DNA of 64,000 nt from Sphingobacteriales bacterium 50-39. Its GTDB lineage: Bacteria; Bacteroidota; Bacteroidia; Chitinophagales; Chitinophagaceae. Below, piece after piece: positions 1-64,000 of the stretch (position 1 is the first letter of the stretch; each line of letters opens with the position of its first letter). The stretch lies in NCBI GenBank assembly GCA_001898505.1, contig MKTZ01000027.1, positions 62,001 through 126,000 on the forward strand. Reading direction: 5' to 3'. Below the pieces are notes generated by a model. The model had not been told where the DNA came from and searched no databases. It saw nothing but the letters and a program-made list of their open reading frames with translations. The position numbers and the translations under genes are program-made.

Positions 1-1
1 A

Positions 2-454
2 ACAACTGCTCAAACGCATCAGGCGAACAGACTTATTTTTCTGGGACTTATTTTATTCCTGCTGGGACTGACCGTGGGATTATTTGTCCATAATATGATA
101 AACCCGCGTATGGCCCTTTCCGCACATCTTGAAGGAATAGTAAATGGGATATTTTTAATGGTGCTCGGGATAATATGGACAAGGCTGATGCTGTCCCCGG
201 CGTGGCTTCGCATCGCATTTTGGCTGACAGCCTACGGGACCTTTGCCAACCTTGTAGCAGTTGTGGTTGCCGCCATTACAGGATACGGAAAAATGATGCC
301 CATTGCAGGCGGGCAACAGGGTATTGCGTTTATTGAAGGGCTCATCTCATTTTTGCTCATATCGCTGTCTCTATGTATGCTGGCTATTTGCGTTATTGTG
401 TTGACGGGATTTTATAAATACATGAAACAACCCCGGGTGGAATCTATTAGTTGA
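2..454 (+). CDS. Hydroxylaminobenzene mutase-like four-helix membrane protein (5' end outside window)
   Basis: The reading frame is open from the first bases of the window, so the true start lies upstream; the first in-frame start inside is a GTG at 74, in the middle of the first hydrophobic helix. About 150 residues are visible with four hydrophobic segments. The stretch NPRMALSAHLEG followed by NGIFLMVLGIIW resembles the small integral membrane proteins of the hydroxylaminobenzene mutase (HabA/HabB) group, recalled from memory. Catalysis cannot be inferred from this alone. The stop codon (452-454) is one base from the stop of the convergent permease gene. It could equally be annotated as an uncharacterised membrane protein. 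Confidence 0.6.
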   Translation, partial: TTAQTHQANRLIFLGLILFLLGLTVGLFVHNMINPRMALSAHLEGIVNGIFLMVLGIIWTRLMLSPAWLRIAFWLTAYGTFANLVAVVVAAITGYGKMMPIAGGQQGIAFIEGLISFLLISLSLCMLAICVIVLTGFYKYMKQPRVESIS

Positions 455-455
455 G

Positions 456-2840
456 TCATTCCGACCGAAGGGTTTTCACAGGATTAGCGAGCGCTGCTTT
501 GAGGGCCTGGAAAGAGACCGTAAGCAGCGCAATAAGGAGCGCGCCGGCTCCCGCGGCGGCGAAGACCCACCAGTGGAGGGGAGTGCGGTAGGAATAGGAG
601 GCCAGCCAGCTATTCATTGCCCACCATGCGAGGGGGAAGGCGATGAGACAGGAGAGACCCACCAGCTGGAGGAATTCGCGGGAGAGAAGACTGGCGAGAC
701 CATGGATGGAAGCGCCCAGGACCTTGCGGATACCGAGCTCTTTTGTGCGCTGTTCGGCGGTGTAGGCGGCGAGGCCGAAGAGTCCGAGACAGGAGATGGA
801 AATAGCAAGAATTGCGAAGAGGCTGGCGAGCTGGCCGATGCGTGTCTCATCAGTGAATTGTTGGTTGTATTGATCGTCGGCGAATTTGACCTCGACGGGG
901 TAGCCGGGGTTGTCGGCCTTTATGACGGCCGTGATCTTTGCAATGGCGGTGGAGGGGGGCGTGCCGGGCTTCAGGCGCATCTCGAGGCTATGACAATAAT
1001 TGAGAAATTCAGGATTGCAGGCAATGAACATCGGTGCGGGCTTGCCATACATGTCGTTAAAAACAAAGTTATTAACGACACCGATGATGGTTAGGGGGAT
1101 ACGGTTTTGACCGTCGTTCCTGATGATGCGATTGCCGGGTTTGCCGGCCTTGCCCATAAGAGCCGCGAGGCTCTCGTTTATGATCACCGAGCTGCTGTCT
1201 ACTTTTGCGTCTGGGTGGAAGTCGTGGCCTTCCTTTATCTTCAGTCCCATCGCCGCGATATAGCTGGGTGAGACGAACTCCTGGTTGATGAACTCCTTAC
1301 TGTTGAGGTCGTCCCCCTCCCAAGTGATATGCTGATTATCCGTTCCGCTCCAGCTATTGAGGGGCGGGCTGAAGCTGAGAGCAACATGGTCCAATACGCC
1401 GGTGGCCATCAAATGGTCACGGATGGCATCATAGTGTTCGGCCATCTTTCCTTGAACGTCGAGATAGAGCAGGTCCTTCTGCTCGAATCCTAAGTCCCGG
1501 TCTTTTATATGCTGTACCTGCTGATAAATAACAATGGTGCAAATGATGAGGGTTACGGAAATAACGAATTGCGTTGTGACAAGCCCTTTGCGGATGAAGC
1601 CTGCACTGCCTCTCGCCCGGATCTTCAACCCCTTCAGCACCGTTACGGGATTAAACGAGGAGAGATAAAAGGCCGGGTAGCTGCCCGACAAAAGGCCACA
1701 GCCAATACCAATGGTCAGCAAGCCAATGAGATGGACAGGGGGCAAATGAAACGAGAGCTCCTTGTTCACAAGACCGTTGAACGCCGGCAGGGTAATATAT
1801 ACGAGCAATACAGCCAATAGGACTGAAAGGAAAGAGAGCATCAGGGATTCGGAGATGAACCTGCCGATGAGTGACTGTCTCAGGGCGCCAAGGGTCTTGC
1901 GGACACCGACCTCTCTTGCGCGCTGTCCGGCGCGTGCCGTAGCCAGATTCATGAAATTGATACACGCGATGAGCAGAATGATCGAAGCGATGAGCGAAAA
2001 GAGCTTTACAAATTTTATGGCGCCACCATCCTGCCGTCCATTGGTAAAGTTATTGTAGAGATGCCAGTCGTTCATCGGCCAGAGGAGCATATCGACCTTG
2101 GTATAGGCCATGTCCTTTGGACGGATGAGGGCGGTGAGCTTTTTTGCTATGACATCCGGGTTGGCGCCGGGCTCGAGCTCCAGGATGGCCGGCCGTCCAA
2201 AACTACCCCAGGTCTTGAGCCAATCCTGCTCGTCGGTGTAATCCTCGAACGCCACGAGCCAGTTGAATCGGAGAGACACGTTCTTCGGGAAATCAGGCAC
2301 AATACCCGTGACTTTGTAATTAATGCTGTTATTCATGACCAGGGTCTTACCCATCGGGTCGGCGTTGCCGAAGAATTTACGAGCGGTAGATTCTGTAAGA
2401 ACGATGGAGTGCTTAAGACGCAGACAGCCGACACGGCTGCCTTTCAGGAAGGAGATCTTCAGCAGGTCAACATAACTTGAGTCGGCGAAAGTACCGTCTT
2501 CATATATCACTTTATCACCGATGGTAAAGAGGCGTCGCTCCGTGTTGGTACCACGGACGGCATAACGGATGCCGGGAATGGTCTTTATCGCCTCTGGCGC
2601 CAGGGGACCGGGTACATTGTCAAAGCTCGTGATCTTGCCGTTGTAGGGCATGTTCAGGCGCGTCCAATAGATATTGCTGCGATCGACCACCGTATGGTCC
2701 CAGGTGAGCTCGTCCTCGACCCAGAGAAAGATGAGGGTGGCGCAAGCGATGCCGAGAGCCAGTCCGGCTATATTTAATAAACTATACGTGGGTTTGTTCC
2801 GCAGGCTGCGGAGTGTCGTGAGGATATAGTTCTTAAGCAT
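456..2840 (-). CDS. ABC transporter permease, MacB/FtsX type (orphan, copy 1 of 4)
   Basis: 794 residues with the duplicated layout of large Bacteroidetes permeases: an N-terminal helix (about 20-42), a MacB-type periplasmic core (50-240), an FtsX block with three helices (about 280-420) containing ARAGQRAREVGVRKTLGA, a second periplasmic core (about 440-640) and a C-terminal FtsX block (670-790) with EQRTKELGIRKVLGAS. The protein ends NPVKTLRSE, an ending shared by all four paralogues here. Such proteins couple ATP hydrolysis by a LolD/MacB-type ATPase to extrusion of lipoproteins, peptides or drugs, but no ATPase gene is adjacent. The ATG at 2840 puts the hydrophobic helix at the usual distance from the N terminus. 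The substrate is unknown. Confidence 0.9.
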   Translation of the reverse strand: MLKNYILTTLRSLRNKPTYSLLNIAGLALGIACATLIFLWVEDELTWDHTVVDRSNIYWTRLNMPYNGKITSFDNVPGPLAPEAIKTIPGIRYAVRGTNTERRLFTIGDKVIYEDGTFADSSYVDLLKISFLKGSRVGCLRLKHSIVLTESTARKFFGNADPMGKTLVMNNSINYKVTGIVPDFPKNVSLRFNWLVAFEDYTDEQDWLKTWGSFGRPAILELEPGANPDVIAKKLTALIRPKDMAYTKVDMLLWPMNDWHLYNNFTNGRQDGGAIKFVKLFSLIASIILLIACINFMNLATARAGQRAREVGVRKTLGALRQSLIGRFISESLMLSFLSVLLAVLLVYITLPAFNGLVNKELSFHLPPVHLIGLLTIGIGCGLLSGSYPAFYLSSFNPVTVLKGLKIRARGSAGFIRKGLVTTQFVISVTLIICTIVIYQQVQHIKDRDLGFEQKDLLYLDVQGKMAEHYDAIRDHLMATGVLDHVALSFSPPLNSWSGTDNQHITWEGDDLNSKEFINQEFVSPSYIAAMGLKIKEGHDFHPDAKVDSSSVIINESLAALMGKAGKPGNRIIRNDGQNRIPLTIIGVVNNFVFNDMYGKPAPMFIACNPEFLNYCHSLEMRLKPGTPPSTAIAKITAVIKADNPGYPVEVKFADDQYNQQFTDETRIGQLASLFAILAISISCLGLFGLAAYTAEQRTKELGIRKVLGASIHGLASLLSREFLQLVGLSCLIAFPLAWWAMNSWLASYSYRTPLHWWVFAAAGAGALLIALLTVSFQALKAALANPVKTLRSE

Positions 2841-3015
2841 AATTTATGAGGGGCGAAGCTTATGCCAGGATTGTAATGGGCTGTCGGTGAGGGGATTGGA
2901 TAGGGATTTGGAAGTCCGGTTGTACGATTTTGATACTACCGGTGTCCGGTTCTTTTTGTATCTTCCCCCCTTCTGTAGGGAACCGGCCAATTACCAAGAT
3001 TAACTGTGATGCCAT

Positions 3016-6000
3016 ATGTGTGCTTGTAGGAAACTAAATGCTCTGATCTTATCTCTATTCTCCGTTTTTGTTCAGCCCCTCGCTGCCAGGGAATTGCCTG
3101 TCCGAATCCTTGGAATAGAGCAAGGCCTTTCCAACAATGCCGTCATGAGCATCTGCCAGGATCACAACGGCTTTCTTTGGATCGGCACTTATGACGGACT
3201 GAACCGCTGGGATGGATATGGGTTCAAGGTATTCCATAATGTGATCGATGATTCCACCTCACTTGCCACCAATACTATTTACAGCATAGAAGAAGACGAG
3301 AGCCATTGTATCTGGGTGGGCGGGCAGAAAGGCTTAAGCATGTATAATGTGCTCACCTCGAAATTCTCCCGGGTACGTTATACTTCCTTGTCGGGCTCAT
3401 TGGAAAACATACAGGATAATATCCATATTGTGCGGGCAGCGGGTCCCGGCTGCATATTGGTGGCTACGCAGCATAATGGGCTGCTGGTGTTTAAGAACGG
3501 CACTGCCAACGGGCTGCAAATACCTTTAATTATAAATGACCGGCATTCGGGGAATTATGATGTGACGGGTCTGGCACAGGGTGCGGATCATCGCCTGTGG
3601 GTGTTTGTGCAACATGAAGGACTCTTCAATTATGACCCGGCTCAAAAAAAACTCTCACGGGTCAACAGCAGCATTCAGCAGGCGAATTGTTTAAAGATAG
3701 ACAGAAAGGGGAGGCTTTGGCTGGCCAATGATGGCGGGGTTTTTCTTTACGACCCCCCATCCAATAGTTACTCGGGTAATTTTATGCCCGTCAAAGCCAA
3801 GGTCGTGACCTTGTGTTCCGATAAACAGGGGGTTTTGTGGATAGGCTCGGATGGGGCGGGTCTTTGGTCGCTGCCGAATAACGCGACTTCCGCAAGCCCA
3901 ATGACGGGAGGCAATGGAAAACCGCTAATAAACAGCAATTCCGTATATACGATCTATGAAGACACGGAAGGCCGTAAATGGGTCGGCACCTTGAGAGGCG
4001 GCATCAATATTATCGATCCCTCACCTCCGTCCTTTGAGAAGGTAGTCTACCAACCACCCAGTGGCGGCGACCTGGTGGATAATTTTATACTTTCCTTTTG
4101 CGAGGATGCAGGCAATGTTTGGATCGGCACGGACGGAGCCGGCCTACGATATTGGGACCGGGTAAAGAACAGCTATCGAAATTTCAGGCATACTGCGTCT
4201 GATCCGCGAGGCATCAGCAGTAATTTTATCACGAGCATTATCGAGGATCATAAGGGAGAATTGTGGATGTCAACCTGGTTTGGAGGGGTCAACCGATTGA
4301 ACAAAGCAACGGGTACATTCGAAAGATACACTTGTTTTAATACCGTGACCAATGCGGAAGAAAACAATGTCTGGTTCCTTTTTGAAGACTCACAAAAAAC
4401 ACTTTGGGCCGGTGCTACCAATGAGGGTAGCTTATATTATCTGGACAAGGGATTGAACAAATTTGTACTGTTCGACAATAGCCTTACTAATCTTCAATGC
4501 ATGCTGGAAGACAGTGGAGGTGATCTTTGGGGCGGTAACTATACGACTCTCATCAAAATCGACCGAAAGCTCAAAAAGCATGTCCTTTATAATATGGGCT
4601 ACGCCGTCCGATGCATGCATGAGGACCGGGATAAGAATTTATGGATCGGCACTCAGGGCGGGGGACTTTTTCTTTTTAATAAAGGGGACGGGCATTTTAC
4701 CCAGTATACGACTAAAGACGGATTGCCAAGCAATATGCTATTGCAGATCCTGGAAGATAAAGACGGGAGTTTATGGATCAGCACCTTCAATGGATTGACA
4801 AAATTCAATCTAAAGACAAGGACTTTCCGAAACTTTACACAATCCGATGGTCTGCAAAGCAATCAGTTCAGCTTCAATGCGGCTACGGTTTTGAGCACGG
4901 GCGAGTTCCTTTTCGGCGGTATCAAGGGTTTCAATTATTTCTTCCCGGACAGTGTCCACTATAGCGAGGACGCGCCCAGGGTGTTCCTGGATGGAGTAAA
5001 AGTGAATGATAAACCAATCGGAGATGATACTTCCTATGTTTCGGGACGGGATATGGAAAAGGTGACACAAATAACGGTGCCCTACAACAAATCGATCCTT
5101 TCCATGGATTTCCTCGCGCTGACCTTTGCCGGAGCGGATAAAGTAAAATATGCTTATTATTTAGATGGGTGGGATAAGAACTGGAATTATATCAATGCCC
5201 GAACCGCGAATTATTCCAGGCTGGCAGCCGGCAGCTATGATTTTAAAGTTAAAGTCTCCGGTCCCGATGGTAAATGGGGTAAAGAGGCGCAGCTGCTGCG
5301 GATCATTATCCTACCCCCCTGGTATCAGACCTGGTGGGCGTACTGTCTTTATGCGATGGTATTTGCCGGGTCGATCTATCTATATATCGAGTATACCCGC
5401 AAGCAGGAGCGGATGAAATTCGAGATCAAGCTGGCGCATTTGGAGAGCGAAAAAGAAAAGAATCTTTCTGAACGGAAGCTGTCTTTTTTTACCAATATAT
5501 CCCATGAGTTCCGGAGCCCCCTGGCGCTTATCATAGATCCGCTGAAAAAAGCGATGACCCAAACGGGAGGCAAGCTACCGGCGGAGGACCTGGCAGTGGC
5601 TCATCGGAATGCGCGGCGCCTGCTGAGCCTTGTAGATCAGCTGCTGTTGTTCCGGAAGGCGGATAGCGGCGGGGATGTATTGAAGATTTCCACTATCGAC
5701 GTTGTTGCTTTATGCAATGAAGTATATCAGTGTTTTGCCCAGCAGGCAAGTTCCAGGGAGATCAGCTATCACTTTATCGCGCCAACGGAACCGATACAGA
5801 TACAGGGCGATTACGAGAAAATCGAGATAGCACTGTTCAACCTCCTGTCCAATGCCTTTAAGTTTACACCGCGAGGGGGACAGATCGAGTTTATTTTGAG
5901 AGAGGCGGGTGAGAAGGTCTGTATTGAAATAAAGGATACAGGAATTGGGATACAAGCAAGCGATCTGAACAAGGTATTTGACAAATTCCAGCAGGTACAT

Positions 6001-7089
6001 GCGGGCAGCAAGGGGAAGGCGGGGTTCGGGATCGGGCTTTTCCTGGTAAAGAATTTTATTGAACGTCATAAGGGGACCGTCGTCTGTAAAAGCGCACCAG
6101 GGGAGGGGGCCAGTTTTACCATTTGCCTCCTGAGGCAAATCCCCGAGCTTGGGGAAACATATATAATGGAGGGACCAGGAAGGAAGTTTGAACTTTTAGA
6201 GGAATTGATGGAGGAAGAGAACGGCGTCTTCGAGGAAGCCCCCGGCATCCCCAGTGACGGCAAAACTGCTGAAGAAGTGGTGACGGATAAGAAATCCATT
6301 TTGTTGATCGACGATAATGCGGAGATCCTGCAGTATCTGCAACGACTTTTTTCTTCCAAATACCTGCTTTATACTGCGTCTAATGGGATAGATGGGTTTG
6401 GGCTGGCAGAGGAACATATACCCGATCTTATTATCAGTGATATTAATATGACAGGGATGGATGGCATCGAACTATGTACCAAGATCAAGCAGTCTGGGTC
6501 TCTGGGGCATATACCGGTGATCCTGCTGACTGCTGCCACTACATCTGAAACCAAGCTAAAGGGGATAGAAGGCGGGGCCGACGATTATTTTACGAAGCCT
6601 TTCGACAGTGAACATTTATCGGCGAGAGTGGAAGCGTTGCTTAAGAACAGAAATACCCTGCAGCGCTATTTCCTGGACAGCATTACGCTAAAGGAAAGCA
6701 CGGTGAAGGTGCCAAAGGAATACCAGGACTTCCTTAGGAAATGCATAGCAATAATTGAGGAGAATATTGATAATGAGGAATTTACCATGAAAAAGTTCTC
6801 CAAGGCGATGGGCATGAGCCATTCCAGGCTCAATCAGAAGGTCAAGGCCATCTCCGGGCAAAGGCTGAACGCGTTTATCCGAAGCATCCGGCTTAGGAGA
6901 GCTGCCGTGCTCATGCTGACCGAAAATGTGAACGTCAGCCAGGCTGCTTTCCAGGTGGGCATCAACGATGCGCGGTATTTTCGGGAGCAGTTTGTAGGGA
7001 TCTTCGGCATTACCCCCTCCGAATATATCAAAAAATACAGACAATCCTTTAACCAGCAATTAAATACCATTCGGGAGACGGGGGAGTGA
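3016..7089 (+). CDS. Hybrid two-component sensor kinase/AraC-type regulator (HTCS) of the polysaccharide utilization locus
   Basis: 1357 residues. A signal peptide (1-24) is followed by a periplasmic two-bladed-propeller sensor built of Reg_prop repeats (about 28-690; the opening motif GLSNNAVMSI and many W-I-G-T repeats), a Y_Y_Y domain (about 700-765), one transmembrane helix (about 773-793), a HisKA dimerisation domain with the phosphoacceptor His830 in NISHEFRSPLA, a HATPase domain (N box NLLSNAFKFTP near 941, then DTGIGI and GFGIGL), a receiver domain from about 1092 with Asp1142, and a C-terminal AraC helix-turn-helix (about 1285-1348). This family binds an oligosaccharide in the periplasm and switches on the neighbouring sus-like genes. 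It lies directly upstream of susC in the same direction, so it most likely controls 7221-18894. Confidence 0.95.
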   Translation: MCACRKLNALILSLFSVFVQPLAARELPVRILGIEQGLSNNAVMSICQDHNGFLWIGTYDGLNRWDGYGFKVFHNVIDDSTSLATNTIYSIEEDESHCIWVGGQKGLSMYNVLTSKFSRVRYTSLSGSLENIQDNIHIVRAAGPGCILVATQHNGLLVFKNGTANGLQIPLIINDRHSGNYDVTGLAQGADHRLWVFVQHEGLFNYDPAQKKLSRVNSSIQQANCLKIDRKGRLWLANDGGVFLYDPPSNSYSGNFMPVKAKVVTLCSDKQGVLWIGSDGAGLWSLPNNATSASPMTGGNGKPLINSNSVYTIYEDTEGRKWVGTLRGGINIIDPSPPSFEKVVYQPPSGGDLVDNFILSFCEDAGNVWIGTDGAGLRYWDRVKNSYRNFRHTASDPRGISSNFITSIIEDHKGELWMSTWFGGVNRLNKATGTFERYTCFNTVTNAEENNVWFLFEDSQKTLWAGATNEGSLYYLDKGLNKFVLFDNSLTNLQCMLEDSGGDLWGGNYTTLIKIDRKLKKHVLYNMGYAVRCMHEDRDKNLWIGTQGGGLFLFNKGDGHFTQYTTKDGLPSNMLLQILEDKDGSLWISTFNGLTKFNLKTRTFRNFTQSDGLQSNQFSFNAATVLSTGEFLFGGIKGFNYFFPDSVHYSEDAPRVFLDGVKVNDKPIGDDTSYVSGRDMEKVTQITVPYNKSILSMDFLALTFAGADKVKYAYYLDGWDKNWNYINARTANYSRLAAGSYDFKVKVSGPDGKWGKEAQLLRIIILPPWYQTWWAYCLYAMVFAGSIYLYIEYTRKQERMKFEIKLAHLESEKEKNLSERKLSFFTNISHEFRSPLALIIDPLKKAMTQTGGKLPAEDLAVAHRNARRLLSLVDQLLLFRKADSGGDVLKISTIDVVALCNEVYQCFAQQASSREISYHFIAPTEPIQIQGDYEKIEIALFNLLSNAFKFTPRGGQIEFILREAGEKVCIEIKDTGIGIQASDLNKVFDKFQQVHAGSKGKAGFGIGLFLVKNFIERHKGTVVCKSAPGEGASFTICLLRQIPELGETYIMEGPGRKFELLEELMEEENGVFEEAPGIPSDGKTAEEVVTDKKSILLIDDNAEILQYLQRLFSSKYLLYTASNGIDGFGLAEEHIPDLIISDINMTGMDGIELCTKIKQSGSLGHIPVILLTAATTSETKLKGIEGGADDYFTKPFDSEHLSARVEALLKNRNTLQRYFLDSITLKESTVKVPKEYQDFLRKCIAIIEENIDNEEFTMKKFSKAMGMSHSRLNQKVKAISGQRLNAFIRSIRLRRAAVLMLTENVNVSQAAFQVGINDARYFREQFVGIFGITPSEYIKKYRQSFNQQLNTIRETGE

Positions 7090-7220
7090 AAATCGACTGC
7101 TTTTGCTCGTTTTACCCCCCATTCCTGTGTGTTTTATCCCCCATTATCCCCTGTTTAGCTACCTATTTTGCACTTGTTAAGCTGACAATTATTACTAAAA
7201 CTAAACGACTACTTGTCATT

Positions 7221-10200
7221 ATGAGAAGTTCATTGCTTTCGGCTGTAAAAACGGCCAGAATTGTATCGATGTGCGCCCTGCTATTTTGTGCCTCGGCCAC
7301 GCTCTGGGCCCAGCAGGTGATCACAGGAAAAGTAAGCGCGGGCGGCGCCCCTCTCCCGGATGTCACCGTTGCGGTGGTCGGCAGCAAAGTTTCAACCAAG
7401 ACAAACGGTGCGGGAGCTTTTTCCATCAATGCGCCTGCGGGGGCGATCCTCCAATTTACTCATATCGGGTATGCGCCTAAAAGAATCGCCGCCTCACAGG
7501 TTGCGGAAATGGTGGTGCTGGAAACTACCAGCGAGGGTCTGGGCGATGTGGTGGTCGTGGGATATGGTACGACCAGGAAGTCTGACCTGATCAGCTCGGT
7601 AGGGTCCATATCCGGGAAGGAACTGACAACCTTTAAAGATCCCAATGCCGCAAACTCCCTTCAGGGCGAGGTACCGGGTGTCCGTGTGCTGGCCGGTTCA
7701 AATGGCCCGGGTGCACAGCCAAATATCTATATCAGGGGTGTATATACCATCCAGGGAAGCAGCCAGCCGCTTTTGATCGTTGACGGCGTTCCCATCCAGA
7801 GCGGATATTTCAATTCCATCAACCCGGCCGACATTGAAAGAATGGACGTGCTGAAAGATGCCTCGGCTGCGGCTATCTATGGCGCCCAGGCTGCCAGCGG
7901 GGTCATTGTGATAACAACGAAGAAGGGCAAGGCCGGTCAAAGCAATCTGAATGTGACGGTAAATTACCAGTCCCAGACGCTGAAAAAGCCTTTTACGATG
8001 GCCAGCTCCACGGAATGGCTGAAGATCCAGCGGCTGTCCAATCCCAGCTTTAGCATTGCTGAAACGCCCGTCAACCAATACGATACTACCAAGTCGACGG
8101 ATTGGTGGAATGCCGTGATCAATTCCCATAGCCCCACTACGAATGTAGGGATCAGCTATACGGGCGGGTCTGAAAAATCGCAATATGCTTTGAGCCTGTC
8201 CTATACGGATGCTCATGCCAACACCAAGGTTGGTGACTGGAAAAGAGTTACTGCCAGGTTCACCGGGGACTTTAAGGTAAACGAATGGCTCAAGTTCGGC
8301 GGCTCTCTTGCACCACGGTATGAGACCTGGATAAATACGCCTGTGGATTTTTTGGGATTGCTGGGTACAGATCCTATCACAAGCCCGTTCATCAATCCGA
8401 ACCTGCAGCATATCCCTGCTTCCGCCAATCCTTCGCTGTATGATGCTACCTGGAGCGCTTATGGAACACCTTATGGTGGTCCTGGTAACGGAACGCCTCC
8501 TCCCAACTATGTATTTGGTATGAACCTGGCCACATTAAGTCCCAATCAGCTGTATGGGATCCAGTCCAGCGCATTTATGGAAGTTCAGCCTATTAAGAAT
8601 CTGACCTTCCGCACCACCGTTGGAGCCAATGTGGATAATACCACGAATAATTTCTTTACACCCAGATATTATCTGAACTCCAATAACTATAGCGCGCTGA
8701 CCCAGGCTGGTTCAGGGTTCGACACCAAGTACAATTGGGTGCTGAGCAATGTGCTGACGTATAAGCTTTCCGTTGCGGAAAAGCATCATATTACGGCGTT
8801 GGTTGGTCAGGAAGCTGCGGAACAAAAGGAATACTATGGCAGCGGTCAGCGATTTTCCGCGGATAGCGCCAATGGCAACAATCCCCTGTTCGCCTATGCC
8901 GACTACCTGAATATGGACCTGACAAACCCTGCTGTCCTGGCTGCTTTCGGGACCGGACCTACGGGAGGTATCAATAATGCGTATTGGGTGAAGAGATCGG
9001 CTTATTTCGGTCGCGTTGAATATAACTACGACGGCAAATATTATTTAACAGCCAATGCACGCAGAGATGGTAACTCAAAGTTCCCCATCAGCAACCAATA
9101 TGCATTTTTCCCGTCTGTGTCAGTGGGCTGGCGTCTGTCTGCCGAAGATTTCATGAAAAGCTATAGCTGGATGAACAACCTGATGCTGAAGGCAAGATGG
9201 GGTAAGAGAGGTAATGCCGATGCCATCACGCGCAGCACCTGGTATAGCCTGGTATCTACCGGCGCTACCTATCCGTTTGCGGGTCAGATATCGTATGGCA
9301 CCATACCCACGCAGATCGGCAACCCCAATCTGAAATGGGAAACCGACCTGGATCGCGGAGCCGGATTGGAAGGCACTCTTTTTAACAACAAGTTCAATTT
9401 CGAATTCGAGTACTTCGATAACAAGTCCAGCGGCGCTATCCTGACGTTGCCATCTATTCCTTTAAGTGCGGGACAGCCCAATCTGCCGACAGCGAATGTG
9501 GCCAGCATCGGGAACAAAGGCTGGGAATTTTCGGCCAGCTATATCATTACGCCGACCACTGAGCTGAGGATCATCCCCAGGATATCTTTGAGCCATGTAA
9601 AATCCACCTACCTCAGCCTGGGTGGTGTCGAGGGATTGGATGTGGGCGCACAGGATAATTATCGGGAAGAGGAGCGGTTTGGCATGTCCTTTACAAGAAT
9701 GTATACCAAGGGTGTAGTCGGAGCTTTCTATGGTTATAAAGTGGCTGGTATATTCAAGTCACAGTCGGAAATAAATTCCTATGTCGACAAGAACGGCAAT
9801 ATGATACAGCCGCTGGCCAAACCGGGAGATTTCAAATATGTCGATGTAAATGGGGATGGCACCATCAATACAGCCGGTGACCGTACCTATCTGGGCAGCC
9901 CCTATCCGAATCTGAATATGGATTTTTCCCTTAAGGCAGATTACAAAGGGTTCGATCTTTTGGTAGAATTGTATGGTTCATATGGGCAAAAAGTGGCCAA
10001 TACCACCAAGCGCTATCTGATCACCGGCGACCGTGCGTCCAATGTTATCGCCGGGAGCTATGACAAGGTCTGGAGGGCGGACAATCCCAATGCCGTCAAT
10101 CCCAATCCTGCCACCGGGAACAATTATAATTTCTCCAGCTGGTATGTGGAAGATGGAAGCTTTACCAGGCTCCGGAATATCCAGTTGGGATACAACCTTC

Positions 10201-10388
10201 CTTTCCTGAAAGTGAATGGCATCAAGAGCATTCGCGTCTATGTGGGAGCGCAGAACCTGGCTACCTTCACAAAATACAAAGGCTTTAATCCTGAAGTGCA
10301 ATCCGACAGTCAGCAGTATCAAGGTGTTGACAGAGGACAATACCCCGTGCCCAAATCATTTAATGCCGGGATAAGCTTAGTGTTATAA
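7221..10388 (+). CDS. SusC/RagA-family TonB-dependent outer-membrane transporter
   Basis: The frame is open from a GTG at 7086 that overlaps the upstream gene, but the ATG at 7221 begins a proper signal peptide ending at LWAQQ, so I use it (1055 residues). After the signal peptide come a CarboxypepD_reg-like domain (VITGKVSAGGAPLPDVTV, about 33-105), a plug domain (about 125-235, with VDGVPI and the SusC-type DVLKDASAAAIYGAQAASG) and a beta-barrel ending in FNAGISLVL. Such proteins import oligosaccharides across the outer membrane with energy from TonB and with the SusD partner as lid. A near match to the Bacteroidetes -7 element (TATTTTG, 7164-7170) lies 50 bases before the start. The gene is followed by susD after 23 bases. 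Confidence 0.96.
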   Translation: MRSSLLSAVKTARIVSMCALLFCASATLWAQQVITGKVSAGGAPLPDVTVAVVGSKVSTKTNGAGAFSINAPAGAILQFTHIGYAPKRIAASQVAEMVVLETTSEGLGDVVVVGYGTTRKSDLISSVGSISGKELTTFKDPNAANSLQGEVPGVRVLAGSNGPGAQPNIYIRGVYTIQGSSQPLLIVDGVPIQSGYFNSINPADIERMDVLKDASAAAIYGAQAASGVIVITTKKGKAGQSNLNVTVNYQSQTLKKPFTMASSTEWLKIQRLSNPSFSIAETPVNQYDTTKSTDWWNAVINSHSPTTNVGISYTGGSEKSQYALSLSYTDAHANTKVGDWKRVTARFTGDFKVNEWLKFGGSLAPRYETWINTPVDFLGLLGTDPITSPFINPNLQHIPASANPSLYDATWSAYGTPYGGPGNGTPPPNYVFGMNLATLSPNQLYGIQSSAFMEVQPIKNLTFRTTVGANVDNTTNNFFTPRYYLNSNNYSALTQAGSGFDTKYNWVLSNVLTYKLSVAEKHHITALVGQEAAEQKEYYGSGQRFSADSANGNNPLFAYADYLNMDLTNPAVLAAFGTGPTGGINNAYWVKRSAYFGRVEYNYDGKYYLTANARRDGNSKFPISNQYAFFPSVSVGWRLSAEDFMKSYSWMNNLMLKARWGKRGNADAITRSTWYSLVSTGATYPFAGQISYGTIPTQIGNPNLKWETDLDRGAGLEGTLFNNKFNFEFEYFDNKSSGAILTLPSIPLSAGQPNLPTANVASIGNKGWEFSASYIITPTTELRIIPRISLSHVKSTYLSLGGVEGLDVGAQDNYREEERFGMSFTRMYTKGVVGAFYGYKVAGIFKSQSEINSYVDKNGNMIQPLAKPGDFKYVDVNGDGTINTAGDRTYLGSPYPNLNMDFSLKADYKGFDLLVELYGSYGQKVANTTKRYLITGDRASNVIAGSYDKVWRADNPNAVNPNPATGNNYNFSSWYVEDGSFTRLRNIQLGYNLPFLKVNGIKSIRVYVGAQNLATFTKYKGFNPEVQSDSQQYQGVDRGQYPVPKSFNAGISLVL

Positions 10389-10411
10389 TTCTCACCAATA
10401 ACATTGTAAAT

Positions 10412-12001
10412 ATGAAAAATATTAAAATCATACTGCTATTTTCTGGGGTCTTTATTTTCTCTTCGTGTAAGAAGAGTTTCACGGATATTCCATATTACGG
10501 GCTGCAAACTGTACAAAATACGGGTGTATTTCAAACATCCGCGGGTTGTATCAACTATGTGACAGGCTGTTATTCCGTGATCAACGAAAATGACTGGTGG
10601 CAGACCATGTGGTACCGGCTCAATTTCGAAACAGCCACCGATAATGGATGGCTGGGAAATCTGGGAGGATTTAGCAATGCTGCGTCCTACCGGGCTGTCG
10701 GCAGCCTGGAAAGCATCACTCCAACCGCCGGGGATGTTGTCCAGCTTTATCAATTCAGCTACCTGGGTATCGGTCAGTGTAATTTCGGGATCGCCAATTT
10801 AGCAACATCGACCGTTGATGCTCAGTTGAAAACGCGCCTGACCGCCGAAATGCGGTTTTTGAGAGGGTTCTTTTATATGGACCTGGCAAAAAATTTTGGA
10901 GGGGTGCCGCTTTATACCGAGAATACCAAGCAAAGCGAGATCCCGCTGGCAAGAGCTACGGCTGACCAGGTCTGGGCATTTATCAATGCGGATTTTGAAT
11001 ATGCGGCGGCCAATCTGCCTCAACGTAAGAATTATACGACCTCCGAGGATATGGCAAGGGCCAGCAAGGGAGCGGCATTGGCTTATCTGGCTTATGCGAA
11101 CTTATGGTCCGGTCATTATGATTCTACCGTGCTGGCAGCAACACAATTGCTGGCGTTGAATGAATACCATCTCGAGCCCAATTATGGCGATATTTTTAAG
11201 ACTGCCTATTACAATGGGCAGGAGTCGATCTTCGAGATCGGCGCGAATAACCTGATCGGCAACGTGAACCCGGTGGTGGCCGGAAGCGGCGCCGACGGAG
11301 GCTGGGGCTGGCATGTACCCAGCAGCAACCTGGAAGATGCGTTCTTAAATGAAAATGACAGCATCCGCAGGGTCAATACGATCATAAAAAACGGACAGCC
11401 TGTTGCGGGAGATCCGGCAGTGACCAGCTGGAATGGCCGGCCAAGCGGAAATACTTCGGGAAGGAACTGGAGGAAATACTATATCCCGCTGGGAGAACGG
11501 AGCCCTGTCAACCAGGGATATAACAACCGCTGGCAGCCCAAGCCTTATATTTTTATGCGATTGGCTAATGTTATGTTGATCTATGCCGAAGCTGCTGCCC
11601 GGAATGGAGATGCCACAACGGCCAGCTCGATGCTGAACCAGGTACGTGCGCGGGTAAACCTGACGCCAAAGACCGGACTGTCGGGGGATGCATTGGTAAA
11701 TGCCATTATCCTGGAGAAGAGACTGGAATTGGCCGGAGAATATGCGGATGTGAGATGGGATGACCTGCATAGGGTTAAGGTCAATGGCACTACCTTGATG
11801 TCCTCTATGTTCGGGCCCAGTGGTAGCTATGTGCAATGGCTGCAAACAAATACAGACCCGTATGACAGCAGGACCAATATCGCCGAGGTGACTGCCAATA
11901 AGGGGAAGCTGTATAAACCCGGAACCAATGATCTCTTCCCCATTCCACAAACGGAAATTCAAGCGGGTGGTGGAGTCATTAAACAAAACCCCGGGTATTG
12001 A
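10412..12001 (+). CDS. SusD/RagB-family glycan-binding lipoprotein
   Basis: 529 residues. A lipoprotein signal ends at FSSC (Cys19), so the protein is lipid-anchored. The body is the alpha-helical SusD type: an N-terminal SusD-like region (about 25-200, with MRFLRGFFYMDLAKNFGGVP) and a C-terminal RagB/SusD region (about 270-529, with MRLANVMLIYAEAAARNGD, LNQVRARVNL and the ending FPIPQTEIQAGGGVIKQNPGY-like tail). SusD proteins sit on the cell surface over the SusC barrel and hold the glycan during import. The gene is co-directional with susC and 17 bases ahead of the hydrolase gene, so the three are very likely co-transcribed. Confidence 0.96.
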   Translation: MKNIKIILLFSGVFIFSSCKKSFTDIPYYGLQTVQNTGVFQTSAGCINYVTGCYSVINENDWWQTMWYRLNFETATDNGWLGNLGGFSNAASYRAVGSLESITPTAGDVVQLYQFSYLGIGQCNFGIANLATSTVDAQLKTRLTAEMRFLRGFFYMDLAKNFGGVPLYTENTKQSEIPLARATADQVWAFINADFEYAAANLPQRKNYTTSEDMARASKGAALAYLAYANLWSGHYDSTVLAATQLLALNEYHLEPNYGDIFKTAYYNGQESIFEIGANNLIGNVNPVVAGSGADGGWGWHVPSSNLEDAFLNENDSIRRVNTIIKNGQPVAGDPAVTSWNGRPSGNTSGRNWRKYYIPLGERSPVNQGYNNRWQPKPYIFMRLANVMLIYAEAAARNGDATTASSMLNQVRARVNLTPKTGLSGDALVNAIILEKRLELAGEYADVRWDDLHRVKVNGTTLMSSMFGPSGSYVQWLQTNTDPYDSRTNIAEVTANKGKLYKPGTNDLFPIPQTEIQAGGGVIKQNPGY

Positions 12002-12018
12002 TGCTCAATGAAAACTAA

Positions 12019-13671
12019 ATGAACAGATCAAGACAGGCTATGATAAATATTTTTTTTGTACTACTTTCTTTGGCGTTGAGTTGTAAGAAGGGAAGCTCTT
12101 CTTCCTCTTTTCCACCAACAGACCCGTGCATTTTCAATGGTATCGATACCTGCCAGCAAAAGTCGACGCTGGAGGTGAATCTGGCCGGCACCCATCAAAC
12201 CATTCACAGTTTCGGCGCGTCCGATGCGTGGTCCTCGAAGTTCGTTGGCAACTGGGCTAATCTTTCAAAGAAAAACCAAATAGCCGATTATCTTTTTAGC
12301 ATGGATGTAGATTCCAGCGGCAACCCAAAAGGCATTGGGTTGTCGCTTTGGAGATTCAATATCGGCGCCGGGAGCTATGAGCAGGGTGATTCCAGCGGCA
12401 TAGCGGACGAGTACAGGCGGGAGGAGTGTTTTCAAAATCCGGATGGGACCTATTCGTGGAATAAGCAACAGGGCCAGCAATGGTTTTTGAATGCGGCCAA
12501 GACGAGGGGGGTAAAGTACCTGTTAGGTTTTGCGTGTTCCCCTCCCGTCTATCTGACCACCAATGGCAAAGCCTATGGGACGGGTACTGCTCAATTCAGC
12601 CTGAGCTCTTCCAAGTTCCAGAACTATGCCGACTTTCTCGTCCAGGTATGCAAGCATTTCCAGGGAACCAGTACGCCCCTGGATTATATAAGTCCTGTCA
12701 ATGAGCCGCAATGGAATTGGGGGTCTTCGAACAACCAGGAGGGATCGGCTGCATCCAATGCGGACATTGCCGGGCTTGTGAAGATACTCGGACCTGACCT
12801 GCAGGCAAATGGGGTAAACACCCATATCGTAGTGGGCGAGGCCGGGCAGATAACTTTTCTGAACAATGCCACTAATGATGGCCGGGGTGATCAAATAAAC
12901 CAGTGGTTCAATTCTTCCAGTTCGAATTATCTGGGGGGTGTGGCGGGTGTTGACAATACTATTTCTTATCATAGCTATTTCACCACCTGTCCGGCTGCGA
13001 CGCTTGTGACGGACCGCCAGGCGGCGGCTGCCAGTGCCAAGAGCGCCAATTCCTCTCTTCAATTGTGGGAGACGGAGTTTGGGGTCCTGGGGGATATCTG
13101 TGGATCATTGAATGGCTATCCGAGAAATACGAGTATTGATTACGGGTTGTATGTGGCGGGAGTGATCCATAACGACCTGGCTGTTGCGGGCGCCTCCTCC
13201 TGGCAGTGGTGGCTGGGTATCAACCCTTATAATTACAGTGACGGCTTAGTGTATATCAATACTCCATCAGGTGCGATGGACCCGTCATTGTCAAAGACGG
13301 ACGGTCTGGTTTCTGATTCCAAGCAACTGTGGTGTATGGGGAACTTTTCGCGATTTGTCCGGCCGGGGATGATCAGAGTGGATGCTGTTCTGAACAATCA
13401 AACCGACCCCGTGTATGCAGCAGGCGATGTCATGGTGTCGGCCTATACAGACCCTGTTGCCAAAACGCTGGTCCTTGTCATCGTAAATAACCGGACAAGC
13501 TCTTCTGTTATATCTTTGGGAGGGCTGGGCGGATCGGCCACCCTGACGGGTAGTACTATTACGGCTTATGTGACCAGCAGCACGAAGAGCTTGCAGAAGT
13601 CCACCATGGCCGCTAACAAGATCCAGCTGGACGCCAGAAGTGTCACTACCCTGGTGGCAAACTATCAGTAA
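12019..13671 (+). CDS. GH30-family-like surface lipoprotein glycoside hydrolase (candidate endo-beta-1,6-galactanase)
   Basis: 550 residues with lipoprotein Cys22 (LALSC), so probably surface-exposed. The N-terminal strand motif TIHSFGASDAW, the acid motif SPVNEPQWNW (Glu229) and LQLWETEFGVLG (nucleophile probably Glu353) match the clan GH-A layout of family GH30 and its beta-1,6-galactanase-like relatives; the C-terminal 120 residues form the beta-sandwich typical of GH30. The family includes beta-1,6-galactanases, beta-xylanases and beta-glucosidases, and subfamily cannot be fixed by eye. The neighbouring GH35 beta-galactosidase makes a galactan target more likely (inference). The stop codon overlaps the next start (TAATG). 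Confidence 0.8.
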   Translation: MNRSRQAMINIFFVLLSLALSCKKGSSSSSFPPTDPCIFNGIDTCQQKSTLEVNLAGTHQTIHSFGASDAWSSKFVGNWANLSKKNQIADYLFSMDVDSSGNPKGIGLSLWRFNIGAGSYEQGDSSGIADEYRREECFQNPDGTYSWNKQQGQQWFLNAAKTRGVKYLLGFACSPPVYLTTNGKAYGTGTAQFSLSSSKFQNYADFLVQVCKHFQGTSTPLDYISPVNEPQWNWGSSNNQEGSAASNADIAGLVKILGPDLQANGVNTHIVVGEAGQITFLNNATNDGRGDQINQWFNSSSSNYLGGVAGVDNTISYHSYFTTCPAATLVTDRQAAAASAKSANSSLQLWETEFGVLGDICGSLNGYPRNTSIDYGLYVAGVIHNDLAVAGASSWQWWLGINPYNYSDGLVYINTPSGAMDPSLSKTDGLVSDSKQLWCMGNFSRFVRPGMIRVDAVLNNQTDPVYAAGDVMVSAYTDPVAKTLVLVIVNNRTSSSVISLGGLGGSATLTGSTITAYVTSSTKSLQKSTMAANKIQLDARSVTTLVANYQ

Positions 13672-16600
13672 TGTACGCCACGGGACGAAATATAAGTTTT
13701 TTCCTTTTGTCATGGCTGTTGCTATGCCCAATCCTTTTCCTGTCCTGCAAAGAGAATAGTAGCCCCCACACCCTTTTTAGCAAGCTGGATGCCGGAACTT
13801 CCGGCATCCATTTTAGTAATACCATTACGGAGAACGACTCTGTCAACCTGGTAGTTGATGAATATACCTATATGGGCAGCGGTGTTGGCGTGGGGGATTT
13901 TAACAGGGACGGGCTGCCGGACCTTTTTTTCGGGGCATCGCAGGCCAGTTGCCGTCTGTATCTGAACCTGGGCAATCATCATTTCGAGGATATTACAAAA
14001 AAGGCGGGGCTGGAAACGACCAGCTGGTGTACCGGTGTCAGTGTGGTGGACATCAACAATGACGGGTATCCTGATATTTATGTTTGTGTATCGGGTAATG
14101 TGCCGGGTGTTAAGAGAAAGAACCTGCTTTTTATCAATAACCACGATCTTACGTTCACGGAAAGTGCGTCTGAATATGGCCTGGCTGATACCAGCTATTC
14201 TACCCAGGCGGCGTTCTTCGACTATGACAGGGACGGGCGGCTGGATATGTATCTTGTCAACCATGAGCTGCATCCTGCCGTTGCGCAAAACGATATTGTC
14301 AAGCCTGACCTCAGCGGGCATTCCATCCGAAGCGATAAGCTATATAAGAACATGGGTATCCTTCCGGGCACCAACCATCCTTATTTTAAGGATGTTTCGT
14401 TATCTGCCGGCATCAAGGATGATGGATATGGGCTTGGGGTTGTTGTGAGTGATCTTAATGGGGACGGGTGGCCGGATCTATATGTCACCAATGACTATTT
14501 AAGTAATGACCTTTTGTGGCTGAACAACAGGAATGGGACATTCACCAATGTTATTGCAGAATCGCTGGGGCATCAAAGTTATAGCAGCATGGGGGTGGAT
14601 GCGGCAGATATCAACAACGACGGACTTCCGGATATTGCCACGTTGGACATGATGCCTGAGGACAATTACCGGAAAAAGATGATGTTCTCGTTTATGAATT
14701 ACGGTCGCTATGAAACGGAAAGAAGGGCAGGGTATCAGCCGGAATTCATGAGGAATATGCTACAGCTAAACCGGGGGGTGAGTCTTAATGGCGATACGGC
14801 TATACCCTATTTTAGCGAGATCGGGCAATTGGCGGGAATGAGCGAGACGGATTGGAGCTGGAGTGTGTTGCTGGCTGATCTGGATAACGACGGCAATAAG
14901 GATATCAGCATTACGAATGGAATGGGGCGGGACCTGATCAATTCGGATTTTGTAAGTTACCGGAGTCAAACTTATGGGGTGATCGAGAAGAGTGCACGGG
15001 AGCGACTGCTGAGAGGTCAGCTGGACAGCCTGGGCGCTGTGCCTTTGCGCCATTATTATTTCCATAACAATGGTAACGGGAGTTTTTCTAATGAGTCTTT
15101 GTTGGCGGGATTTAGTGAAAAAGCCATTTCCAATGGGGCGGCTTATGTGGACCTGGATAATGACGGCGATCTGGATCTTGTGGTGAATAATATCAACCAG
15201 GAGGCGTCTGTCTATATCAATAACAGCCGGGGGGACGGGAACAGCCGCGGAGCGGGGGGAGACAGCGGCAGGGGGCATTTTATAAATTTTGTGCTGCAGG
15301 GGGATAGTCTGAACCGGGATGGATTTGGAACGAAGATCTTTTTGTGGCAAAATGGGCTTGTGCAATCCGAGGAAGAATATCCTGTCAGGGGGTATGCTTC
15401 TTCTGTGGATACGAGGATGCATTTCGGAGTTGGGAAGAATGGGCGGATCGATAGCGTGATCGTCACCTGGCCCAATGGGAAACAACAGCGTTTGTCCGGG
15501 CTGCCAATAGATACGACGCTGGTGATGGATGAAAAGGATGCGGGGCGAGCCGATGCGGACCACCGTTGGCTGGGGGCCTTTGTCGATGTAACGGATTCGC
15601 TTGGGGTGCGGGTTAAACACCAGGAAACATTCTTTAATGATTTTGCTTTTACGCCGCTGCTTCCGCAGAAATATTCGCAGCTGGGTCCTTTTATAAGTGT
15701 GGGTGATGTGAACGGGGATGGTCTTACCGACTTCTTTATCGGGGGCGCTTTTAAACAATCGGGGGAGGTTTGTTTGCAGCAAAAGAACGGGTCCTTTCTA
15801 TGCCGGGCATTGGTGGGTGGACCGAAATACGAGGAGGACATGCAGAGCGTACTGGTAGATGTAGATGGAGATAATGACCTCGACCTGATCGTTGCGGGTG
15901 GCAGCACCGAGTTCGATAAAGGATCGCCGTTCCATACACCCCGACTTTATCTTAACGATGGCAAGGGAAATTTTGCGTTGAGCCCGTCGGCCTGGCCGGG
16001 GACCGTCAATACAATTGCGCAAGCCGTGAGCTTTACGGGGGGCGGGGGAGCGCCTTTGCGGGTTTTTATCGGCGGGAGGGTATCGCTCGAGTATCCTGGT
16101 ACGCCCAAAAGTTTTTTGCTGGAGTATCGAAATGGCGTGTTTGTGGATATAACCGCTGAAGTATGTCCTGCCTTGTCCGAAGCGGGGATGATAACGGCGT
16201 CTGTTTGGGCCGATGTTGATGGGGATGGGAAGGATGAGCTTATCATCGCCGGCGATTGGATGCCGATACGTGTTTTCAAAGCCGATGGCGGGAAGATGAA
16301 GGAAGTGACCAGCTCCCTGGGGCTGGGGGGTGATCATGGCATGTGGAAAAGTCTTGCGGTGGCGGATGTAGATGGAGATGGGGATATGGATATTATAGCC
16401 GGGAATATGGGCTCGAACAACCCGTATCATGTTTCGGCAGAGACGCCGCTGGAGCTGTTTGCGAAGGACCTTAAAGGAAATGGGCGGATCGATCCCCTGC
16501 TCTGTTATTATATACCGGATGATGCCGGAAAAAAGACATTACAGCTTGGACTGAATCTGGATCAGCTGGCCCGGCAGATACCTTCTTTTAAAAAGCGGTT

Positions 16601-17060
16601 CCTGCGGAACACTGATTTCGCATCGACCGATCTTGGGGGCTTGTTCCCGGACGATGTTTTGAAGGATGCTATTAAGCTCCGGTGCAATGAATTGCATAGC
16701 TGCTGGTTTGAGAATTTAGGGGGTGGGAAATTTCGTAAACATATTTTGCCTTTAGAAGCTCAGTTTGCTCCCGTGAATGCGATAGTTGCCCATGATCTGG
16801 ACGGAGATGGCAAACCGGATCTGTTACTGGCGGGTAATGAGTATCAGGCGGAAGTGATGTATGGCCGCTATGATGCATCTTATGGCCTGTTCTTGAAAGG
16901 AGAAGGGGCGGGGGAATTTAGGGCTTTGACAAATGTTGGAGATGGGATATTTATTAAGGGCGATGTGAAAGACATGAAGTTGATAAAGAACAGCCGTGGC
17001 GATGACCTGATCCTGGTTGGGATAAATAATGAGCGAATGGAAATTTTAAGACATAGATAA
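13671..17060 (+). CDS. Large FG-GAP/VCBS-repeat lipoprotein with ASPIC/UnbV domain
   Basis: 1129 residues starting in the TAATG overlap with the GH30 stop. A lipoprotein signal ends at FLSC (Cys26). The rest is two runs of FG-GAP/VCBS propeller repeats (about 60-500 and 655-1125) carrying many calcium-loop motifs such as DINNDGYPD, DLNGDGWPD and DVDGDGKDE, with an ASPIC/UnbV domain between them (about 540-615; GFGTKIFLWQNG, VIVTWPNGKQQ). Proteins of this kind are frequent beside susCD in Bacteroidetes and are presumed to bind glycans or to be surface scaffolds; no enzymatic residues are evident. Its position between two hydrolase genes with almost no spacing argues for a role in the same locus. 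Confidence 0.85.
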   Translation: MYATGRNISFFLLSWLLLCPILFLSCKENSSPHTLFSKLDAGTSGIHFSNTITENDSVNLVVDEYTYMGSGVGVGDFNRDGLPDLFFGASQASCRLYLNLGNHHFEDITKKAGLETTSWCTGVSVVDINNDGYPDIYVCVSGNVPGVKRKNLLFINNHDLTFTESASEYGLADTSYSTQAAFFDYDRDGRLDMYLVNHELHPAVAQNDIVKPDLSGHSIRSDKLYKNMGILPGTNHPYFKDVSLSAGIKDDGYGLGVVVSDLNGDGWPDLYVTNDYLSNDLLWLNNRNGTFTNVIAESLGHQSYSSMGVDAADINNDGLPDIATLDMMPEDNYRKKMMFSFMNYGRYETERRAGYQPEFMRNMLQLNRGVSLNGDTAIPYFSEIGQLAGMSETDWSWSVLLADLDNDGNKDISITNGMGRDLINSDFVSYRSQTYGVIEKSARERLLRGQLDSLGAVPLRHYYFHNNGNGSFSNESLLAGFSEKAISNGAAYVDLDNDGDLDLVVNNINQEASVYINNSRGDGNSRGAGGDSGRGHFINFVLQGDSLNRDGFGTKIFLWQNGLVQSEEEYPVRGYASSVDTRMHFGVGKNGRIDSVIVTWPNGKQQRLSGLPIDTTLVMDEKDAGRADADHRWLGAFVDVTDSLGVRVKHQETFFNDFAFTPLLPQKYSQLGPFISVGDVNGDGLTDFFIGGAFKQSGEVCLQQKNGSFLCRALVGGPKYEEDMQSVLVDVDGDNDLDLIVAGGSTEFDKGSPFHTPRLYLNDGKGNFALSPSAWPGTVNTIAQAVSFTGGGGAPLRVFIGGRVSLEYPGTPKSFLLEYRNGVFVDITAEVCPALSEAGMITASVWADVDGDGKDELIIAGDWMPIRVFKADGGKMKEVTSSLGLGGDHGMWKSLAVADVDGDGDMDIIAGNMGSNNPYHVSAETPLELFAKDLKGNGRIDPLLCYYIPDDAGKKTLQLGLNLDQLARQIPSFKKRFLRNTDFASTDLGGLFPDDVLKDAIKLRCNELHSCWFENLGGGKFRKHILPLEAQFAPVNAIVAHDLDGDGKPDLLLAGNEYQAEVMYGRYDASYGLFLKGEGAGEFRALTNVGDGIFIKGDVKDMKLIKNSRGDDLILVGINNERMEILRHR

Positions 17061-17067
17061 AAATTGA

Positions 17068-18894
17068 ATGATGAATAGATTTTTTTTGGCTGTGCTATGT
17101 GTGCTATTTACGATGAGTTCCTCCATGGCACAGAAGCATACGTTTACAGTAAATGATACTGCGTTCTTATTGGATGGGAAACCATTTCAGATAATATCGG
17201 GGGAGATGCATTATCCCCGGATACCGAGGGAGGCGTGGAGGCAAAGGATGAAGATGGCAAAGGCCATGGGTATCAATACCATTGGGACATATGCGTTCTG
17301 GAATGTGCATGAACCGGAGAGGGGCAAATTCGACTTCTCAGGGAATAGTGATATTGCGGCTTTTGTGAAGATCGCGAAGGAAGAGGGATTGTGGGTGGTG
17401 CTTCGGCCCAGCCCTTATGTTTGTGCGGAATGGGAGTTTGGCGGGTATCCCTATTGGTTGCAGAACATCAAGGGGTTGGTGGTGAGGAGCAAGGAGCCGC
17501 AGTATCTAAAGGAATATGAAAGTTATATCGACCGGCTGGGTAAGGAACTGTCTCCGTTGCTGGTGACCAATGGGGGGAATATCCTGCTTGTTCAGGTAGA
17601 GAATGAGTATGGGGCTTATTCAAATGACAGAGAATATCTCGAGATCAACCGGCGGCTATTTGTCCGGGCGGGTTTTAATTGTCTTCTGAATACCTGTGAT
17701 CAATCAAAAGATGTGGAAAAAGGGATACTACCCGGATTGCTGCCTGCTGTAAATGGGACCAACAGCCCGGATAATGTAAAGTCGATCATAAATAAGATCA
17801 ATAATAACAAGGGGCCCTATTTTGTTTCTGAATGGTATCCTGCATGGTTTGACTGGTGGGGGGAGCAGCATCATACCGTGCCTTCTGAAAAATATGCCCA
17901 GCAATTGGATTCGATCCTGTCGGCGGGTATTTCTATCAATATGTATATGTTCCATGGAGGAACGACGCGGGGCTTTATGAACGGCGCAAATTGTTATGAC
18001 ACCTCCTATTACCAGCCGCAGATCAGCAGCTATGATTATGATGCGCCGCTGGATGAAGCAGGCAATGCAACTGAAAAATTTATGGTTTTCAGGGGTGTAA
18101 TAGAACGTCATCTGCCGAAGGGGCAACGTCTTCCCGAGGTGCCGGCGACGAAAAGGACTATTGTCTTACCGCGGATCGCATTTAAGGAGCAGACTTCGCT
18201 GGCCAGTTTTCTTCCAAAGCCTACCGAGGGTTTAAGGCCGCTGACCTTTGAAGACCTTCATCAGGGATATGGATATGTTTTATACCGGACAAGGATCAAG
18301 GGAGGGGATTCCGGCGTGTTGAGACTGAAAGACCTTCGGGACTATGCGATCGTATTTATCAATGGGAAGAGGAAGGGAGTTTTGGACCGGATGCAAAAGC
18401 AGGACAGTCTTTGGCTTTCCATTCCCCGGGGAGAGGCGACCCTGGATGTGCTGGTAGAAAATATGGGCCGGATAAATTTCGGACCTAACCTTTTGAAGAA
18501 TAAGAAGGGTATTACCCAGGAGGTGTTGTTTAATCAGAAGGAGGTTAAGGGGTGGAAGATGTTCTCTTTGCCTTTTGACCGGGTGGACTCTGTGAAATTT
18601 GCGAAGAGTGGGGGTGTGACTGAGATGCCCGTATTAAAAAAGGCGGTGTTCCAATTGGAGGCTGTTGGTGACACGTATCTGGATATGCGCGCCTGGGGAA
18701 AAGGGTGTGTGTGGGTGAATGGGCATCATTTGGGGAGGTATTGGGAAATAGGACCTCAGCAGACTTTGTATGTTCCGGTGGAGTGGTTGAAGAAGGGAAA
18801 TAATGTGATAGAGGTGCTGGAGTTGTTGAAACCCGGGCAGAATGAGATCAGGAGTGTTGAGAAGCCGATATTAAGTTCTCTCAGATCACAGTAG
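17068..18894 (+). CDS. GH35 beta-galactosidase
   Basis: 608 residues with a signal peptide ending near MSSSMAQ (about residue 21), so it is periplasmic or secreted. The GH35 hallmarks are all present: ISGEMHYPRIP, RPSPYVCAEWEFGG, the acid/base Glu180 in QVENEYG, and the nucleophile Glu255 in SEWYPAWFDWWG, followed by NMYMFHGGTTRGFMNG. The C terminus holds the usual jelly-roll domains ending in WVNGHHLGRYWEIGPQ. The enzyme removes terminal beta-linked galactose. Two ATGs sit in tandem at 17068 and 17071. It is the last gene of the locus: only seven bases separate it from the gene before, and the next gene is convergent. Confidence 0.95.
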   Translation: MMNRFFLAVLCVLFTMSSSMAQKHTFTVNDTAFLLDGKPFQIISGEMHYPRIPREAWRQRMKMAKAMGINTIGTYAFWNVHEPERGKFDFSGNSDIAAFVKIAKEEGLWVVLRPSPYVCAEWEFGGYPYWLQNIKGLVVRSKEPQYLKEYESYIDRLGKELSPLLVTNGGNILLVQVENEYGAYSNDREYLEINRRLFVRAGFNCLLNTCDQSKDVEKGILPGLLPAVNGTNSPDNVKSIINKINNNKGPYFVSEWYPAWFDWWGEQHHTVPSEKYAQQLDSILSAGISINMYMFHGGTTRGFMNGANCYDTSYYQPQISSYDYDAPLDEAGNATEKFMVFRGVIERHLPKGQRLPEVPATKRTIVLPRIAFKEQTSLASFLPKPTEGLRPLTFEDLHQGYGYVLYRTRIKGGDSGVLRLKDLRDYAIVFINGKRKGVLDRMQKQDSLWLSIPRGEATLDVLVENMGRINFGPNLLKNKKGITQEVLFNQKEVKGWKMFSLPFDRVDSVKFAKSGGVTEMPVLKKAVFQLEAVGDTYLDMRAWGKGCVWVNGHHLGRYWEIGPQQTLYVPVEWLKKGNNVIEVLELLKPGQNEIRSVEKPILSSLRSQ

Positions 18895-18900
18895 CAGGCT

Positions 18901-19185
18901 TCAGTACTCTTTTGATTCAAAAAGTTGCAGGATCTTCACTTGCGGGCCGGAAATCAATGTGCCTTCAACTTTTGGCCACAGGTTTTGTAAAGCAGCCTTT
19001 GTTGCCAGCGCTTCGTCGAGCCTTTCAAATTCAAGATCGACAATGGCGAAGTTGGGGTCATCAGTGGGGCGGTAGATATGGTAGCGTTTGACGCCTGATT
19101 TTTTTCGATTGAGCGGGTCGCTGTCAAATACTTTTTTCCAACCCTCGAAGTTGGAAACTTTATGCTCTATTCTTAGAATTATCAT
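18901..19185 (-). CDS. Small ferredoxin-fold protein, antibiotic-biosynthesis-monooxygenase-like
   Basis: 94 residues, no signal peptide. The order EHKVSNFEGWKKVFDSDP, a central FAIVDLEFERLDEA and a C-terminal strand fits the dimeric alpha-beta barrel (ABM/Dabb-like) fold of small cytoplasmic proteins. No catalytic residue can be named. The gene converges on the GH35 gene with six bases between the stops and has a short unassigned region upstream (19186-19241). It is not obviously part of the galactan locus. A second small ABM-like protein is encoded at 22964-23275. Confidence 0.65.
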   Translation of the reverse strand: MIILRIEHKVSNFEGWKKVFDSDPLNRKKSGVKRYHIYRPTDDPNFAIVDLEFERLDEALATKAALQNLWPKVEGTLISGPQVKILQLFESKEY

Positions 19186-19241
19186 ATGGAGAGGCTTTAG
19201 GCGTGGGGGTATGACTACTAAAGTTAATTCAATTTATACTA

Positions 19242-20048
19242 TTACCTGACGTAGAGCCCCCATGCGTCGTATCCATTGGCAACGTAATAACCTGTCATGT
19301 CAAGGGACATGGGAGTCGAAGCTCCTTCAAAGGCCCGCCAGGCGGCGGAGCTACCGGGACCGTTATAGGGGATTGACATTCCAACGAGAAAGATATCGTT
19401 ACCGATGGCGGTAATTCCGTTGACCGTACAGTTATTGACGCCATCGGAAAGGGAGCGGGGGGCGCTGACCTGGTTGCCGACGACACGCTACAAGCTGCGT
19501 CTGTGTGATCGTGCCCCCATTATCCACCCAATAGGAGGCGCGGGATCTGCCATTGCAATAGGCCGGGCATTCCGGCGTATTGAAGCTGAACCCTGTAACA
19601 TATACTTTTCCGCCGGTGACAGCGATGCCCCGCGTAAAGGAGTTATAGCTAACGGTGTTGTCGCCGACAATATGGGGGGAACCATTCTTCCATGGGACAG
19701 CGGCATGATCCCAGGCAGCGGTCTGCCCATTCCCTACCACATAGACATCGTAATTCCTAAGTACGAATAGCTTTACGGCCATCTTGACGGGGCATTGATC
19801 GGTGCAACCGTTGCTTTCAGTTGGGTTGTCATGGCCGGGATCAAAATGAGCTGGGCGGGGTCGACAGTTACCGCGGTGACATGGGTGACGGTGTCCCCGG
19901 GTGACGGTGGAGGAGATGGCTTTTGACCGTCTTTTGTACAGGAGAACAGGCAGGCAATAAGAGGAAAGAACAGGAAAAAAATGGCCTTTTTTGGGGCATA
20001 TTGGAAATTGTTGGCTGTCAATATACGCCTGAATTGGTAGAATGTCAA
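19242..20048 (-). pseudogene. Decayed lipoprotein gene with Ig-like (Big_2) start and repeat-type body
   Basis: Three consecutive pieces in different frames read as one protein. The first (20048-19773) has a lipoprotein signal ending LFSC, a proline linker and the first strands of a Big_2-type Ig domain (VTAVTVDPAQLILIP), then stops. The second (about 19782-19480) continues with DVYVVGNGQTAAW and VPWKNGSPHIVG, repeat motifs of Chitinophaga-type secreted proteins, and runs out of frame near 19490. The third frame (about 19485-19242) carries CTVNGITAIGNDIFLVGMS and ends GYDAWGLYVR. Most of the Ig domain is missing at the first junction, so there is at least one deletion and one frameshift. The only start in frame is a TTG at 20048; an ATG lies nearby in another frame. 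Confidence 0.75.
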
Positions 20049-20108
20049 GTATGCGGCTGTAACTTTTTAGCCGGCGGCATCGTCTTAATCTTTTATAAAT
20101 AAACTTTC

Positions 20109-22538
20109 ATGCTTTTGAATTACCTGAAGGTTGCATTGCGCAGCCTCTGGAAAACCAAGGGTTTTACTGCTATCAATATCATCGGTCTGGCTACCGGTCT
20201 GGGGGTATGCCTGCTGATCGCCTTGTATGTGCTCGATGAGCTCAGCTATGACAAATATAACCCCAAGGCCGACCGCATCTATCGCCTGGATGCGGAGATC
20301 TATTTCAACAACACCCTCTTCAATGCCGCCACCTCGCCAAAGCCTCTGCCCGTGACCCTGGTAAAGGAGTACCCGCAGGTAGAACAGATGGTGCGGATCA
20401 GCTATTTCAATAGCGAGAGCGATATCATGATCAAGAAAGGGAGTGAGTGGGTGCAGGATCATCGTCTTGCCTTTGCGGACTCCACCTTCTTCCAGGTATT
20501 CCCGATACCTCTGGTGGCGGGTGATCCGGCAACGGCCTTAAAGGAACCGCATTCTATTGTCATCGATGAGACGGCGGCCAGACGGTATTTCAATAGTACA
20601 GATGTCGTCGGCAAGACCCTGGAACTACAGGGTAATACTTTATGCAAGGTCACCGGAGTCTACAAGAACATACCAACGGCATCACATTTCCATTTCAGCT
20701 TTATCCGTCCTCTGCGTGATACGTGGATGGGGGATGAGCACCGGTGGTTAAGCAATAATGTGGCAAGCTATATCCTGGTCAGGCCGGGGACGAAGAGGAC
20801 CGTTCTCCAAAGTCGTGTGGATGCTACCATCAATACTTATCTGAGCAGGGAGCTCCAGGATATACTGCATATTTCATCGCGGGACATGCAGCAGCAGGGG
20901 AGCTATTTTCGTTACCATCTCATGCCGCTGGAGGACATTCATCTGCATTCAGATAAATCATACGAATTCGAGCCCAATGGAAATATCAACGATGTGTATG
21001 TATTTTCCTGTATCGCAATCTTGATCCTGGTGATAGCCTGCGTGAATTTTATGAATCTCAGCACCGCCCGGTCCGCCAATCGCGCCAAAGAGGTCGGCAT
21101 CCGCAAGGTAGCGGGTTCCACAAGGGGGCATCTTATCGCTCAATTTCTTATGGAGTCGATGCTGCTGAGTCTCTTTTCGCTGTTGCTCGCCATCGGTATC
21201 GCGCTGGCCCTGCTGCCATTGTTCAATCACCTGGCCGGGAAAGAGCTGTATATGGGAGCGATATTTTCCCCCCGCCTGTTCCTTGTGCTGCTGGGATTGA
21301 CGATCCTGGTAGGCTGTCTTGCCGGGAGCTATCCGGCATTTTATCTCTCCTCCTTCCAGCCCATCCTGGTGCTAAAGGGAAAGATCGCCAGCGGATTCAA
21401 AAGCAGCTGGCTCCGAAGCAGTCTTGTCGTTTTTCAGTTCTTTATTTCCATCGGGCTGATCATCGGCACGATCGTCATCCATGACCAGCTGAGCTATATC
21501 CGTAACCGCCGGGTGGGCTATGACCGCGACCAGGTGCTGATCATCCATAATGCTTTTTCAGCGGGTGACGGAATGAAGAGCTTCTGTAAAGAGCTGCCAA
21601 AACTTTCCGGGGTTGCGGACGCCACTCTTTCCGGGGATATGCCTACCCAAGGTGGAGGCTATAACCAAAATGCATGGTGGCGAAGTCCGGTGATGAGTGC
21701 GCAGTCAACCGTTGTACTCACCAACCTGTATATCGACGACCAATATATACCCACTTTGGGTATGCAGATGGTAAAGGGCCGAAATTTCTCACCAAATTAT
21801 CCCACCGACACCATGGGCGTTATCCTCAACGAATCGGCTATAGCGCTGCTGGGCTGGAAAGACCCGTTGAAGGAAAGGCTATACCAGCCGGACGACAGTA
21901 TGCGACCGCGAGCCTTTCCCGTGATAGGTGTAGTAAAGGATTTTAACTTCAGCTCCATGCATGATAAGATAGGCCCCGTGGTAATGACCCTTGCCGACAA
22001 CCGGCGGAACCTGGCTATCCGTCTCCGTCCCGGCGATATCCATTCCTCCGTGAGTAAGATCGAGACCAAATGGAGAGAATTTGCCAACGGCGTGCCGTTC
22101 AACTATACCTTTATGGACGATGATTTCAACAAGCTATATCATGCGGAAGCGCAGACCGGTGAGCTGTTCGTGGCCTTTGCCGCCTTTGCGATCCTGATCG
22201 CCTGTCTGGGTTTGTTCGGGCTGGTGACCTATGCCACAGAACAACGTACCAAAGAGATCGGTATACGCAAGGTGCTTGGCGCGAGGGTCACCCGCATTGT
22301 CGCCCTGCTGAGCCGGGATTTCGCCAGACTGGTGTTGATCGCCGCGCTGATAGCTTTCCCCGTGGCGTGGTGGGCGATGCACAAATGGCTGCAAAGCTTC
22401 ACTTACCGTACGGATATCAACTGGTGGATATTTCCGTTGGCGGGCGCTGCGGCGTTCCTGATCGCGATGGCTACCATGTGTTTTCAAACCATACGGGCGG
22501 CGTTGGCCAATCCTGTGACCAGCCTACGGTCGGAATAG
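20109..22538 (+). CDS. ABC transporter permease, MacB/FtsX type (orphan, copy 2 of 4)
   Basis: 809 residues with the same duplicated plan as copy 1: helix 1 (about 20-42, GLATGLGVCLLIALYVLDE), periplasmic core, FtsX block with TARSANRAKEVGIRKVAGS, second core, and C-terminal FtsX block with TEQRTKEIGIRKVLGA, ending NPVTSLRSE. The first lysine-rich start (MLLNYLKVALRSLWKTKG) is typical and supports the ATG at 20109. No ATPase, adaptor or outer-membrane gene is adjacent. The gene stands alone between the decayed lipoprotein and a convergent small secreted-protein gene. Confidence 0.9.
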   Translation: MLLNYLKVALRSLWKTKGFTAINIIGLATGLGVCLLIALYVLDELSYDKYNPKADRIYRLDAEIYFNNTLFNAATSPKPLPVTLVKEYPQVEQMVRISYFNSESDIMIKKGSEWVQDHRLAFADSTFFQVFPIPLVAGDPATALKEPHSIVIDETAARRYFNSTDVVGKTLELQGNTLCKVTGVYKNIPTASHFHFSFIRPLRDTWMGDEHRWLSNNVASYILVRPGTKRTVLQSRVDATINTYLSRELQDILHISSRDMQQQGSYFRYHLMPLEDIHLHSDKSYEFEPNGNINDVYVFSCIAILILVIACVNFMNLSTARSANRAKEVGIRKVAGSTRGHLIAQFLMESMLLSLFSLLLAIGIALALLPLFNHLAGKELYMGAIFSPRLFLVLLGLTILVGCLAGSYPAFYLSSFQPILVLKGKIASGFKSSWLRSSLVVFQFFISIGLIIGTIVIHDQLSYIRNRRVGYDRDQVLIIHNAFSAGDGMKSFCKELPKLSGVADATLSGDMPTQGGGYNQNAWWRSPVMSAQSTVVLTNLYIDDQYIPTLGMQMVKGRNFSPNYPTDTMGVILNESAIALLGWKDPLKERLYQPDDSMRPRAFPVIGVVKDFNFSSMHDKIGPVVMTLADNRRNLAIRLRPGDIHSSVSKIETKWREFANGVPFNYTFMDDDFNKLYHAEAQTGELFVAFAAFAILIACLGLFGLVTYATEQRTKEIGIRKVLGARVTRIVALLSRDFARLVLIAALIAFPVAWWAMHKWLQSFTYRTDINWWIFPLAGAAAFLIAMATMCFQTIRAALANPVTSLRSE

Positions 22539-22570
22539 CTTCGGCAGACAAGGCCAAGCCCGTGGCCAGA

Positions 22571-22867
22571 CTATTTCTTAGTCTTAAACTTTTTAACCTT
22601 TCCGTCCATAGTCATATACTGTCCTTCGGTGAGCTGGAAATTCTCTCCACTGCCCGCGTCGACGCTGCCGTTGGGATGGATGGTCGTGCTGTTGACCAAA
22701 ATAATGTCCTTGGTTACGACTCTGGTATGGCCCTTATACTTTTCCAGCAGCTTGCCATGCTTCATATAGACATAAGCTTTGGAACGATGACTGGTTGGTT
22801 TTTTGGGGGCGGCGAAAGAAACAAATGACAATAGGGAGATAACGACGAATAACGTAGTTCTTTTCAT
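22571..22867 (-). CDS. Small secreted DUF6799-like protein
   Basis: 98 residues with a signal peptide ending VSFAAP (about residue 20). The mature part alternates short 'Y-M-K-H-G-K' and 'G-S-V-D' type strands: AYVYMKHGKLLEKYKG, ILVNSTTIHPNGSV, QYMTMDGKVKKFKTKK. This pattern resembles the DUF6799 repeats seen in small exported Bacteroidetes proteins (from memory, not searched). No function is known. Its stop faces the end of the permease gene 32 bases away. Confidence 0.65.
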   Translation of the reverse strand: MKRTTLFVVISLLSFVSFAAPKKPTSHRSKAYVYMKHGKLLEKYKGHTRVVTKDIILVNSTTIHPNGSVDAGSGENFQLTEGQYMTMDGKVKKFKTKK

Positions 22868-22963
22868 TTTAGGGGTGTTTAGGGTACGAATGTTCGGGTA
22901 TAATAACTCCTGTCTGGTGAAGATATTTTGATCCCGGCTAAATATGTCCTTTGGCGTATAGTG

Positions 22964-23275
22964 TCAAATATTCAGGGTAGCGAATACTTCGTAATGTTGG
23001 ACATGTTCTTCGAACTCCAAAAGGAACTCGTCATCTTCCGGATAATATTTGGCTTTTTCGAGGTCTTCTCCTGCAAAATTCTTTATTACATCTATATTCT
23101 CCCAGTAGGTGACCAGGTTAAAATGTCCCTCGTCGCCCTTGATCTGTCTTAGGAAACTAAGCCCTTTGAAGCCAGGGGTCTTTTGATAGTCGGGGATGGC
23201 TACTTTTTTCAGGAACTCTGTATAGGCTTCAAAATCATTGCTATTTGTTTTCCCGTGCCAGATGCGTGCGATCAT
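22964..23275 (-). CDS. Antibiotic biosynthesis monooxygenase (ABM) domain protein
   Basis: An open frame begins at 23344, but the conserved first strand MIARIWHGKT starts at 23275 and I use that ATG (103 residues). The protein has the ABM order: first strand with W-H-G, a helix (DFEAYTEFLKKVAIPDYQ), PGFKGLSFLRQ, and FNLVTYWENIDVIKNFAGED, which is the usual second half of the fold. These proteins are small haem-degrading or quinol-modifying monooxygenases or have unknown roles; the haem-binding residues cannot be assigned. The upstream neighbour is divergent, starting 128 bases away. Confidence 0.8.
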   Translation of the reverse strand: MIARIWHGKTNSNDFEAYTEFLKKVAIPDYQKTPGFKGLSFLRQIKGDEGHFNLVTYWENIDVIKNFAGEDLEKAKYYPEDDEFLLEFEEHVQHYEVFATLNI

Positions 23276-23402
23276 AATGTTGGTATTAGCCTGGTAATAT
23301 AATAAAAATCCGGGTGGCTTCCGGTGTGAAATGACGGGAATCATATAGATGACTATTTTTTGTCAGCCAGTCTTTATTCTTCCGATAATAGTTTTATGGC
23401 AA

Positions 23403-23810
23403 ATGAAAAAGATCATCAAACCGGCCTTGATCGCCGGAGTCATCCTTTTTGTCGTCAGTTATGGAGGGCTATACCTGGCCATTCAATTTATGCCATTTCT
23501 GTTTGTGAAATATATCAACCCGATGTTCACATCAGAGAGTGGCAGGGATATTCTGTTCTATTCCCATGCTTTTGTCGTCAGCCTGGCTTTGTCCTGGTTT
23601 TGGGAGCGATTCAAGGTACTTTTTAAGGGGAATTTCGTGGTACGCGGGCTCGAGTTTGGATTGGTGTATAGCGTCGTTGCGCTAGTGCCCGTGATGTGGA
23701 TCACTTTCAGCTCGTTGGATATTACCTTTATAATGGTCCTCAGCTGGTTTTTCTACGGATTGTGTCAGGCAGTGGTAGCGGGACTGGTGTTTGCGAAAGT
23801 GAATCCCTGA
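23403..23810 (+). CDS. Four-helix inner-membrane protein of unknown function
   Basis: 135 residues from the ATG at 23403 (MKKIIKPALIAG), preferred over an ATG at 23349 because it gives a positive-inside N terminus. Four hydrophobic segments are visible (about 7-30, 50-66, 80-100, 105-130). I recognise no family. The last 71 bases overlap the 3' end of the AraC-type gene on the other strand, so the two coding regions share DNA tail to tail. Confidence 0.75.
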   Translation: MKKIIKPALIAGVILFVVSYGGLYLAIQFMPFLFVKYINPMFTSESGRDILFYSHAFVVSLALSWFWERFKVLFKGNFVVRGLEFGLVYSVVALVPVMWITFSSLDITFIMVLSWFFYGLCQAVVAGLVFAKVNP

Positions 23811-24609
23811 ACAGATCAGCGGGTGGATACCCGAAATGTTTTTTAAAGGCGAACGAGAAATGTGACAGGTCCTCAAAACCTACTTCCAGGTATACCTCGA
23901 CGGGACGCTTATTGCTTTCCTTTATTTGATAATGTGCCAGTTCCAATCTTTTCTGAAGCAGCCATTTTTGGGGCGTAGTGTGGAATGCCTTTCTGAAATC
24001 CCTGTTAAAGGTCGACAAACTACGTCCCGTGAGGTAACCGAATTTCTCCAACGGCAGGTTGTACATGAAATGGTTCTCCATGAATTCGATGAGCGCAATC
24101 TTACCTGGCTCTTCGAAGTTGGCCAGGATGGAGTCGATATTGGGGGTTACCAGCCTTAGAATGCTGATGGCTTCCGTGATCTTTAATGATGCGATGTTTT
24201 CGGGAAAGGGCCCTTGTACTTCGAAGTAGGGTATCAATGAGGCCAGGCAACTCTCCAGTAGTGGGTGTCGGCCAAAGCCAAACATTTTCTTTGGCAATTG
24301 TGATGCTGCGGCGGGCGGGTTCCCGGCGTAAAAACTCTTGAGCCTTTCCGGTGTCAAATGCATCGACACAGACCGATGATTTTGTTCATCTTTCGGGAGA
24401 ATGAGTACAGTGGCGATTTGATTCTTTGGAATGAGAAAGATATCGCCCGCTGCAAACCGGTGAGTCGTATCCCCCTGTATGAGTTTTGCCTCGCCGGAGA
24501 GCAGCCATACCAACATATGGTAAGTGAAAGCAAATTCCGTTTTGAACCTGTCGCCTTTGAATTCGGAAAGCTTTATATCGGGCGTTATATATTTGGTCTC
24601 GAACTCCAC
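23740..24609 (-). CDS. AraC-family transcriptional regulator
   Basis: 289 residues: an N-terminal cupin-like ligand domain (about 10-150, with AGDIFLIPKNQIATV) and a C-terminal double helix-turn-helix (about 175-270) with TGRSLSTFNRDFRKAFHTTPQKW and VGFEDLSHFSFAFKKHFGYPP. The gene begins 24 bases after the SDR oxidoreductase stop on the same strand, which suggests co-transcription and a possible role in controlling that oxidoreductase. Its 3' end overlaps a convergent membrane-protein gene by 71 bases. No effector can be predicted. Confidence 0.92.
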   Translation of the reverse strand: MEFETKYITPDIKLSEFKGDRFKTEFAFTYHMLVWLLSGEAKLIQGDTTHRFAAGDIFLIPKNQIATVLILPKDEQNHRSVSMHLTPERLKSFYAGNPPAAASQLPKKMFGFGRHPLLESCLASLIPYFEVQGPFPENIASLKITEAISILRLVTPNIDSILANFEEPGKIALIEFMENHFMYNLPLEKFGYLTGRSLSTFNRDFRKAFHTTPQKWLLQKRLELAHYQIKESNKRPVEVYLEVGFEDLSHFSFAFKKHFGYPPADLFRDSLSQTPVPLPLPDTIRRKTS

Positions 24610-24633
24610 TATACAAATATTACAAAGAATTTA

Positions 24634-25665
24634 TCAATCGACGGGGAATTTGATATTTGTCATCTCTTCTGTCAGCCGCCACAGGCGTTGTGCATTTTGG
24701 GCGTTCACCGAATAGGGCTGTACTTCGCGCAGTGTGGAAGGGGCGTCGAATTTATGTTCGATGTTTCCCAGGTCAAGCTCCGCGATATCACCGTCTTCGC
24801 AATAGACACCGCCGATGTTCTGTAATTTGTTGCTGGTCGCGCACCAGACCGTCGTAGCCGCTCCCTGGGGAACCGTCTTTAGCTTCCTTTCCACTTCCGG
24901 AAATATATTTCCATTGGCATCGTGTGTTCCCATTTGCCGGAATAATTCCATGGGCGCCTCACGGCCCAGGTCGGTGCCGTTGACTGCACCCGGATGTACT
25001 GAATAAGCCCGGACGCCGAAAGCTTTGCCTCGATGGTCAAGTTCGACGGTGAATAAATTGTTGGCCGTCTTGGCTTGCCCATAGCCTTGTAAGGTCTCGT
25101 ATGGCCGGTGTGTGAAATTGGGGTCGTCAAAATTGAACGGTGCTATCTGGTGGCCGTAAGAAGATACCGTTACCACCCTGGCATTTTTTGCTTTTTTCAG
25201 GGCAGGCCACAACCGCGCCGTCAGCTGAAAATGTCCCAGGTGATTGGTGGATAGCTGTGATTCGTTGCCCCGGCTGTCACGGCGGAGCGGCACCCACATG
25301 ATGCCCGCATTGTTTACCAGTAGGTGAAGCGGCTTGCCCGTGGATAAGAATACGGCGGCAAATGCGTCGATGGAATCCGGGTTCATCAGGTCCATCGAGT
25401 GAATGATGGCTTCCGGGATGGTGACGAGGTTCTTTTGGGCTTTTGACCTGTCTCTTGCCGGGACCCAGACCTCGGCGCCGGCCTTGCTTAATATTTTTAC
25501 AGTTTCCAGGCCGATGCCCGTGTATCCGCCGGTGACGATGGCGACCTTTCCAGTGAGGTCGATGCCTTGTGCAACTTCTGCGGCCGTAGAAGTTGCGGAG
25601 TAACCCGAGCCGAGGGGAGTCTGACATGCGCCGTCATAGTTGTCTGTTTTTATTAGCTTTTCCAT
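24634..25665 (-). CDS. Short-chain dehydrogenase/reductase
   Basis: 343 residues from the ATG at 25665 (MEKLIKTDNYDGACQ), chosen over an upstream ATG at 25731 because a -7 element on this strand (TAACTTTG, 25686-25693) lies between them. The cofactor motif TGGYTGIG is at 45-52, NNAGIMW follows, and the catalytic set is VSSYGHQ with Y-x-x-x-K in YGQAKTANN. The length and the loop between them resemble retinol-dehydrogenase/protochlorophyllide-reductase-like SDRs. The substrate is unknown. The AraC regulator follows in the same direction; the ArsR operon is divergent. Confidence 0.92.
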   Translation of the reverse strand: MEKLIKTDNYDGACQTPLGSGYSATSTAAEVAQGIDLTGKVAIVTGGYTGIGLETVKILSKAGAEVWVPARDRSKAQKNLVTIPEAIIHSMDLMNPDSIDAFAAVFLSTGKPLHLLVNNAGIMWVPLRRDSRGNESQLSTNHLGHFQLTARLWPALKKAKNARVVTVSSYGHQIAPFNFDDPNFTHRPYETLQGYGQAKTANNLFTVELDHRGKAFGVRAYSVHPGAVNGTDLGREAPMELFRQMGTHDANGNIFPEVERKLKTVPQGAATTVWCATSNKLQNIGGVYCEDGDIAELDLGNIEHKFDAPSTLREVQPYSVNAQNAQRLWRLTEEMTNIKFPVD

Positions 25666-25685
25666 TTTACTTTCTGATTTTACAG

Positions 25686-25693
25686 CAAAGTTA
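25686..25693 (-). promoter_or_regulatory. Bacteroidetes-type -7 element for the SDR gene
   Basis: On the minus strand this reads TAACTTTG followed by C, an exact match to TAnnTTTG. It lies 20 bases ahead of the SDR start codon. I see no TTTG at the ideal spacing, so the -33 part is weak or replaced by an activator, possibly the AraC protein encoded downstream (inference). Confidence 0.5.
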
Positions 25694-25785
25694 GAATGGT
25701 CCGCTCCGGTGGGCTTTGTTCTGCGTGTCAAATTTGCTTTGTTGAGCGTGTCACTCGCCCCCCCGGCTGAAGGGGTAAAAATAAA

Positions 25786-25817
25786 TTTGCGAAACCGATT
25801 GGTTGCTCATATATTTG
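25786..25817 (+). promoter_or_regulatory. Promoter of the ArsR-SRPBCC/VOC-DoxX operon (-33 TTTG, -7 TATATTTG)
   Basis: TTTG at 25786-25789 is separated by 20 bases from TATATTTG at 25810-25817, an exact fit to the Bacteroidetes sigma-A consensus. The start of transcription would fall near 25825, about 30 bases before the ArsR ATG at 25857. The inverted repeat at 25795-25828 lies over the spacer, the -7 element and the predicted start, as expected for repression. Confidence 0.7.
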
Positions 25818-25828
25818 CAACCGATCGG
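25795..25828. promoter_or_regulatory. Inverted-repeat operator, probable ArsR binding site
   Basis: CCGATTGGTTGC (25795-25806) and GCAACCGATCGG (25817-25828) are inverted repeats matching at 11 of 12 positions around a 10-base AT-rich centre (25807-25816). It occupies the promoter of the ArsR-family gene, the usual place for its autoregulatory operator. That the ArsR protein binds here is inference. Confidence 0.65.
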
Positions 25829-25856
25829 ATGCATAAAATGCAGCTATCGACAAAAA

Positions 25857-26177
25857 ATGAGAAGAGATGTCTTTCAGGCCATAGCCGACCCGACGAGGCG
25901 GGCGATCATCGCACTTATTGCCTTGCAGTCTATGACGCCCAATGCTATTGCGGAGCATTTCGATACGACCCGTCAGTCGGTGTCCAAGCATTTGCGTATA
26001 CTGACGGAATGCGAGCTGTTATCAAAAAAGCAGGAGGGCAGGGAGATCTATTACCAACTACAAATAGATAAAATGAAAGAGATCGATAAATGGCTTAGCC
26101 AGTTCCGGAAGATCTGGGAAACCCGGTTCAGCCAACTTGACAATGTACTATCCACCATCAAAAACATTAAAAAATGA
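25857..26177 (+). CDS. ArsR-family winged-helix repressor
   Basis: 106 residues from the ATG at 25857 ([17 protein letters not shown]), the standard start of this family; an upstream in-frame ATG at 25803 lies inside the operator and promoter and is rejected. The winged helix-turn-helix spans about 5-85 with [20 protein letters not shown] as recognition region. The ELCVCD metal motif is missing, so it is of the non-metal type that often pairs with SRPBCC proteins. The stop overlaps the next start (ATGA), and the inverted repeat upstream is the likely operator. Confidence 0.92.
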
Positions 26178-27139
26178 ATTCGAGCCTTCTTTTTGATTTT
26201 ACGGTGAACAAAGATGAGAACAGCATTCATGTACAGCGGGAGTTTGCCGCCGAACTGGACCTGGTATGGGATGCCTGGACGAAGCCTGAGCTGCTGGACC
26301 AGTGGTGGGCGCCCAAACCTTATCGGACAAGAACAAAGACGATGGACTTCAGGGAGGGCGGGTATTGGCTGTATGCCATGGTCTCACCTGAGAATGTAGA
26401 GCATTGGTGCAGGGCGGACTATAAGAAGATCGAGGTCAAAAAGAGCTTTACCGGGCTGGATGCTTTCTGCGACGAAAATGGGAAGGTGAATGAGGAGTTC
26501 CCCCGAGCGTTATGGAATACGCAATTCAACGGCGGGGCCACCACTACTATCGTCAATATTACCACCCAATACAATAGCCTGGCCGATCTGGAGAAGATAA
26601 TTTCCATGGGCTTTAAGGAAGGGTTCACCATGGCGATGGGTAACCTCGACCAGTACCTGGAGGCTCAATCCAAGCTCAGGAGCGAGCTAAGGACGGACAA
26701 TACCCCCAGGGTTTGCACCTATCTGAACTTCCCCGGCAATACGGAAGAGGCTTTTCTTTTTTATCAATCCGTATTTAAGACTAAATTTGGTGGTAAGGGT
26801 ATTCAACGTTTTGGCGACCTGCCGGCCGATGCCAATCATCCGCCTGTGGCAGATGTGATAAAGAAAATGGTATTGCATGTGGAACTGCCTATAACGGGCA
26901 ACCATATCCTGATGGGTACGGATGCTCCGAAAGAGATGGGGTTTACGTTGGTGCAGGGCAATAACATGCATATAAGCATCGAGCCTTCGACGAGAGAGGA
27001 GGCCAAAAGGATCTTCGATGAGCTGTCAGCGGGAGGGAATATTACTATGCCATTGGAGGATATGTTCTTTGGGGCTTATTTCGGGGAATTCACCGATAAA
27101 TTCGGCATAAACTGGATGGTCAACTATAAAACCAAATAA
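26174..27139 (+). CDS. Fusion of SRPBCC (AHSA1-like) domain and VOC/PhnB-like glyoxalase-fold domain
   Basis: 321 residues. The first half (about 15-165) is an AHSA1-type SRPBCC ligand-binding domain ([31 protein letters not shown], and the C-terminal [14 protein letters not shown]). The second half (about 178-318) is a PhnB/3-demethylubiquinone-methyltransferase-like VOC domain ([47 protein letters not shown]). Both are usually separate proteins in ArsR-linked operons. It overlaps the ArsR stop by four bases and is followed by DoxX. Ligand and chemistry are unknown. Confidence 0.88.
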
Positions 27140-27149
27140 ACGCTGACAT

Positions 27150-27527
27150 ATGAAACCCGGAACACTCAACATTCTCTATTGGATCTTTACCATTCTTTTT
27201 GCAGCCTTGATGATCTTTTCCGCGGTGGGGGGGATACAACCCAGCGCGAATGCCGTTAAAATATTGCATGATGGTATGGGGTATCCTGTCTATTTTATCC
27301 AGTTTATCAGTATTGCGAAGCTGCTTGGGTCCATTGCTATCCTGATCCCTGGTCTTGTTCGCGTCAAAGAGTGGGCATATGCAGGCTTGTTTTTTGACCT
27401 GGCCGGCGCCGCCTATTCGGGTGTGGCTGCGGCCGGCAAGTTCGATCCCATGATGTTGACGATGCTGATTTGGATTATACCAGGCGTGTTGTCTTACTAT
27501 TACTGGCACAGGAAAATGGGAAACTGA
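27150..27527 (+). CDS. DoxX-like membrane protein
   Basis: 125 residues with four hydrophobic helices (about 8-28, 47-68, 75-95, 100-118). The motifs PVYFIQFISIAKLLGSIAIL and KEWAYAGLFFDLAGAAYSG are typical of the DoxX_2 group found in ArsR/SRPBCC operons. The start is ten bases after the fusion gene. A strong terminator follows at 27568-27590, closing the three-gene operon. The physiological role of this DoxX branch is not established. Confidence 0.88.
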   Translation: MKPGTLNILYWIFTILFAALMIFSAVGGIQPSANAVKILHDGMGYPVYFIQFISIAKLLGSIAILIPGLVRVKEWAYAGLFFDLAGAAYSGVAAAGKFDPMMLTMLIWIIPGVLSYYYWHRKMGN

Positions 27528-27567
27528 TCGTTTAAAGCATGATATTTCTGGTAAGAATGAAATTAAG

Positions 27568-27590
27568 GCCCCGGTTCGCCGGGGCTTTTG
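27568..27590 (+). terminator. Rho-independent terminator after DoxX operon
   Basis: GCCCCGG, the stable loop TTCG, and CCGGGGC form a perfect 7-bp stem followed by TTTTG. It lies 41 bases after the DoxX stop. Confidence 0.9.
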
Positions 27591-27709
27591 CTTTGGTGCT
27601 CCGGGTAGTGACGAAGATCACTCATTCAGGTACAATATATCATTTCCCGATAAGCGTTCCAGTTATAGATTTATGGGCAATTTGGTTATAAACCCTTATT
27701 ATTTCTATT

Positions 27710-28591
27710 ATGATACGGAATTATTTTCTTGTCACGGCGATACTGGCATACACGCTCCCATCCTGCGTCAGCAACAGGAAATTCAATTCGATGAAGCAGC
27801 AGGATGCGGCGAGGTACGACTCCCTGTACTCAACTTACCAGAAAGGTCAGAATGACTTACAATCGTGCAGGGATGCGCTGACAGGCGTTCAGGGGCAACG
27901 GCAGTCATTGCAAAATCAGGTGGATGAATTGAACAGGCAACTGCCGGCGATAAAGGAGAACAATACGCAATTGCTCAAACAGCTGGAAACAATGTCGGTG
28001 ATCAGCAGCTCTCAGGCGGAGAGTATCAGGAAGTCCCTGGAGAACATAGGAGCAAAAGATGTATACATCCAGGATCTACAGGCCGCTCTGGCGCGGAGGG
28101 ATTCGCTCAATATGGCCCTTGTATTGAACCTGAAGGGAGTATTGGGCAATCTCAACGATGAAGACGTCAACATTAAGGTAGAAAAAGGCGTTATCTACAT
28201 CGATATATCGGATAAGATGCTCTTCAATACCGGCAGTTATGTCGTGCGGGAGAGAGCAAAAGAGGTTTTGGGAAAGGTGGCGCTGGTGTTGAAGAATCAG
28301 CCTGATATCGAGTTCCTGGTAGAAGGTCATACCGATAATGTGCCCTATGCGCAGGGGGTGTTGCAAGATAATTGGGACCTAAGCGTAAAGCGTGCGACCT
28401 CGGTAGTTCGTATTCTGCAGAACCAGTACCAGATACCTCCTACGAGGATGTCTGCCGCCGGGCGCGGCGAGTACATCAATGTCGCTCCGAATGATACTCC
28501 CGAAGGACGTGCGTTAAACCGTCGCACGAGGGTAGTCATTTTGCCGCAGCTAGATCAATTCTTCAAATTGCTGGAACGGAAAAATGGTTAA
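27710..28591 (+). CDS. OmpA-family lipoprotein with coiled coil
   Basis: 293 residues. A lipoprotein signal ends at LPSC (Cys19). Residues about 35-125 are a heptad-rich coiled coil (QSLQNQVDELNRQLPAIKEN). The C-terminal OmpA domain (about 150-280) has the peptidoglycan-binding signature VEGHTDNVPYAQG and NWDLSVKRATSVVRIL, ending LNRRTRVVI. Such proteins tie the outer membrane to peptidoglycan; the long coiled coil resembles Bacteroidetes OmpA/MotB-like spacers. The 118 bases upstream hold no gene. The GH97 gene converges from downstream. Confidence 0.93.
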   Translation: MIRNYFLVTAILAYTLPSCVSNRKFNSMKQQDAARYDSLYSTYQKGQNDLQSCRDALTGVQGQRQSLQNQVDELNRQLPAIKENNTQLLKQLETMSVISSSQAESIRKSLENIGAKDVYIQDLQAALARRDSLNMALVLNLKGVLGNLNDEDVNIKVEKGVIYIDISDKMLFNTGSYVVRERAKEVLGKVALVLKNQPDIEFLVEGHTDNVPYAQGVLQDNWDLSVKRATSVVRILQNQYQIPPTRMSAAGRGEYINVAPNDTPEGRALNRRTRVVILPQLDQFFKLLERKNG

Positions 28592-28672
28592 TAGCTCTTT
28601 AGGAACTGTTTTTGCTTTTTCTAGCGCATACAGCCAGGTGTCGCCGGTGGCGCCTGTTAAACGAAAATCCTG

Positions 28673-30796
<2,124 letters not shown>

Positions 30797-30890
30797 TTAC
30801 ACATTTAATTTGGAGCAAACTTAGGCAGGTAATTTTAATGTTGGAGGGTTTTGGTGGGATTTTTTTTCGTGAAGCGGATATGGGATCGTG

Positions 30891-31124
30891 TCAGACCAGG
30901 TAAGGATAGATCAGGCGCCCCACCAATGCCAGAGACACTATCGAAAATATCAAAGCCGTAACGATCGTCGACCGGATCAATTCCAGCGTGATGCTGGCGG
31001 GAATTAATGGGCTAACTAATTGATAGTAAGTCTGGCAAGCGCCTAACAGCTGGGTTGTTATTAAAAGCAGGAGCGTTACGAGCGCGATCTTTGCTCCCAT
31101 TCTTAGCTTTTGAGTTGAGGACAT
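30891..31124 (-). CDS. Small two-helix membrane protein, unknown
   Basis: 77 residues with two hydrophobic segments (about 10-32 and 48-72) and a basic N terminus (MSSTQKLRMGAK). No family is recognised. Its ATG is only 26 bases from the divergent AlkA start, leaving little room for two promoters, so expression is uncertain. Conservation of the frame was not tested. Confidence 0.5.
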   Translation of the reverse strand: MSSTQKLRMGAKIALVTLLLLITTQLLGACQTYYQLVSPLIPASITLELIRSTIVTALIFSIVSLALVGRLIYPYLV

Positions 31125-31150
31125 GGTCTAATATAATATATCTTCAGGGG

Positions 31151-31798
31151 ATGATCCCCACCTTCACCAAACGCAATTTTAAAAAAATCTGCGATCAGCT
31201 TGCTTTGGCGGACAAAGACCTGGCAATGATCATCCGGACACATGACTATCCACCCATGTGGACCCGGCCCAATACTTTCGAGACGCTGGTGCATATTATC
31301 CTCGAGCAGCAGGTCTCGCTGGCCTCGGCTTTGGCTGCGCTGAATAAGTTGAGGGCCCGCTTGCAGGAGGTGACACCCCAGCGCTTCCTTAAATTGACGG
31401 ATGAAGAGCTGAAAGGCTGTTATTTCAGCCGTCAAAAGACAGTGTATTCGAGGGGGCTGGCTACTGCATTGGTGGACGGCAGTCTTGAGTTAACTGCTTT
31501 GGGGGCTTTGCCGGACGATGAGGTGCGGGCGAAGCTGATCACATTGAAAGGCATCGGGCATTGGACCATCGATGTCTATCTGATGTTTGTTCTGCAAAGG
31601 ACGGATATATTCCCGATGGGCGATCTTGCCGCGTTGAATGCATTGCGGCGGGTGAAGAATTTGTCCAGGGACGCGTCGAAGGAGCGCCTCTCGAAGGTGG
31701 TGGCAAAGTGGCAGCCTTATCGTACGGTGGCAACCATGCTGCTCTGGCATTTGTACTTGTCAGCCCCGATGAGGGCCACGCCCACCTCTAAGGGCTGA
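31151..31798 (+). CDS. DNA-3-methyladenine glycosylase II (AlkA-like, HhH-GPD)
   Basis: 215 residues from the ATG at 31151; an earlier in-frame ATG at 31055 overlaps the divergent gene and adds residues outside the fold. The helix-hairpin-helix motif LKGIGHWTIDVY (about 132-143) is followed by the catalytic Asp158 in FPMGDLAAL, the HhH-GPD signature. The conserved LVHIILEQQVSLASA marks the first helix of the family core. The enzyme excises alkylated purines from DNA in base-excision repair. The length is near that of short AlkA enzymes without the N-terminal domain. Confidence 0.92.
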   Translation: MIPTFTKRNFKKICDQLALADKDLAMIIRTHDYPPMWTRPNTFETLVHIILEQQVSLASALAALNKLRARLQEVTPQRFLKLTDEELKGCYFSRQKTVYSRGLATALVDGSLELTALGALPDDEVRAKLITLKGIGHWTIDVYLMFVLQRTDIFPMGDLAALNALRRVKNLSRDASKERLSKVVAKWQPYRTVATMLLWHLYLSAPMRATPTSKG

Positions 31799-31911
31799 TC
31801 CCTTTGCCAAGCTCGTTGATTTCTGAGCAGGATTGGCTAAAAATGTATCAGCATTCCGTTCCGGAGAGCTTTAACATTGTGAATTCTTTTCACTACTATA
31901 AACTCCTGATC

Positions 31912-32910
31912 ATGCGTAGATACGCTCTCGTCTTTTGCCTGCTGCCCGCCTGTATGTCTGTCTTTTCCCAGCCTTTTGCCCCTGTGAACAAGGATGCTTC
32001 CCCGGAGGCAAAGCAGCTGTTGGCTTATTTATACAGCATCAATGGTAAAAAGCTGCTCAGCGGTCAGCATAATTTCAACCAGAATATGGATCAATACAGC
32101 GACTCCGTGCATGTTCTTACGGGAAAATATCCCGCTGTCTGGGGTACTGATTTTATATGGAACTGGACGACGGATAATGGCCAGGCCATTGTCGATGAAT
32201 GTATCCGCAAGCACAAGGCGGGGTATATCATTACGCTGATGTGGCACCAGGGACGGCCATTGGATGAGCCGCCTTTCCGCTGGAAGGAGAGCATTCAGGG
32301 AAAGCTGACAGATGCAGAGTGGAAGGAGCTGACTACGGAAGGGACGCCGCTGTATAAAAAATGGCTGGCGCAGATAGATGTGGTTGCGGGATGGCTGGGG
32401 CAATTGAATGCAGCACATGTCCCCATCCTTTGGCGGCCCTATCACGAGATGAATGGGATATGGTTCTGGTGGGGTAATAAGCCAGGCAAGGATGGGATTG
32501 CCAAGCTCTGGAAAATGATGTACGACAGGTATGTCAACCACTTCCATTTGAACAATCTCCTCTGGGTATGGGGCGCCAATGGGCCGCGGGATATTCCTGC
32601 GGATGAGGCATATTCCTACAAGAATTTCTATCCGGGGCATGCGTTTGCAGATATTCTGGGAACGGATGTATATCATATGGATTATGAGCAAAAGGATTAC
32701 AATGAACTTCTCGATCTGGCGCAGGGCAGGCTGATCGCCCTTACCGAATGTGGGGAGTTGCCCAGTGCCGCCATCCTGGACGCTCAACCGAAATGGTCCT
32801 GGTTCCTCGAATGGTCAGACTGGATCGTTAGTCATAACAGCCCCCAGCAGGTGAGGACGGTGTATGACAGACCGCAGACGCTGACACATGAGCAGGTGGA
32901 AATAAAATAA
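31912..32910 (+). CDS. GH26 beta-mannanase
   Basis: 332 residues from the ATG at 31912, which starts a signal peptide ending VFSQP; upstream ATGs at 31804 and 31843 only add non-conserved sequence. GH26 landmarks: GKKLLSGQHNF, the acid/base Glu179 in WRPYHEMNG with IWFWWG, and the nucleophile Glu279 in LIALTECGELP. The family cleaves beta-1,4-mannan and galactomannan or glucomannan, and some members are mannobiohydrolases. It is secreted. Only seven bases separate it from the GH9/epimerase fusion, so the two are one transcription unit with a shared substrate. Confidence 0.93.
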   Translation: MRRYALVFCLLPACMSVFSQPFAPVNKDASPEAKQLLAYLYSINGKKLLSGQHNFNQNMDQYSDSVHVLTGKYPAVWGTDFIWNWTTDNGQAIVDECIRKHKAGYIITLMWHQGRPLDEPPFRWKESIQGKLTDAEWKELTTEGTPLYKKWLAQIDVVAGWLGQLNAAHVPILWRPYHEMNGIWFWWGNKPGKDGIAKLWKMMYDRYVNHFHLNNLLWVWGANGPRDIPADEAYSYKNFYPGHAFADILGTDVYHMDYEQKDYNELLDLAQGRLIALTECGELPSAAILDAQPKWSWFLEWSDWIVSHNSPQQVRTVYDRPQTLTHEQVEIK

Positions 32911-32917
32911 TTTTTCG

Positions 32918-35900
32918 ATGAGATATATTTTGCTTTTGGCAATACTAGGACTTGGCGCACACCAGGGGCGGGCGCAGATGCATCTCAACAACCGTGAGTA
33001 CCTGGAATATGAGGGGGTGAATGTGATGTTGGCGTACGATTTTTATCCTGAAGGCCACCAGGGAGGGGTGGGTGTGATACAGCATGGGCAGCGGGTGGCG
33101 ACGAATGGAGATCTACGGCTGGAGCCTACACCCGGCCAGTGGCAACCGATTCCCAAAGTCGGCAAACGTGTGGTGGACAGGTCCACCGGCAGTATCAGCG
33201 TGCATATGGAGTATCCGGATGAGACGAAGGATAGAAAGGGGTTCAATCCTATTCTATATCCTGACCTGCATTTGGGGTATACCATCCGGGTGGTGCCTGC
33301 CGGCAAGGCTTTTAAGATCATCGTAGACCTCGACAGTGCCCTGCCCGCGGCATGGATCGGAAAGGTCGGGTTCAATTTCGAATTGTATCCCGGCGTCCTT
33401 TTTGGCAGGTCATACTATATGGATAGTCTGTCCGGTATCTTCCCGCAACAACCCAACGGTCCTTATTACAAGGATGCGGATGGGGAATGGCAGATCAAGC
33501 CAATGGCAGCGGGCCGGCGGCTGGTGGTGGCGCCTGAGAGTGACAGGCAGCGAATGGTCATCGAGAACTTGAAAGGCGGTGCGTTGCAGCTGATAGATGG
33601 GCGGGGCAAGCACAATAACGGCTGGTTTGTCGTACGCAGTCTGGCGCCCGGGGGCGTTACGAAAGGAGCTATCGAATGGCTGGTTACACCCTATGCCATC
33701 CAAGGCTGGCAGGCTTCGCCCACTGTACAGGTATCGCAGGTCGGTTATCATCCCCTGCAAAAGAAGGTGGCTGTCATCGAACTGGATGCACGGGACAAGA
33801 AAAGGCAGCCGGCATCTTTGTTACGGATCGGCGAGCGTGGAGAGTACGAGACCGTGCTGCAAGCAGCGCCGCATGAATGGGGGGATTTCTTACGATATCA
33901 CTATCTGCAATTCGACTTTAGTTCTGTCCGGCGGTCAGGCATGTATGTGGTGAGGTATGGTAGTGTGCAGACCAATCCCTTTCAGATCGGGGACAGTGTA
34001 TATGTCCGGAATGTTTGGCAGCCTACGTTGGAATATTTCCTGCCTGTCCAGATGTGTCATATGCGAGTGAATGATAAATACCGTGTCTGGCACGGGTACT
34101 GTCATATGGATGATGCGCGTATGGCGCCTGTGGATTCGAACCATTTTGACGGCTATATACAGGGCCCTTCCACGCTGACCAACTTCCGGAGCGGTGAGAC
34201 CGTGCCCGGGTTGAATGCAGGCGCGTGGCATGATGCGGGGGATTTTGACCTGCGGGTGGAATCGCAAGCCGAGACCGTGTATGGATTGACGCTGGCCTAT
34301 GAGGCTTTTGGTGTCGACTATGACAATACTACCGTCGACCAGCGTAAGCACCTGGTGGAGATACAGCAGCCGGATGGGAAGCCCGACATGCTGCAGCAGG
34401 TGGAGCATGGCCTTCTTTCCATCGTGGGTGGCTATAAGAGCATGGGCAGGTTCTACCGGGGTATTATCGAGCCAACTCTGAGACAGTATACTATATTGGG
34501 CGATGCTGCCAATATCACGGATAATAAATTTTATGATGGCGCCGGTGTGGCTGACGACCGGTGGGTCTTTACGGAGAACAACCCCGGAAGGGCATTACAG
34601 GTGGCCGCTGCGCTGGCTGCCGCCCATCGTGTGATGAAGGGGTACAACGACACGCTGGCCGGTGACTGTCTGACAATAGCTACACAAGTGTGGACGAATA
34701 CAAAGGAGATGAATGCGGGACAGCGTGTAGAGCTGGCGGCGGAACTGTATCTTACCACCCGGGATAAACTGTATGCGGAATTTTTGGTGGACCATAGCCA
34801 GGACATCGTCCGGAGCATCGACCGGCACGGATGGGTCATCGGCCGGGTATTGCCGTTGTTGAAAGATGCCGGATTGACTTCTGCTGTTACGGCGGCTATG
34901 AAGACTTTGCGGGACTCCATCGTTGCGAGGGGTAAAAGAACGCCCTATGGTGTGCCGTATGAGCCAAATATCTGGGGGGCAGGTTGGGATATCCAGCATT
35001 TCGGAGCAAGACAATATTTCCTGCATCAGGGTTTCCCCGACATCTTTTCGACCGACTATATGCTGGCCGCGTTGAATTTTATTCTTGGCGTTCATCCTGG
35101 CGAGAACACTGCCAGTTTTGCTTCCGGGGTAGGGGCTCATTCCATGATACCCGCGTATGGGTTCAATCGTGCCGACTGGAGCTATATACCCGGTGGCATT
35201 GCGTCGGGTACGGCACTGATCCGGCCTGATCTTCCCGAGCTATTGCCATTCCCCTATCTCTGGCAGCAGGGCGAATATGTGCTGGGGGGAGGTACTACAG
35301 ATTATTTGATACTTGTACTGGGAGCGAACCAGGTGCTGAAGGACAGCATCCTGGCCCAGATGCGTTATGCCGCCAAGGAGGGACTGCTCGATAAATATTA
35401 TCCTGCAGATATCGACACATTGGATGGCGGCTATCTTAGCACTTTCAGCTATGACTTTAAGCCGGTGGGTCCACAGGATAAGATGATCGTCACGCAATCC
35501 AGGCATATCTGGTCGACGTCAAAGGCCGCCCAGTTCTATCACGACAGCTCCTATATTGCGATGGCGCGGCATGGTTTTTATTTCCTTCGTGACAAAATGT
35601 GGGATGCCCAGTATGGGGGTTTTTACAATCTTGTCGCCCGGGATGGCAGTCCTAAGGGCAAGATAAAAGAGGCTTATGGCAATGCATTCGCCATCTATGC
35701 GCTGTCCGCCTATTATGCTGCTTCGGGGGATCGGGCGGCGCTGGACCTGGCGAAGAAAACTTTTCTCTGGCTGGAAAAGCACAGTCATGACCCGCGATAC
35801 CTGGGCTATTACCAGCACCTGGAACAGGATGGGACGCCGGTGGTTCGTACAGCGGCTATGGACAGTCGCTCGGATATGGGTTACAAGGATCAAAACAGCT

Positions 35901-36625
35901 CCATCCATCTGCTGGAGGCATTTACCGAGCTATACCATGTCTGGCCTGATCCGCTGGTTCGCCGGCGTCTGCAAGAAATGCTGGAGATTGTCAGGGACAG
36001 GATCGTCACTTCCAGGGGCTTTTTGCAATTGTTCTTTACTACTGACTGGCGGTCTGTCAGCTACCGGGACTCTTCGGAGCAGTCGATACTGCAGCACAGG
36101 TACTTGGATCATGTTTCTTTCGGACATGATGTGGAGACCGCCTACCTGATGCAGGAAGCGTCGGAGACACTGGGGTTGAAGGATGACCGGGCGACTTTTG
36201 CCATAGGAAAGAAGATGGTGGATCATGCGTTGGCGAATGGTTGGGATAATGTGTTGGGTGGGTTCTACGATGAAGGTTACTATTTCAAGGACCGGGCGGG
36301 CTGCACCATTATCAACAAGAGCAAGAACTGGTGGGCCCAGGCGGAGGGGCTAAATACCCTGCTGATCTTTTCGGAGCTGTATCCCAATGATCCGATGCAT
36401 TATAAGGACCGATGGGTCAAGCTTTGGCAGTATGTACAAACCTATCTCATCGATCATGAGCACGGGGATTGGTATGAGGAGGGGCTGGACAATGAACCGC
36501 AACGCAGGACCGCGTTAAAAGCTCATATCTGGAAAGGAACATACCATGTTTTCCGGGCCCTGAGCAATTGTATCCGGCGGCTGAACGGTCGCCAAACCAG
36601 TGGCGAAGGCGGAGATCATTTGTAA
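32918..36625 (+). CDS. Secreted GH9 glycoside hydrolase fused to a cellobiose/mannobiose 2-epimerase-type (AGE family) domain
   Basis: 1235 residues. A signal peptide (1-19, ending GRAQ) precedes an unassigned beta-rich region (about 22-265), a CelD_N-type Ig domain (about 270-360, VSQVGYHPLQKKVAV) and a GH9 catalytic region (about 375-815). The GH9 motif HDAGDFD carries Asp439 and Asp442; Glu786 in WQQGEYVLGG sits where the acid is expected. From about 840 to 1228 lies a complete (alpha/alpha)6 epimerase domain: SRHIW (Arg862), KEAYGNAFAIYALSAYY, NSSIHLLEAF (His997), FGHDVE (His1070), WWAQAEGL and KGTYHVFRA (His1210), matching the catalytic histidines of cellobiose 2-epimerases. It follows GH26, suggesting mannan or glucomannan as target. 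The linker contains no stop or frameshift. The stop region overlaps the beta-lactamase gene by ten bases. Confidence 0.85.
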   Translation: MRYILLLAILGLGAHQGRAQMHLNNREYLEYEGVNVMLAYDFYPEGHQGGVGVIQHGQRVATNGDLRLEPTPGQWQPIPKVGKRVVDRSTGSISVHMEYPDETKDRKGFNPILYPDLHLGYTIRVVPAGKAFKIIVDLDSALPAAWIGKVGFNFELYPGVLFGRSYYMDSLSGIFPQQPNGPYYKDADGEWQIKPMAAGRRLVVAPESDRQRMVIENLKGGALQLIDGRGKHNNGWFVVRSLAPGGVTKGAIEWLVTPYAIQGWQASPTVQVSQVGYHPLQKKVAVIELDARDKKRQPASLLRIGERGEYETVLQAAPHEWGDFLRYHYLQFDFSSVRRSGMYVVRYGSVQTNPFQIGDSVYVRNVWQPTLEYFLPVQMCHMRVNDKYRVWHGYCHMDDARMAPVDSNHFDGYIQGPSTLTNFRSGETVPGLNAGAWHDAGDFDLRVESQAETVYGLTLAYEAFGVDYDNTTVDQRKHLVEIQQPDGKPDMLQQVEHGLLSIVGGYKSMGRFYRGIIEPTLRQYTILGDAANITDNKFYDGAGVADDRWVFTENNPGRALQVAAALAAAHRVMKGYNDTLAGDCLTIATQVWTNTKEMNAGQRVELAAELYLTTRDKLYAEFLVDHSQDIVRSIDRHGWVIGRVLPLLKDAGLTSAVTAAMKTLRDSIVARGKRTPYGVPYEPNIWGAGWDIQHFGARQYFLHQGFPDIFSTDYMLAALNFILGVHPGENTASFASGVGAHSMIPAYGFNRADWSYIPGGIASGTALIRPDLPELLPFPYLWQQGEYVLGGGTTDYLILVLGANQVLKDSILAQMRYAAKEGLLDKYYPADIDTLDGGYLSTFSYDFKPVGPQDKMIVTQSRHIWSTSKAAQFYHDSSYIAMARHGFYFLRDKMWDAQYGGFYNLVARDGSPKGKIKEAYGNAFAIYALSAYYAASGDRAALDLAKKTFLWLEKHSHDPRYLGYYQHLEQDGTPVVRTAAMDSRSDMGYKDQNSSIHLLEAFTELYHVWPDPLVRRRLQEMLEIVRDRIVTSRGFLQLFFTTDWRSVSYRDSSEQSILQHRYLDHVSFGHDVETAYLMQEASETLGLKDDRATFAIGKKMVDHALANGWDNVLGGFYDEGYYFKDRAGCTIINKSKNWWAQAEGLNTLLIFSELYPNDPMHYKDRWVKLWQYVQTYLIDHEHGDWYEEGLDNEPQRRTALKAHIWKGTYHVFRALSNCIRRLNGRQTSGEGGDHL

Positions 36626-37509
36626 GCTGCGGCTGCAATCCTGGCAATGACTCTTTCGCGGGTGGGTTCATCTGCTGCTGCGTCTTTTACAAAAACGGAG
36701 ATGATCAGGGGTTTCCCGTCTGGCAAGGTGATGATCCCTACGTCGTTGGTGGCAGCGGTGATGCCTTTGTCATTGGTATTGGAGGTTCCTGTTTTGTGGG
36801 CGAGGGGTATGCCGGGGGGTAGCAGGCCTTTGAGACGTCCGGGTCCTGTCGAGGTATTGATCATGAACTGCATTAGAATTTTAGTGGTGGCGGGTTTGAG
36901 TATTTTCCCATCTATAAAGAGCTCCAGCAGCGCTGTCATGGCGTCCGGGGTACACCAGTTACCGTATTGTACGTTCCAGGCCCTGGCCATCTCCGTCTCG
37001 GTGGCTACGATGGCGATGTCTTTGACGCCTGTGTGGTGAATGAAGTCGTTGACTATGCGTGTGCCTCCTGTGAGCCTGAAGAGGATGTCGCATCCACTGT
37101 TATCGCTGTAGGAGACGGTATATCGGAGCAATGTTTGGAGAGGGATATCGGCCGTCTGTCCGTTGAGGGAGTCGCGCAAGGGGCTCCAGATCTTTGGCGC
37201 CCAATCTTTTTGGTCGATGTGGATCATTTGATCGAGGGAAAACCTGCCGTTGTCCACGTCGTGGAGGATCTTGAGGGCGAGAGGGAATTTAAAGACGGAT
37301 TGCATAGGGAAATGTTCCATCCCATGTAAGGATATGCGCCGGCCTGATGCTTTGTAGTGGAGGGAGACTCCCACGATGCCCCTGGCGTCTTTGGCAATGG
37401 TTCCCAGACTGTCCTGTAATGCGTTCGCTGCAGGCCTGGATTGGCTGGTCTGGCCAAAAGAGGCGGCGGGTAGGGATAGAAGCCCTATGAATAAGGTGAT
37501 AAGTTTCAT
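36616..37509 (-). CDS. Class A beta-lactamase, PER/CfxA-like (subclass A2)
   Basis: 297 residues with a signal peptide ending SFGQ. All active-site motifs are present: Ser71 and Lys74 in MQSVFKFPLA, the SDN loop at 135-137, the omega-loop Glu171 in VATETEM, and HKTGTSN (KTG). Gln before the active serine, a long YGNWCTPDAM segment and the tail TAATNDVGIITLPDG resemble PER-type extended-spectrum enzymes and CfxA. The enzyme hydrolyses beta-lactams in the periplasm; spectrum cannot be read from sequence. The gene overlaps the convergent GH9/epimerase gene by ten bases and has no mobile element beside it, so it looks chromosomal. Confidence 0.93.
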   Translation of the reverse strand: MKLITLFIGLLSLPAASFGQTSQSRPAANALQDSLGTIAKDARGIVGVSLHYKASGRRISLHGMEHFPMQSVFKFPLALKILHDVDNGRFSLDQMIHIDQKDWAPKIWSPLRDSLNGQTADIPLQTLLRYTVSYSDNSGCDILFRLTGGTRIVNDFIHHTGVKDIAIVATETEMARAWNVQYGNWCTPDAMTALLELFIDGKILKPATTKILMQFMINTSTGPGRLKGLLPPGIPLAHKTGTSNTNDKGITAATNDVGIITLPDGKPLIISVFVKDAAADEPTRERVIARIAAAAYK

Positions 37510-37545
37510 AGGATGAAGATAGTTTATTCTGTCCTGAAGAGCCGC

Positions 37546-39972
37546 TTACTCCGTGCGCAGACTTTTCACCGGGGTTGACACGGCAGTTTTTATGGACTGG
37601 AAACTTACCGTGATCAGGGTAATGACGATGGCCAGTCCGCCTGCTATTGCAAACATCCACCAGCTGATGCCGATGGGATAGGCAAAGTTCCGTAACCACA
37701 GGTGCATGCCATACCAGGCCACCGGGGAGGCAATAAGGATCGCCAGTCCTGCCAGGCGTATGAACTCACCGGACAACAGCATGGCGATATTCATGACAGA
37801 AGCGCCCAGCACTTTCCGGATCCCTATCTCCTTTGTACGCCGCTCGGCCGAAAAAGCCGCCAATCCAAATAAACCGAGACAGGCAATAAAAATCGCGATG
37901 ATAGTGCTGTCAATCACGATATGGGAAGTGCGTTCTTCTTTTTCATAGTTCCGTTGAAAGTCCTGGTCGAGGAAAGAATATTCGAATGGTGCGGACGGGT
38001 TGATCTTATTCCAGGTTTTTTCCACCGCCCGGAGCGCCTGTGCATAGTCGTCCGTTTGAAGGCGAACAATGGTGTAATTGGCGCTGTTGGCAAAGAACCC
38101 GTTGATGGAGAATCCCAACGGCTTGATGGCGGTGTGAAGGCTTTCGAAGTTAAAATCCCTGACCACGCCTGAGATGATCATGTGTTGCTTTCCACCATGC
38201 CAGTCCCAGTTGACCCTTCTGCCGACGGCTGTTGCGGGGTTGTAACCCATGTCGCGGATGGCTGTTTCATTTAAGATTATGCTGTTCGAATCCGCCCGGC
38301 TGTTCCGGGCAAATTCATGACCATACAGCAGCTTTAGTCCCAGCGTCTCAAAATAGTCATCTTTGATAGTGACCATTGATACATCGGTGAACTGGGCGGA
38401 GGTCCTGCCTTCGCTGTAGCAAGGCATATCATTGATGTTCCGGATGCCCGGATAGGTGGATCCGCTGGTCACGGAAGCCACTCCCGGTATTTTCAGGAGA
38501 TCGTTCCTCAATGCGGTATAATTCCCGGCTATTTCTCCGCTGGTGACAGGAAGTATGAGCTGCTGATCTTTTTTAAATCCCAGGTCCTGGTGTTTCATAT
38601 AGCTCAGCTGGCTGCCGATGACGATGGCGCCCAGGATCAGCATGACGGAGATCGTGAATTGAAATACGACAAGCCCTTTCCGGAGTGTGGTAGCCGACCA
38701 GCTGTTGAGTATCTTTCCTTTTAGCACTTTGGCCGGCTGGAAGGAGGAAAGGTAAAAGGCCGGATAGAGACCGGCGAACAATCCGGTGACAATGGCCAGA
38801 CCGGCGATCCAATAGACCAGCTCGGGGTTGTTGGATAATTGAAGGTCCTTTTGTGTCAGCACATTGAACAAGGGTAATAATAGTTGTGTCAGCACCAAGG
38901 CTATTGCCAGGGCGATCAGGCATAAAAGGAAGGATTCGCCGAGGAATTGTCCTATCAGGGAGGCTCTTTCCGCACCGATGACCTTACGGACACCGACCTC
39001 GCGGGCCCTTTTTTCCGAACGGGCCGTGGAAAGGTTCATGAAGTTGATACAGGCTATGATCAGGATAAAGGCAGCGATAGAACCCATGATATACAGATAC
39101 CTGATATTGCCGTTGGGAGCTATCTCATTACCGAGAGATGAATGAAGGTAGATATCTGTCATGCGTTGAATAAAATGGTTTTTGCTAAAGCCGGCTGCTT
39201 TTAGCTCAGCTCCTTCATGCCTGCCCATGAAGGCAATCATCCTTTTTTCGAAGGACTTGGGGTCTGTGCCTGGCTTTAGCTTGATATAAGTGTGAAAGAT
39301 GTTATTGGTGGCCCAGCTTTGCTGGGAGTTCACCCAGGCGCCAACGTCGGAATTCTGTATGGACATAAGGAAATGGGCGGGTATATGTGATTTATGATTT
39401 TCCTTAAATACGGCCTGGACTGTGCAGACTGAGCTGCCAAAGGGCAACTGAAGCTTTAACGTTTTGCCGATGGGATTTTCGTTCCCGAACATTTTGCCGG
39501 CGACGGATTCCGAGAGGACAATACTATTGGGCCGGCTGAGTGCGGATATGGCATTGCCGTAGATAAAGTCGTAGGTGAAGACCTGAAAAAATGTGCTGTC
39601 AACATAGTAGCCGTTGGATTCAAAGAACCTTTTTGTGTTGGGGCCCTGCTCGTACTGGAGCAGGATCTTATCGAGGTCCGGCACTTTCAGCAGGCGGGTG
39701 ACCTGTTCGGCCTCGGGCATCTCTGATTTTAACGTAAATGCAACCGGTGCTGGCTGGGCCGACCATGTTTCACCGCTGTTGGAAATATAGGCCAGCCTGT
39801 ATATCCTATCCCCATCCTTTTGATGTTTGTCGTAGCTGAGCTCGTCGAAGATGTACAGCATGATGAGCAGGCAGACAGCCAACCCTGCTGCAAGCCCGAA
39901 GATATTGATGGAGGAGTATAGCTTGTTGCGGGTGAGATTTCTAAAAGCGATCTTTAGATAATTTCTTAGCAT
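37546..39972 (-). CDS. ABC transporter permease, MacB/FtsX type (orphan, copy 3 of 4)
   Basis: 808 residues from the ATG at 39972 (MLRNYLKIAFRNLTRNK); an ATG at 39999 lies inside the upstream gene and is less likely. The plan is the same as the other copies: helix 1 (GLAAGLAVCLLIMLYIFDE), periplasmic core, FtsX block with RSEKRAREVGVRKVIGAE, second core and final FtsX block with RRTKEIGIRKVLGAS, ending TPVKSLRTE. It starts four bases after the stop of the jelly-roll/hydrolase gene, so the two are co-transcribed. No ATPase is nearby. Confidence 0.9.
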   Translation of the reverse strand: MLRNYLKIAFRNLTRNKLYSSINIFGLAAGLAVCLLIMLYIFDELSYDKHQKDGDRIYRLAYISNSGETWSAQPAPVAFTLKSEMPEAEQVTRLLKVPDLDKILLQYEQGPNTKRFFESNGYYVDSTFFQVFTYDFIYGNAISALSRPNSIVLSESVAGKMFGNENPIGKTLKLQLPFGSSVCTVQAVFKENHKSHIPAHFLMSIQNSDVGAWVNSQQSWATNNIFHTYIKLKPGTDPKSFEKRMIAFMGRHEGAELKAAGFSKNHFIQRMTDIYLHSSLGNEIAPNGNIRYLYIMGSIAAFILIIACINFMNLSTARSEKRAREVGVRKVIGAERASLIGQFLGESFLLCLIALAIALVLTQLLLPLFNVLTQKDLQLSNNPELVYWIAGLAIVTGLFAGLYPAFYLSSFQPAKVLKGKILNSWSATTLRKGLVVFQFTISVMLILGAIVIGSQLSYMKHQDLGFKKDQQLILPVTSGEIAGNYTALRNDLLKIPGVASVTSGSTYPGIRNINDMPCYSEGRTSAQFTDVSMVTIKDDYFETLGLKLLYGHEFARNSRADSNSIILNETAIRDMGYNPATAVGRRVNWDWHGGKQHMIISGVVRDFNFESLHTAIKPLGFSINGFFANSANYTIVRLQTDDYAQALRAVEKTWNKINPSAPFEYSFLDQDFQRNYEKEERTSHIVIDSTIIAIFIACLGLFGLAAFSAERRTKEIGIRKVLGASVMNIAMLLSGEFIRLAGLAILIASPVAWYGMHLWLRNFAYPIGISWWMFAIAGGLAIVITLITVSFQSIKTAVSTPVKSLRTE

Positions 39973-39976
39973 AGTA

Positions 39977-41422
39977 TTAGTTTGACAGGAATGGTTCAAC
40001 GGTGTCCCATACAGCAGGGAAATTGCAATAGAAAACTACGTGCCAGCAGCCGGCAATGATGGATAGCTGTGCATTGGGGATAGCCTTTTTACAATTCACC
40101 ATGGATTCGATCGGATTGTAATCGTCCCTATCCCCGGCCATCACCAGCGTGGGGCATTTTATCCGGCTAAAGGTCTCGGTACTGATAAAGTCTTCGTTGT
40201 ACAATTTGGACATCATTTGCAGGTCTTCGGCCCAGCGGTTGGGTTCGGGCATAAGGGCCAGGCGACCGGCAAAGAATGCAGAGTCGGATTTCATCAGCAT
40301 CTGAGGAGTATATTGTTCCGCATTGTGCGGACCGGTGGATGGATAATCACCTGCGCCGATGGCGATCAGCTTTTTTACCAGCTCGGGGTGCTGTGCGGCC
40401 AGTTTCAGCGCGGCGTGACCGCCATCGCTAAATCCAAGGACCATGACGCTGTCCTTTGTTACGGTGCGGATGACCTTATAGGCGTCTTCGGCTCGTTGCT
40501 CCCAGGTGAAAGGAGTATGACCGATGTCGGACTTGCCATGACCACGGGTGCCTACACAAATGACCTGGTATTTAGCCGACAGGCGTGAGATAAAGGGTTC
40601 GAACTCGTCGATATAGCCGTAGACACCGCCATGCAGGAGGGCAATAGGCTTGCCACTGCCATATACTTCGTAATACAGCCGGGCGTCGCCTACATCGAGA
40701 TAGTGACCTGCCACGGGGTTGTTCCCGTATGGGGGCGGGGCTGCTGCCATGCCTTTCGCCTGCCCGGCCTTGTCTGGGGTAAAGGTCAGGTTGGCAAAGC
40801 TGCCTGCTGAATTGTTCCCTACCCACAGACCCAGACCGCCATGGGTGGTAGCGTTCAACCTTTCCACTTCGAGAGAGGGTTTTTGTGCATTGTTGACATA
40901 TACTGCAACGTGCCTTCCTTTTATTATCACTTTTGCGTGGAACCATTCGTCCGCGTCGGGAACCGGGTTGACGGGCTGCTCATATTTCCCGGGGAATTGA
41001 TTGCGTAATTTCTCCCAATCATAGTCGGGCAGGCTGACATACTGAACGGTATGTGTACGCCGAACGGGGTCGTCACTTTTAAAGTTAAACGGCCTGAAGT
41101 AAACAGCATCGAAGGTGGTAGGGTTTTGCATATGAAAGGCTACCCCTACAAAGCTTTGCTGGAATTTGTTACTTCCTTTTATATCCAACTCGATGGCGCC
41201 GTCGGCCATATCGGCATCCTTCAGGATCATCAGGCCGTCGCCTGGTATTTCATTCAGATGTATGCCTTTGCGTCCGGACTCTATGATGGGGGTTGCCGAG
41301 CGGTTGGTGATGGTCCAGTTTTTTAGGGCTTGAAGGTCGGGAGATACTTGCTGAGTGAATGCAGCCATTGGGATATAGCCTGCTGCTATTACCAGGATAT
41401 ATGTCTTGAACATATGGTTCAT
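39977..41422 (-). CDS. Secreted fusion of jelly-roll (DUF1080-like) domain and alpha/beta hydrolase
   Basis: 481 residues with a signal peptide ending AFTQQ (about residue 24). Residues about 30-215 form a concanavalin-like jelly roll of the DUF1080 type (AIELDIKGSNKFQQSFVG, TFDAVYFRPFNF, EWFHAKVIIKGRHVAVYVNN, GGLGLWVGNNSAGSFANL). From about 240 to 480 lies an alpha/beta hydrolase with nucleophile elbow GFSDG, oxyanion HGGVYG, acid Asp in MAGDRDDYNP and His in AGCWHVVFY. The jelly roll may bind a glycan and the hydrolase may be an esterase or related enzyme (inference). The permease gene starts four bases downstream. Confidence 0.82.
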   Translation of the reverse strand: MNHMFKTYILVIAAGYIPMAAFTQQVSPDLQALKNWTITNRSATPIIESGRKGIHLNEIPGDGLMILKDADMADGAIELDIKGSNKFQQSFVGVAFHMQNPTTFDAVYFRPFNFKSDDPVRRTHTVQYVSLPDYDWEKLRNQFPGKYEQPVNPVPDADEWFHAKVIIKGRHVAVYVNNAQKPSLEVERLNATTHGGLGLWVGNNSAGSFANLTFTPDKAGQAKGMAAAPPPYGNNPVAGHYLDVGDARLYYEVYGSGKPIALLHGGVYGYIDEFEPFISRLSAKYQVICVGTRGHGKSDIGHTPFTWEQRAEDAYKVIRTVTKDSVMVLGFSDGGHAALKLAAQHPELVKKLIAIGAGDYPSTGPHNAEQYTPQMLMKSDSAFFAGRLALMPEPNRWAEDLQMMSKLYNEDFISTETFSRIKCPTLVMAGDRDDYNPIESMVNCKKAIPNAQLSIIAGCWHVVFYCNFPAVWDTVEPFLSN

Positions 41423-41528
41423 GGGAGTGGGGGATGCTAAAACAATGCCAGTCGGATTTTCGCCTGATAATCAGCGGGTTGCCGGGAGGGACGGGCCCTG
41501 AGTGTTCGCTTTTGATACGTCCTGTGTC

Positions 41529-42044
41529 CTATTTCACCTTTAAGGACGCTACGATCTTGTCGGCCGTGTCTTCCCAGTCGTTTCGCAGCTTGTCGATACA
41601 GTTGAATGTGAAGAGGACGACCTTGCCCTCGACGATGATAAAGAAGTAATAATTAAAGACCTTTTGATCGGCGGCTGTGGAAAAGAATTTGAAAAAGCCG
41701 ACATTCTTTTCATTTACAGTTTTTACTCCATGATCCAGTATGACAAGGTCCGATCGTTGCTTCTTTAGCTGGTCCATTTGAAAATCCACGAAGTCCGTCA
41801 TCTGGCTTTCCGTGGCCTGCTGTCGTGTCCCCGAGGCAAGGAGGTTCACCTCACCATCGTCGTCGGTGAGGACCATGGGAGGCCTTTCGCGGCTACGGTA
41901 TTTCAGCGCCCACATTTCGTCCGACATTTCGGCCATTCTTTTGGGCACCTTCAGCTCTATTCTTCCATCGAATAGGGAGATGCTTTTCAGCTTGCTCTGG
42001 GAAAAGCCAAGAGTAGGTAATAATAGAAGAATAAATAGCCGCAT
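41529..42044 (-). CDS. Secreted protein of unknown function
   Basis: 171 residues from the ATG at 42044 (MRLFILLLLPTLGFSQ), which starts the signal peptide; an ATG six codons upstream at 42062 is possible. The mature part has IELKVPKRMAEMSDEMWALKY and a C-terminal FFIIVEGKVVLFTFNCIDKL, similar in feel to small exported Bacteroidetes proteins with a PsbP/Mog1-like fold, but I do not recognise a named family. It is monocistronic, with 106 bases to the next gene and 179 bases to the divergent permease. Confidence 0.65.
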   Translation of the reverse strand: MRLFILLLLPTLGFSQSKLKSISLFDGRIELKVPKRMAEMSDEMWALKYRSRERPPMVLTDDDGEVNLLASGTRQQATESQMTDFVDFQMDQLKKQRSDLVILDHGVKTVNEKNVGFFKFFSTAADQKVFNYYFFIIVEGKVVLFTFNCIDKLRNDWEDTADKIVASLKVK

Positions 42045-42223
42045 GGTGTTCTGTTTTGTCATCCGGACGGAAGATACGACATGTTGACGATGAGCCGGGA
42101 TAAGTGGACACCTGCTGTGTCAAAATCGTACAGTGGCCTCGCCTGGGGCTGTTATAATGTTCTGATATTTAGGATATTGCGGGTCCGGCACTCCTTTGGC
42201 TGCTGATTTGGCAAATCGCTGCT

Positions 42224-44590
42224 ATGCTGAAAAATTATTTCCTGGTAGCCTTCCGCAATCTGGCAAGGGACAAGGCTTTTTCCGCCATCAATATAATGGG
42301 GCTTGCCCTGGGACTGACCTGTAGTCTTTTCATCGCGCTTTGGGTGCATGACGAGCGTAGTGTGGATCAGTTCAATGTCCATTCGGACAGACTGTATGCC
42401 CTCTATCAACGACAGCATACGGGCGGGATCATCAAGACGCAATACAACCAGCAGGGGATCATGGCCGACGAGATGAAACGGGTATTGCCGGATGTACAAT
42501 ATGCCAGCGGTGTGACCTCTGCCGAGGTCAATACGTTCGAGGGGAATAAAAAAATACTGAAAGAGAATGGCATTTATGCGGGGGAGGATTTCTTTACCAT
42601 GTTCACCTATCCTCTATTGGAGGGCGACAAGGCTACGGTCCTGAGCCAGTCGCCCAATATTGCTATTTCCCGTAAAATGGCTACGGATCTTTTTGGCAGT
42701 CCCCATGCGGCGATCGGGCAACCACTACAGATAAATAACGGCCTGACGATGAAGATCACGGGTGTATTTGAAAATGTGCCTGACAATGCATCCAGTCAAT
42801 TCGACTATGTCATCAATTATAAATTTTTCCTGAAGGGACATGAGCATATGCAGAGTTGGGGGAATACGGGGGTCTATTGTTATGTCATGTTGAAGGAGGG
42901 GGCCGACCCGGCGAAATTTGGCAGCGAGATTGTCCATTTTCTCGACAAGTACACTCATAATGATAAGGGATATTCGGTGGAGCTGGCGATCCAGCGGTGG
43001 GATGAAATGTATTTGCACAATAGATTCAACGAAGAGGGGCAGTTGGAAGGCGGTCGCATCGAATACATCCGCCTCTTCAGCATCGTAGCGGTCTTTATCC
43101 TGCTGATAGCCTGTATCAACTTTATGAACATTACCACCGCCCGGAGCGCCAAGCGTGCAAAAGAAATAGGGGTGAGGAAGGTGGTGGGAGCTATGCGTAT
43201 CGCGCTGATCCGGCAATTTGTGGGAGAGGCCATGATGCTGGCTTTTATTTCCATGTCGGTGGCCCTGTTGCTGCTGGCGATGTTGCTGCCCGCCTTTGAC
43301 ACGCTCACGGAAAAGCATATCGCCTTCCCTTCGGGTGCTGCTTTCTGGACGGGCATTTTGGGTATTACGCTTTTCACCGGCTTTGTCTCCGGCAGCTATC
43401 CGGCACTGTTCCTTTCTTCTTTCCGGCCGGTGAGCGTATTGAAAGGGGGTTTGAAACTGGGTCGTGGCAATCTGCTGTTCCGCAAGGGGCTGGTGGTCTT
43501 TCAATTTGTGGTCTCCATCGTGCTCATAGTCGGCACCATCGTCGTATCCAAACAAGTGAGCTATATCCGGACAAAGGACCTGGGTTATGATAAGGACAAT
43601 CTTTTGTACATACCGCTGGAAGGCGATCTGAATGGAAAGTATAACCTGTTCAAGCAGGAAGTGCTGAAGCTGCCTGGTGTACAGTATGTTTCGCATATCG
43701 GCGATCCTCCTACCAATATTACCAGCGCTACATGGGGCATCGATTGGGAAGGGAAGGACCCCCATTCAAAACCTACTTTTGGGGATGAAGAGGTGGCTTA
43801 TGACTTTGCCCGAACCATGAATATACAGGTGACGCAGGGACATGATTTCAGAAAGGACATGGCTACCGACAGTATCGGGTACATTCTGAATGAAGAGGCC
43901 GCCCGGATCGTAGGTTACAAAGACCCTATTGGGAAGTCATTTACCATGTGGGGCAGGAAGGCTACCATCATCGGGGTGGTAAAGGATTTTAATTTCAACT
44001 CGCTGCGTATACCTATACGACCGTTCATATTGTACCTGGGTGATAATCCCTGGGGTGGTACGACGCTGGTGAGAACAGGGCCTGGTAAGACCCGGCAGGT
44101 GTTGGATGGACTGGCGGCCCTTTGGAAGCGAATGAACCCCAAGTTCCCTTTTACCTACCAATTCTCCGACGAGGAATACGACAAATTATACAAGAGTGAG
44201 TTGATGGCGGCCCGGCTGTCCAACTGGTTTGCGGGACTGGCCATCGTTATTTCGTGTCTGGGATTGTTGGGGCTGGCTATGTTTACGGCTGAGCAGCGCA
44301 CCAAAGAGATTGGGATACGGAAGGTGCTGGGCGCCAGTGTAGGGTCTGTATTCCGTCTGCTGTCGGGGGAGTTCCTGGCGCTGGTGTTCCTGTCCCTGTT
44401 GATCGCTACGCCTCTGTCCTGGCTGGCTATGAGCAAGTGGCTGCAAGATTATTCGTATCATACGAATATGAGCTGGTGGATGTTTGTGCTGGCGGGGGTG
44501 GCGACGCTCGTGATCACCTTCCTTACTATCGGCTTTCAGACTATCCGGGCGGCGTTGAATAATCCCGTGAAGAGCCTGCGGTCGGAGTAG
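42224..44590 (+). CDS. ABC transporter permease, MacB/FtsX type (orphan, copy 4 of 4)
   Basis: 788 residues. Helix 1 (GLALGLTCSLFIALWVHDE), periplasmic core with YTHNDKGYSVELAIQRWDEM, FtsX block with TARSAKRAKEIGVRKVVGA, second core, and C-terminal FtsX block with EQRTKEIGIRKVLGAS, ending NPVKSLRSE. The ATG at 42224 gives the usual MLKNYFLVAFRNLARDK start. A Crp-type regulator gene follows after 48 bases. No ATP-binding subunit is nearby. Confidence 0.9.
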   Translation: MLKNYFLVAFRNLARDKAFSAINIMGLALGLTCSLFIALWVHDERSVDQFNVHSDRLYALYQRQHTGGIIKTQYNQQGIMADEMKRVLPDVQYASGVTSAEVNTFEGNKKILKENGIYAGEDFFTMFTYPLLEGDKATVLSQSPNIAISRKMATDLFGSPHAAIGQPLQINNGLTMKITGVFENVPDNASSQFDYVINYKFFLKGHEHMQSWGNTGVYCYVMLKEGADPAKFGSEIVHFLDKYTHNDKGYSVELAIQRWDEMYLHNRFNEEGQLEGGRIEYIRLFSIVAVFILLIACINFMNITTARSAKRAKEIGVRKVVGAMRIALIRQFVGEAMMLAFISMSVALLLLAMLLPAFDTLTEKHIAFPSGAAFWTGILGITLFTGFVSGSYPALFLSSFRPVSVLKGGLKLGRGNLLFRKGLVVFQFVVSIVLIVGTIVVSKQVSYIRTKDLGYDKDNLLYIPLEGDLNGKYNLFKQEVLKLPGVQYVSHIGDPPTNITSATWGIDWEGKDPHSKPTFGDEEVAYDFARTMNIQVTQGHDFRKDMATDSIGYILNEEAARIVGYKDPIGKSFTMWGRKATIIGVVKDFNFNSLRIPIRPFILYLGDNPWGGTTLVRTGPGKTRQVLDGLAALWKRMNPKFPFTYQFSDEEYDKLYKSELMAARLSNWFAGLAIVISCLGLLGLAMFTAEQRTKEIGIRKVLGASVGSVFRLLSGEFLALVFLSLLIATPLSWLAMSKWLQDYSYHTNMSWWMFVLAGVATLVITFLTIGFQTIRAALNNPVKSLRSE

Positions 44591-44638
44591 GACTTCGGCG
44601 GCCTGGGTCAGACCAAATGCACTCCGTATATTCGCCGT

Positions 44639-45223
44639 ATGGCCGATGCGCTCCTGCAACTTAGACGATTGGTAGATGCTGTTCATCCCCTGTCCGCGGA
44701 GGATTGGGAAGTCTTATCCGGCATATGGACGCCTTTTTCGGCCGGCAGGAAAGAGGTACTTACGACAGAAGGGACCATGGAAAGATATCTGTATTTTGTA
44801 ATGGAGGGGGTGCAGCGAGTATACTATTTCGACGACCAGGACAGGGAGGCCACCCTGGTGTTCACCTATGCTCCTTCCTTTGGTGGCGTGCTCGATGCAC
44901 TACTGCTACAGCAGCCGAGCCGCTATTTTTATGAAACGCTGACGCCTTCTTCATTTCTGCGGGCGTCGTATGTGGAGCTGGACCGGTTGATGCAAGCCCG
45001 ACCCGGGATCGCGCATATGGTGAGGAAGGGACTTACCCATGCGCTGTCGGGTGTCCTGGAAAGGCTGGCGGAACTGCAATGCTATACGGCGGAGGAGAAG
45101 TTCAATAAAGTGTTACAGCGGAGTCCGCATATTTTCCGGCTGATCCCGCATAAATACATCGCCAATTATCTGGGAATGGACGCTACCAACTTCAGTAAGC
45201 TGATCAATAAGCAGAGAATTTGA
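44639..45223 (+). CDS. Crp/Fnr-family regulator
   Basis: 194 residues: a cyclic-nucleotide-binding-type sensor fold (about 25-115; YLYFVMEGVQRVYYFDDQDREATL) and a short C-terminal helix-turn-helix (about 150-190, FRLIPHKYIANYLGMDATNF). This is the common Bacteroidetes Crp-like group that lacks clear cAMP-binding residues. The target is unknown. It lies between permease copy 4 and the DinB gene, all in the same direction. Confidence 0.88.
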   Translation: MADALLQLRRLVDAVHPLSAEDWEVLSGIWTPFSAGRKEVLTTEGTMERYLYFVMEGVQRVYYFDDQDREATLVFTYAPSFGGVLDALLLQQPSRYFYETLTPSSFLRASYVELDRLMQARPGIAHMVRKGLTHALSGVLERLAELQCYTAEEKFNKVLQRSPHIFRLIPHKYIANYLGMDATNFSKLINKQRI

Positions 45224-45265
45224 GGAATGTTGGTTTTTACCAAGAATGGGCCGGGAGTTGCCGGA

Positions 45266-45273
45266 TACATTTG
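45266..45273 (+). promoter_or_regulatory. Bacteroidetes-type -7 element for the DinB gene
   Basis: TACATTTG followed by C matches TAnnTTTG exactly and sits 19 bases ahead of the ATG at 45293. No TTTG is found about 20 bases further upstream, so the -33 part is weak. It supports 45293 rather than 45227 as the start. Confidence 0.45.
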
Positions 45274-45292
45274 CTGTATAAAAATTGTAAAT

Positions 45293-45850
45293 ATGAAAGC
45301 TGTCGACAAAGATCGATTATTGGATGACCTGGGGAAGTTGGTGGATGATCATATACAGTCTGCTGTAGCCGTATTCCAGAATATGCACAGTGAGCTTTTG
45401 GTGAAGCCTGCTGTGAATGGGGGGTGGAGCATTGCGCAGTGTCTGGAGCACCTGAACCGGTATGGTAATTATTATATCCCGCTGATAAGGCAGGGACTGG
45501 CCAGGCAAAAGGAGCTGACTACCGGCGGGACATTCAAAAGCGGGGTGATCGGGGCGTATTTTACCCGGATGATGGACCCGGACAAGGGGAAGAAGAAGAT
45601 GCGGGCTTTTAAGGAGTATATACCCGGGGTGGAGCTGGATGGTCATGCTGTTGTGGCCGAGTTTATCCGTCAGCAGGAGATGTTGCTGACCTGTATAGGG
45701 TGGGCACGCCGGGCTGATCTGAAAGGGACGAGGATACCGGTGTCGATCATGAAATGGTTGAAGCTGAGGCTGGGGGATGTTTTGCAGTTCGTGGTGATGC
45801 ATGACGAGCGGCATATACGGCAGGCTAAAAGAAATTGCCCGATGGACTAG
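45293..45850 (+). CDS. DinB-superfamily protein
   Basis: 185 residues from the ATG at 45293 (MKAVDKDRLLDDL); the upstream ATG at 45227 lies before the -7 element. It is a four-helix bundle with the metal-ligand pattern of the DinB group: a His in QCLEHLNRYG and two in MHDERHIRQ near the C terminus. Members are metal-dependent thiol or mycothiol transferases in some bacteria, but function here is unknown. It overlaps the next open frame's upstream extension but not its preferred start. Confidence 0.85.
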   Translation: MKAVDKDRLLDDLGKLVDDHIQSAVAVFQNMHSELLVKPAVNGGWSIAQCLEHLNRYGNYYIPLIRQGLARQKELTTGGTFKSGVIGAYFTRMMDPDKGKKKMRAFKEYIPGVELDGHAVVAEFIRQQEMLLTCIGWARRADLKGTRIPVSIMKWLKLRLGDVLQFVVMHDERHIRQAKRNCPMD

Positions 45851-45888
45851 GCGGGTGGTTTCACGAAATTGCCGTACTTTCAGATGTG

Positions 45889-48078
45889 ATGCCTAGAATG
45901 TTCGCTTTCCATTGTCTGACCATCCTGCTGTTATTTTTTTCCTCTGGGCCCGTCATGGGGCAAAAGAAGAATGCCGGCTTCGAACTGCATATCCGCAAGG
46001 CATCCGGTCCGGTGTTTATCGATGGATGGCTTCGTGAGCCCGAATGGCAGACGGCTGACCGGGCGGGCGATTTCTATATGGTGCTGCCGATGGATACCAG
46101 CCATGCGCAGGTGCGGACGGAAGTGCGGATGACCTATGACGACCGGTATCTCTATGTGGCGGCGGAGTGTTACAACGGATTGTCCGGCCCCGATATGGTA
46201 GAGTCGTTGCGAAGGGATTTTGCCTTCCTGAAGAATGACAATTTCATTTTCTTTATGGATACGTTCGAGGACCAGACCAACGGTTTTACGTTTGGCGCCA
46301 ATGCCGCCGGCGGCCAATGGGATGGACTCATGTATGAAGGGGGTAAGGTAGATCTTAGCTGGGATAATAAATGGAGCTCTGTGGTGAGACGATTTGAAGA
46401 CCGATGGGTTTTGGAGATGGCCATCCCTTTTAAGACGTTGCGGTACAAAAAGGACCTCACCCGTTGGGGCATCAACTTTAGCCGGAATGATCTGAAGACG
46501 ACGGAAAAATCTGCGTGGGCGCCTGTGCCGAGACAATTTCCCACGGCTTCACTGGCGTATACGGGCGTGCTGGTCTGGGACGCGCCTCCACCGCCACCTG
46601 GTCCGAACATTTCTGTCATTCCTTATATGCTGGGGGGTGTTTCCAAAGATTATGCTGGACATCGGCCTGTGGTCTATAAAAAAGAGATCGGGGGTGATAT
46701 GAAGGTGGCGGTAACCTCTTCGTTGAACCTGGACCTGACGGTGAACCCCGACTTCTCGCAGGTGGATGTAGATAAGCAGGTAACAGACTTGAGCAGATTT
46801 GAGCTGTTTTACCCGGAGAAGAGACAGTTCTTCCTGGAGAATGGGGATCATTTTACCAATTTCGGCTATTCGTCCATCCGTCCTTTTTTCTCGCGGCGGA
46901 TCGGGCTGGGCGCACCCATCGAATTTGGAGGGCGGCTCAGCGGCAAATTGGATCGTAACTGGCGTATCGGTGTCATGGATATGCAGACGGGCTCGGTGGA
47001 TTCCGTGGGACTGCCTCAACAGAATTTTGCCGTGGTGGCCTTGCAACGGAAGATATTTGCAAGAAGTAATATCGGCTTTCTTTTTATCAGTAAGCAATCG
47101 CTGCATTATCAACCGGGCAAGGACACGTCGCACCCTGTGTATTCGCTGTACAATCGTAATCTCGGACTGGAGTTCAACCTGGCTTCTTCCAACAACTATT
47201 GGACGGGTAAGGCGTTACTGATAAAATCATTTAGTCCTGGTAAACGTGGGGATGACTATGTCCATGCGGGCAATTTACAATATACGGACAGGCATTGGAT
47301 CGTTGGTGCGCAGTATGAGTATACGGGCGGCAATTTCAATGCAGAGGTGGGATATGTGCCCAGGCAGGGATATTTCAAAGTAAACCCTACTTTGTCCTAC
47401 CTGTTCTTTCCCCGTGGGGGAGCGGTGCTTAGTCATGGTCCGCAGGTGGTGTCGAATTATTACTATAACGAAGCATTTCATCATACGGATGATGAGACGA
47501 GCTTTACCTGGCTGGCTACTTTTAGGAATAAAAGCACTTTGTCAGGGGTGTTGGTCCATGATTATGTGGAATTGCTTGCTCCTTTTGACCCTACCAATAC
47601 CGGGAGCGCTGTTTTGGCCAAGGGCAGCCGGCATAACTGGCAGGCCTTTGGCTTTGACTATGTCAGCAAGCCACAGGCGTTGTTGACGTACGACGCGTCT
47701 TTCCGGTATGGCGGGTACTATGCCGATGGGGTTAAGCTAACGTTGAGCGGGGATGTGGGATACCGGATCCAGCCGTATGTAAATATGACGATGAACTTTT
47801 CTTATAACAGGCTGTCGTTGCCGCAGCCCTGGGGAGTGCAGCATTTCTGGCTGGTGGGGCCGCGAATAGATGTGACAATGACCAACACCTTCTTTTTCAC
47901 CACGTATATTCAGTATAACCAGCAGATACACAATGTGAATTTGAATACCCGGCTGCAGTGGAGGTATAAGCCTGCTTCGGACTTGTTTTTGGTGTATACG
48001 GATAACTATTTGTCCACTCCATTCTCGGTGCGGAGCCGGGCTTTGGTGTTGAAATTCAATTATTGGTGGAATTTGTAA
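45889..48078 (+). CDS. DUF5916-type outer-membrane protein with CBM9-like N-terminal domain
   Basis: About 729 residues from the ATG at 45889; ATGs at 45835 and 45898 are alternatives. A signal peptide ends VMGQK. The N-terminal domain (about 30-235) resembles CBM9/DOMON-type carbohydrate-binding beta-sandwiches (VFIDGWLREPEWQTAD, FIFFMDTFEDQTNGFTFG). The rest matches the DUF5916 pattern (TVNPDFSQVDVDKQ, YPEKRQFFLENGDHF) and continues as an outer-membrane beta-barrel ending LVLKFNYWWNL with aromatic C-terminal residues. The substrate is unknown. No adjacent TonB-type genes are present. Confidence 0.85.
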   Translation: MPRMFAFHCLTILLLFFSSGPVMGQKKNAGFELHIRKASGPVFIDGWLREPEWQTADRAGDFYMVLPMDTSHAQVRTEVRMTYDDRYLYVAAECYNGLSGPDMVESLRRDFAFLKNDNFIFFMDTFEDQTNGFTFGANAAGGQWDGLMYEGGKVDLSWDNKWSSVVRRFEDRWVLEMAIPFKTLRYKKDLTRWGINFSRNDLKTTEKSAWAPVPRQFPTASLAYTGVLVWDAPPPPPGPNISVIPYMLGGVSKDYAGHRPVVYKKEIGGDMKVAVTSSLNLDLTVNPDFSQVDVDKQVTDLSRFELFYPEKRQFFLENGDHFTNFGYSSIRPFFSRRIGLGAPIEFGGRLSGKLDRNWRIGVMDMQTGSVDSVGLPQQNFAVVALQRKIFARSNIGFLFISKQSLHYQPGKDTSHPVYSLYNRNLGLEFNLASSNNYWTGKALLIKSFSPGKRGDDYVHAGNLQYTDRHWIVGAQYEYTGGNFNAEVGYVPRQGYFKVNPTLSYLFFPRGGAVLSHGPQVVSNYYYNEAFHHTDDETSFTWLATFRNKSTLSGVLVHDYVELLAPFDPTNTGSAVLAKGSRHNWQAFGFDYVSKPQALLTYDASFRYGGYYADGVKLTLSGDVGYRIQPYVNMTMNFSYNRLSLPQPWGVQHFWLVGPRIDVTMTNTFFFTTYIQYNQQIHNVNLNTRLQWRYKPASDLFLVYTDNYLSTPFSVRSRALVLKFNYWWNL

Positions 48079-48103
48079 GGTTCGGGTAAAATGCCTACAT
48101 TTG
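48072..48103 (+). promoter_or_regulatory. Promoter of tRNA-Pro (TTTG, 20 bases, TACATTTG)
   Basis: TTTG (48072-48075) and TACATTTG (48096-48103) are exactly 20 bases apart and match the Bacteroidetes consensus. The predicted start of transcription, near 48110, lies about 19 bases before the tRNA. The -33 box overlaps the last codons of the upstream gene. Confidence 0.75.
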
Positions 48104-48128
48104 CAACCCGTTGCAGAAATGCACGGAT

Positions 48129-48202
48129 CGGGAAGTAGCGCAGGCCGGTAGCGCACCTGGTTTGGGACCAGGGGGTCGCAGGTTCGAATCCTGTCTTCCC
48201 GA
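48129..48202 (+). tRNA. tRNA-Pro (anticodon TGG)
   Basis: A complete cloverleaf: acceptor CGGGAAG pairs with CTTCCCG, the anticodon stem-loop reads CTGGT TTGGGAC CAG with anticodon TGG, and the T loop is GGTTCGAATCC. The CCA end is not encoded (ACGA follows). A Bacteroidetes promoter lies just upstream and a hairpin terminator just downstream. Confidence 0.96.
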
Positions 48203-48320
48203 CGAACGAGATAGCAGCCCCCACTATGTGGGGGCTTTGTCATTCCGGAACGGGCTTGCTATCTCGTTCAGGCCTCCCCTCATTCCAGGATCACCGGAGG
48301 TAATCCTGTCTTCCTGACGA
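48188..48320 (+). repeat. Direct repeat of the tRNA-Pro 3' end (att-like pair)
   Basis: AATCCTGTCTTCCCGACGA at 48188-48206 (3' end of the tRNA) recurs with one mismatch at 48302-48320. A tRNA 3'-end duplication of this sort is the usual scar of site-specific integration. No integrase gene lies between or near the two copies. Confidence 0.6.
48204..48269 (+). terminator. Terminator hairpin nested in a 13-bp inverted repeat after tRNA-Pro
   Basis: The inner stem is GCCCCCAC (48217-48224), loop TAT, GTGGGGGC (48228-48235), then TTTGT. Around it GAACGAGATAGCA (48204-48216) and TGCTATCTCGTTC (48257-48269) are perfect inverted repeats. The inner hairpin is the likely tRNA terminator; the outer arms could pair to form a longer stem. 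Confidence 0.75.
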
Positions 48321-48349
48321 TATTAAGAGAGCCTTCAAGGGATTTGCAT

Positions 48350-49048
48350 TCAACAGATCAGCAACAACCTGTTCTGTCCGGGTTTTTCCTTTGGGGCACG
48401 GTGAATACAAGGAGGAACTTGACTTCCGGGGTGATCAACCGCTAACCTCCATAGGTGACCAACGCCTAAGCTTATTGGATGTGCATTAGGTTTGGCTTGA
48501 TAATGTAGATCAAAGAAATGTTCACTTAAGAATGATTCAAAACCATCCTCTGTTCCATGATATAGATTTTTAAGTCCATCACGTATTTCTGGAATAAGTA
48601 CTTTCTTTGTACCCTGTGAATTTGGCAATATTTCACTCGGTGCGCCATAGTAAGTGCATAAAAACGTATCAATTGGTATCGGCGAGCGATCTACATGAAA
48701 AGAATAAACATCGATTGGAAAAAACGGGTAGGTGTCATCCCGATCATATGAGTTGATTACATTAAGGATTGGCGATGCGCCATGAGCTTCCAATACCATC
48801 AAATCATTTAAAAGAATTTCACGGGCAAGTTGCCCTTGTTCACTCAGCTGAAGGTCATGAAGTTCCTCTTGTTCAATTACTGTTATATTTCCCCTTAGAT
48901 CTATCTTTTCAACAATTTCGGAAAAATCACCTGTTAGTTTACGAGTCCAACAAATCGCATTAATTTCTCCATTAAATGGCGTAGAAACAAGGTCTTGAAA
49001 ATTCGTGACACAGTGAACTTGATTCTCTGCATGAAGTAAATCTATCAT
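48350..49048 (-). CDS. DUF1826-like protein
   Basis: 232 residues, no signal peptide. The segment YSFHVDRSPIPIDTFLCTYY with GAPSEILPN and the C-terminal PPCIHRAPKEKPGQNRLLL resemble the DUF1826 pattern (a histidine/aspartate centre and an HR-x-P near the end), recalled from memory. The family is uncharacterised and often linked to zinc limitation genes in other bacteria. The codon usage looks more AT-rich than its neighbours, which fits a horizontally acquired gene. It lies immediately downstream of the att-like repeat. Confidence 0.6.
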   Translation of the reverse strand: MIDLLHAENQVHCVTNFQDLVSTPFNGEINAICWTRKLTGDFSEIVEKIDLRGNITVIEQEELHDLQLSEQGQLAREILLNDLMVLEAHGASPILNVINSYDRDDTYPFFPIDVYSFHVDRSPIPIDTFLCTYYGAPSEILPNSQGTKKVLIPEIRDGLKNLYHGTEDGFESFLSEHFFDLHYQAKPNAHPISLGVGHLWRLAVDHPGSQVPPCIHRAPKEKPGQNRLLLIC

Positions 49049-49151
49049 AATAGCTAATAAAATGCAAGGAGGTTATTCTAAGGGTAAATTTAGCCAATCT
49101 TCTGCGAGCTTTTTTATTTATGTACAAATGCCCTTAATTTAGCGGTCAAGT

Positions 49152-49859
49152 ATGCGACAACTCCTTTGTTTTTTATTTTTCCTCCTCCCTGCTTTTGCCG
49201 GTTTTGGCCAGACATTCCTTATCGGTACGGTGCATAAGAGGGAGAACCAGGAAATATTAAGTTCGGTAAATATATTCAACAAGACCCAACGGAAACACAG
49301 GCTTTCCGATGAACAGGGCAATTACAGGATCGAGGCGCAGGCGGGCGATAGCGTGATTTTCTCATTTGTCGGCTTTCGGGCGGACACTTTTCGTATCACT
49401 TCTACCATGCTCGCTGCAAAATTTCCTGTTCTAATGGATCTTAGGCCTGTGTCTCTCGAAACGGTGACTGTAAGTGGTCTGAGTAATTATCAAGTCGACA
49501 GCCTGGAGCGCAGGCAGATCTATTCCTGGATCTATGAACAGGAGCCACAGCCGGTGGTGGAGCGCCAGCGTCAGGGCGACGGCGTAGGCGTAGAGCTGAA
49601 TGTGATCCCACATGGTTCCTCAGAGGTTCGGCAACGCCTGCGTCTGAAAAAGAGAATTATCAAGGAAGAAGAAAAGTATTATGTGGATTTTCGTTTTTCT
49701 CCTGAATATGTATCTCATCTTACCCATCTACAGGGGGACTCGCTCGCTCAATTCATGTCCCGCTACCGGCCCACTTATGATTTTTGCCGAAAGGCTGTGA
49801 GTGTAGATATGCTGGTGTATGTCAACGACTGCTTTAAGGAATTCCGGATGAAAAACTAA
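49152..49859 (+). CDS. Secreted CarboxypepD_reg-like domain protein
   Basis: 235 residues with a signal peptide ending GFGQT (about residue 20). Residues about 22-105 form a carboxypeptidase-regulatory-like beta-sandwich (FLIGTVHKRENQEILSSVNI, NYRIEAQAGDSVIFSFVGF), as found at the N terminus of SusC proteins but here without a barrel. The C-terminal half is charged with no recognised domain (RLRLKKRIIKEEEKYYVDF). It is a stand-alone secreted protein. A 14-bp perfect palindrome (ATTTACCGGTAAAT) overlaps its stop codon at 49859-49872. Confidence 0.8.
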   Translation: MRQLLCFLFFLLPAFAGFGQTFLIGTVHKRENQEILSSVNIFNKTQRKHRLSDEQGNYRIEAQAGDSVIFSFVGFRADTFRITSTMLAAKFPVLMDLRPVSLETVTVSGLSNYQVDSLERRQIYSWIYEQEPQPVVERQRQGDGVGVELNVIPHGSSEVRQRLRLKKRIIKEEEKYYVDFRFSPEYVSHLTHLQGDSLAQFMSRYRPTYDFCRKAVSVDMLVYVNDCFKEFRMKN

Positions 49860-49898
49860 TTTACCGGTAAATGCCTTGGTAACAGAGCAAAACAAGTG

Positions 49899-50087
49899 CT
49901 ATTGATACCTGAGTACCGTTAAATCTTTATGGGTCTCCAGGACGATCTCGTTATCCTCGTCATCCTCGATGATGCCCACCCGGAATGCACTGTGTCTCGA
50001 AGGGAGACGGCTTTTGTCGAATCGCCCGACGCCAACTGTAGATAGCTTTCCATTGTACTCAAATAGGTTCGTGCCAGCAAAGAGCAG
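49899..50087 (-). pseudogene. C-terminal gene remnant, unidentified protein
   Basis: A 62-codon open frame with coding character (LLFAGTNLFEYNGK, GIIEDDEDNEIVLETHKDL) ends at a stop at 49899-49901 and is preceded by an in-frame TAA, so no start remains. It is the tail of a lost gene. A second minus-strand frame over the same DNA also looks protein-like, so the exact frame is uncertain. Confidence 0.45.
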
Positions 50088-50116
50088 TTAAAAAGACAAC
50101 ATATTTTCGAATACTG

Positions 50117-50305
50117 TCATCTCCAAAATTTCCACCAAGGTTTTTTCGATTCTTTATTATCCTCATCATCTTCCTCAGAATCATTCTCAAAGTAGTCTTG
50201 CCAGAACAAAAGTTCAGCATGAGGATTTTGTTGCTTTATTTGGTTTAAGGCAGCTTGACGTTCGGTATCTGAGATTGGGTTTTTCTCTAAATCAGCCGGG
50301 TGGCT
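50117..50305 (-). pseudogene. C-terminal gene remnant with acidic tail
   Basis: Reads NPISDTERQAALNQIKQQ and HAELLFWQDYFEND, then an acidic stretch and KKPWWKFWR before the stop at 50117. Stop codons TAA and TAG lie just upstream in frame and there is no start, so only about 60 codons of the C terminus survive. The composition is AT-rich compared with the rest of the window. Confidence 0.5.
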
Positions 50306-50421
50306 CTATTATTGAATATCTCGTTGAGGATCGAAATAATAAGTTGAAAATTATCAAGACTGTCGGCGATAATGAAAGGTTCTCAAGCTCCTTCACCATC
50401 TCCTTCAGTTCCTGTGATTAA
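50296..50421 (+). pseudogene. C-terminal gene remnant, plus strand
   Basis: A 41-codon tail (GGSIIEYLVEDRNNKLKI, TVGDNERFSSSFTI) ends at a TAA at 50419-50421. The frame stays open further upstream, but there it runs antisense to the previous remnant, so the true left edge is unclear. No start codon can be assigned. About 80 bases of apparent non-coding DNA follow. Confidence 0.4.
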
Positions 50422-50505
50422 TGAGTTACCTTCCATGTCGAGGCTAAAGATTCGAGCACAAAACCAAGGTTTCGTACCCGAATCATTGGAAATTAATATG
50501 TTGTT

Positions 50506-50960
50506 CTATTTCTTAGCCAAGGTCACCGTCCCGGCATTTGTCACAACGCCTGTGCTTACGGACACCGCGTAAGTGGTGTCTTTATACGTAGAATCCAGTG
50601 CATGGAGGGTCAGATTCCAGGACCCGGCATTCACTCCACCAAAGAAATAATATCCGGTGGCCGAATCCGGTAAAGCCATCAGGCTATCCGTACCCTGTAC
50701 AGCCCAAACAATCGGCGAGGAGGCGGAAGGCAGGACATATCCCTTAATACTGCCGCCAATAGCCTCGGAATAGGTCCGGATGACGGGTTTCAGGCTGTAG
50801 CTTCCGCTTCCAGTATACACTATACTGCGACCGGGAGATCCATCGACGCGAGGACGGAGTCAATCCCATTTCTAAATTTAAGGAGGTCGTAAACGCCGGG
50901 GCGAAGCAAGGGTAGTGTCTGCCATCCGGAGTTCGTGCCCGGATCGGAAGATACGTTGAC
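50506..50960 (-). pseudogene. DUF4382-type lipoprotein gene, 5'-truncated with internal deletion
   Basis: Two segments of a DUF4382-type domain are joined out of frame. The upstream part (about 50960-50830) has GWQTLPLLRPGVYDLLKFR and NGIDSVLASMDLPV. The downstream part (about 50832-50506) has SIVYTGSGSYSLKPVIRTYS and then a beta-sandwich ending AGTVTLAKK. Intact relatives have several dozen residues between these segments; here they meet at about 50830, with a stop in the first frame. The signal peptide and N terminus are also missing. Confidence 0.65.
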
Positions 50961-50961
50961 C

Positions 50962-51350
50962 ATGTTCCTGATCACAAAATTTGGCTATTATAAGCCAGTG
51001 CCACCGCTTTCCCACCAGGAAAAAATAGGCGGATTAGCATTGCAGGCAATCGATATCGTGCAGTTTGTGGTATTTTATTCCCTCGCCATCGTCTACCGCC
51101 GCAATACCTATAACCACATGCGCTTTATGATCGGCACTGCGATCATGATGATCGGCCCTGGCCTGGGCCGGGCATTGTTGAGATAGCCCTATCCGCCGCA
51201 TTTTTATTGAGCGATGTACTTAGAAAAAGATCTTACAGGGCGTATGCCCTTGTATTATCTCTAATTTTCGTTCATTTCCTTTTGTGGGAATTCGGGCTTT
51301 ACCAGCCATGGCAAGGTATGGGGGAGTTTATTGCGACCAAGTTGTTTTAG
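50962..51350 (+). pseudogene. Frameshifted remnant of a multi-helix membrane protein
   Basis: The first frame (FLITKFGYYKPVPPLSHQEK, then IVQFVVFYSLAIVYRRNTY and FMIGTAIMMIGPGLGRALL) stops at 51186. The minus-one frame then continues directly with ALSAAFLLSDVLRKRSY and VLSLIFVHFLLWEFG to a stop at 51348-51350. Together they look like the C-terminal half of a four- to six-helix membrane protein broken by one frameshift. The N-terminal part is absent: the left edge abuts the DUF4382 remnant on the other strand. Confidence 0.6.
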
Positions 51351-51371
51351 AGAGGGAATTATGGTAATACC

Positions 51372-51379
51372 TATCTTTG
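51372..51379 (+). promoter_or_regulatory. Bacteroidetes-type -7 element for the two-component operon
   Basis: TATCTTTG followed by C matches TAnnTTTG exactly and lies 38 bases before the response-regulator ATG at 51418. A recognisable TTTG at the ideal upstream distance is missing; the region there reads TTTTAG. Confidence 0.5.
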
Positions 51380-51417
51380 CCTGAAAGGTCGGGATCAACC
51401 CCGTTTGCTATACCATC

Positions 51418-52101
51418 ATGCGCATCCTGCTTATTGAAGATGAAAAAAGATTGGCCGATGTCCTTAAAAGGGAATTGGAAGACCAGCAATATACGGTGGA
51501 CCTGGCCTATGACGGCCGTACCGGGAAAACCATTGCCTTTGAACAGCCATACGATCTGATCATCATGGATATTATTTTGCCAGGTATCGATGGCATCACT
51601 CTTTGCAAGGACTTGCGCCTGGTCAAGCCGGATATTCCTATCATCATGCTGACGGCCCTGGGCGCCATAGACGACAAGGTCGAAGGGCTCGATGCCGGGG
51701 CCAACGACTACCTGGTCAAACCCGTCGACTTTCGGGAATTACACGCCCGTATTCGTGCGCTAACAAAGCGACAGGGGAAGCAACAGGCACAGACTGCAAC
51801 TACCCTGAAGATCGCCGGGCTGGAGCTTCACACCAGCACTTTCACGGTTACCCGCGACGGGGCCGAAGTCAATCTCAGCCCCAAAGAATTCAAACTCCTG
51901 CTTTATATGATGCAAAATGCCGGCCGCGTCCTCACCAGGGCGGAGATCGCGGAGAATGTCTGGGACACCACATTCGACACCGGCACCAATTTTATCGATG
52001 TCTATATCAATTACCTTAGAAAGAAGATAGACAAAGATAGACCGGTGAAACTGATCCATACCAGGCCAGGTCTTGGCTTTATGTTAAAAGAGGGGGTGTA
52101 A
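51418..52101 (+). CDS. OmpR/PhoP-family response regulator
   Basis: 227 residues. The receiver domain (1-115) has the acidic pocket IEDE, phosphoacceptor Asp51 in LIIMDIILPG, Thr in MLTA and Lys101 in DYLVKPVD. The C-terminal winged helix (about 130-225) has NLSPKEFKLLLYMMQNAGRV and FIDVYINYLRKKID. OmpR-type proteins bind direct repeats about 11 bp apart as dimers; four such repeats lie at 53480-53523. It is four bases upstream of the kinase gene, with AGGAG in the gap. Confidence 0.95.
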   Translation: MRILLIEDEKRLADVLKRELEDQQYTVDLAYDGRTGKTIAFEQPYDLIIMDIILPGIDGITLCKDLRLVKPDIPIIMLTALGAIDDKVEGLDAGANDYLVKPVDFRELHARIRALTKRQGKQQAQTATTLKIAGLELHTSTFTVTRDGAEVNLSPKEFKLLLYMMQNAGRVLTRAEIAENVWDTTFDTGTNFIDVYINYLRKKIDKDRPVKLIHTRPGLGFMLKEGV

Positions 52102-52105
52102 GGAG

Positions 52106-53473
52106 ATGAAAATACGGCTCAAACTCACTTTGTTATTTATGGCGCTGTTTGCGGCACTACTGCTGGTCTTCGCCCTGATCATTTATTTTTCCAACGCCCA
52201 GGATAGAGAGGATCAATATTATAAAAGACTTCGTCAGCAGGCGGTCACCAAGGCTAACTTGCTGCTTGGCGCCAAGGTCCAGCCCGGCGTCCTGCAATTG
52301 ATCTACAAGAACTCCTTGAATTCGCTCCCCCAGGAAGAAGTCGCCATCTACGACACCGCCTTTCATCTCCTGTATCATGATGCTGTCTATATCGACCGGA
52401 TAAAAGAGACCAGCGCCATGATCCACAATATCGTACGAAATCATGAGATCCGATTCTATGCAGGAGACCTTCAAGCCATCGGGTTCCTCTATGCCTTTAA
52501 TGGCAAAGACTATGTTATCACTGCCGCTGCTAAAGACATCGACGGACTTGCCAAACTCCACGATTTGCGTATTGCTCTGATCGTTGGTTTCCTGGTAGCC
52601 ATCTTGCTCACCCTGCTGGCCGGAAGCTTTTTCTCCCGGCAGGCTTTGCAGCCATTTTCCCGCATGGTCGACAAGGTTGAAGAGATAACCGCCTCCCGGC
52701 TGGACCTGCGGGTCGCTGAGGCAAATGGAAAAGACGAGATCGCCGAACTTGCCAGGACCTTCAATCGTATGCTGGACAGGCTCGAAAATTCATTCGAATC
52801 ACAGAAACAATTCGTTTCACATATCTCCCATGAAGTCCGGACCCCGATGGCCGCCATTATCGGGGAATTGGAGCTCGCCGCCAAAAAAGGCCGCAGCAAT
52901 ACTGAATATGAGCAGATGAATGCCCGGCTTTTGCTGGATGCCCGTAGAATCATCCGGCTTTCAAACGGCTTGCTCGACCTGGCAAGGGCCAGCTATGACC
53001 AGGCCGAGATCGCGTTCCGTCCTGTCCGTCTGGACGAGTTGCTTGTAGACACCCGGAATGCCGTGTTGAAAGCCAATGCAGACTATCGCGTGAACATCGT
53101 TTTCGAACGGGAAATAGAGGACGACAATCATATTTCCATAGAGGGCAATGCCTATCTATTGAAAGTAGCGTTCCAGAACCTTATCGAGAACGGCTGTAAA
53201 TTCTCTTCTGATCATCAGGCAACGGTGGCCATCAGCTTCCACGAAGAAAATGTTATCCTCCGCTGCTCCGACAGCGGCATAGGCATTGCCGAAGAAGACA
53301 TTGCCAATATCTTCACCCCCTTTTTCCGGGGGACGAACAAAGATTATGCGGACGGGCATGGCATTGGGCTGTCCCTCACCGACAAGATCATTCGTCTGCA
53401 TCACGGCAGCCTGTCGGTAAACTCCCGGCTGGGGGAAGGGACCACCTTTACGATAGAATTCCCCCATCTGTAG
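52106..53473 (+). CDS. Sensor histidine kinase with periplasmic sensor and HAMP domain
   Basis: 455 residues: helix 1 (about 8-30), periplasmic sensor (31-155), helix 2 (about 157-178), HAMP linker (180-232, RLDLRVAEANGKDEIAELA), HisKA with His242 in SHISHEVRTPMAA, and HATPase with NLIENGCKFS, SDSGIGI and GHGIGLSLTDKI. The short acidic periplasmic domain (EDQYYKRLRQQ, YDTAFHLLYHDAVYID) could sense cations in the manner of PhoQ, but no structural feature proves it. It pairs with the response regulator encoded just upstream. The mgt genes lie downstream. Confidence 0.93.
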   Translation: MKIRLKLTLLFMALFAALLLVFALIIYFSNAQDREDQYYKRLRQQAVTKANLLLGAKVQPGVLQLIYKNSLNSLPQEEVAIYDTAFHLLYHDAVYIDRIKETSAMIHNIVRNHEIRFYAGDLQAIGFLYAFNGKDYVITAAAKDIDGLAKLHDLRIALIVGFLVAILLTLLAGSFFSRQALQPFSRMVDKVEEITASRLDLRVAEANGKDEIAELARTFNRMLDRLENSFESQKQFVSHISHEVRTPMAAIIGELELAAKKGRSNTEYEQMNARLLLDARRIIRLSNGLLDLARASYDQAEIAFRPVRLDELLVDTRNAVLKANADYRVNIVFEREIEDDNHISIEGNAYLLKVAFQNLIENGCKFSSDHQATVAISFHEENVILRCSDSGIGIAEEDIANIFTPFFRGTNKDYADGHGIGLSLTDKIIRLHHGSLSVNSRLGEGTTFTIEFPHL

Positions 53474-53479
53474 GCCGCG

Positions 53480-53523
53480 TTCTAATATTTTTCTAATGTT
53501 TTTATAATAGTTCTCTAACAGGA
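53480..53523 (+). promoter_or_regulatory. Four consecutive 11-bp direct repeats, candidate response-regulator operator
   Basis: TTCTAATATTT, TTCTAATGTTT, TTATAATAGTT and CTCTAACAGGA follow one another with no gap. The shared core is TCTAAt/TATAAt at an exact 11-bp period, the spacing used by OmpR/PhoP/PhoB-type regulators. The repeat array begins seven bases after the kinase stop and ends 18 bases before the TAGCTTTG -7 element, covering the place where a -33 box should be. Binding by the adjacent regulator is inference. Confidence 0.6.
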
Positions 53524-53541
53524 AATCCCAAATGGGCTTTC

Positions 53542-53549
53542 TAGCTTTG
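53542..53549 (+). promoter_or_regulatory. Bacteroidetes-type -7 element of the mgt operon
   Basis: TAGCTTTG followed by C is an exact match to TAnnTTTG. No -33 TTTG is found at the right distance; the 11-bp repeats occupy that region, as in activator-dependent promoters. The transcript would start near 53557 and have a leader of about 120 bases. Confidence 0.55.
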
Positions 53550-53576
53550 CGAAGCAAAAAGAAATTACCAGCTATT

Positions 53577-53618
53577 ATGACAAGCGACAGTCATTCAGGT
53601 ATTCAACATATTAACTAA
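53577..53618 (+). CDS. Possible 13-codon leader peptide ahead of the mgtC-like gene
   Basis: ATG at 53577 opens a frame MTSDSHSGIQHIN ending TAA at 53616-53618, 56 bases before the mgtC-like start. A hairpin CCCCTGTAAGGGG (53648-53660 by count) lies between. Leader peptides control mgt genes in Enterobacteria, but nothing in this sequence shows that this one is translated or regulatory. It may be a chance frame. Confidence 0.2.
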   Translation: MTSDSHSGIQHIN

Positions 53619-53674
53619 TCTCCCCTTCCAGGACGGCTTTCCGAATCCCCTGTAAGGGGCTCAACCGGGAAGCT

Positions 53675-54382
53675 ATGCTCAATATTTGGCAATTCTCCGC
53701 GCGTTTGTTTCTTGCCCTTTTACTTGGCGCCGCCATCGGTGTCGAACGGCAATGGCGTCAACGTATGGCCGGCCTTCGCACCAATACCCTCGTATCGCTT
53801 GGCGCAGCCATCTTCGTGACCCTGGCTGTAAACATCGGTGGTGACGCCACAGGAAGGGTGGCCTCCTATGTAGTCAGCGGCATCGGGTTCTTAGGCGCCG
53901 GCGTCATCATGAAAGACGGCATGAATGTCCGGGGCCTCAACACTGCGGCCACTCTTTGGTGTTCCGCTGCCATCGGCTCACTCTCCGGTATGGGATACAT
54001 GAGCGAAGCCATCATTGGTACGCTTTTTATCCTACTCGCCCACCTGGTGCTTCGCCCTCTTGGCAACAAGCTCAGCACCTTGCCGCTCGACAAAGCGGCT
54101 AAAACGCAACTGTGTTACATTTTCACCCTGCGGTTGAAACAGGAAATTGAGAACCAGGTGCGTATTCTTCTTATTCAATATTTGACCGATGACAATCAGC
54201 TCCTGTTACGCTCGCTCAAAAGCACTGACAACGGAGACCCGGCTGTCGCCGTCGTATATGCAGAAATTTTCTCCACCGGGAACCAGGATCATAAGATCGA
54301 ACGACTTGCCGGGCGACTCACTCTGGAACCTGGCATTAGCGAGGTAAGCTGGAAGGCCACCGGTGGTGAAAACGATCTATAA
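53675..54382 (+). CDS. MgtC/SapB-family membrane protein
   Basis: 235 residues. The N-terminal half (about 1-125) has four to five helices with the family motifs LLLGAAIGVERQWRQRMAGLR, NTLVSLGAA, GIGFLGAGVIMKDG and GLNTAATLWCSAAIG. The C-terminal half (about 140-235) is a soluble ACT-like domain. MgtC proteins help cells at low Mg2+ and modulate the F-type ATPase in Salmonella. Here it is the first gene of a unit with an Mg2+-type P-type ATPase, following a PhoPQ-like pair, which strongly suggests a role in Mg2+ supply. Confidence 0.9.
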   Translation: MLNIWQFSARLFLALLLGAAIGVERQWRQRMAGLRTNTLVSLGAAIFVTLAVNIGGDATGRVASYVVSGIGFLGAGVIMKDGMNVRGLNTAATLWCSAAIGSLSGMGYMSEAIIGTLFILLAHLVLRPLGNKLSTLPLDKAAKTQLCYIFTLRLKQEIENQVRILLIQYLTDDNQLLLRSLKSTDNGDPAVAVVYAEIFSTGNQDHKIERLAGRLTLEPGISEVSWKATGGENDL

Positions 54383-54392
54383 AAACAGACAG

Positions 54393-54581
54393 ATGAAAAA
54401 TATCGGGAAATGGACGTCCTCTATCGTCATTGTGCTATTGTTAGTTTTAGCAATTGACCTGAACAGCAATTGGCGGAAGTGGCCATCACACGGCGGTCTC
54501 CCGCTCTTTGCCGCGAATATTATTCTTGGCGGGCTGCTCATCCTGTTCATCCTTTTCTCCACGATCAAAAACCGGCGATAA
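54393..54581 (+). CDS. 62-residue two-helix membrane peptide between mgtC- and mgtA-like genes
   Basis: From the ATG at 54393 (MKNIGKWTSS) the protein has two hydrophobic segments (about 9-24 and 36-57) joined by a polar turn with tryptophan and proline (NWRKWPSHGG). An upstream frame start at 54363 overlaps mgtC and is less likely. It ends two bases before the ATPase ATG. Small membrane peptides such as MgtR and MgtS regulate Mg2+ transporters in Enterobacteria, but this one has no visible similarity to them; its regulatory role is inference from position. Confidence 0.65.
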   Translation: MKNIGKWTSSIVIVLLLVLAIDLNSNWRKWPSHGGLPLFAANIILGGLLILFILFSTIKNRR

Positions 54582-54582
54582 C

Positions 54583-57306
54583 ATGAATATGTACATCAAA
54601 GAAGCTAAAAGAAGACTTCAGGCAATCAGCCGGAGTAACAACGATAAGGCGGTGCGCGACTTCGATCCGGGCGCCGCCGGCAAGTTACGCGCTGCCGCAC
54701 GTTCCGACAAACAGCAAATTTACTCGCTGCTCGATACAAAGGACAGCGGTCTGCACGTGAACCAGGTCTCAGAAAGGCGGCACCGGTTTGGTCTCAACGA
54801 GATCGTCCACGAAAAGGCGCCGGCCTGGTACATCCAGCTGTTACAGGCATTTATCAACCCGTTCATCGGTATACTGATCGTCATCGCATTTGTATCACTG
54901 ATCACGGATGTATTCCTGGCGGACCCGGGCGACCGGGACTATAAAACGCTGATCGTCGTATCCATCATGGTCATGCTTAGCTCCCTGCTTCGCTTCTGGC
55001 AGGAGTTTCGAAGCAACCAAGCTGCTGAAAAGCTCAAAAGCATGGTGAAGACTACGGTCACCGTCCTTCGAAACGGAGGGGTAGGCCCCAGCAAACAGGA
55101 GGTGGATATTAAAGAAATCCTCCCCGGCGACCTGATCCTATTATCCGCCGGTGATATGATCCCAGCCGACTGCCGTATCCTCCAATCCAAGGATCTCTTT
55201 ATCAGCCAGGCTATGCTCACCGGCGAAGCCCTCCCCGTCGAGAAAAAAGACCAACCCGTACCGGATGCCGACGACCGCTCCCCCCTCGAGCTGGAGAATT
55301 GCTGTTTCATGGGCACCAATGTTGTCAGCGGCACGGCCATGGCAGTCGCTGTTACCACCGCCAGCGATACCTACTTCGGCACCATTAGCAAGGCTGTCAC
55401 CGGCAAGCGGGCTGAAACCAGCTTCGACAAGGGCGTCAACAGTGTCAGCTGGCTCCTGATCCGCTTCATGCTCATCATGGTCCCGCTGGTCTTCCTGATC
55501 AATGGGCTCACCAAGGGTAATTGGCTGGAAGCCCTGCTCTTCGGCATTGCCGTCGCGGTCGGATTGACCCCTGAAATGCTTCCGATGATCGTGACCGCCA
55601 ACCTCGCTAAAGGCGCCGTCAACATGAGTAAAAGGAAAGTCATCGTGAAACGGCTCAACGCCATCCAGAACATCGGCGCCATGGATATTCTTTGCACCGA
55701 CAAGACAGGCACCCTCACGATCGACAAGATCGTACTGGAAAGGCACCTCAACGTCCTGGGTGTGGAGGATGATGAAGTACTAAAGTGGGCGTACCTCAAC
55801 AGCTATCATCAGACTGGCCTCAAGAATCTCCTCGATGTAGCCGTCCTCGAGCATGCCGAGGTGCACGAATCCCTGAAGGTGGAAGATTACCACAAAGTAG
55901 ATGAGATACCCTTCGACTTCCAGCGCCGCCGGATGTCCGTGATCCTGGAACATAACCATAAACACATCCTCATCTGCAAGGGGGCCGTAGAAGAAATGCT
56001 CGACCTTTGCCCGAATGTATTTGACCCGGGAGAAGACGAACAACTACAGATCGACACCGACGAGGTCATCCTGCTCGATAATGACAAGCGCCAAGCCATC
56101 CTGGAAACCTCCAAAAAGCTCAACAAAGAGGGTTTGCGGGTACTTCTTGTGGCTGTCAGGATATTCGATGAGCGCCCACTAACGTATACGATCAGCGATG
56201 AAAGCAATATGATCGTGGCTGGCTTTATCGGCTTTCTCGATCCTGCAAAGCCCTCGGCCAAACCTTCTATCGAAGCCCTGCTCAAACTGGGCGTTACGCT
56301 CAAGGTCCTCACCGGAGATAACGAGATCGTCACCAAAAAGATATGCCGGGATGTCGGTATACCTATCAACCATATTCTTTTGGGTAATGAGCTGGAAAAG
56401 ATCGGCGACCAGGAACTGACCGACCGTATCGACGAGATCACCATCTTCGCCAAGCTGAGCCCCGCGCAAAAAAGCCGGGTTGTCCGAGTGCTGCAAGCCA
56501 AGGGCCATACTGTGGGCTTCATGGGTGACGGGATCAATGATGCGGCAGCCCTTCGGGATGCAGACGTAGGCATATCCGTCGATACAGCGGTGGACATTGC
56601 CAAGGAAAGCGCTGATATTATCCTCCTCGAAAAAGACCTTATGGTCCTCAGAAAAGGGGTTATCTATGGCCGCCGGACCTTCGGTAATATCATCAAATAC
56701 ATCAAGATGACAGCCAGCAGCAATTTCGGCAATATGTTCAGCATGCTGGGCGCCAGCGCCATCCTGCCGTTCCTTCCCATGCTGCCGATACAGATCCTTG
56801 TGCAGAACCTGCTCTATGACATTTCGCAGATATCGATACCCTGGGACAGAATGGACGCCGAGTATATTGAAAAGCCCAGGAAATGGGATGCATCCGGAAT
56901 AAGCAAGTTCATGGTTTACATCGGGCCTATCAGCTCCATATTCGACTACGCCACCTATGCTTTGATGTGGTTTGTTTTCAAGGCCAATTCACCTGTCCAC
57001 CAAGACCTTTTTCAGAGCGGCTGGTTCGTCGAAGGACTTCTCTCTCAAACCCTGATCGTGCATATGATCCGGACAAAGAAGATACCCTTTATCCAAAGCT
57101 GGGCTACCACCCCGGTGTTGGCACTGACCACCGCCATCATGGCCATCGGCATCTTCCTGCCATTTTCCGGGTTTGCCAATGCCTTACACATGGTACCGCT
57201 GCCCCTGAGCTATTTCCCCTGGCTGATCGGAATACTGCTCTCGTATTGTATACTCACCCAGCTCATAAAAAGCTGGTTTATCGAGAAATTTCATCAATGG
57301 CTATAA
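54583..57306 (+). CDS. mgtA: Magnesium-translocating P-type ATPase (MgtA/MgtB type)
   Basis: 907 residues from the ATG at 54583, close to the usual length of MgtA; a further-upstream start at 54508 lies inside the previous gene. The P3B-type landmarks are TGEA in MLTGEALPVEKKD, the phosphorylation site Asp373 in CTDKTGTLTIDKI, GDGINDAAALRDADVGISVD, and a C-terminal set of six helices ending LIKSWFIEK. The N-terminal region (1-60) is polar and basic as in MgtA. It imports Mg2+ across the inner membrane. The gene follows mgtC and the small peptide and is followed 16 bases later by a porin gene. Confidence 0.93.
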   Translation: MNMYIKEAKRRLQAISRSNNDKAVRDFDPGAAGKLRAAARSDKQQIYSLLDTKDSGLHVNQVSERRHRFGLNEIVHEKAPAWYIQLLQAFINPFIGILIVIAFVSLITDVFLADPGDRDYKTLIVVSIMVMLSSLLRFWQEFRSNQAAEKLKSMVKTTVTVLRNGGVGPSKQEVDIKEILPGDLILLSAGDMIPADCRILQSKDLFISQAMLTGEALPVEKKDQPVPDADDRSPLELENCCFMGTNVVSGTAMAVAVTTASDTYFGTISKAVTGKRAETSFDKGVNSVSWLLIRFMLIMVPLVFLINGLTKGNWLEALLFGIAVAVGLTPEMLPMIVTANLAKGAVNMSKRKVIVKRLNAIQNIGAMDILCTDKTGTLTIDKIVLERHLNVLGVEDDEVLKWAYLNSYHQTGLKNLLDVAVLEHAEVHESLKVEDYHKVDEIPFDFQRRRMSVILEHNHKHILICKGAVEEMLDLCPNVFDPGEDEQLQIDTDEVILLDNDKRQAILETSKKLNKEGLRVLLVAVRIFDERPLTYTISDESNMIVAGFIGFLDPAKPSAKPSIEALLKLGVTLKVLTGDNEIVTKKICRDVGIPINHILLGNELEKIGDQELTDRIDEITIFAKLSPAQKSRVVRVLQAKGHTVGFMGDGINDAAALRDADVGISVDTAVDIAKESADIILLEKDLMVLRKGVIYGRRTFGNIIKYIKMTASSNFGNMFSMLGASAILPFLPMLPIQILVQNLLYDISQISIPWDRMDAEYIEKPRKWDASGISKFMVYIGPISSIFDYATYALMWFVFKANSPVHQDLFQSGWFVEGLLSQTLIVHMIRTKKIPFIQSWATTPVLALTTAIMAIGIFLPFSGFANALHMVPLPLSYFPWLIGILLSYCILTQLIKSWFIEKFHQWL

Positions 57307-57322
57307 TTTCAAAACGAAGGAT

Positions 57323-58666
57323 ATGAATAAACATCTCTTGGGAACTCTACTGCCTTTTTTTACTGGGCTCATTGGTAATGCACAAGTTCAGGATACATCC
57401 CGCCCAAGCCCCTGGTCCGTACATTTTCAACTAACGGTCATCAGCCAGAAACACGCTGGCTTTAAAGCCGCCTATAGCGGAATGAACAGTCTGGCGGACA
57501 CCGTTGAACCTGCCGCCAGCAGCATCACCACCACTCTTTTCCTCGGCAGGAGGTTATGGAAAAACGCCGCCATCTATTTGAACCCCGAGCTCTCTGGCGG
57601 CCATGGGCTCAGCGCTGCCGTAGGCGTTGCCGGCGCCCTGAATGGAGAAACTTACCGCATCGGCGATCCCGCACCCATGGTTTCCATAGCCCGTGCATAT
57701 CTGCAACAAACCATTCCATTGGGCCATAGCGGCAACGACAACATCAGTGACGCCGCCAACCAGGTCGCCGGGAGTCTCCCTTCCAGCCGGATCACCTTTA
57801 CGGCAGGTAAATTCGCGATATCCGACTTCTACGACAAGAATAGCTACAGCCACGACCCCCGCAGCCAGTTCTTCAACTGGTCCCTCATGAGCAACGGCGC
57901 CTGGGATTATCCGGCAAACACCAAGGGCTACACCATGGGTCTTGTCGCCGAACTCGTCAAGCCCGAATGGGCCATCCGCCTGTCCAGCGTAGCCGTGCCC
58001 AAGATCGCCAACCAGCCGGAAATGGAATACGTATTTGGAAAAGCACATTCCGAAACCGCCGAATTCGAACACCAGCTTCATATTGGCCAGCGGCCAGGAG
58101 TGATCCGTCTCCTCCTCAGCCACACCGCCTCCCGCGCTCCTTCCTACAAAGGAGGCCTGGCCGCGCTGGCAAACCATGATACTACCCTGCTAAAGGTTAT
58201 TTCCGGTAACGCCCAGGGCACTGCCTACGGCGGCCATAAAACGGGTATCGGCCTTGGCATCGAGCAACAGCTCTCCGACGTCGTTGGTGTTTTCGCCCGC
58301 GCCGGATGGAATGACGGCAAACATGCCACCTGGGCCTTTACCGAGATCGACCAAACTTTGCAAGCAGGCCTGTCCTTGAAAGGTTCCCGATGGCATCGGC
58401 CCGAAGATGTTGTCGGCATCGCCGGTGTCATCAATGGTATTTCAACCGACCATCGCGCATTTCTAAAAGCTGGCGGCTATGGCTTTATCATTGGCGATGG
58501 CGACCTCAATTACTCCCGTGAGCAGATCCTGGAGGCGTACTATAATGCAAAGCTGTTCAGCAACATTTGGCTCACCTTCGACTACCAATTCGTCAAAAAC
58601 CCCGGCTACAATAAGGACAGGGGGCCGGTGCATGTGTTTGGCATTCGCGGACATATTGAATTTTAA
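57323..58666 (+). CDS. OprB-like carbohydrate-porin family outer-membrane protein
   Basis: 447 residues with a signal peptide ending IGNAQ (about residue 20). The mature protein is a beta-barrel with the OprB/carbohydrate-selective porin pattern: WSVHFQLTVISQKHAGF near the start, ITFTAGKFAISDFYDKNSYS, GIGLGIEQQLSDVVGVFARAGW, and the ending NPGYNKDRGPVHVFGIRGH. Such porins let small sugars through in other bacteria. Its position as the last gene of the Mg2+ operon suggests that it passes Mg2+ or a chelate (inference). The last four bases overlap the convergent adaptor gene. Confidence 0.85.
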   Translation: MNKHLLGTLLPFFTGLIGNAQVQDTSRPSPWSVHFQLTVISQKHAGFKAAYSGMNSLADTVEPAASSITTTLFLGRRLWKNAAIYLNPELSGGHGLSAAVGVAGALNGETYRIGDPAPMVSIARAYLQQTIPLGHSGNDNISDAANQVAGSLPSSRITFTAGKFAISDFYDKNSYSHDPRSQFFNWSLMSNGAWDYPANTKGYTMGLVAELVKPEWAIRLSSVAVPKIANQPEMEYVFGKAHSETAEFEHQLHIGQRPGVIRLLLSHTASRAPSYKGGLAALANHDTTLLKVISGNAQGTAYGGHKTGIGLGIEQQLSDVVGVFARAGWNDGKHATWAFTEIDQTLQAGLSLKGSRWHRPEDVVGIAGVINGISTDHRAFLKAGGYGFIIGDGDLNYSREQILEAYYNAKLFSNIWLTFDYQFVKNPGYNKDRGPVHVFGIRGHIEF

Positions 58667-59820
58667 TTTTCCTGCATTTTGTTTTTCAGCTTACCCAGCA
58701 GGGCATACGCGCCCTTTATGGCAATGCGTGTATTGGTCCAGTCCTGGCTGCCCGACGTTTTAAGTTCGATGAATCCCTGGTCTGTATTTCCCGTCTCGAC
58801 TGCAGTGAGGTAGAATTCATTTTTGTTCTTCCAGATGAACAGGTATTTTTTGCCCATGTAATTGACAACGGCATCTTCCGGCACTGCAAGCACTTTTTGA
58901 TTGTCCAGTTGAAATATGCCCGAAAGAAACATTCCCGGCAGCAGTTCGTGGTGGGCGCCTTCGAAATGGCAATGGATCAGGCCGGCGCGGCTGTCGTTGA
59001 CGTTGCGTGTGACCAGGATGGTCTCCACATCGTAGAATTTTGCAGGCTGATCCAGCAGCGCAACCTTACCGCGCATGCCCTTGCGGAAGAGCGCAATGTC
59101 CTTCTCAAAGATGGTCATCGCCGCATGGATATCCGTCGGATTGACCAGTTCGAAGAGTACGTCAGCCGGGTTCACATATTTTCCGACATTGACATTCACT
59201 TTGCTGACATAGCCGTCGATAGGAGAATAGATGCGCGTCTGTGAGGAGATGCCGGCTACGGTAAGTTTTTCGGGAGCAATGTGGATCAAGCGGAGCTTTT
59301 CGGCTGTAGCGTTCAGAATGGCTTCCTGGGTTTTGTATTCACTCAAGGCCATCTGGTATGTTTTTTTGCTGGTAGCATCGGCATCACTGAGCTCCTTCTG
59401 CCGTTGCAGGTCGGCAGACAAATAGTCCAGCTTTGCCCTGGTGGTAAGATAATCCTGCTGCAACTGTACGAAGGACTGGTCTTCCATGACGGCGATGGGG
59501 TCGCCTTTATGAACCGGATAGCCCGGTAAAAGCGGCGTCGACCGTAGATAGCCGCCCATGGGAAAACTTACGGATACCAGGTTTTGTGGTGGTACGTCCA
59601 CTATCCCGTTGAGGCGGATGGTTGTTTGAAGGTCTTTCTGCTCCGGGTAGCCTGTTTCGATGCCTGCGTTGGTCATTTGGGTACTGTCCAGCACAACCAT
59701 GTCGGTCGATGGTACAGCGGTGGATTGTTTTGCGTCGGTGTCGGAATGAGTGCAGGAGATCCCCGTAGAGAGTATTCCCAGTGCAATGAGCGGTAAATAT
59801 TTTATGATGGTCATGATCAT
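58663..59820 (-). CDS. Heavy-metal RND efflux periplasmic adaptor lipoprotein (CusB/CzcB-like)
   Basis: 385 residues. A lipoprotein signal ends at ISC (Cys23). The protein follows the HlyD/CusB order: lipoyl half (NGIVDVPPQNLVSVSFPMGG), long alpha-hairpin (about 125-195, LQQDYLTTRAKLDYLSADLQRQ), second lipoyl half (RIYSPIDGYVSKVNVNVGKYV) and beta-barrel (GKVALLDQPAKFYDVETILV). It links the inner-membrane pump to the outer-membrane factor. No metal-binding histidine-rich N terminus is visible. It lies six bases downstream of the pump/OMF gene on the same strand. Confidence 0.92.
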   Translation of the reverse strand: MIMTIIKYLPLIALGILSTGISCTHSDTDAKQSTAVPSTDMVVLDSTQMTNAGIETGYPEQKDLQTTIRLNGIVDVPPQNLVSVSFPMGGYLRSTPLLPGYPVHKGDPIAVMEDQSFVQLQQDYLTTRAKLDYLSADLQRQKELSDADATSKKTYQMALSEYKTQEAILNATAEKLRLIHIAPEKLTVAGISSQTRIYSPIDGYVSKVNVNVGKYVNPADVLFELVNPTDIHAAMTIFEKDIALFRKGMRGKVALLDQPAKFYDVETILVTRNVNDSRAGLIHCHFEGAHHELLPGMFLSGIFQLDNQKVLAVPEDAVVNYMGKKYLFIWKNKNEFYLTAVETGNTDQGFIELKTSGSQDWTNTRIAIKGAYALLGKLKNKMQEN

Positions 59821-59826
59821 TCAAAT

Positions 59827-62800
59827 TTATTTGGTGAGAAGATATTCAATTTCGATGCGTTGCGTGATCAGGTTGCTGAGTGCGTCGATGTACTGCAGGC
59901 GGATCTGGATGGCATTGCCGACTGAGGCACCCCATTCGATGTAACTGATAGCGCCATTCTTAAAGCTCAATATGGACGTTTGGAGCAAGGTGTTGGACTG
60001 AGCGAGCGCACTGGTGCGGTAATAAGAGACCGTCTCCGCGTATTTCGCATAGGCGTTCGTGACCCGTGCCAGCTGGGCCTTCAATTGTTCGAGAGCGACC
60101 TGGCCGGATGCGTTGGCAATGGCTTCCTGCTGCTCTGCGGCTTTTATGCGGGCCTTTTGTGCACGGCTGAAGATCGGGATGCTTAGTCCCAATTGAACGG
60201 ATGAGAACCTGCTGGAACCTCCGTAGTAGACCTCCGAGCGATCTTTAGTCAACTGCCAACCGGCGATGGATTGATTCGTATAGCCCATACTGATGTCCGG
60301 AAGCAAACGAGAACGCTGGACGCCCGTCGCGGCTGCTGCAATGGCTGCCTGTTGCCGATGGACCTTCATCAGAGGATGGGCTCCGATGTCGCTGCTATCG
60401 GGAAGACCGTTGGCGGGCTGGAGTACGAGCGAGTCTGCTGCGTCGAATGAACCTTCCGTGGCGAGCAAGACTCCCAGGCGGATGGAGGCATCTTTCCTGT
60501 CTGCAACCGTTTGGCGAAGCAGGAGTGCCATTTGTTGGGCCTGGTTTTCGAGCGTGGTCTTTTCCAGCAGGTTGGATTCCCCTTTTTCGAAGCGGAGTCG
60601 CGCCATCTGGCTGAAGCGGCTGTAGATGCTGTCCATTTGTTCCAGCAGCAGCTGTCTTTCGCGCAAGACCTGCAGCTGAAGATAGGCCAGTTTCACCAGC
60701 CGGGCGACCTCTGCCGCTTGCAAGACCGTTCCGGCTCTTGCGCCATCGAGTTCCGCGCTGAAGAGCTCCCGCTGGCGGGAATATACCTGTGGGAGGGAGA
60801 ATGTCTGGGATACCGTAAACTTATTATCGAACAGTGCGCTGTTGATATGACCCCATTCCGTCGTTAGTTGGGTTGGAGGGATATCGGCGCCCGAGCGACG
60901 CATGATCTCATAATATTTTTCCCGGAGCCGGCTGACGGTGAGGGCGCCATTCTGCTTACCGGCGATTTGAAGCGCCTGATCCAGGCTGATCTTCTGAGGT
61001 TGCTGGGCCGAGAGGATCGCGGGCGTGGCTAGTGAGAGCAGGAGCAGGACCGGCAGTTTGAGTTGACTGCGACGGCGGCCAATTCCGGAGTTTCGGCGTC
61101 CTTCCATCATCAGATAGAGAGTAGGCAGCACCAGCAGCGTCAGCAGGGTAGATGTGACGAGGCCGCCGATGACCACCGTAGCCAAAGGCCGCTGAACCTC
61201 TGCGCCGGCCCCATTGCTGAGGGCCATGGGGAGAAAGCCCAGGGAGGCTACTGCCGCCGTCATCAGGACCGGTCTGAGCCGGACCTCTGTGGCATAGAAG
61301 ATGATCTTCCGGGCATCGCTCATCCCATGTTCCTTTAGCCTATTCATCTCGCTGATGAGGACAATGCCGTTGAGGACCGCCACGCCGAACAGCGCAATAA
61401 AGCCTACGCCCGCGGAGATGCTGAAGGGCATGCCTCTTGCCCAGAGAGCAAGGACCCCGCCGATGGCTGAAAGGGGGATGGCGGAGAAGATCAGGAGGCT
61501 GTATTTGATGCGCCCGAAGGCAAAGAAGAGCATGAGAAAGATGAGCAGCAGGGCGATGGGCAGAGCGATGGTGAGGCGTCGGGTAGCCGCCTGGAGGTTT
61601 TCATACTGTCCGCCATAGGTAATATAATATCCAGCAGGCAGGTTCAACTCGCGTGAGACCTTTTCCCGCAATTCATTGACGATGCTTTGCACGTCCCGGC
61701 CCCGGACGTTGAAGCCTACCGAGATGCGCCGATGAGCATCTTCACGCTGTATCTGATAGGGGCCGTCTTTGATCGCCACCGTGGCGAGGGTGCTAAGGGG
61801 TACCTGGTCCCCGTTGGAGAGACCGACAGGTAAATTCCCAATAGCGACCGGATCGCTTTTCCAATTCTCGTGCATGCGAATGACGAGATCATATCGCCTG
61901 TCGCCCTCGAATACCAGACCGGTGGACGCGCCTGCATAGGCCGATTGGATGGTATTGTTGACATCGCTGATGGTAGCGCCGTAGCTGGCCATGGCTGGAC
62001 GATCGTATCGGATCACCAACTGCGGCACTCCCGTGACCGTCTCCAAATAAAGGTCTTTGGCGCCTTTTACGGTTTGAATGATGTGGCCCAGCTTTTCTTC
62101 GTAGCGCGAGAGCGTATCCAGGTCATCTCCGAATATCTTGCAAACGACATCCTGCCGTGCGCCCGTCATCAGCTCGTTGAACCGCATCTGGACGGGAAAT
62201 TGAAATCCGGTGGCGATGCCGGGCACTGCTTCGAGGGCAGCGCTCATTTTGTTGGCCAGCTCGGGAAAATTTTTGGCTTTCTTCCATTCCGCCTTGGGCC
62301 GGAGTATGACCATCATATCAGCTGCCTCGAGCGGCATAGGATCGGTAGGGATCTCCCCGGACCCTATTTTGGTGACAACCTTTTCTACTTCCGGAAAGCT
62401 GTCCAGCAGCACTCGCGCGGATTGTTGCGTGGTCTGTATCGTATTGGAGAGAGAAGAGCCTGTCAGCAGCCGTGTGTCCACCGCAAAGTCGCCTTCTTCC
62501 AGCTGCGGGATAAACTCTCCGCCCAGGCGGGTCAGGAGAAAGATGGAGCAGCAGAATAGCAGGAAAGCCGTCGTAATAACCCATCGGGGAGTGCGAAGGA
62601 CTTTCTTTAAAAAGGGCTGATAGATCCGGAGCAGCCATTCGATGAGGCGATCGGAAATGGTCTTCTTATGATCCAGCTTTTTGCTGAGGAAGAGGGCGCT
62701 CATCATTGGGACATACGTCAATGAGAGAAGAAAAGCGCCGATGATGGCAAAGGAGACCGTTTCCGCCATAGGCCGGAACATTTTACCCTCGATGCCTTGC

Positions 62801-64000
62801 AGTGATAGGATGGGTAGATAGACGATCAGGATGATGACCTGGCCGAAAACTGCGCTACTCATCATTTTCCTTGCCGAGACCTCTACCGTTTCGTTCATTT
62901 CCCCCTGGTCGATGGTGGCCACCTGACCCAGGATGCGTCCATGCGAGAGCTTGTGGATCACAGCCTCTACGATGATGACGGCACCGTCCACCAGCAGGCC
63001 GAAATCGAGCGCGCCGAGACTCATCAGGTTGCCACTGACGCCAAAGATATTCATCATAATGATGGCGAAAAGCATGGAAAGGGGTATCACGGAGGCTACG
63101 AGCAGGCCCGCGCGAATATTGCCCAGGAATAGGACCAGCACCAGGATAACGATGAGAGCGCCTTCCAGCAGGTTATGTTCCACCGTGGAGATCGCATTGC
63201 CGACCATTTTGCTCCTGTCGAGGAAAGGTTCGATGACAATGCCTTCGGGCAGCGTCTTTTCGATGTCCCTGATCTTCTTCTTGATATTTGTGATGACCTT
63301 GCTGCTGTTCTCGCCCTTGAGCATCATGACGACCGCGCCGGATACTTCCCCGGCATCATTGAACAGCATGGCGCCATAGCGGATGGCGCTGCCCATGCGC
63401 ACGTCGGCCACATCCCTGACCAGGACGGGAGTGTGGATGCCAGTCTGTTTGACAACGATGTTGCCGATGTCATCCAGCGTGCCCGCCAGTCCTTCGGTGC
63501 GTATAAAGAGCACGTTGGGGCCTTTCTCGATATAGGCGCCGCCGGCATTCTGGTTGTTGGCCTGGAGGCATTTATAGACCTCTGCAATGGTGAGCTGGAA
63601 GCTTTTGAGGCGTTCAGGGTTGACCGCCACTTCATATTGCCGGACCTTGCCGCCGAAGCTGCTGACATCGGCAACGCCCTCCGTGCCGAGCAACTGCCGG
63701 CGAATGATCCAGTCCTGGATGTCCCGAAGCGCGTTGAGATCGTATTTGCCTTCGTAACCCGGTTTGGTATGGACGGCATATTGAAAGATCTCTCCCAGGC
63801 CGGTGGTCACCGGTCCCAACTGAGGATCGCCCATGCCCGCCGGTATTTGCTGCCGGACCTGGATCAGCCGCTCGCTGACCTGCTGGCGGGCCCAGTAGAC
63901 GTCGGTGGCATCGTTAAAGACAATAGTGACCAGGCTGAGACCGAAGCGGGAAAAGCTTCGCTGTTCGACAATGCCGGGGACATTTCGTGTGGCCTGTTCT
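59827..64000 (-). CDS. CzcA-type heavy-metal RND pump fused to TolC-type outer-membrane factor (5' end outside window)
   Basis: The frame runs to the window edge, so the first ~50 residues are missing; the ATG at 63834 is internal. The visible start reads GLSLVTIVFNDATDVYWARQ, a conserved porter-domain strand. The pump has the proton-relay motif DFGLLVDGAVIIVE (near 62970-63015), which is closer to CzcA-type divalent-cation pumps than to CusA. After the last pump helix (near 61100) comes a basic segment and a hydrophobic stretch ending ILSAQQ (about 61085-60998), then a full TolC-type outer-membrane factor (about 410 residues; ISLDQALQIAGKQNG, FSLPQVYSRQRELFSAEL). Such pump/OMF fusions are known in Bacteroidetes. 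It exports metal ions from periplasm or cytoplasm through the outer membrane. Confidence 0.92.
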   Translation of the reverse strand, partial: EQATRNVPGIVEQRSFSRFGLSLVTIVFNDATDVYWARQQVSERLIQVRQQIPAGMGDPQLGPVTTGLGEIFQYAVHTKPGYEGKYDLNALRDIQDWIIRRQLLGTEGVADVSSFGGKVRQYEVAVNPERLKSFQLTIAEVYKCLQANNQNAGGAYIEKGPNVLFIRTEGLAGTLDDIGNIVVKQTGIHTPVLVRDVADVRMGSAIRYGAMLFNDAGEVSGAVVMMLKGENSSKVITNIKKKIRDIEKTLPEGIVIEPFLDRSKMVGNAISTVEHNLLEGALIVILVLVLFLGNIRAGLLVASVIPLSMLFAIIMMNIFGVSGNLMSLGALDFGLLVDGAVIIVEAVIHKLSHGRILGQVATIDQGEMNETVEVSARKMMSSAVFGQVIILIVYLPILSLQGIEGKMFRPMAETVSFAIIGAFLLSLTYVPMMSALFLSKKLDHKKTISDRLIEWLLRIYQPFLKKVLRTPRWVITTAFLLFCCSIFLLTRLGGEFIPQLEEGDFAVDTRLLTGSSLSNTIQTTQQSARVLLDSFPEVEKVVTKIGSGEIPTDPMPLEAADMMVILRPKAEWKKAKNFPELANKMSAALEAVPGIATGFQFPVQMRFNELMTGARQDVVCKIFGDDLDTLSRYEEKLGHIIQTVKGAKDLYLETVTGVPQLVIRYDRPAMASYGATISDVNNTIQSAYAGASTGLVFEGDRRYDLVIRMHENWKSDPVAIGNLPVGLSNGDQVPLSTLATVAIKDGPYQIQREDAHRRISVGFNVRGRDVQSIVNELREKVSRELNLPAGYYITYGGQYENLQAATRRLTIALPIALLLIFLMLFFAFGRIKYSLLIFSAIPLSAIGGVLALWARGMPFSISAGVGFIALFGVAVLNGIVLISEMNRLKEHGMSDARKIIFYATEVRLRPVLMTAAVASLGFLPMALSNGAGAEVQRPLATVVIGGLVTSTLLTLLVLPTLYLMMEGRRNSGIGRRRSQLKLPVLLLLSLATPAILSAQQPQKISLDQALQIAGKQNGALTVSRLREKYYEIMRRSGADIPPTQLTTEWGHINSALFDNKFTVSQTFSLPQVYSRQRELFSAELDGARAGTVLQAAEVARLVKLAYLQLQVLRERQLLLEQMDSIYSRFSQMARLRFEKGESNLLEKTTLENQAQQMALLLRQTVADRKDASIRLGVLLATEGSFDAADSLVLQPANGLPDSSDIGAHPLMKVHRQQAAIAAAATGVQRSRLLPDISMGYTNQSIAGWQLTKDRSEVYYGGSSRFSSVQLGLSIPIFSRAQKARIKAAEQQEAIANASGQVALEQLKAQLARVTNAYAKYAETVSYYRTSALAQSNTLLQTSILSFKNGAISYIEWGASVGNAIQIRLQYIDALSNLITQRIEIEYLLTK

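Follow-up and report, generated by a model that had tools for sequence, protein, structure and literature searches.

The window analysed here, a 64,000-nt stretch of contig MKTZ01000027.1 (positions 62,001-126,000) from assembly GCA_001898505.1 of Sphingobacteriales bacterium 50-39, contains a gene in which a glycoside hydrolase of family GH9 is joined to a complete AGE-type sugar 2-epimerase domain. The first-pass annotation had read the gene as one uninterrupted frame with a signal peptide, in tandem with a GH26 mannanase, and this description holds: the frame runs for 1235 codons without a break, CelD_N, GH9 and GlcNAc_2-epim all match above their curated Pfam cut-offs, the residues it named are in place (HDAGD at 438-442, E786, R862, H997, H1070 and H1210), and residues 1-20 form a signal-like stretch by eye. 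The GH26 gene, which by eye more likely starts at ATG 31912 than at TTG 31804, lies directly upstream and leaves 7 bases between its stop and the ATG of the fusion. The features of the locus are as follows.

28673..30784, minus strand: GH97 gene, alpha-galactosidase-like (PF10566, 344.6 bits)
31912..32910, plus strand: GH26 gene (beta-mannanase family) with a signal-peptide-like N-terminus (PF02156, 172.8 bits; start placed by eye)
32918..36625, plus strand: whole fusion gene, a single open frame of 1235 aa from ATG 32918 to the stop at 36625
32918..32977, plus strand: predicted signal peptide, residues 1-20 (sequence read by eye)
32978..33712, plus strand: N-terminal beta-rich domain, residues 21-265 (strands in AF2 models)
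33713..33967, plus strand: CelD_N Ig-like domain, residues 266-350 (PF02927)
34082..35341, plus strand: GH9 catalytic domain, about residues 389-808 (PF00759; D439, D442, E786)
35315..35362, plus strand: GH9/AGE junction, residues 800-815, with neither a linker nor a remnant of an epimerase signal peptide
35342..36583, plus strand: AGE-type 2-epimerase domain, residues 809-1222 (R862, H997, H1070, E1073, H1210)
36050..36115, plus strand: lid loop alpha7-alpha8, 22 residues, 1045-1066, with D1051 (row counts and alignment)

Residues 24-265 gave no Pfam match at E up to 0.1. Behind them, CelD_N scores 31.7 bits (cut-off 24.6) and the GH9 profile 49.3 bits (cut-off 27.7) over residues 389-641, the latter covering profile positions 26-264 of 444 only. 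GH9 structures lead the fold search with the predicted model, whose catalytic loops are of low confidence (pLDDT under 50 over 338-423 and 700-771). D439 and D442, which we take to be the catalytic Asp pair of GH9, and E786, presumably the Glu acid and assigned by position rather than by alignment to a solved GH9, are invariant in all 19 rows of the GH9 alignment (A3). The GH9 enzymes with CelD_N that match the fold are the metagenomic endoglucanase 3x17, BoGH9A (6dht) and the exo-glucosaminidases 5dgr/6gdt; with 3x17 and 6dht the sequence alignment also runs from CelD_N into the GH9 part, but identities in the fold searches are 12-21%, and the fusion differs in its extra N-terminal beta domain and its C-terminal epimerase.

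The AGE half matches GlcNAc_2-epim (PF07221) at 838-1214 with 129.7 bits (cut-off 23.4) over the complete profile (1-347 of 347), and AF2 models and the fold search predict an (alpha/alpha)6 barrel, in agreement with the AGE fold that had been proposed for the C-terminal part. In the AGE superfamily, Arg and Glu are, like the histidines, catalytic-site residues. All five positions (Arg, Glu and three His) are the same in every one of the 17 aligned rows and align with those of the cellobiose 2-epimerase RmCE; roles for the histidines are given in the accessible excerpt of PMC5726027.

Two further assemblies carry the same fusion, which answers the earlier concern that it might be confined to one. 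Among the related loci, taken as the best 80 of 231 relatives, L058 (a Chitinophagaceae MAG) and L134 (a Bacteroidota MAG) are fused with the same architecture, in open frames of 1238 codons (L058, counted between stops) and 1289 (L134). With three assemblies carrying the fusion and all of its parts looking constrained, we reject a one-assembly artefact. Between the window and L058, dN/dS is 0.07 for the N-terminal part, 0.07 for GH9 and 0.05 for AGE, ratios that are rough because dS is 1.3-2.2 and that point to purifying selection on each part. In a family survey, 116 of 294 genomes matched with E no higher than 1e-30, and by open frame those with a fused gene are the window genome and G035, whose contig, judged by length and junction, is that of L134; in a class survey, 12 of 395 genomes (the window's included) matched at E up to 1e-100, with no further fusion. 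Two other candidates were set aside: in G127, from the same genus, a TAA separates the two genes within a reported frame of 1303 and the epimerase begins with a signal-like stretch of its own, and in G668 an 871-codon open frame is a 474-aa epimerase gene with a long open stretch ahead of it.

The AU test rejects a single origin for all fused genes (p 5.7e-6 for AGE, p 0.0029 for GH9); on these trees, the fusion arose at least twice. A common origin of the window and L058 fusions is compatible with the test (AGE, p 0.475). The unfused L057 and L059 fall inside the AGE clade of the window and L058, and L058 groups with L057 in the AGE tree at 99/88, in a bootstrap that had not settled. The junctions agree with more than one origin: nothing separates GH9 from the epimerase in the window, seven extra residues stand between them in L058, and L134 has a Pro/Ala-rich linker. 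L057 keeps the epimerase, with GH26 and GH9 not found beside it, and a 54-base stretch before that epimerase weakly resembles window 31828-31880 (81%, E 1e-4). In the window, this segment lies just ahead of GH26. The presence of such a window-like stretch before the epimerase suggests that GH26 and GH9 may have been deleted in L057.

Fusion appears to be a late step in a more widespread association. The same GH9 (over 55% identity) occurs in 32 of the 80 loci, fused in 2, on the same strand in 25 and on the opposite strand in 5; this count is a lower bound, as some loci end at contig ends, and GH9 was not seen in the other 48. By a simple hydrophobicity rule, the epimerase has a signal-like N-terminus in 73 of the 80 loci, or 73 of the 78 unfused ones, compared with none of the five cytoplasmic-type epimerases of the same loci. 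The seven failures comprise the two fused proteins, the truncated frame of L135, and L076, L089, L104 and L133, in which a hydrophobic stretch is seen by eye and the rule fails for a distant Met or an internal His. Given the GH9 pairing and the signal-like N-termini of the unfused epimerases, export is probably ancestral and fusion secondary. A lipobox-like motif was found by pattern in two epimerases; since neither a lipobox nor a type-9 sorting domain was seen in the window fusion protein, we infer that its compartment is the periplasm.

The surroundings of the exported epimerases point to breakdown of beta-mannan. GH26 lies within 14 of the 80 loci, 11 among the 32 that carry GH9 and 3 among the 48 others; Fisher's test gives p 0.002, which is optimistic because the loci are related rather than independent. 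Weighing the other way, GH26 was not seen in 66 loci, nor GH9 in 48. In L091, where several genes were named by cluster membership with representatives checked, the order is a GH5-type gene (25 bits, cut-off 23.5), SSF symporter, GH130, cytoplasmic-type epimerase, GH26, exported epimerase, SusC, SusD, FG-GAP/ASPIC and CE2-group; the Mucilaginibacter loci L095 and L099 hold a cytoplasmic-type epimerase, GH97, CE2, GH9, the exported epimerase and GH26. The GH26 of the window is the only match in its own 7.9-Mb genome (E up to 0.001). No SusC/SusD pair lies beside the fusion, the window's pair being at 7086-11998 with GH30 and GH35, whereas relatives such as L066 and L091 have one beside the enzymes. 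The window GH97 is at most a possible member of the fusion's pathway, since it shares only about 25-28% identity with the GH97s near related epimerases.

The window contains no GH130 gene, as the first-pass annotation had noted; the three matches in the genome, one of them weak, all lie elsewhere. The conclusion then drawn, that the onward route is open, did not survive a look at the rest of the genome. An SSF symporter stands directly before GH130 on contig C21, with 68% and 63% identity to the L091 counterparts, and near 400 kb of contig C27 there is a separate cytoplasmic-type epimerase that scores 415 bits on NF041848, the EpiA equivalog model for cellobiose 2-epimerase, compared with 160 for the fused domain. 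GH130 was found in 19 of 20 chosen genomes, and the cytoplasmic type shares a locus of about 20 kb with the exported epimerase in L071, L091, L095, L099 and L112. Thus, of the earlier interpretation, the architecture and the export signal stand and the missing onward route does not. With a cytoplasmic type in the same genome, and in the same locus in relatives, we reject the exported epimerase as a substitute for a missing cytoplasmic one; as the genes of the intracellular route are also present, it would be an additional enzyme.

The cellobiose 2-epimerases RmCE (3wkf/9l8i), RaCE (3vw5), CsCE (4z4j) and 5zig share with the AGE half the (alpha/alpha)6 barrel, the His triad, Arg and Glu, and the WW and WK..YH motifs, and they too have a role in mannan pathways, but identity is 23-29% and the loop alpha7-alpha8 has 7 residues (5zig and RmCE, by eye in the alignment) as against 22. 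Taking its length as the stretch from Trp to the SFGH motif, this lid loop has 22 residues in all but one of the 81 exported-type rows, the exception having 26, with Asp at Trp+7 in 80 of 81, and 7 residues in all 6 distinct cytoplasmic-type rows (8 rows, two duplicates). Cellobiose 2-epimerases have an open pocket and a short alpha7-alpha8 loop. RsME, the D-mannose (glucose) 2-epimerase of Runella slithyformis (Runsl_4512, 8h1k-8h1n), resembles the exported clade in having a long loop, of 30 residues by eye, and an Asp in the same column: D1051 aligns, next to a gap, with Asp254 of RsME (8h1k), the mutated residue named in PDB titles. According to Wang et al. 2023, the RsME loop reportedly covers the pocket and hinders disaccharides, and Trp251 and Asp254 are said to touch the ligand. 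The likeness is partial, since Trp251 stands opposite a gap in the exported clade, so that the AGE half has no counterpart of it, and the two differ by FW for WW.

Profile comparisons place the AGE half near both of these groups. A profile of the exported clade gives 138-185 bits on cellobiose and mannose 2-epimerases, 79 on the D-mannose isomerase 5x32, 48-53 on YihS-type rows and 47-90 on N-acyl 2-epimerases, and because of this last range its scores divide subfamilies more than reactions. They nonetheless bear on a suggested aldose-ketose isomerase role for the AGE half (mannose to fructose, for example), which we consider improbable in view of the far lower isomerase and YihS-type scores. 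Still more improbable is a dead barrel retained as a binding module, against which stand the invariance of the five active-site residues and the dN/dS of 0.05. The clade profile alone ranks RsME first, at 185 bits (the next scores being 180 and 173); the window AGE sequence by itself does better on 5zig (164 bits) than on RsME (147), and the structural Z of its model slightly favours the cellobiose enzymes. NF041848 gives 155-160 bits on the fused domain and 376-415 on the three cytoplasmic copies tried, all below its curated cut-off of 800.

These comparisons bear on the chemistry first proposed, in which the exported AGE half would act on mannobiose or cello-oligosaccharides set free by GH26 and GH9, epimerising their reducing ends to give Man-Glc or Glc-Man outside the cytoplasm; in a fuller form of this model, the symporter would then import the products for GH130. 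We regard this as possible though rather doubtful, in that the lid has 22 residues to the 7 of the cytoplasmic cellobiose-type enzymes here, and the reaction would duplicate that of the genome's cytoplasmic epimerase, whose sequence is much nearer to cellobiose 2-epimerase. Because the 22-residue lid bears an Asp aligned to Asp254, the DISACCHARIDE substrate reading is not followed fully here, and free mannose, converted to glucose, seems at least as likely a substrate as the mannobiose reducing end. The choice stays two-sided because the single-sequence and structure scores slightly favour the cellobiose epimerases.

On balance, we lean toward the view that the fusion is an exported two-enzyme protein of beta-mannan or glucomannan breakdown that works beside an intracellular epimerase-GH130 route. 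Outside the inner membrane, GH26 and the GH9 half would cut the polymer into small sugars, whose C2 configuration the AGE half would swap (mannose to glucose or the reverse) by 2-epimerase proton transfer with its His triad, in parallel to the intracellular route instead of replacing it. The fusion itself could have formed when two operon genes lost what separated them: the stop codon, the spacer and the signal peptide of the epimerase. Such a loss might have been cost-free, leaving the halves to act independently and the fusion with no kinetic role, and the evidence here pulls both ways: there are three fused cases (window, L058, L134) to 25 same-strand unfused neighbours, the linker is absent in one lineage and Pro/Ala-rich in the other, and L057 still has its epimerase, neither GH26 nor GH9 being found beside it, but recurrence at least twice and continued constraint on both halves argue for something more. 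We hold the chances of this neutral origin to be evenly balanced.

The mannan systems already described have GH26, an epimerase and GH130 in common, namely PUL219 (PMC6643232) and that of B. ovatus and B. fragilis (PMC6385246), and in both sources, as far as the accessible excerpts go, the epimerase is intracellular; neither an exported epimerase nor a GH9-epimerase pair is seen in these excerpts. The open-access literature searched, which omits most subscription journals, describes no exported or GH-fused 2-epimerase, and as far as it shows, an exported Bacteroidota 2-epimerase clade paired with a GH9 subfamily and repeatedly fused to it is new. More broadly, it is about an even question whether Bacteroidota have, in this clade, a widespread and hitherto undescribed means of epimerising mannan-derived sugars at C2 outside the cytoplasm, with a functional link to a single GH9 subfamily and at least two fusions to it. 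The fusion offers a natural hydrolase-epimerase enzyme open to direct test. If our reading is correct, the change of sugar identity, which in known mannan pathways takes place after uptake according to the same excerpts, would move ahead of uptake, and the reconstruction of mannan pathways in Bacteroidota would change with it.

The window carries a polysaccharide cluster separate from the fusion and a beta-lactamase-family gene convergent with it, overlapping its end by 10 bases; elsewhere in the same genome lies a paralogous GH9 with the fusion's layout but without the epimerase (40% identity over residues 14-802):

Window 3016-18894, (+): polysaccharide cluster
Window 36616-37509, (-): beta-lactamase-family gene (PF13354, 133.9 bits)
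Contig C15:304163-306613: L002, paralogous GH9

The cluster comprises a hybrid two-component regulator, SusC, SusD, GH30_2, an FG-GAP/ASPIC protein of 1129 aa and GH35. Among the 80 loci representing the best 80 of 231 relatives, ten (L057, L058, L063, L066, L071, L091, L114, L120, L132 and L134) encode an FG-GAP/ASPIC protein roughly 1200 aa long close to their exported epimerase.

The exported epimerases of several Mucilaginibacter/Hymenobacteraceae loci (L092, L093, L095, L104 and others) bear approximately 75-90 additional C-terminal residues. The exported-type epimerase of L081, from a record labelled Williamsia sp. (Actinomycetota), falls among Chitinophagaceae in the tree, and we consider this record to be probably a mislabelled or mixed MAG.

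In the unfused locus L057 (Flavitalea sp. BT771), the exported epimerase is preceded, at 9860-9935, by a 54-base stretch weakly matching a segment that precedes GH26 in the window. L057 appears to have lost GH26 and GH9 by deletion.
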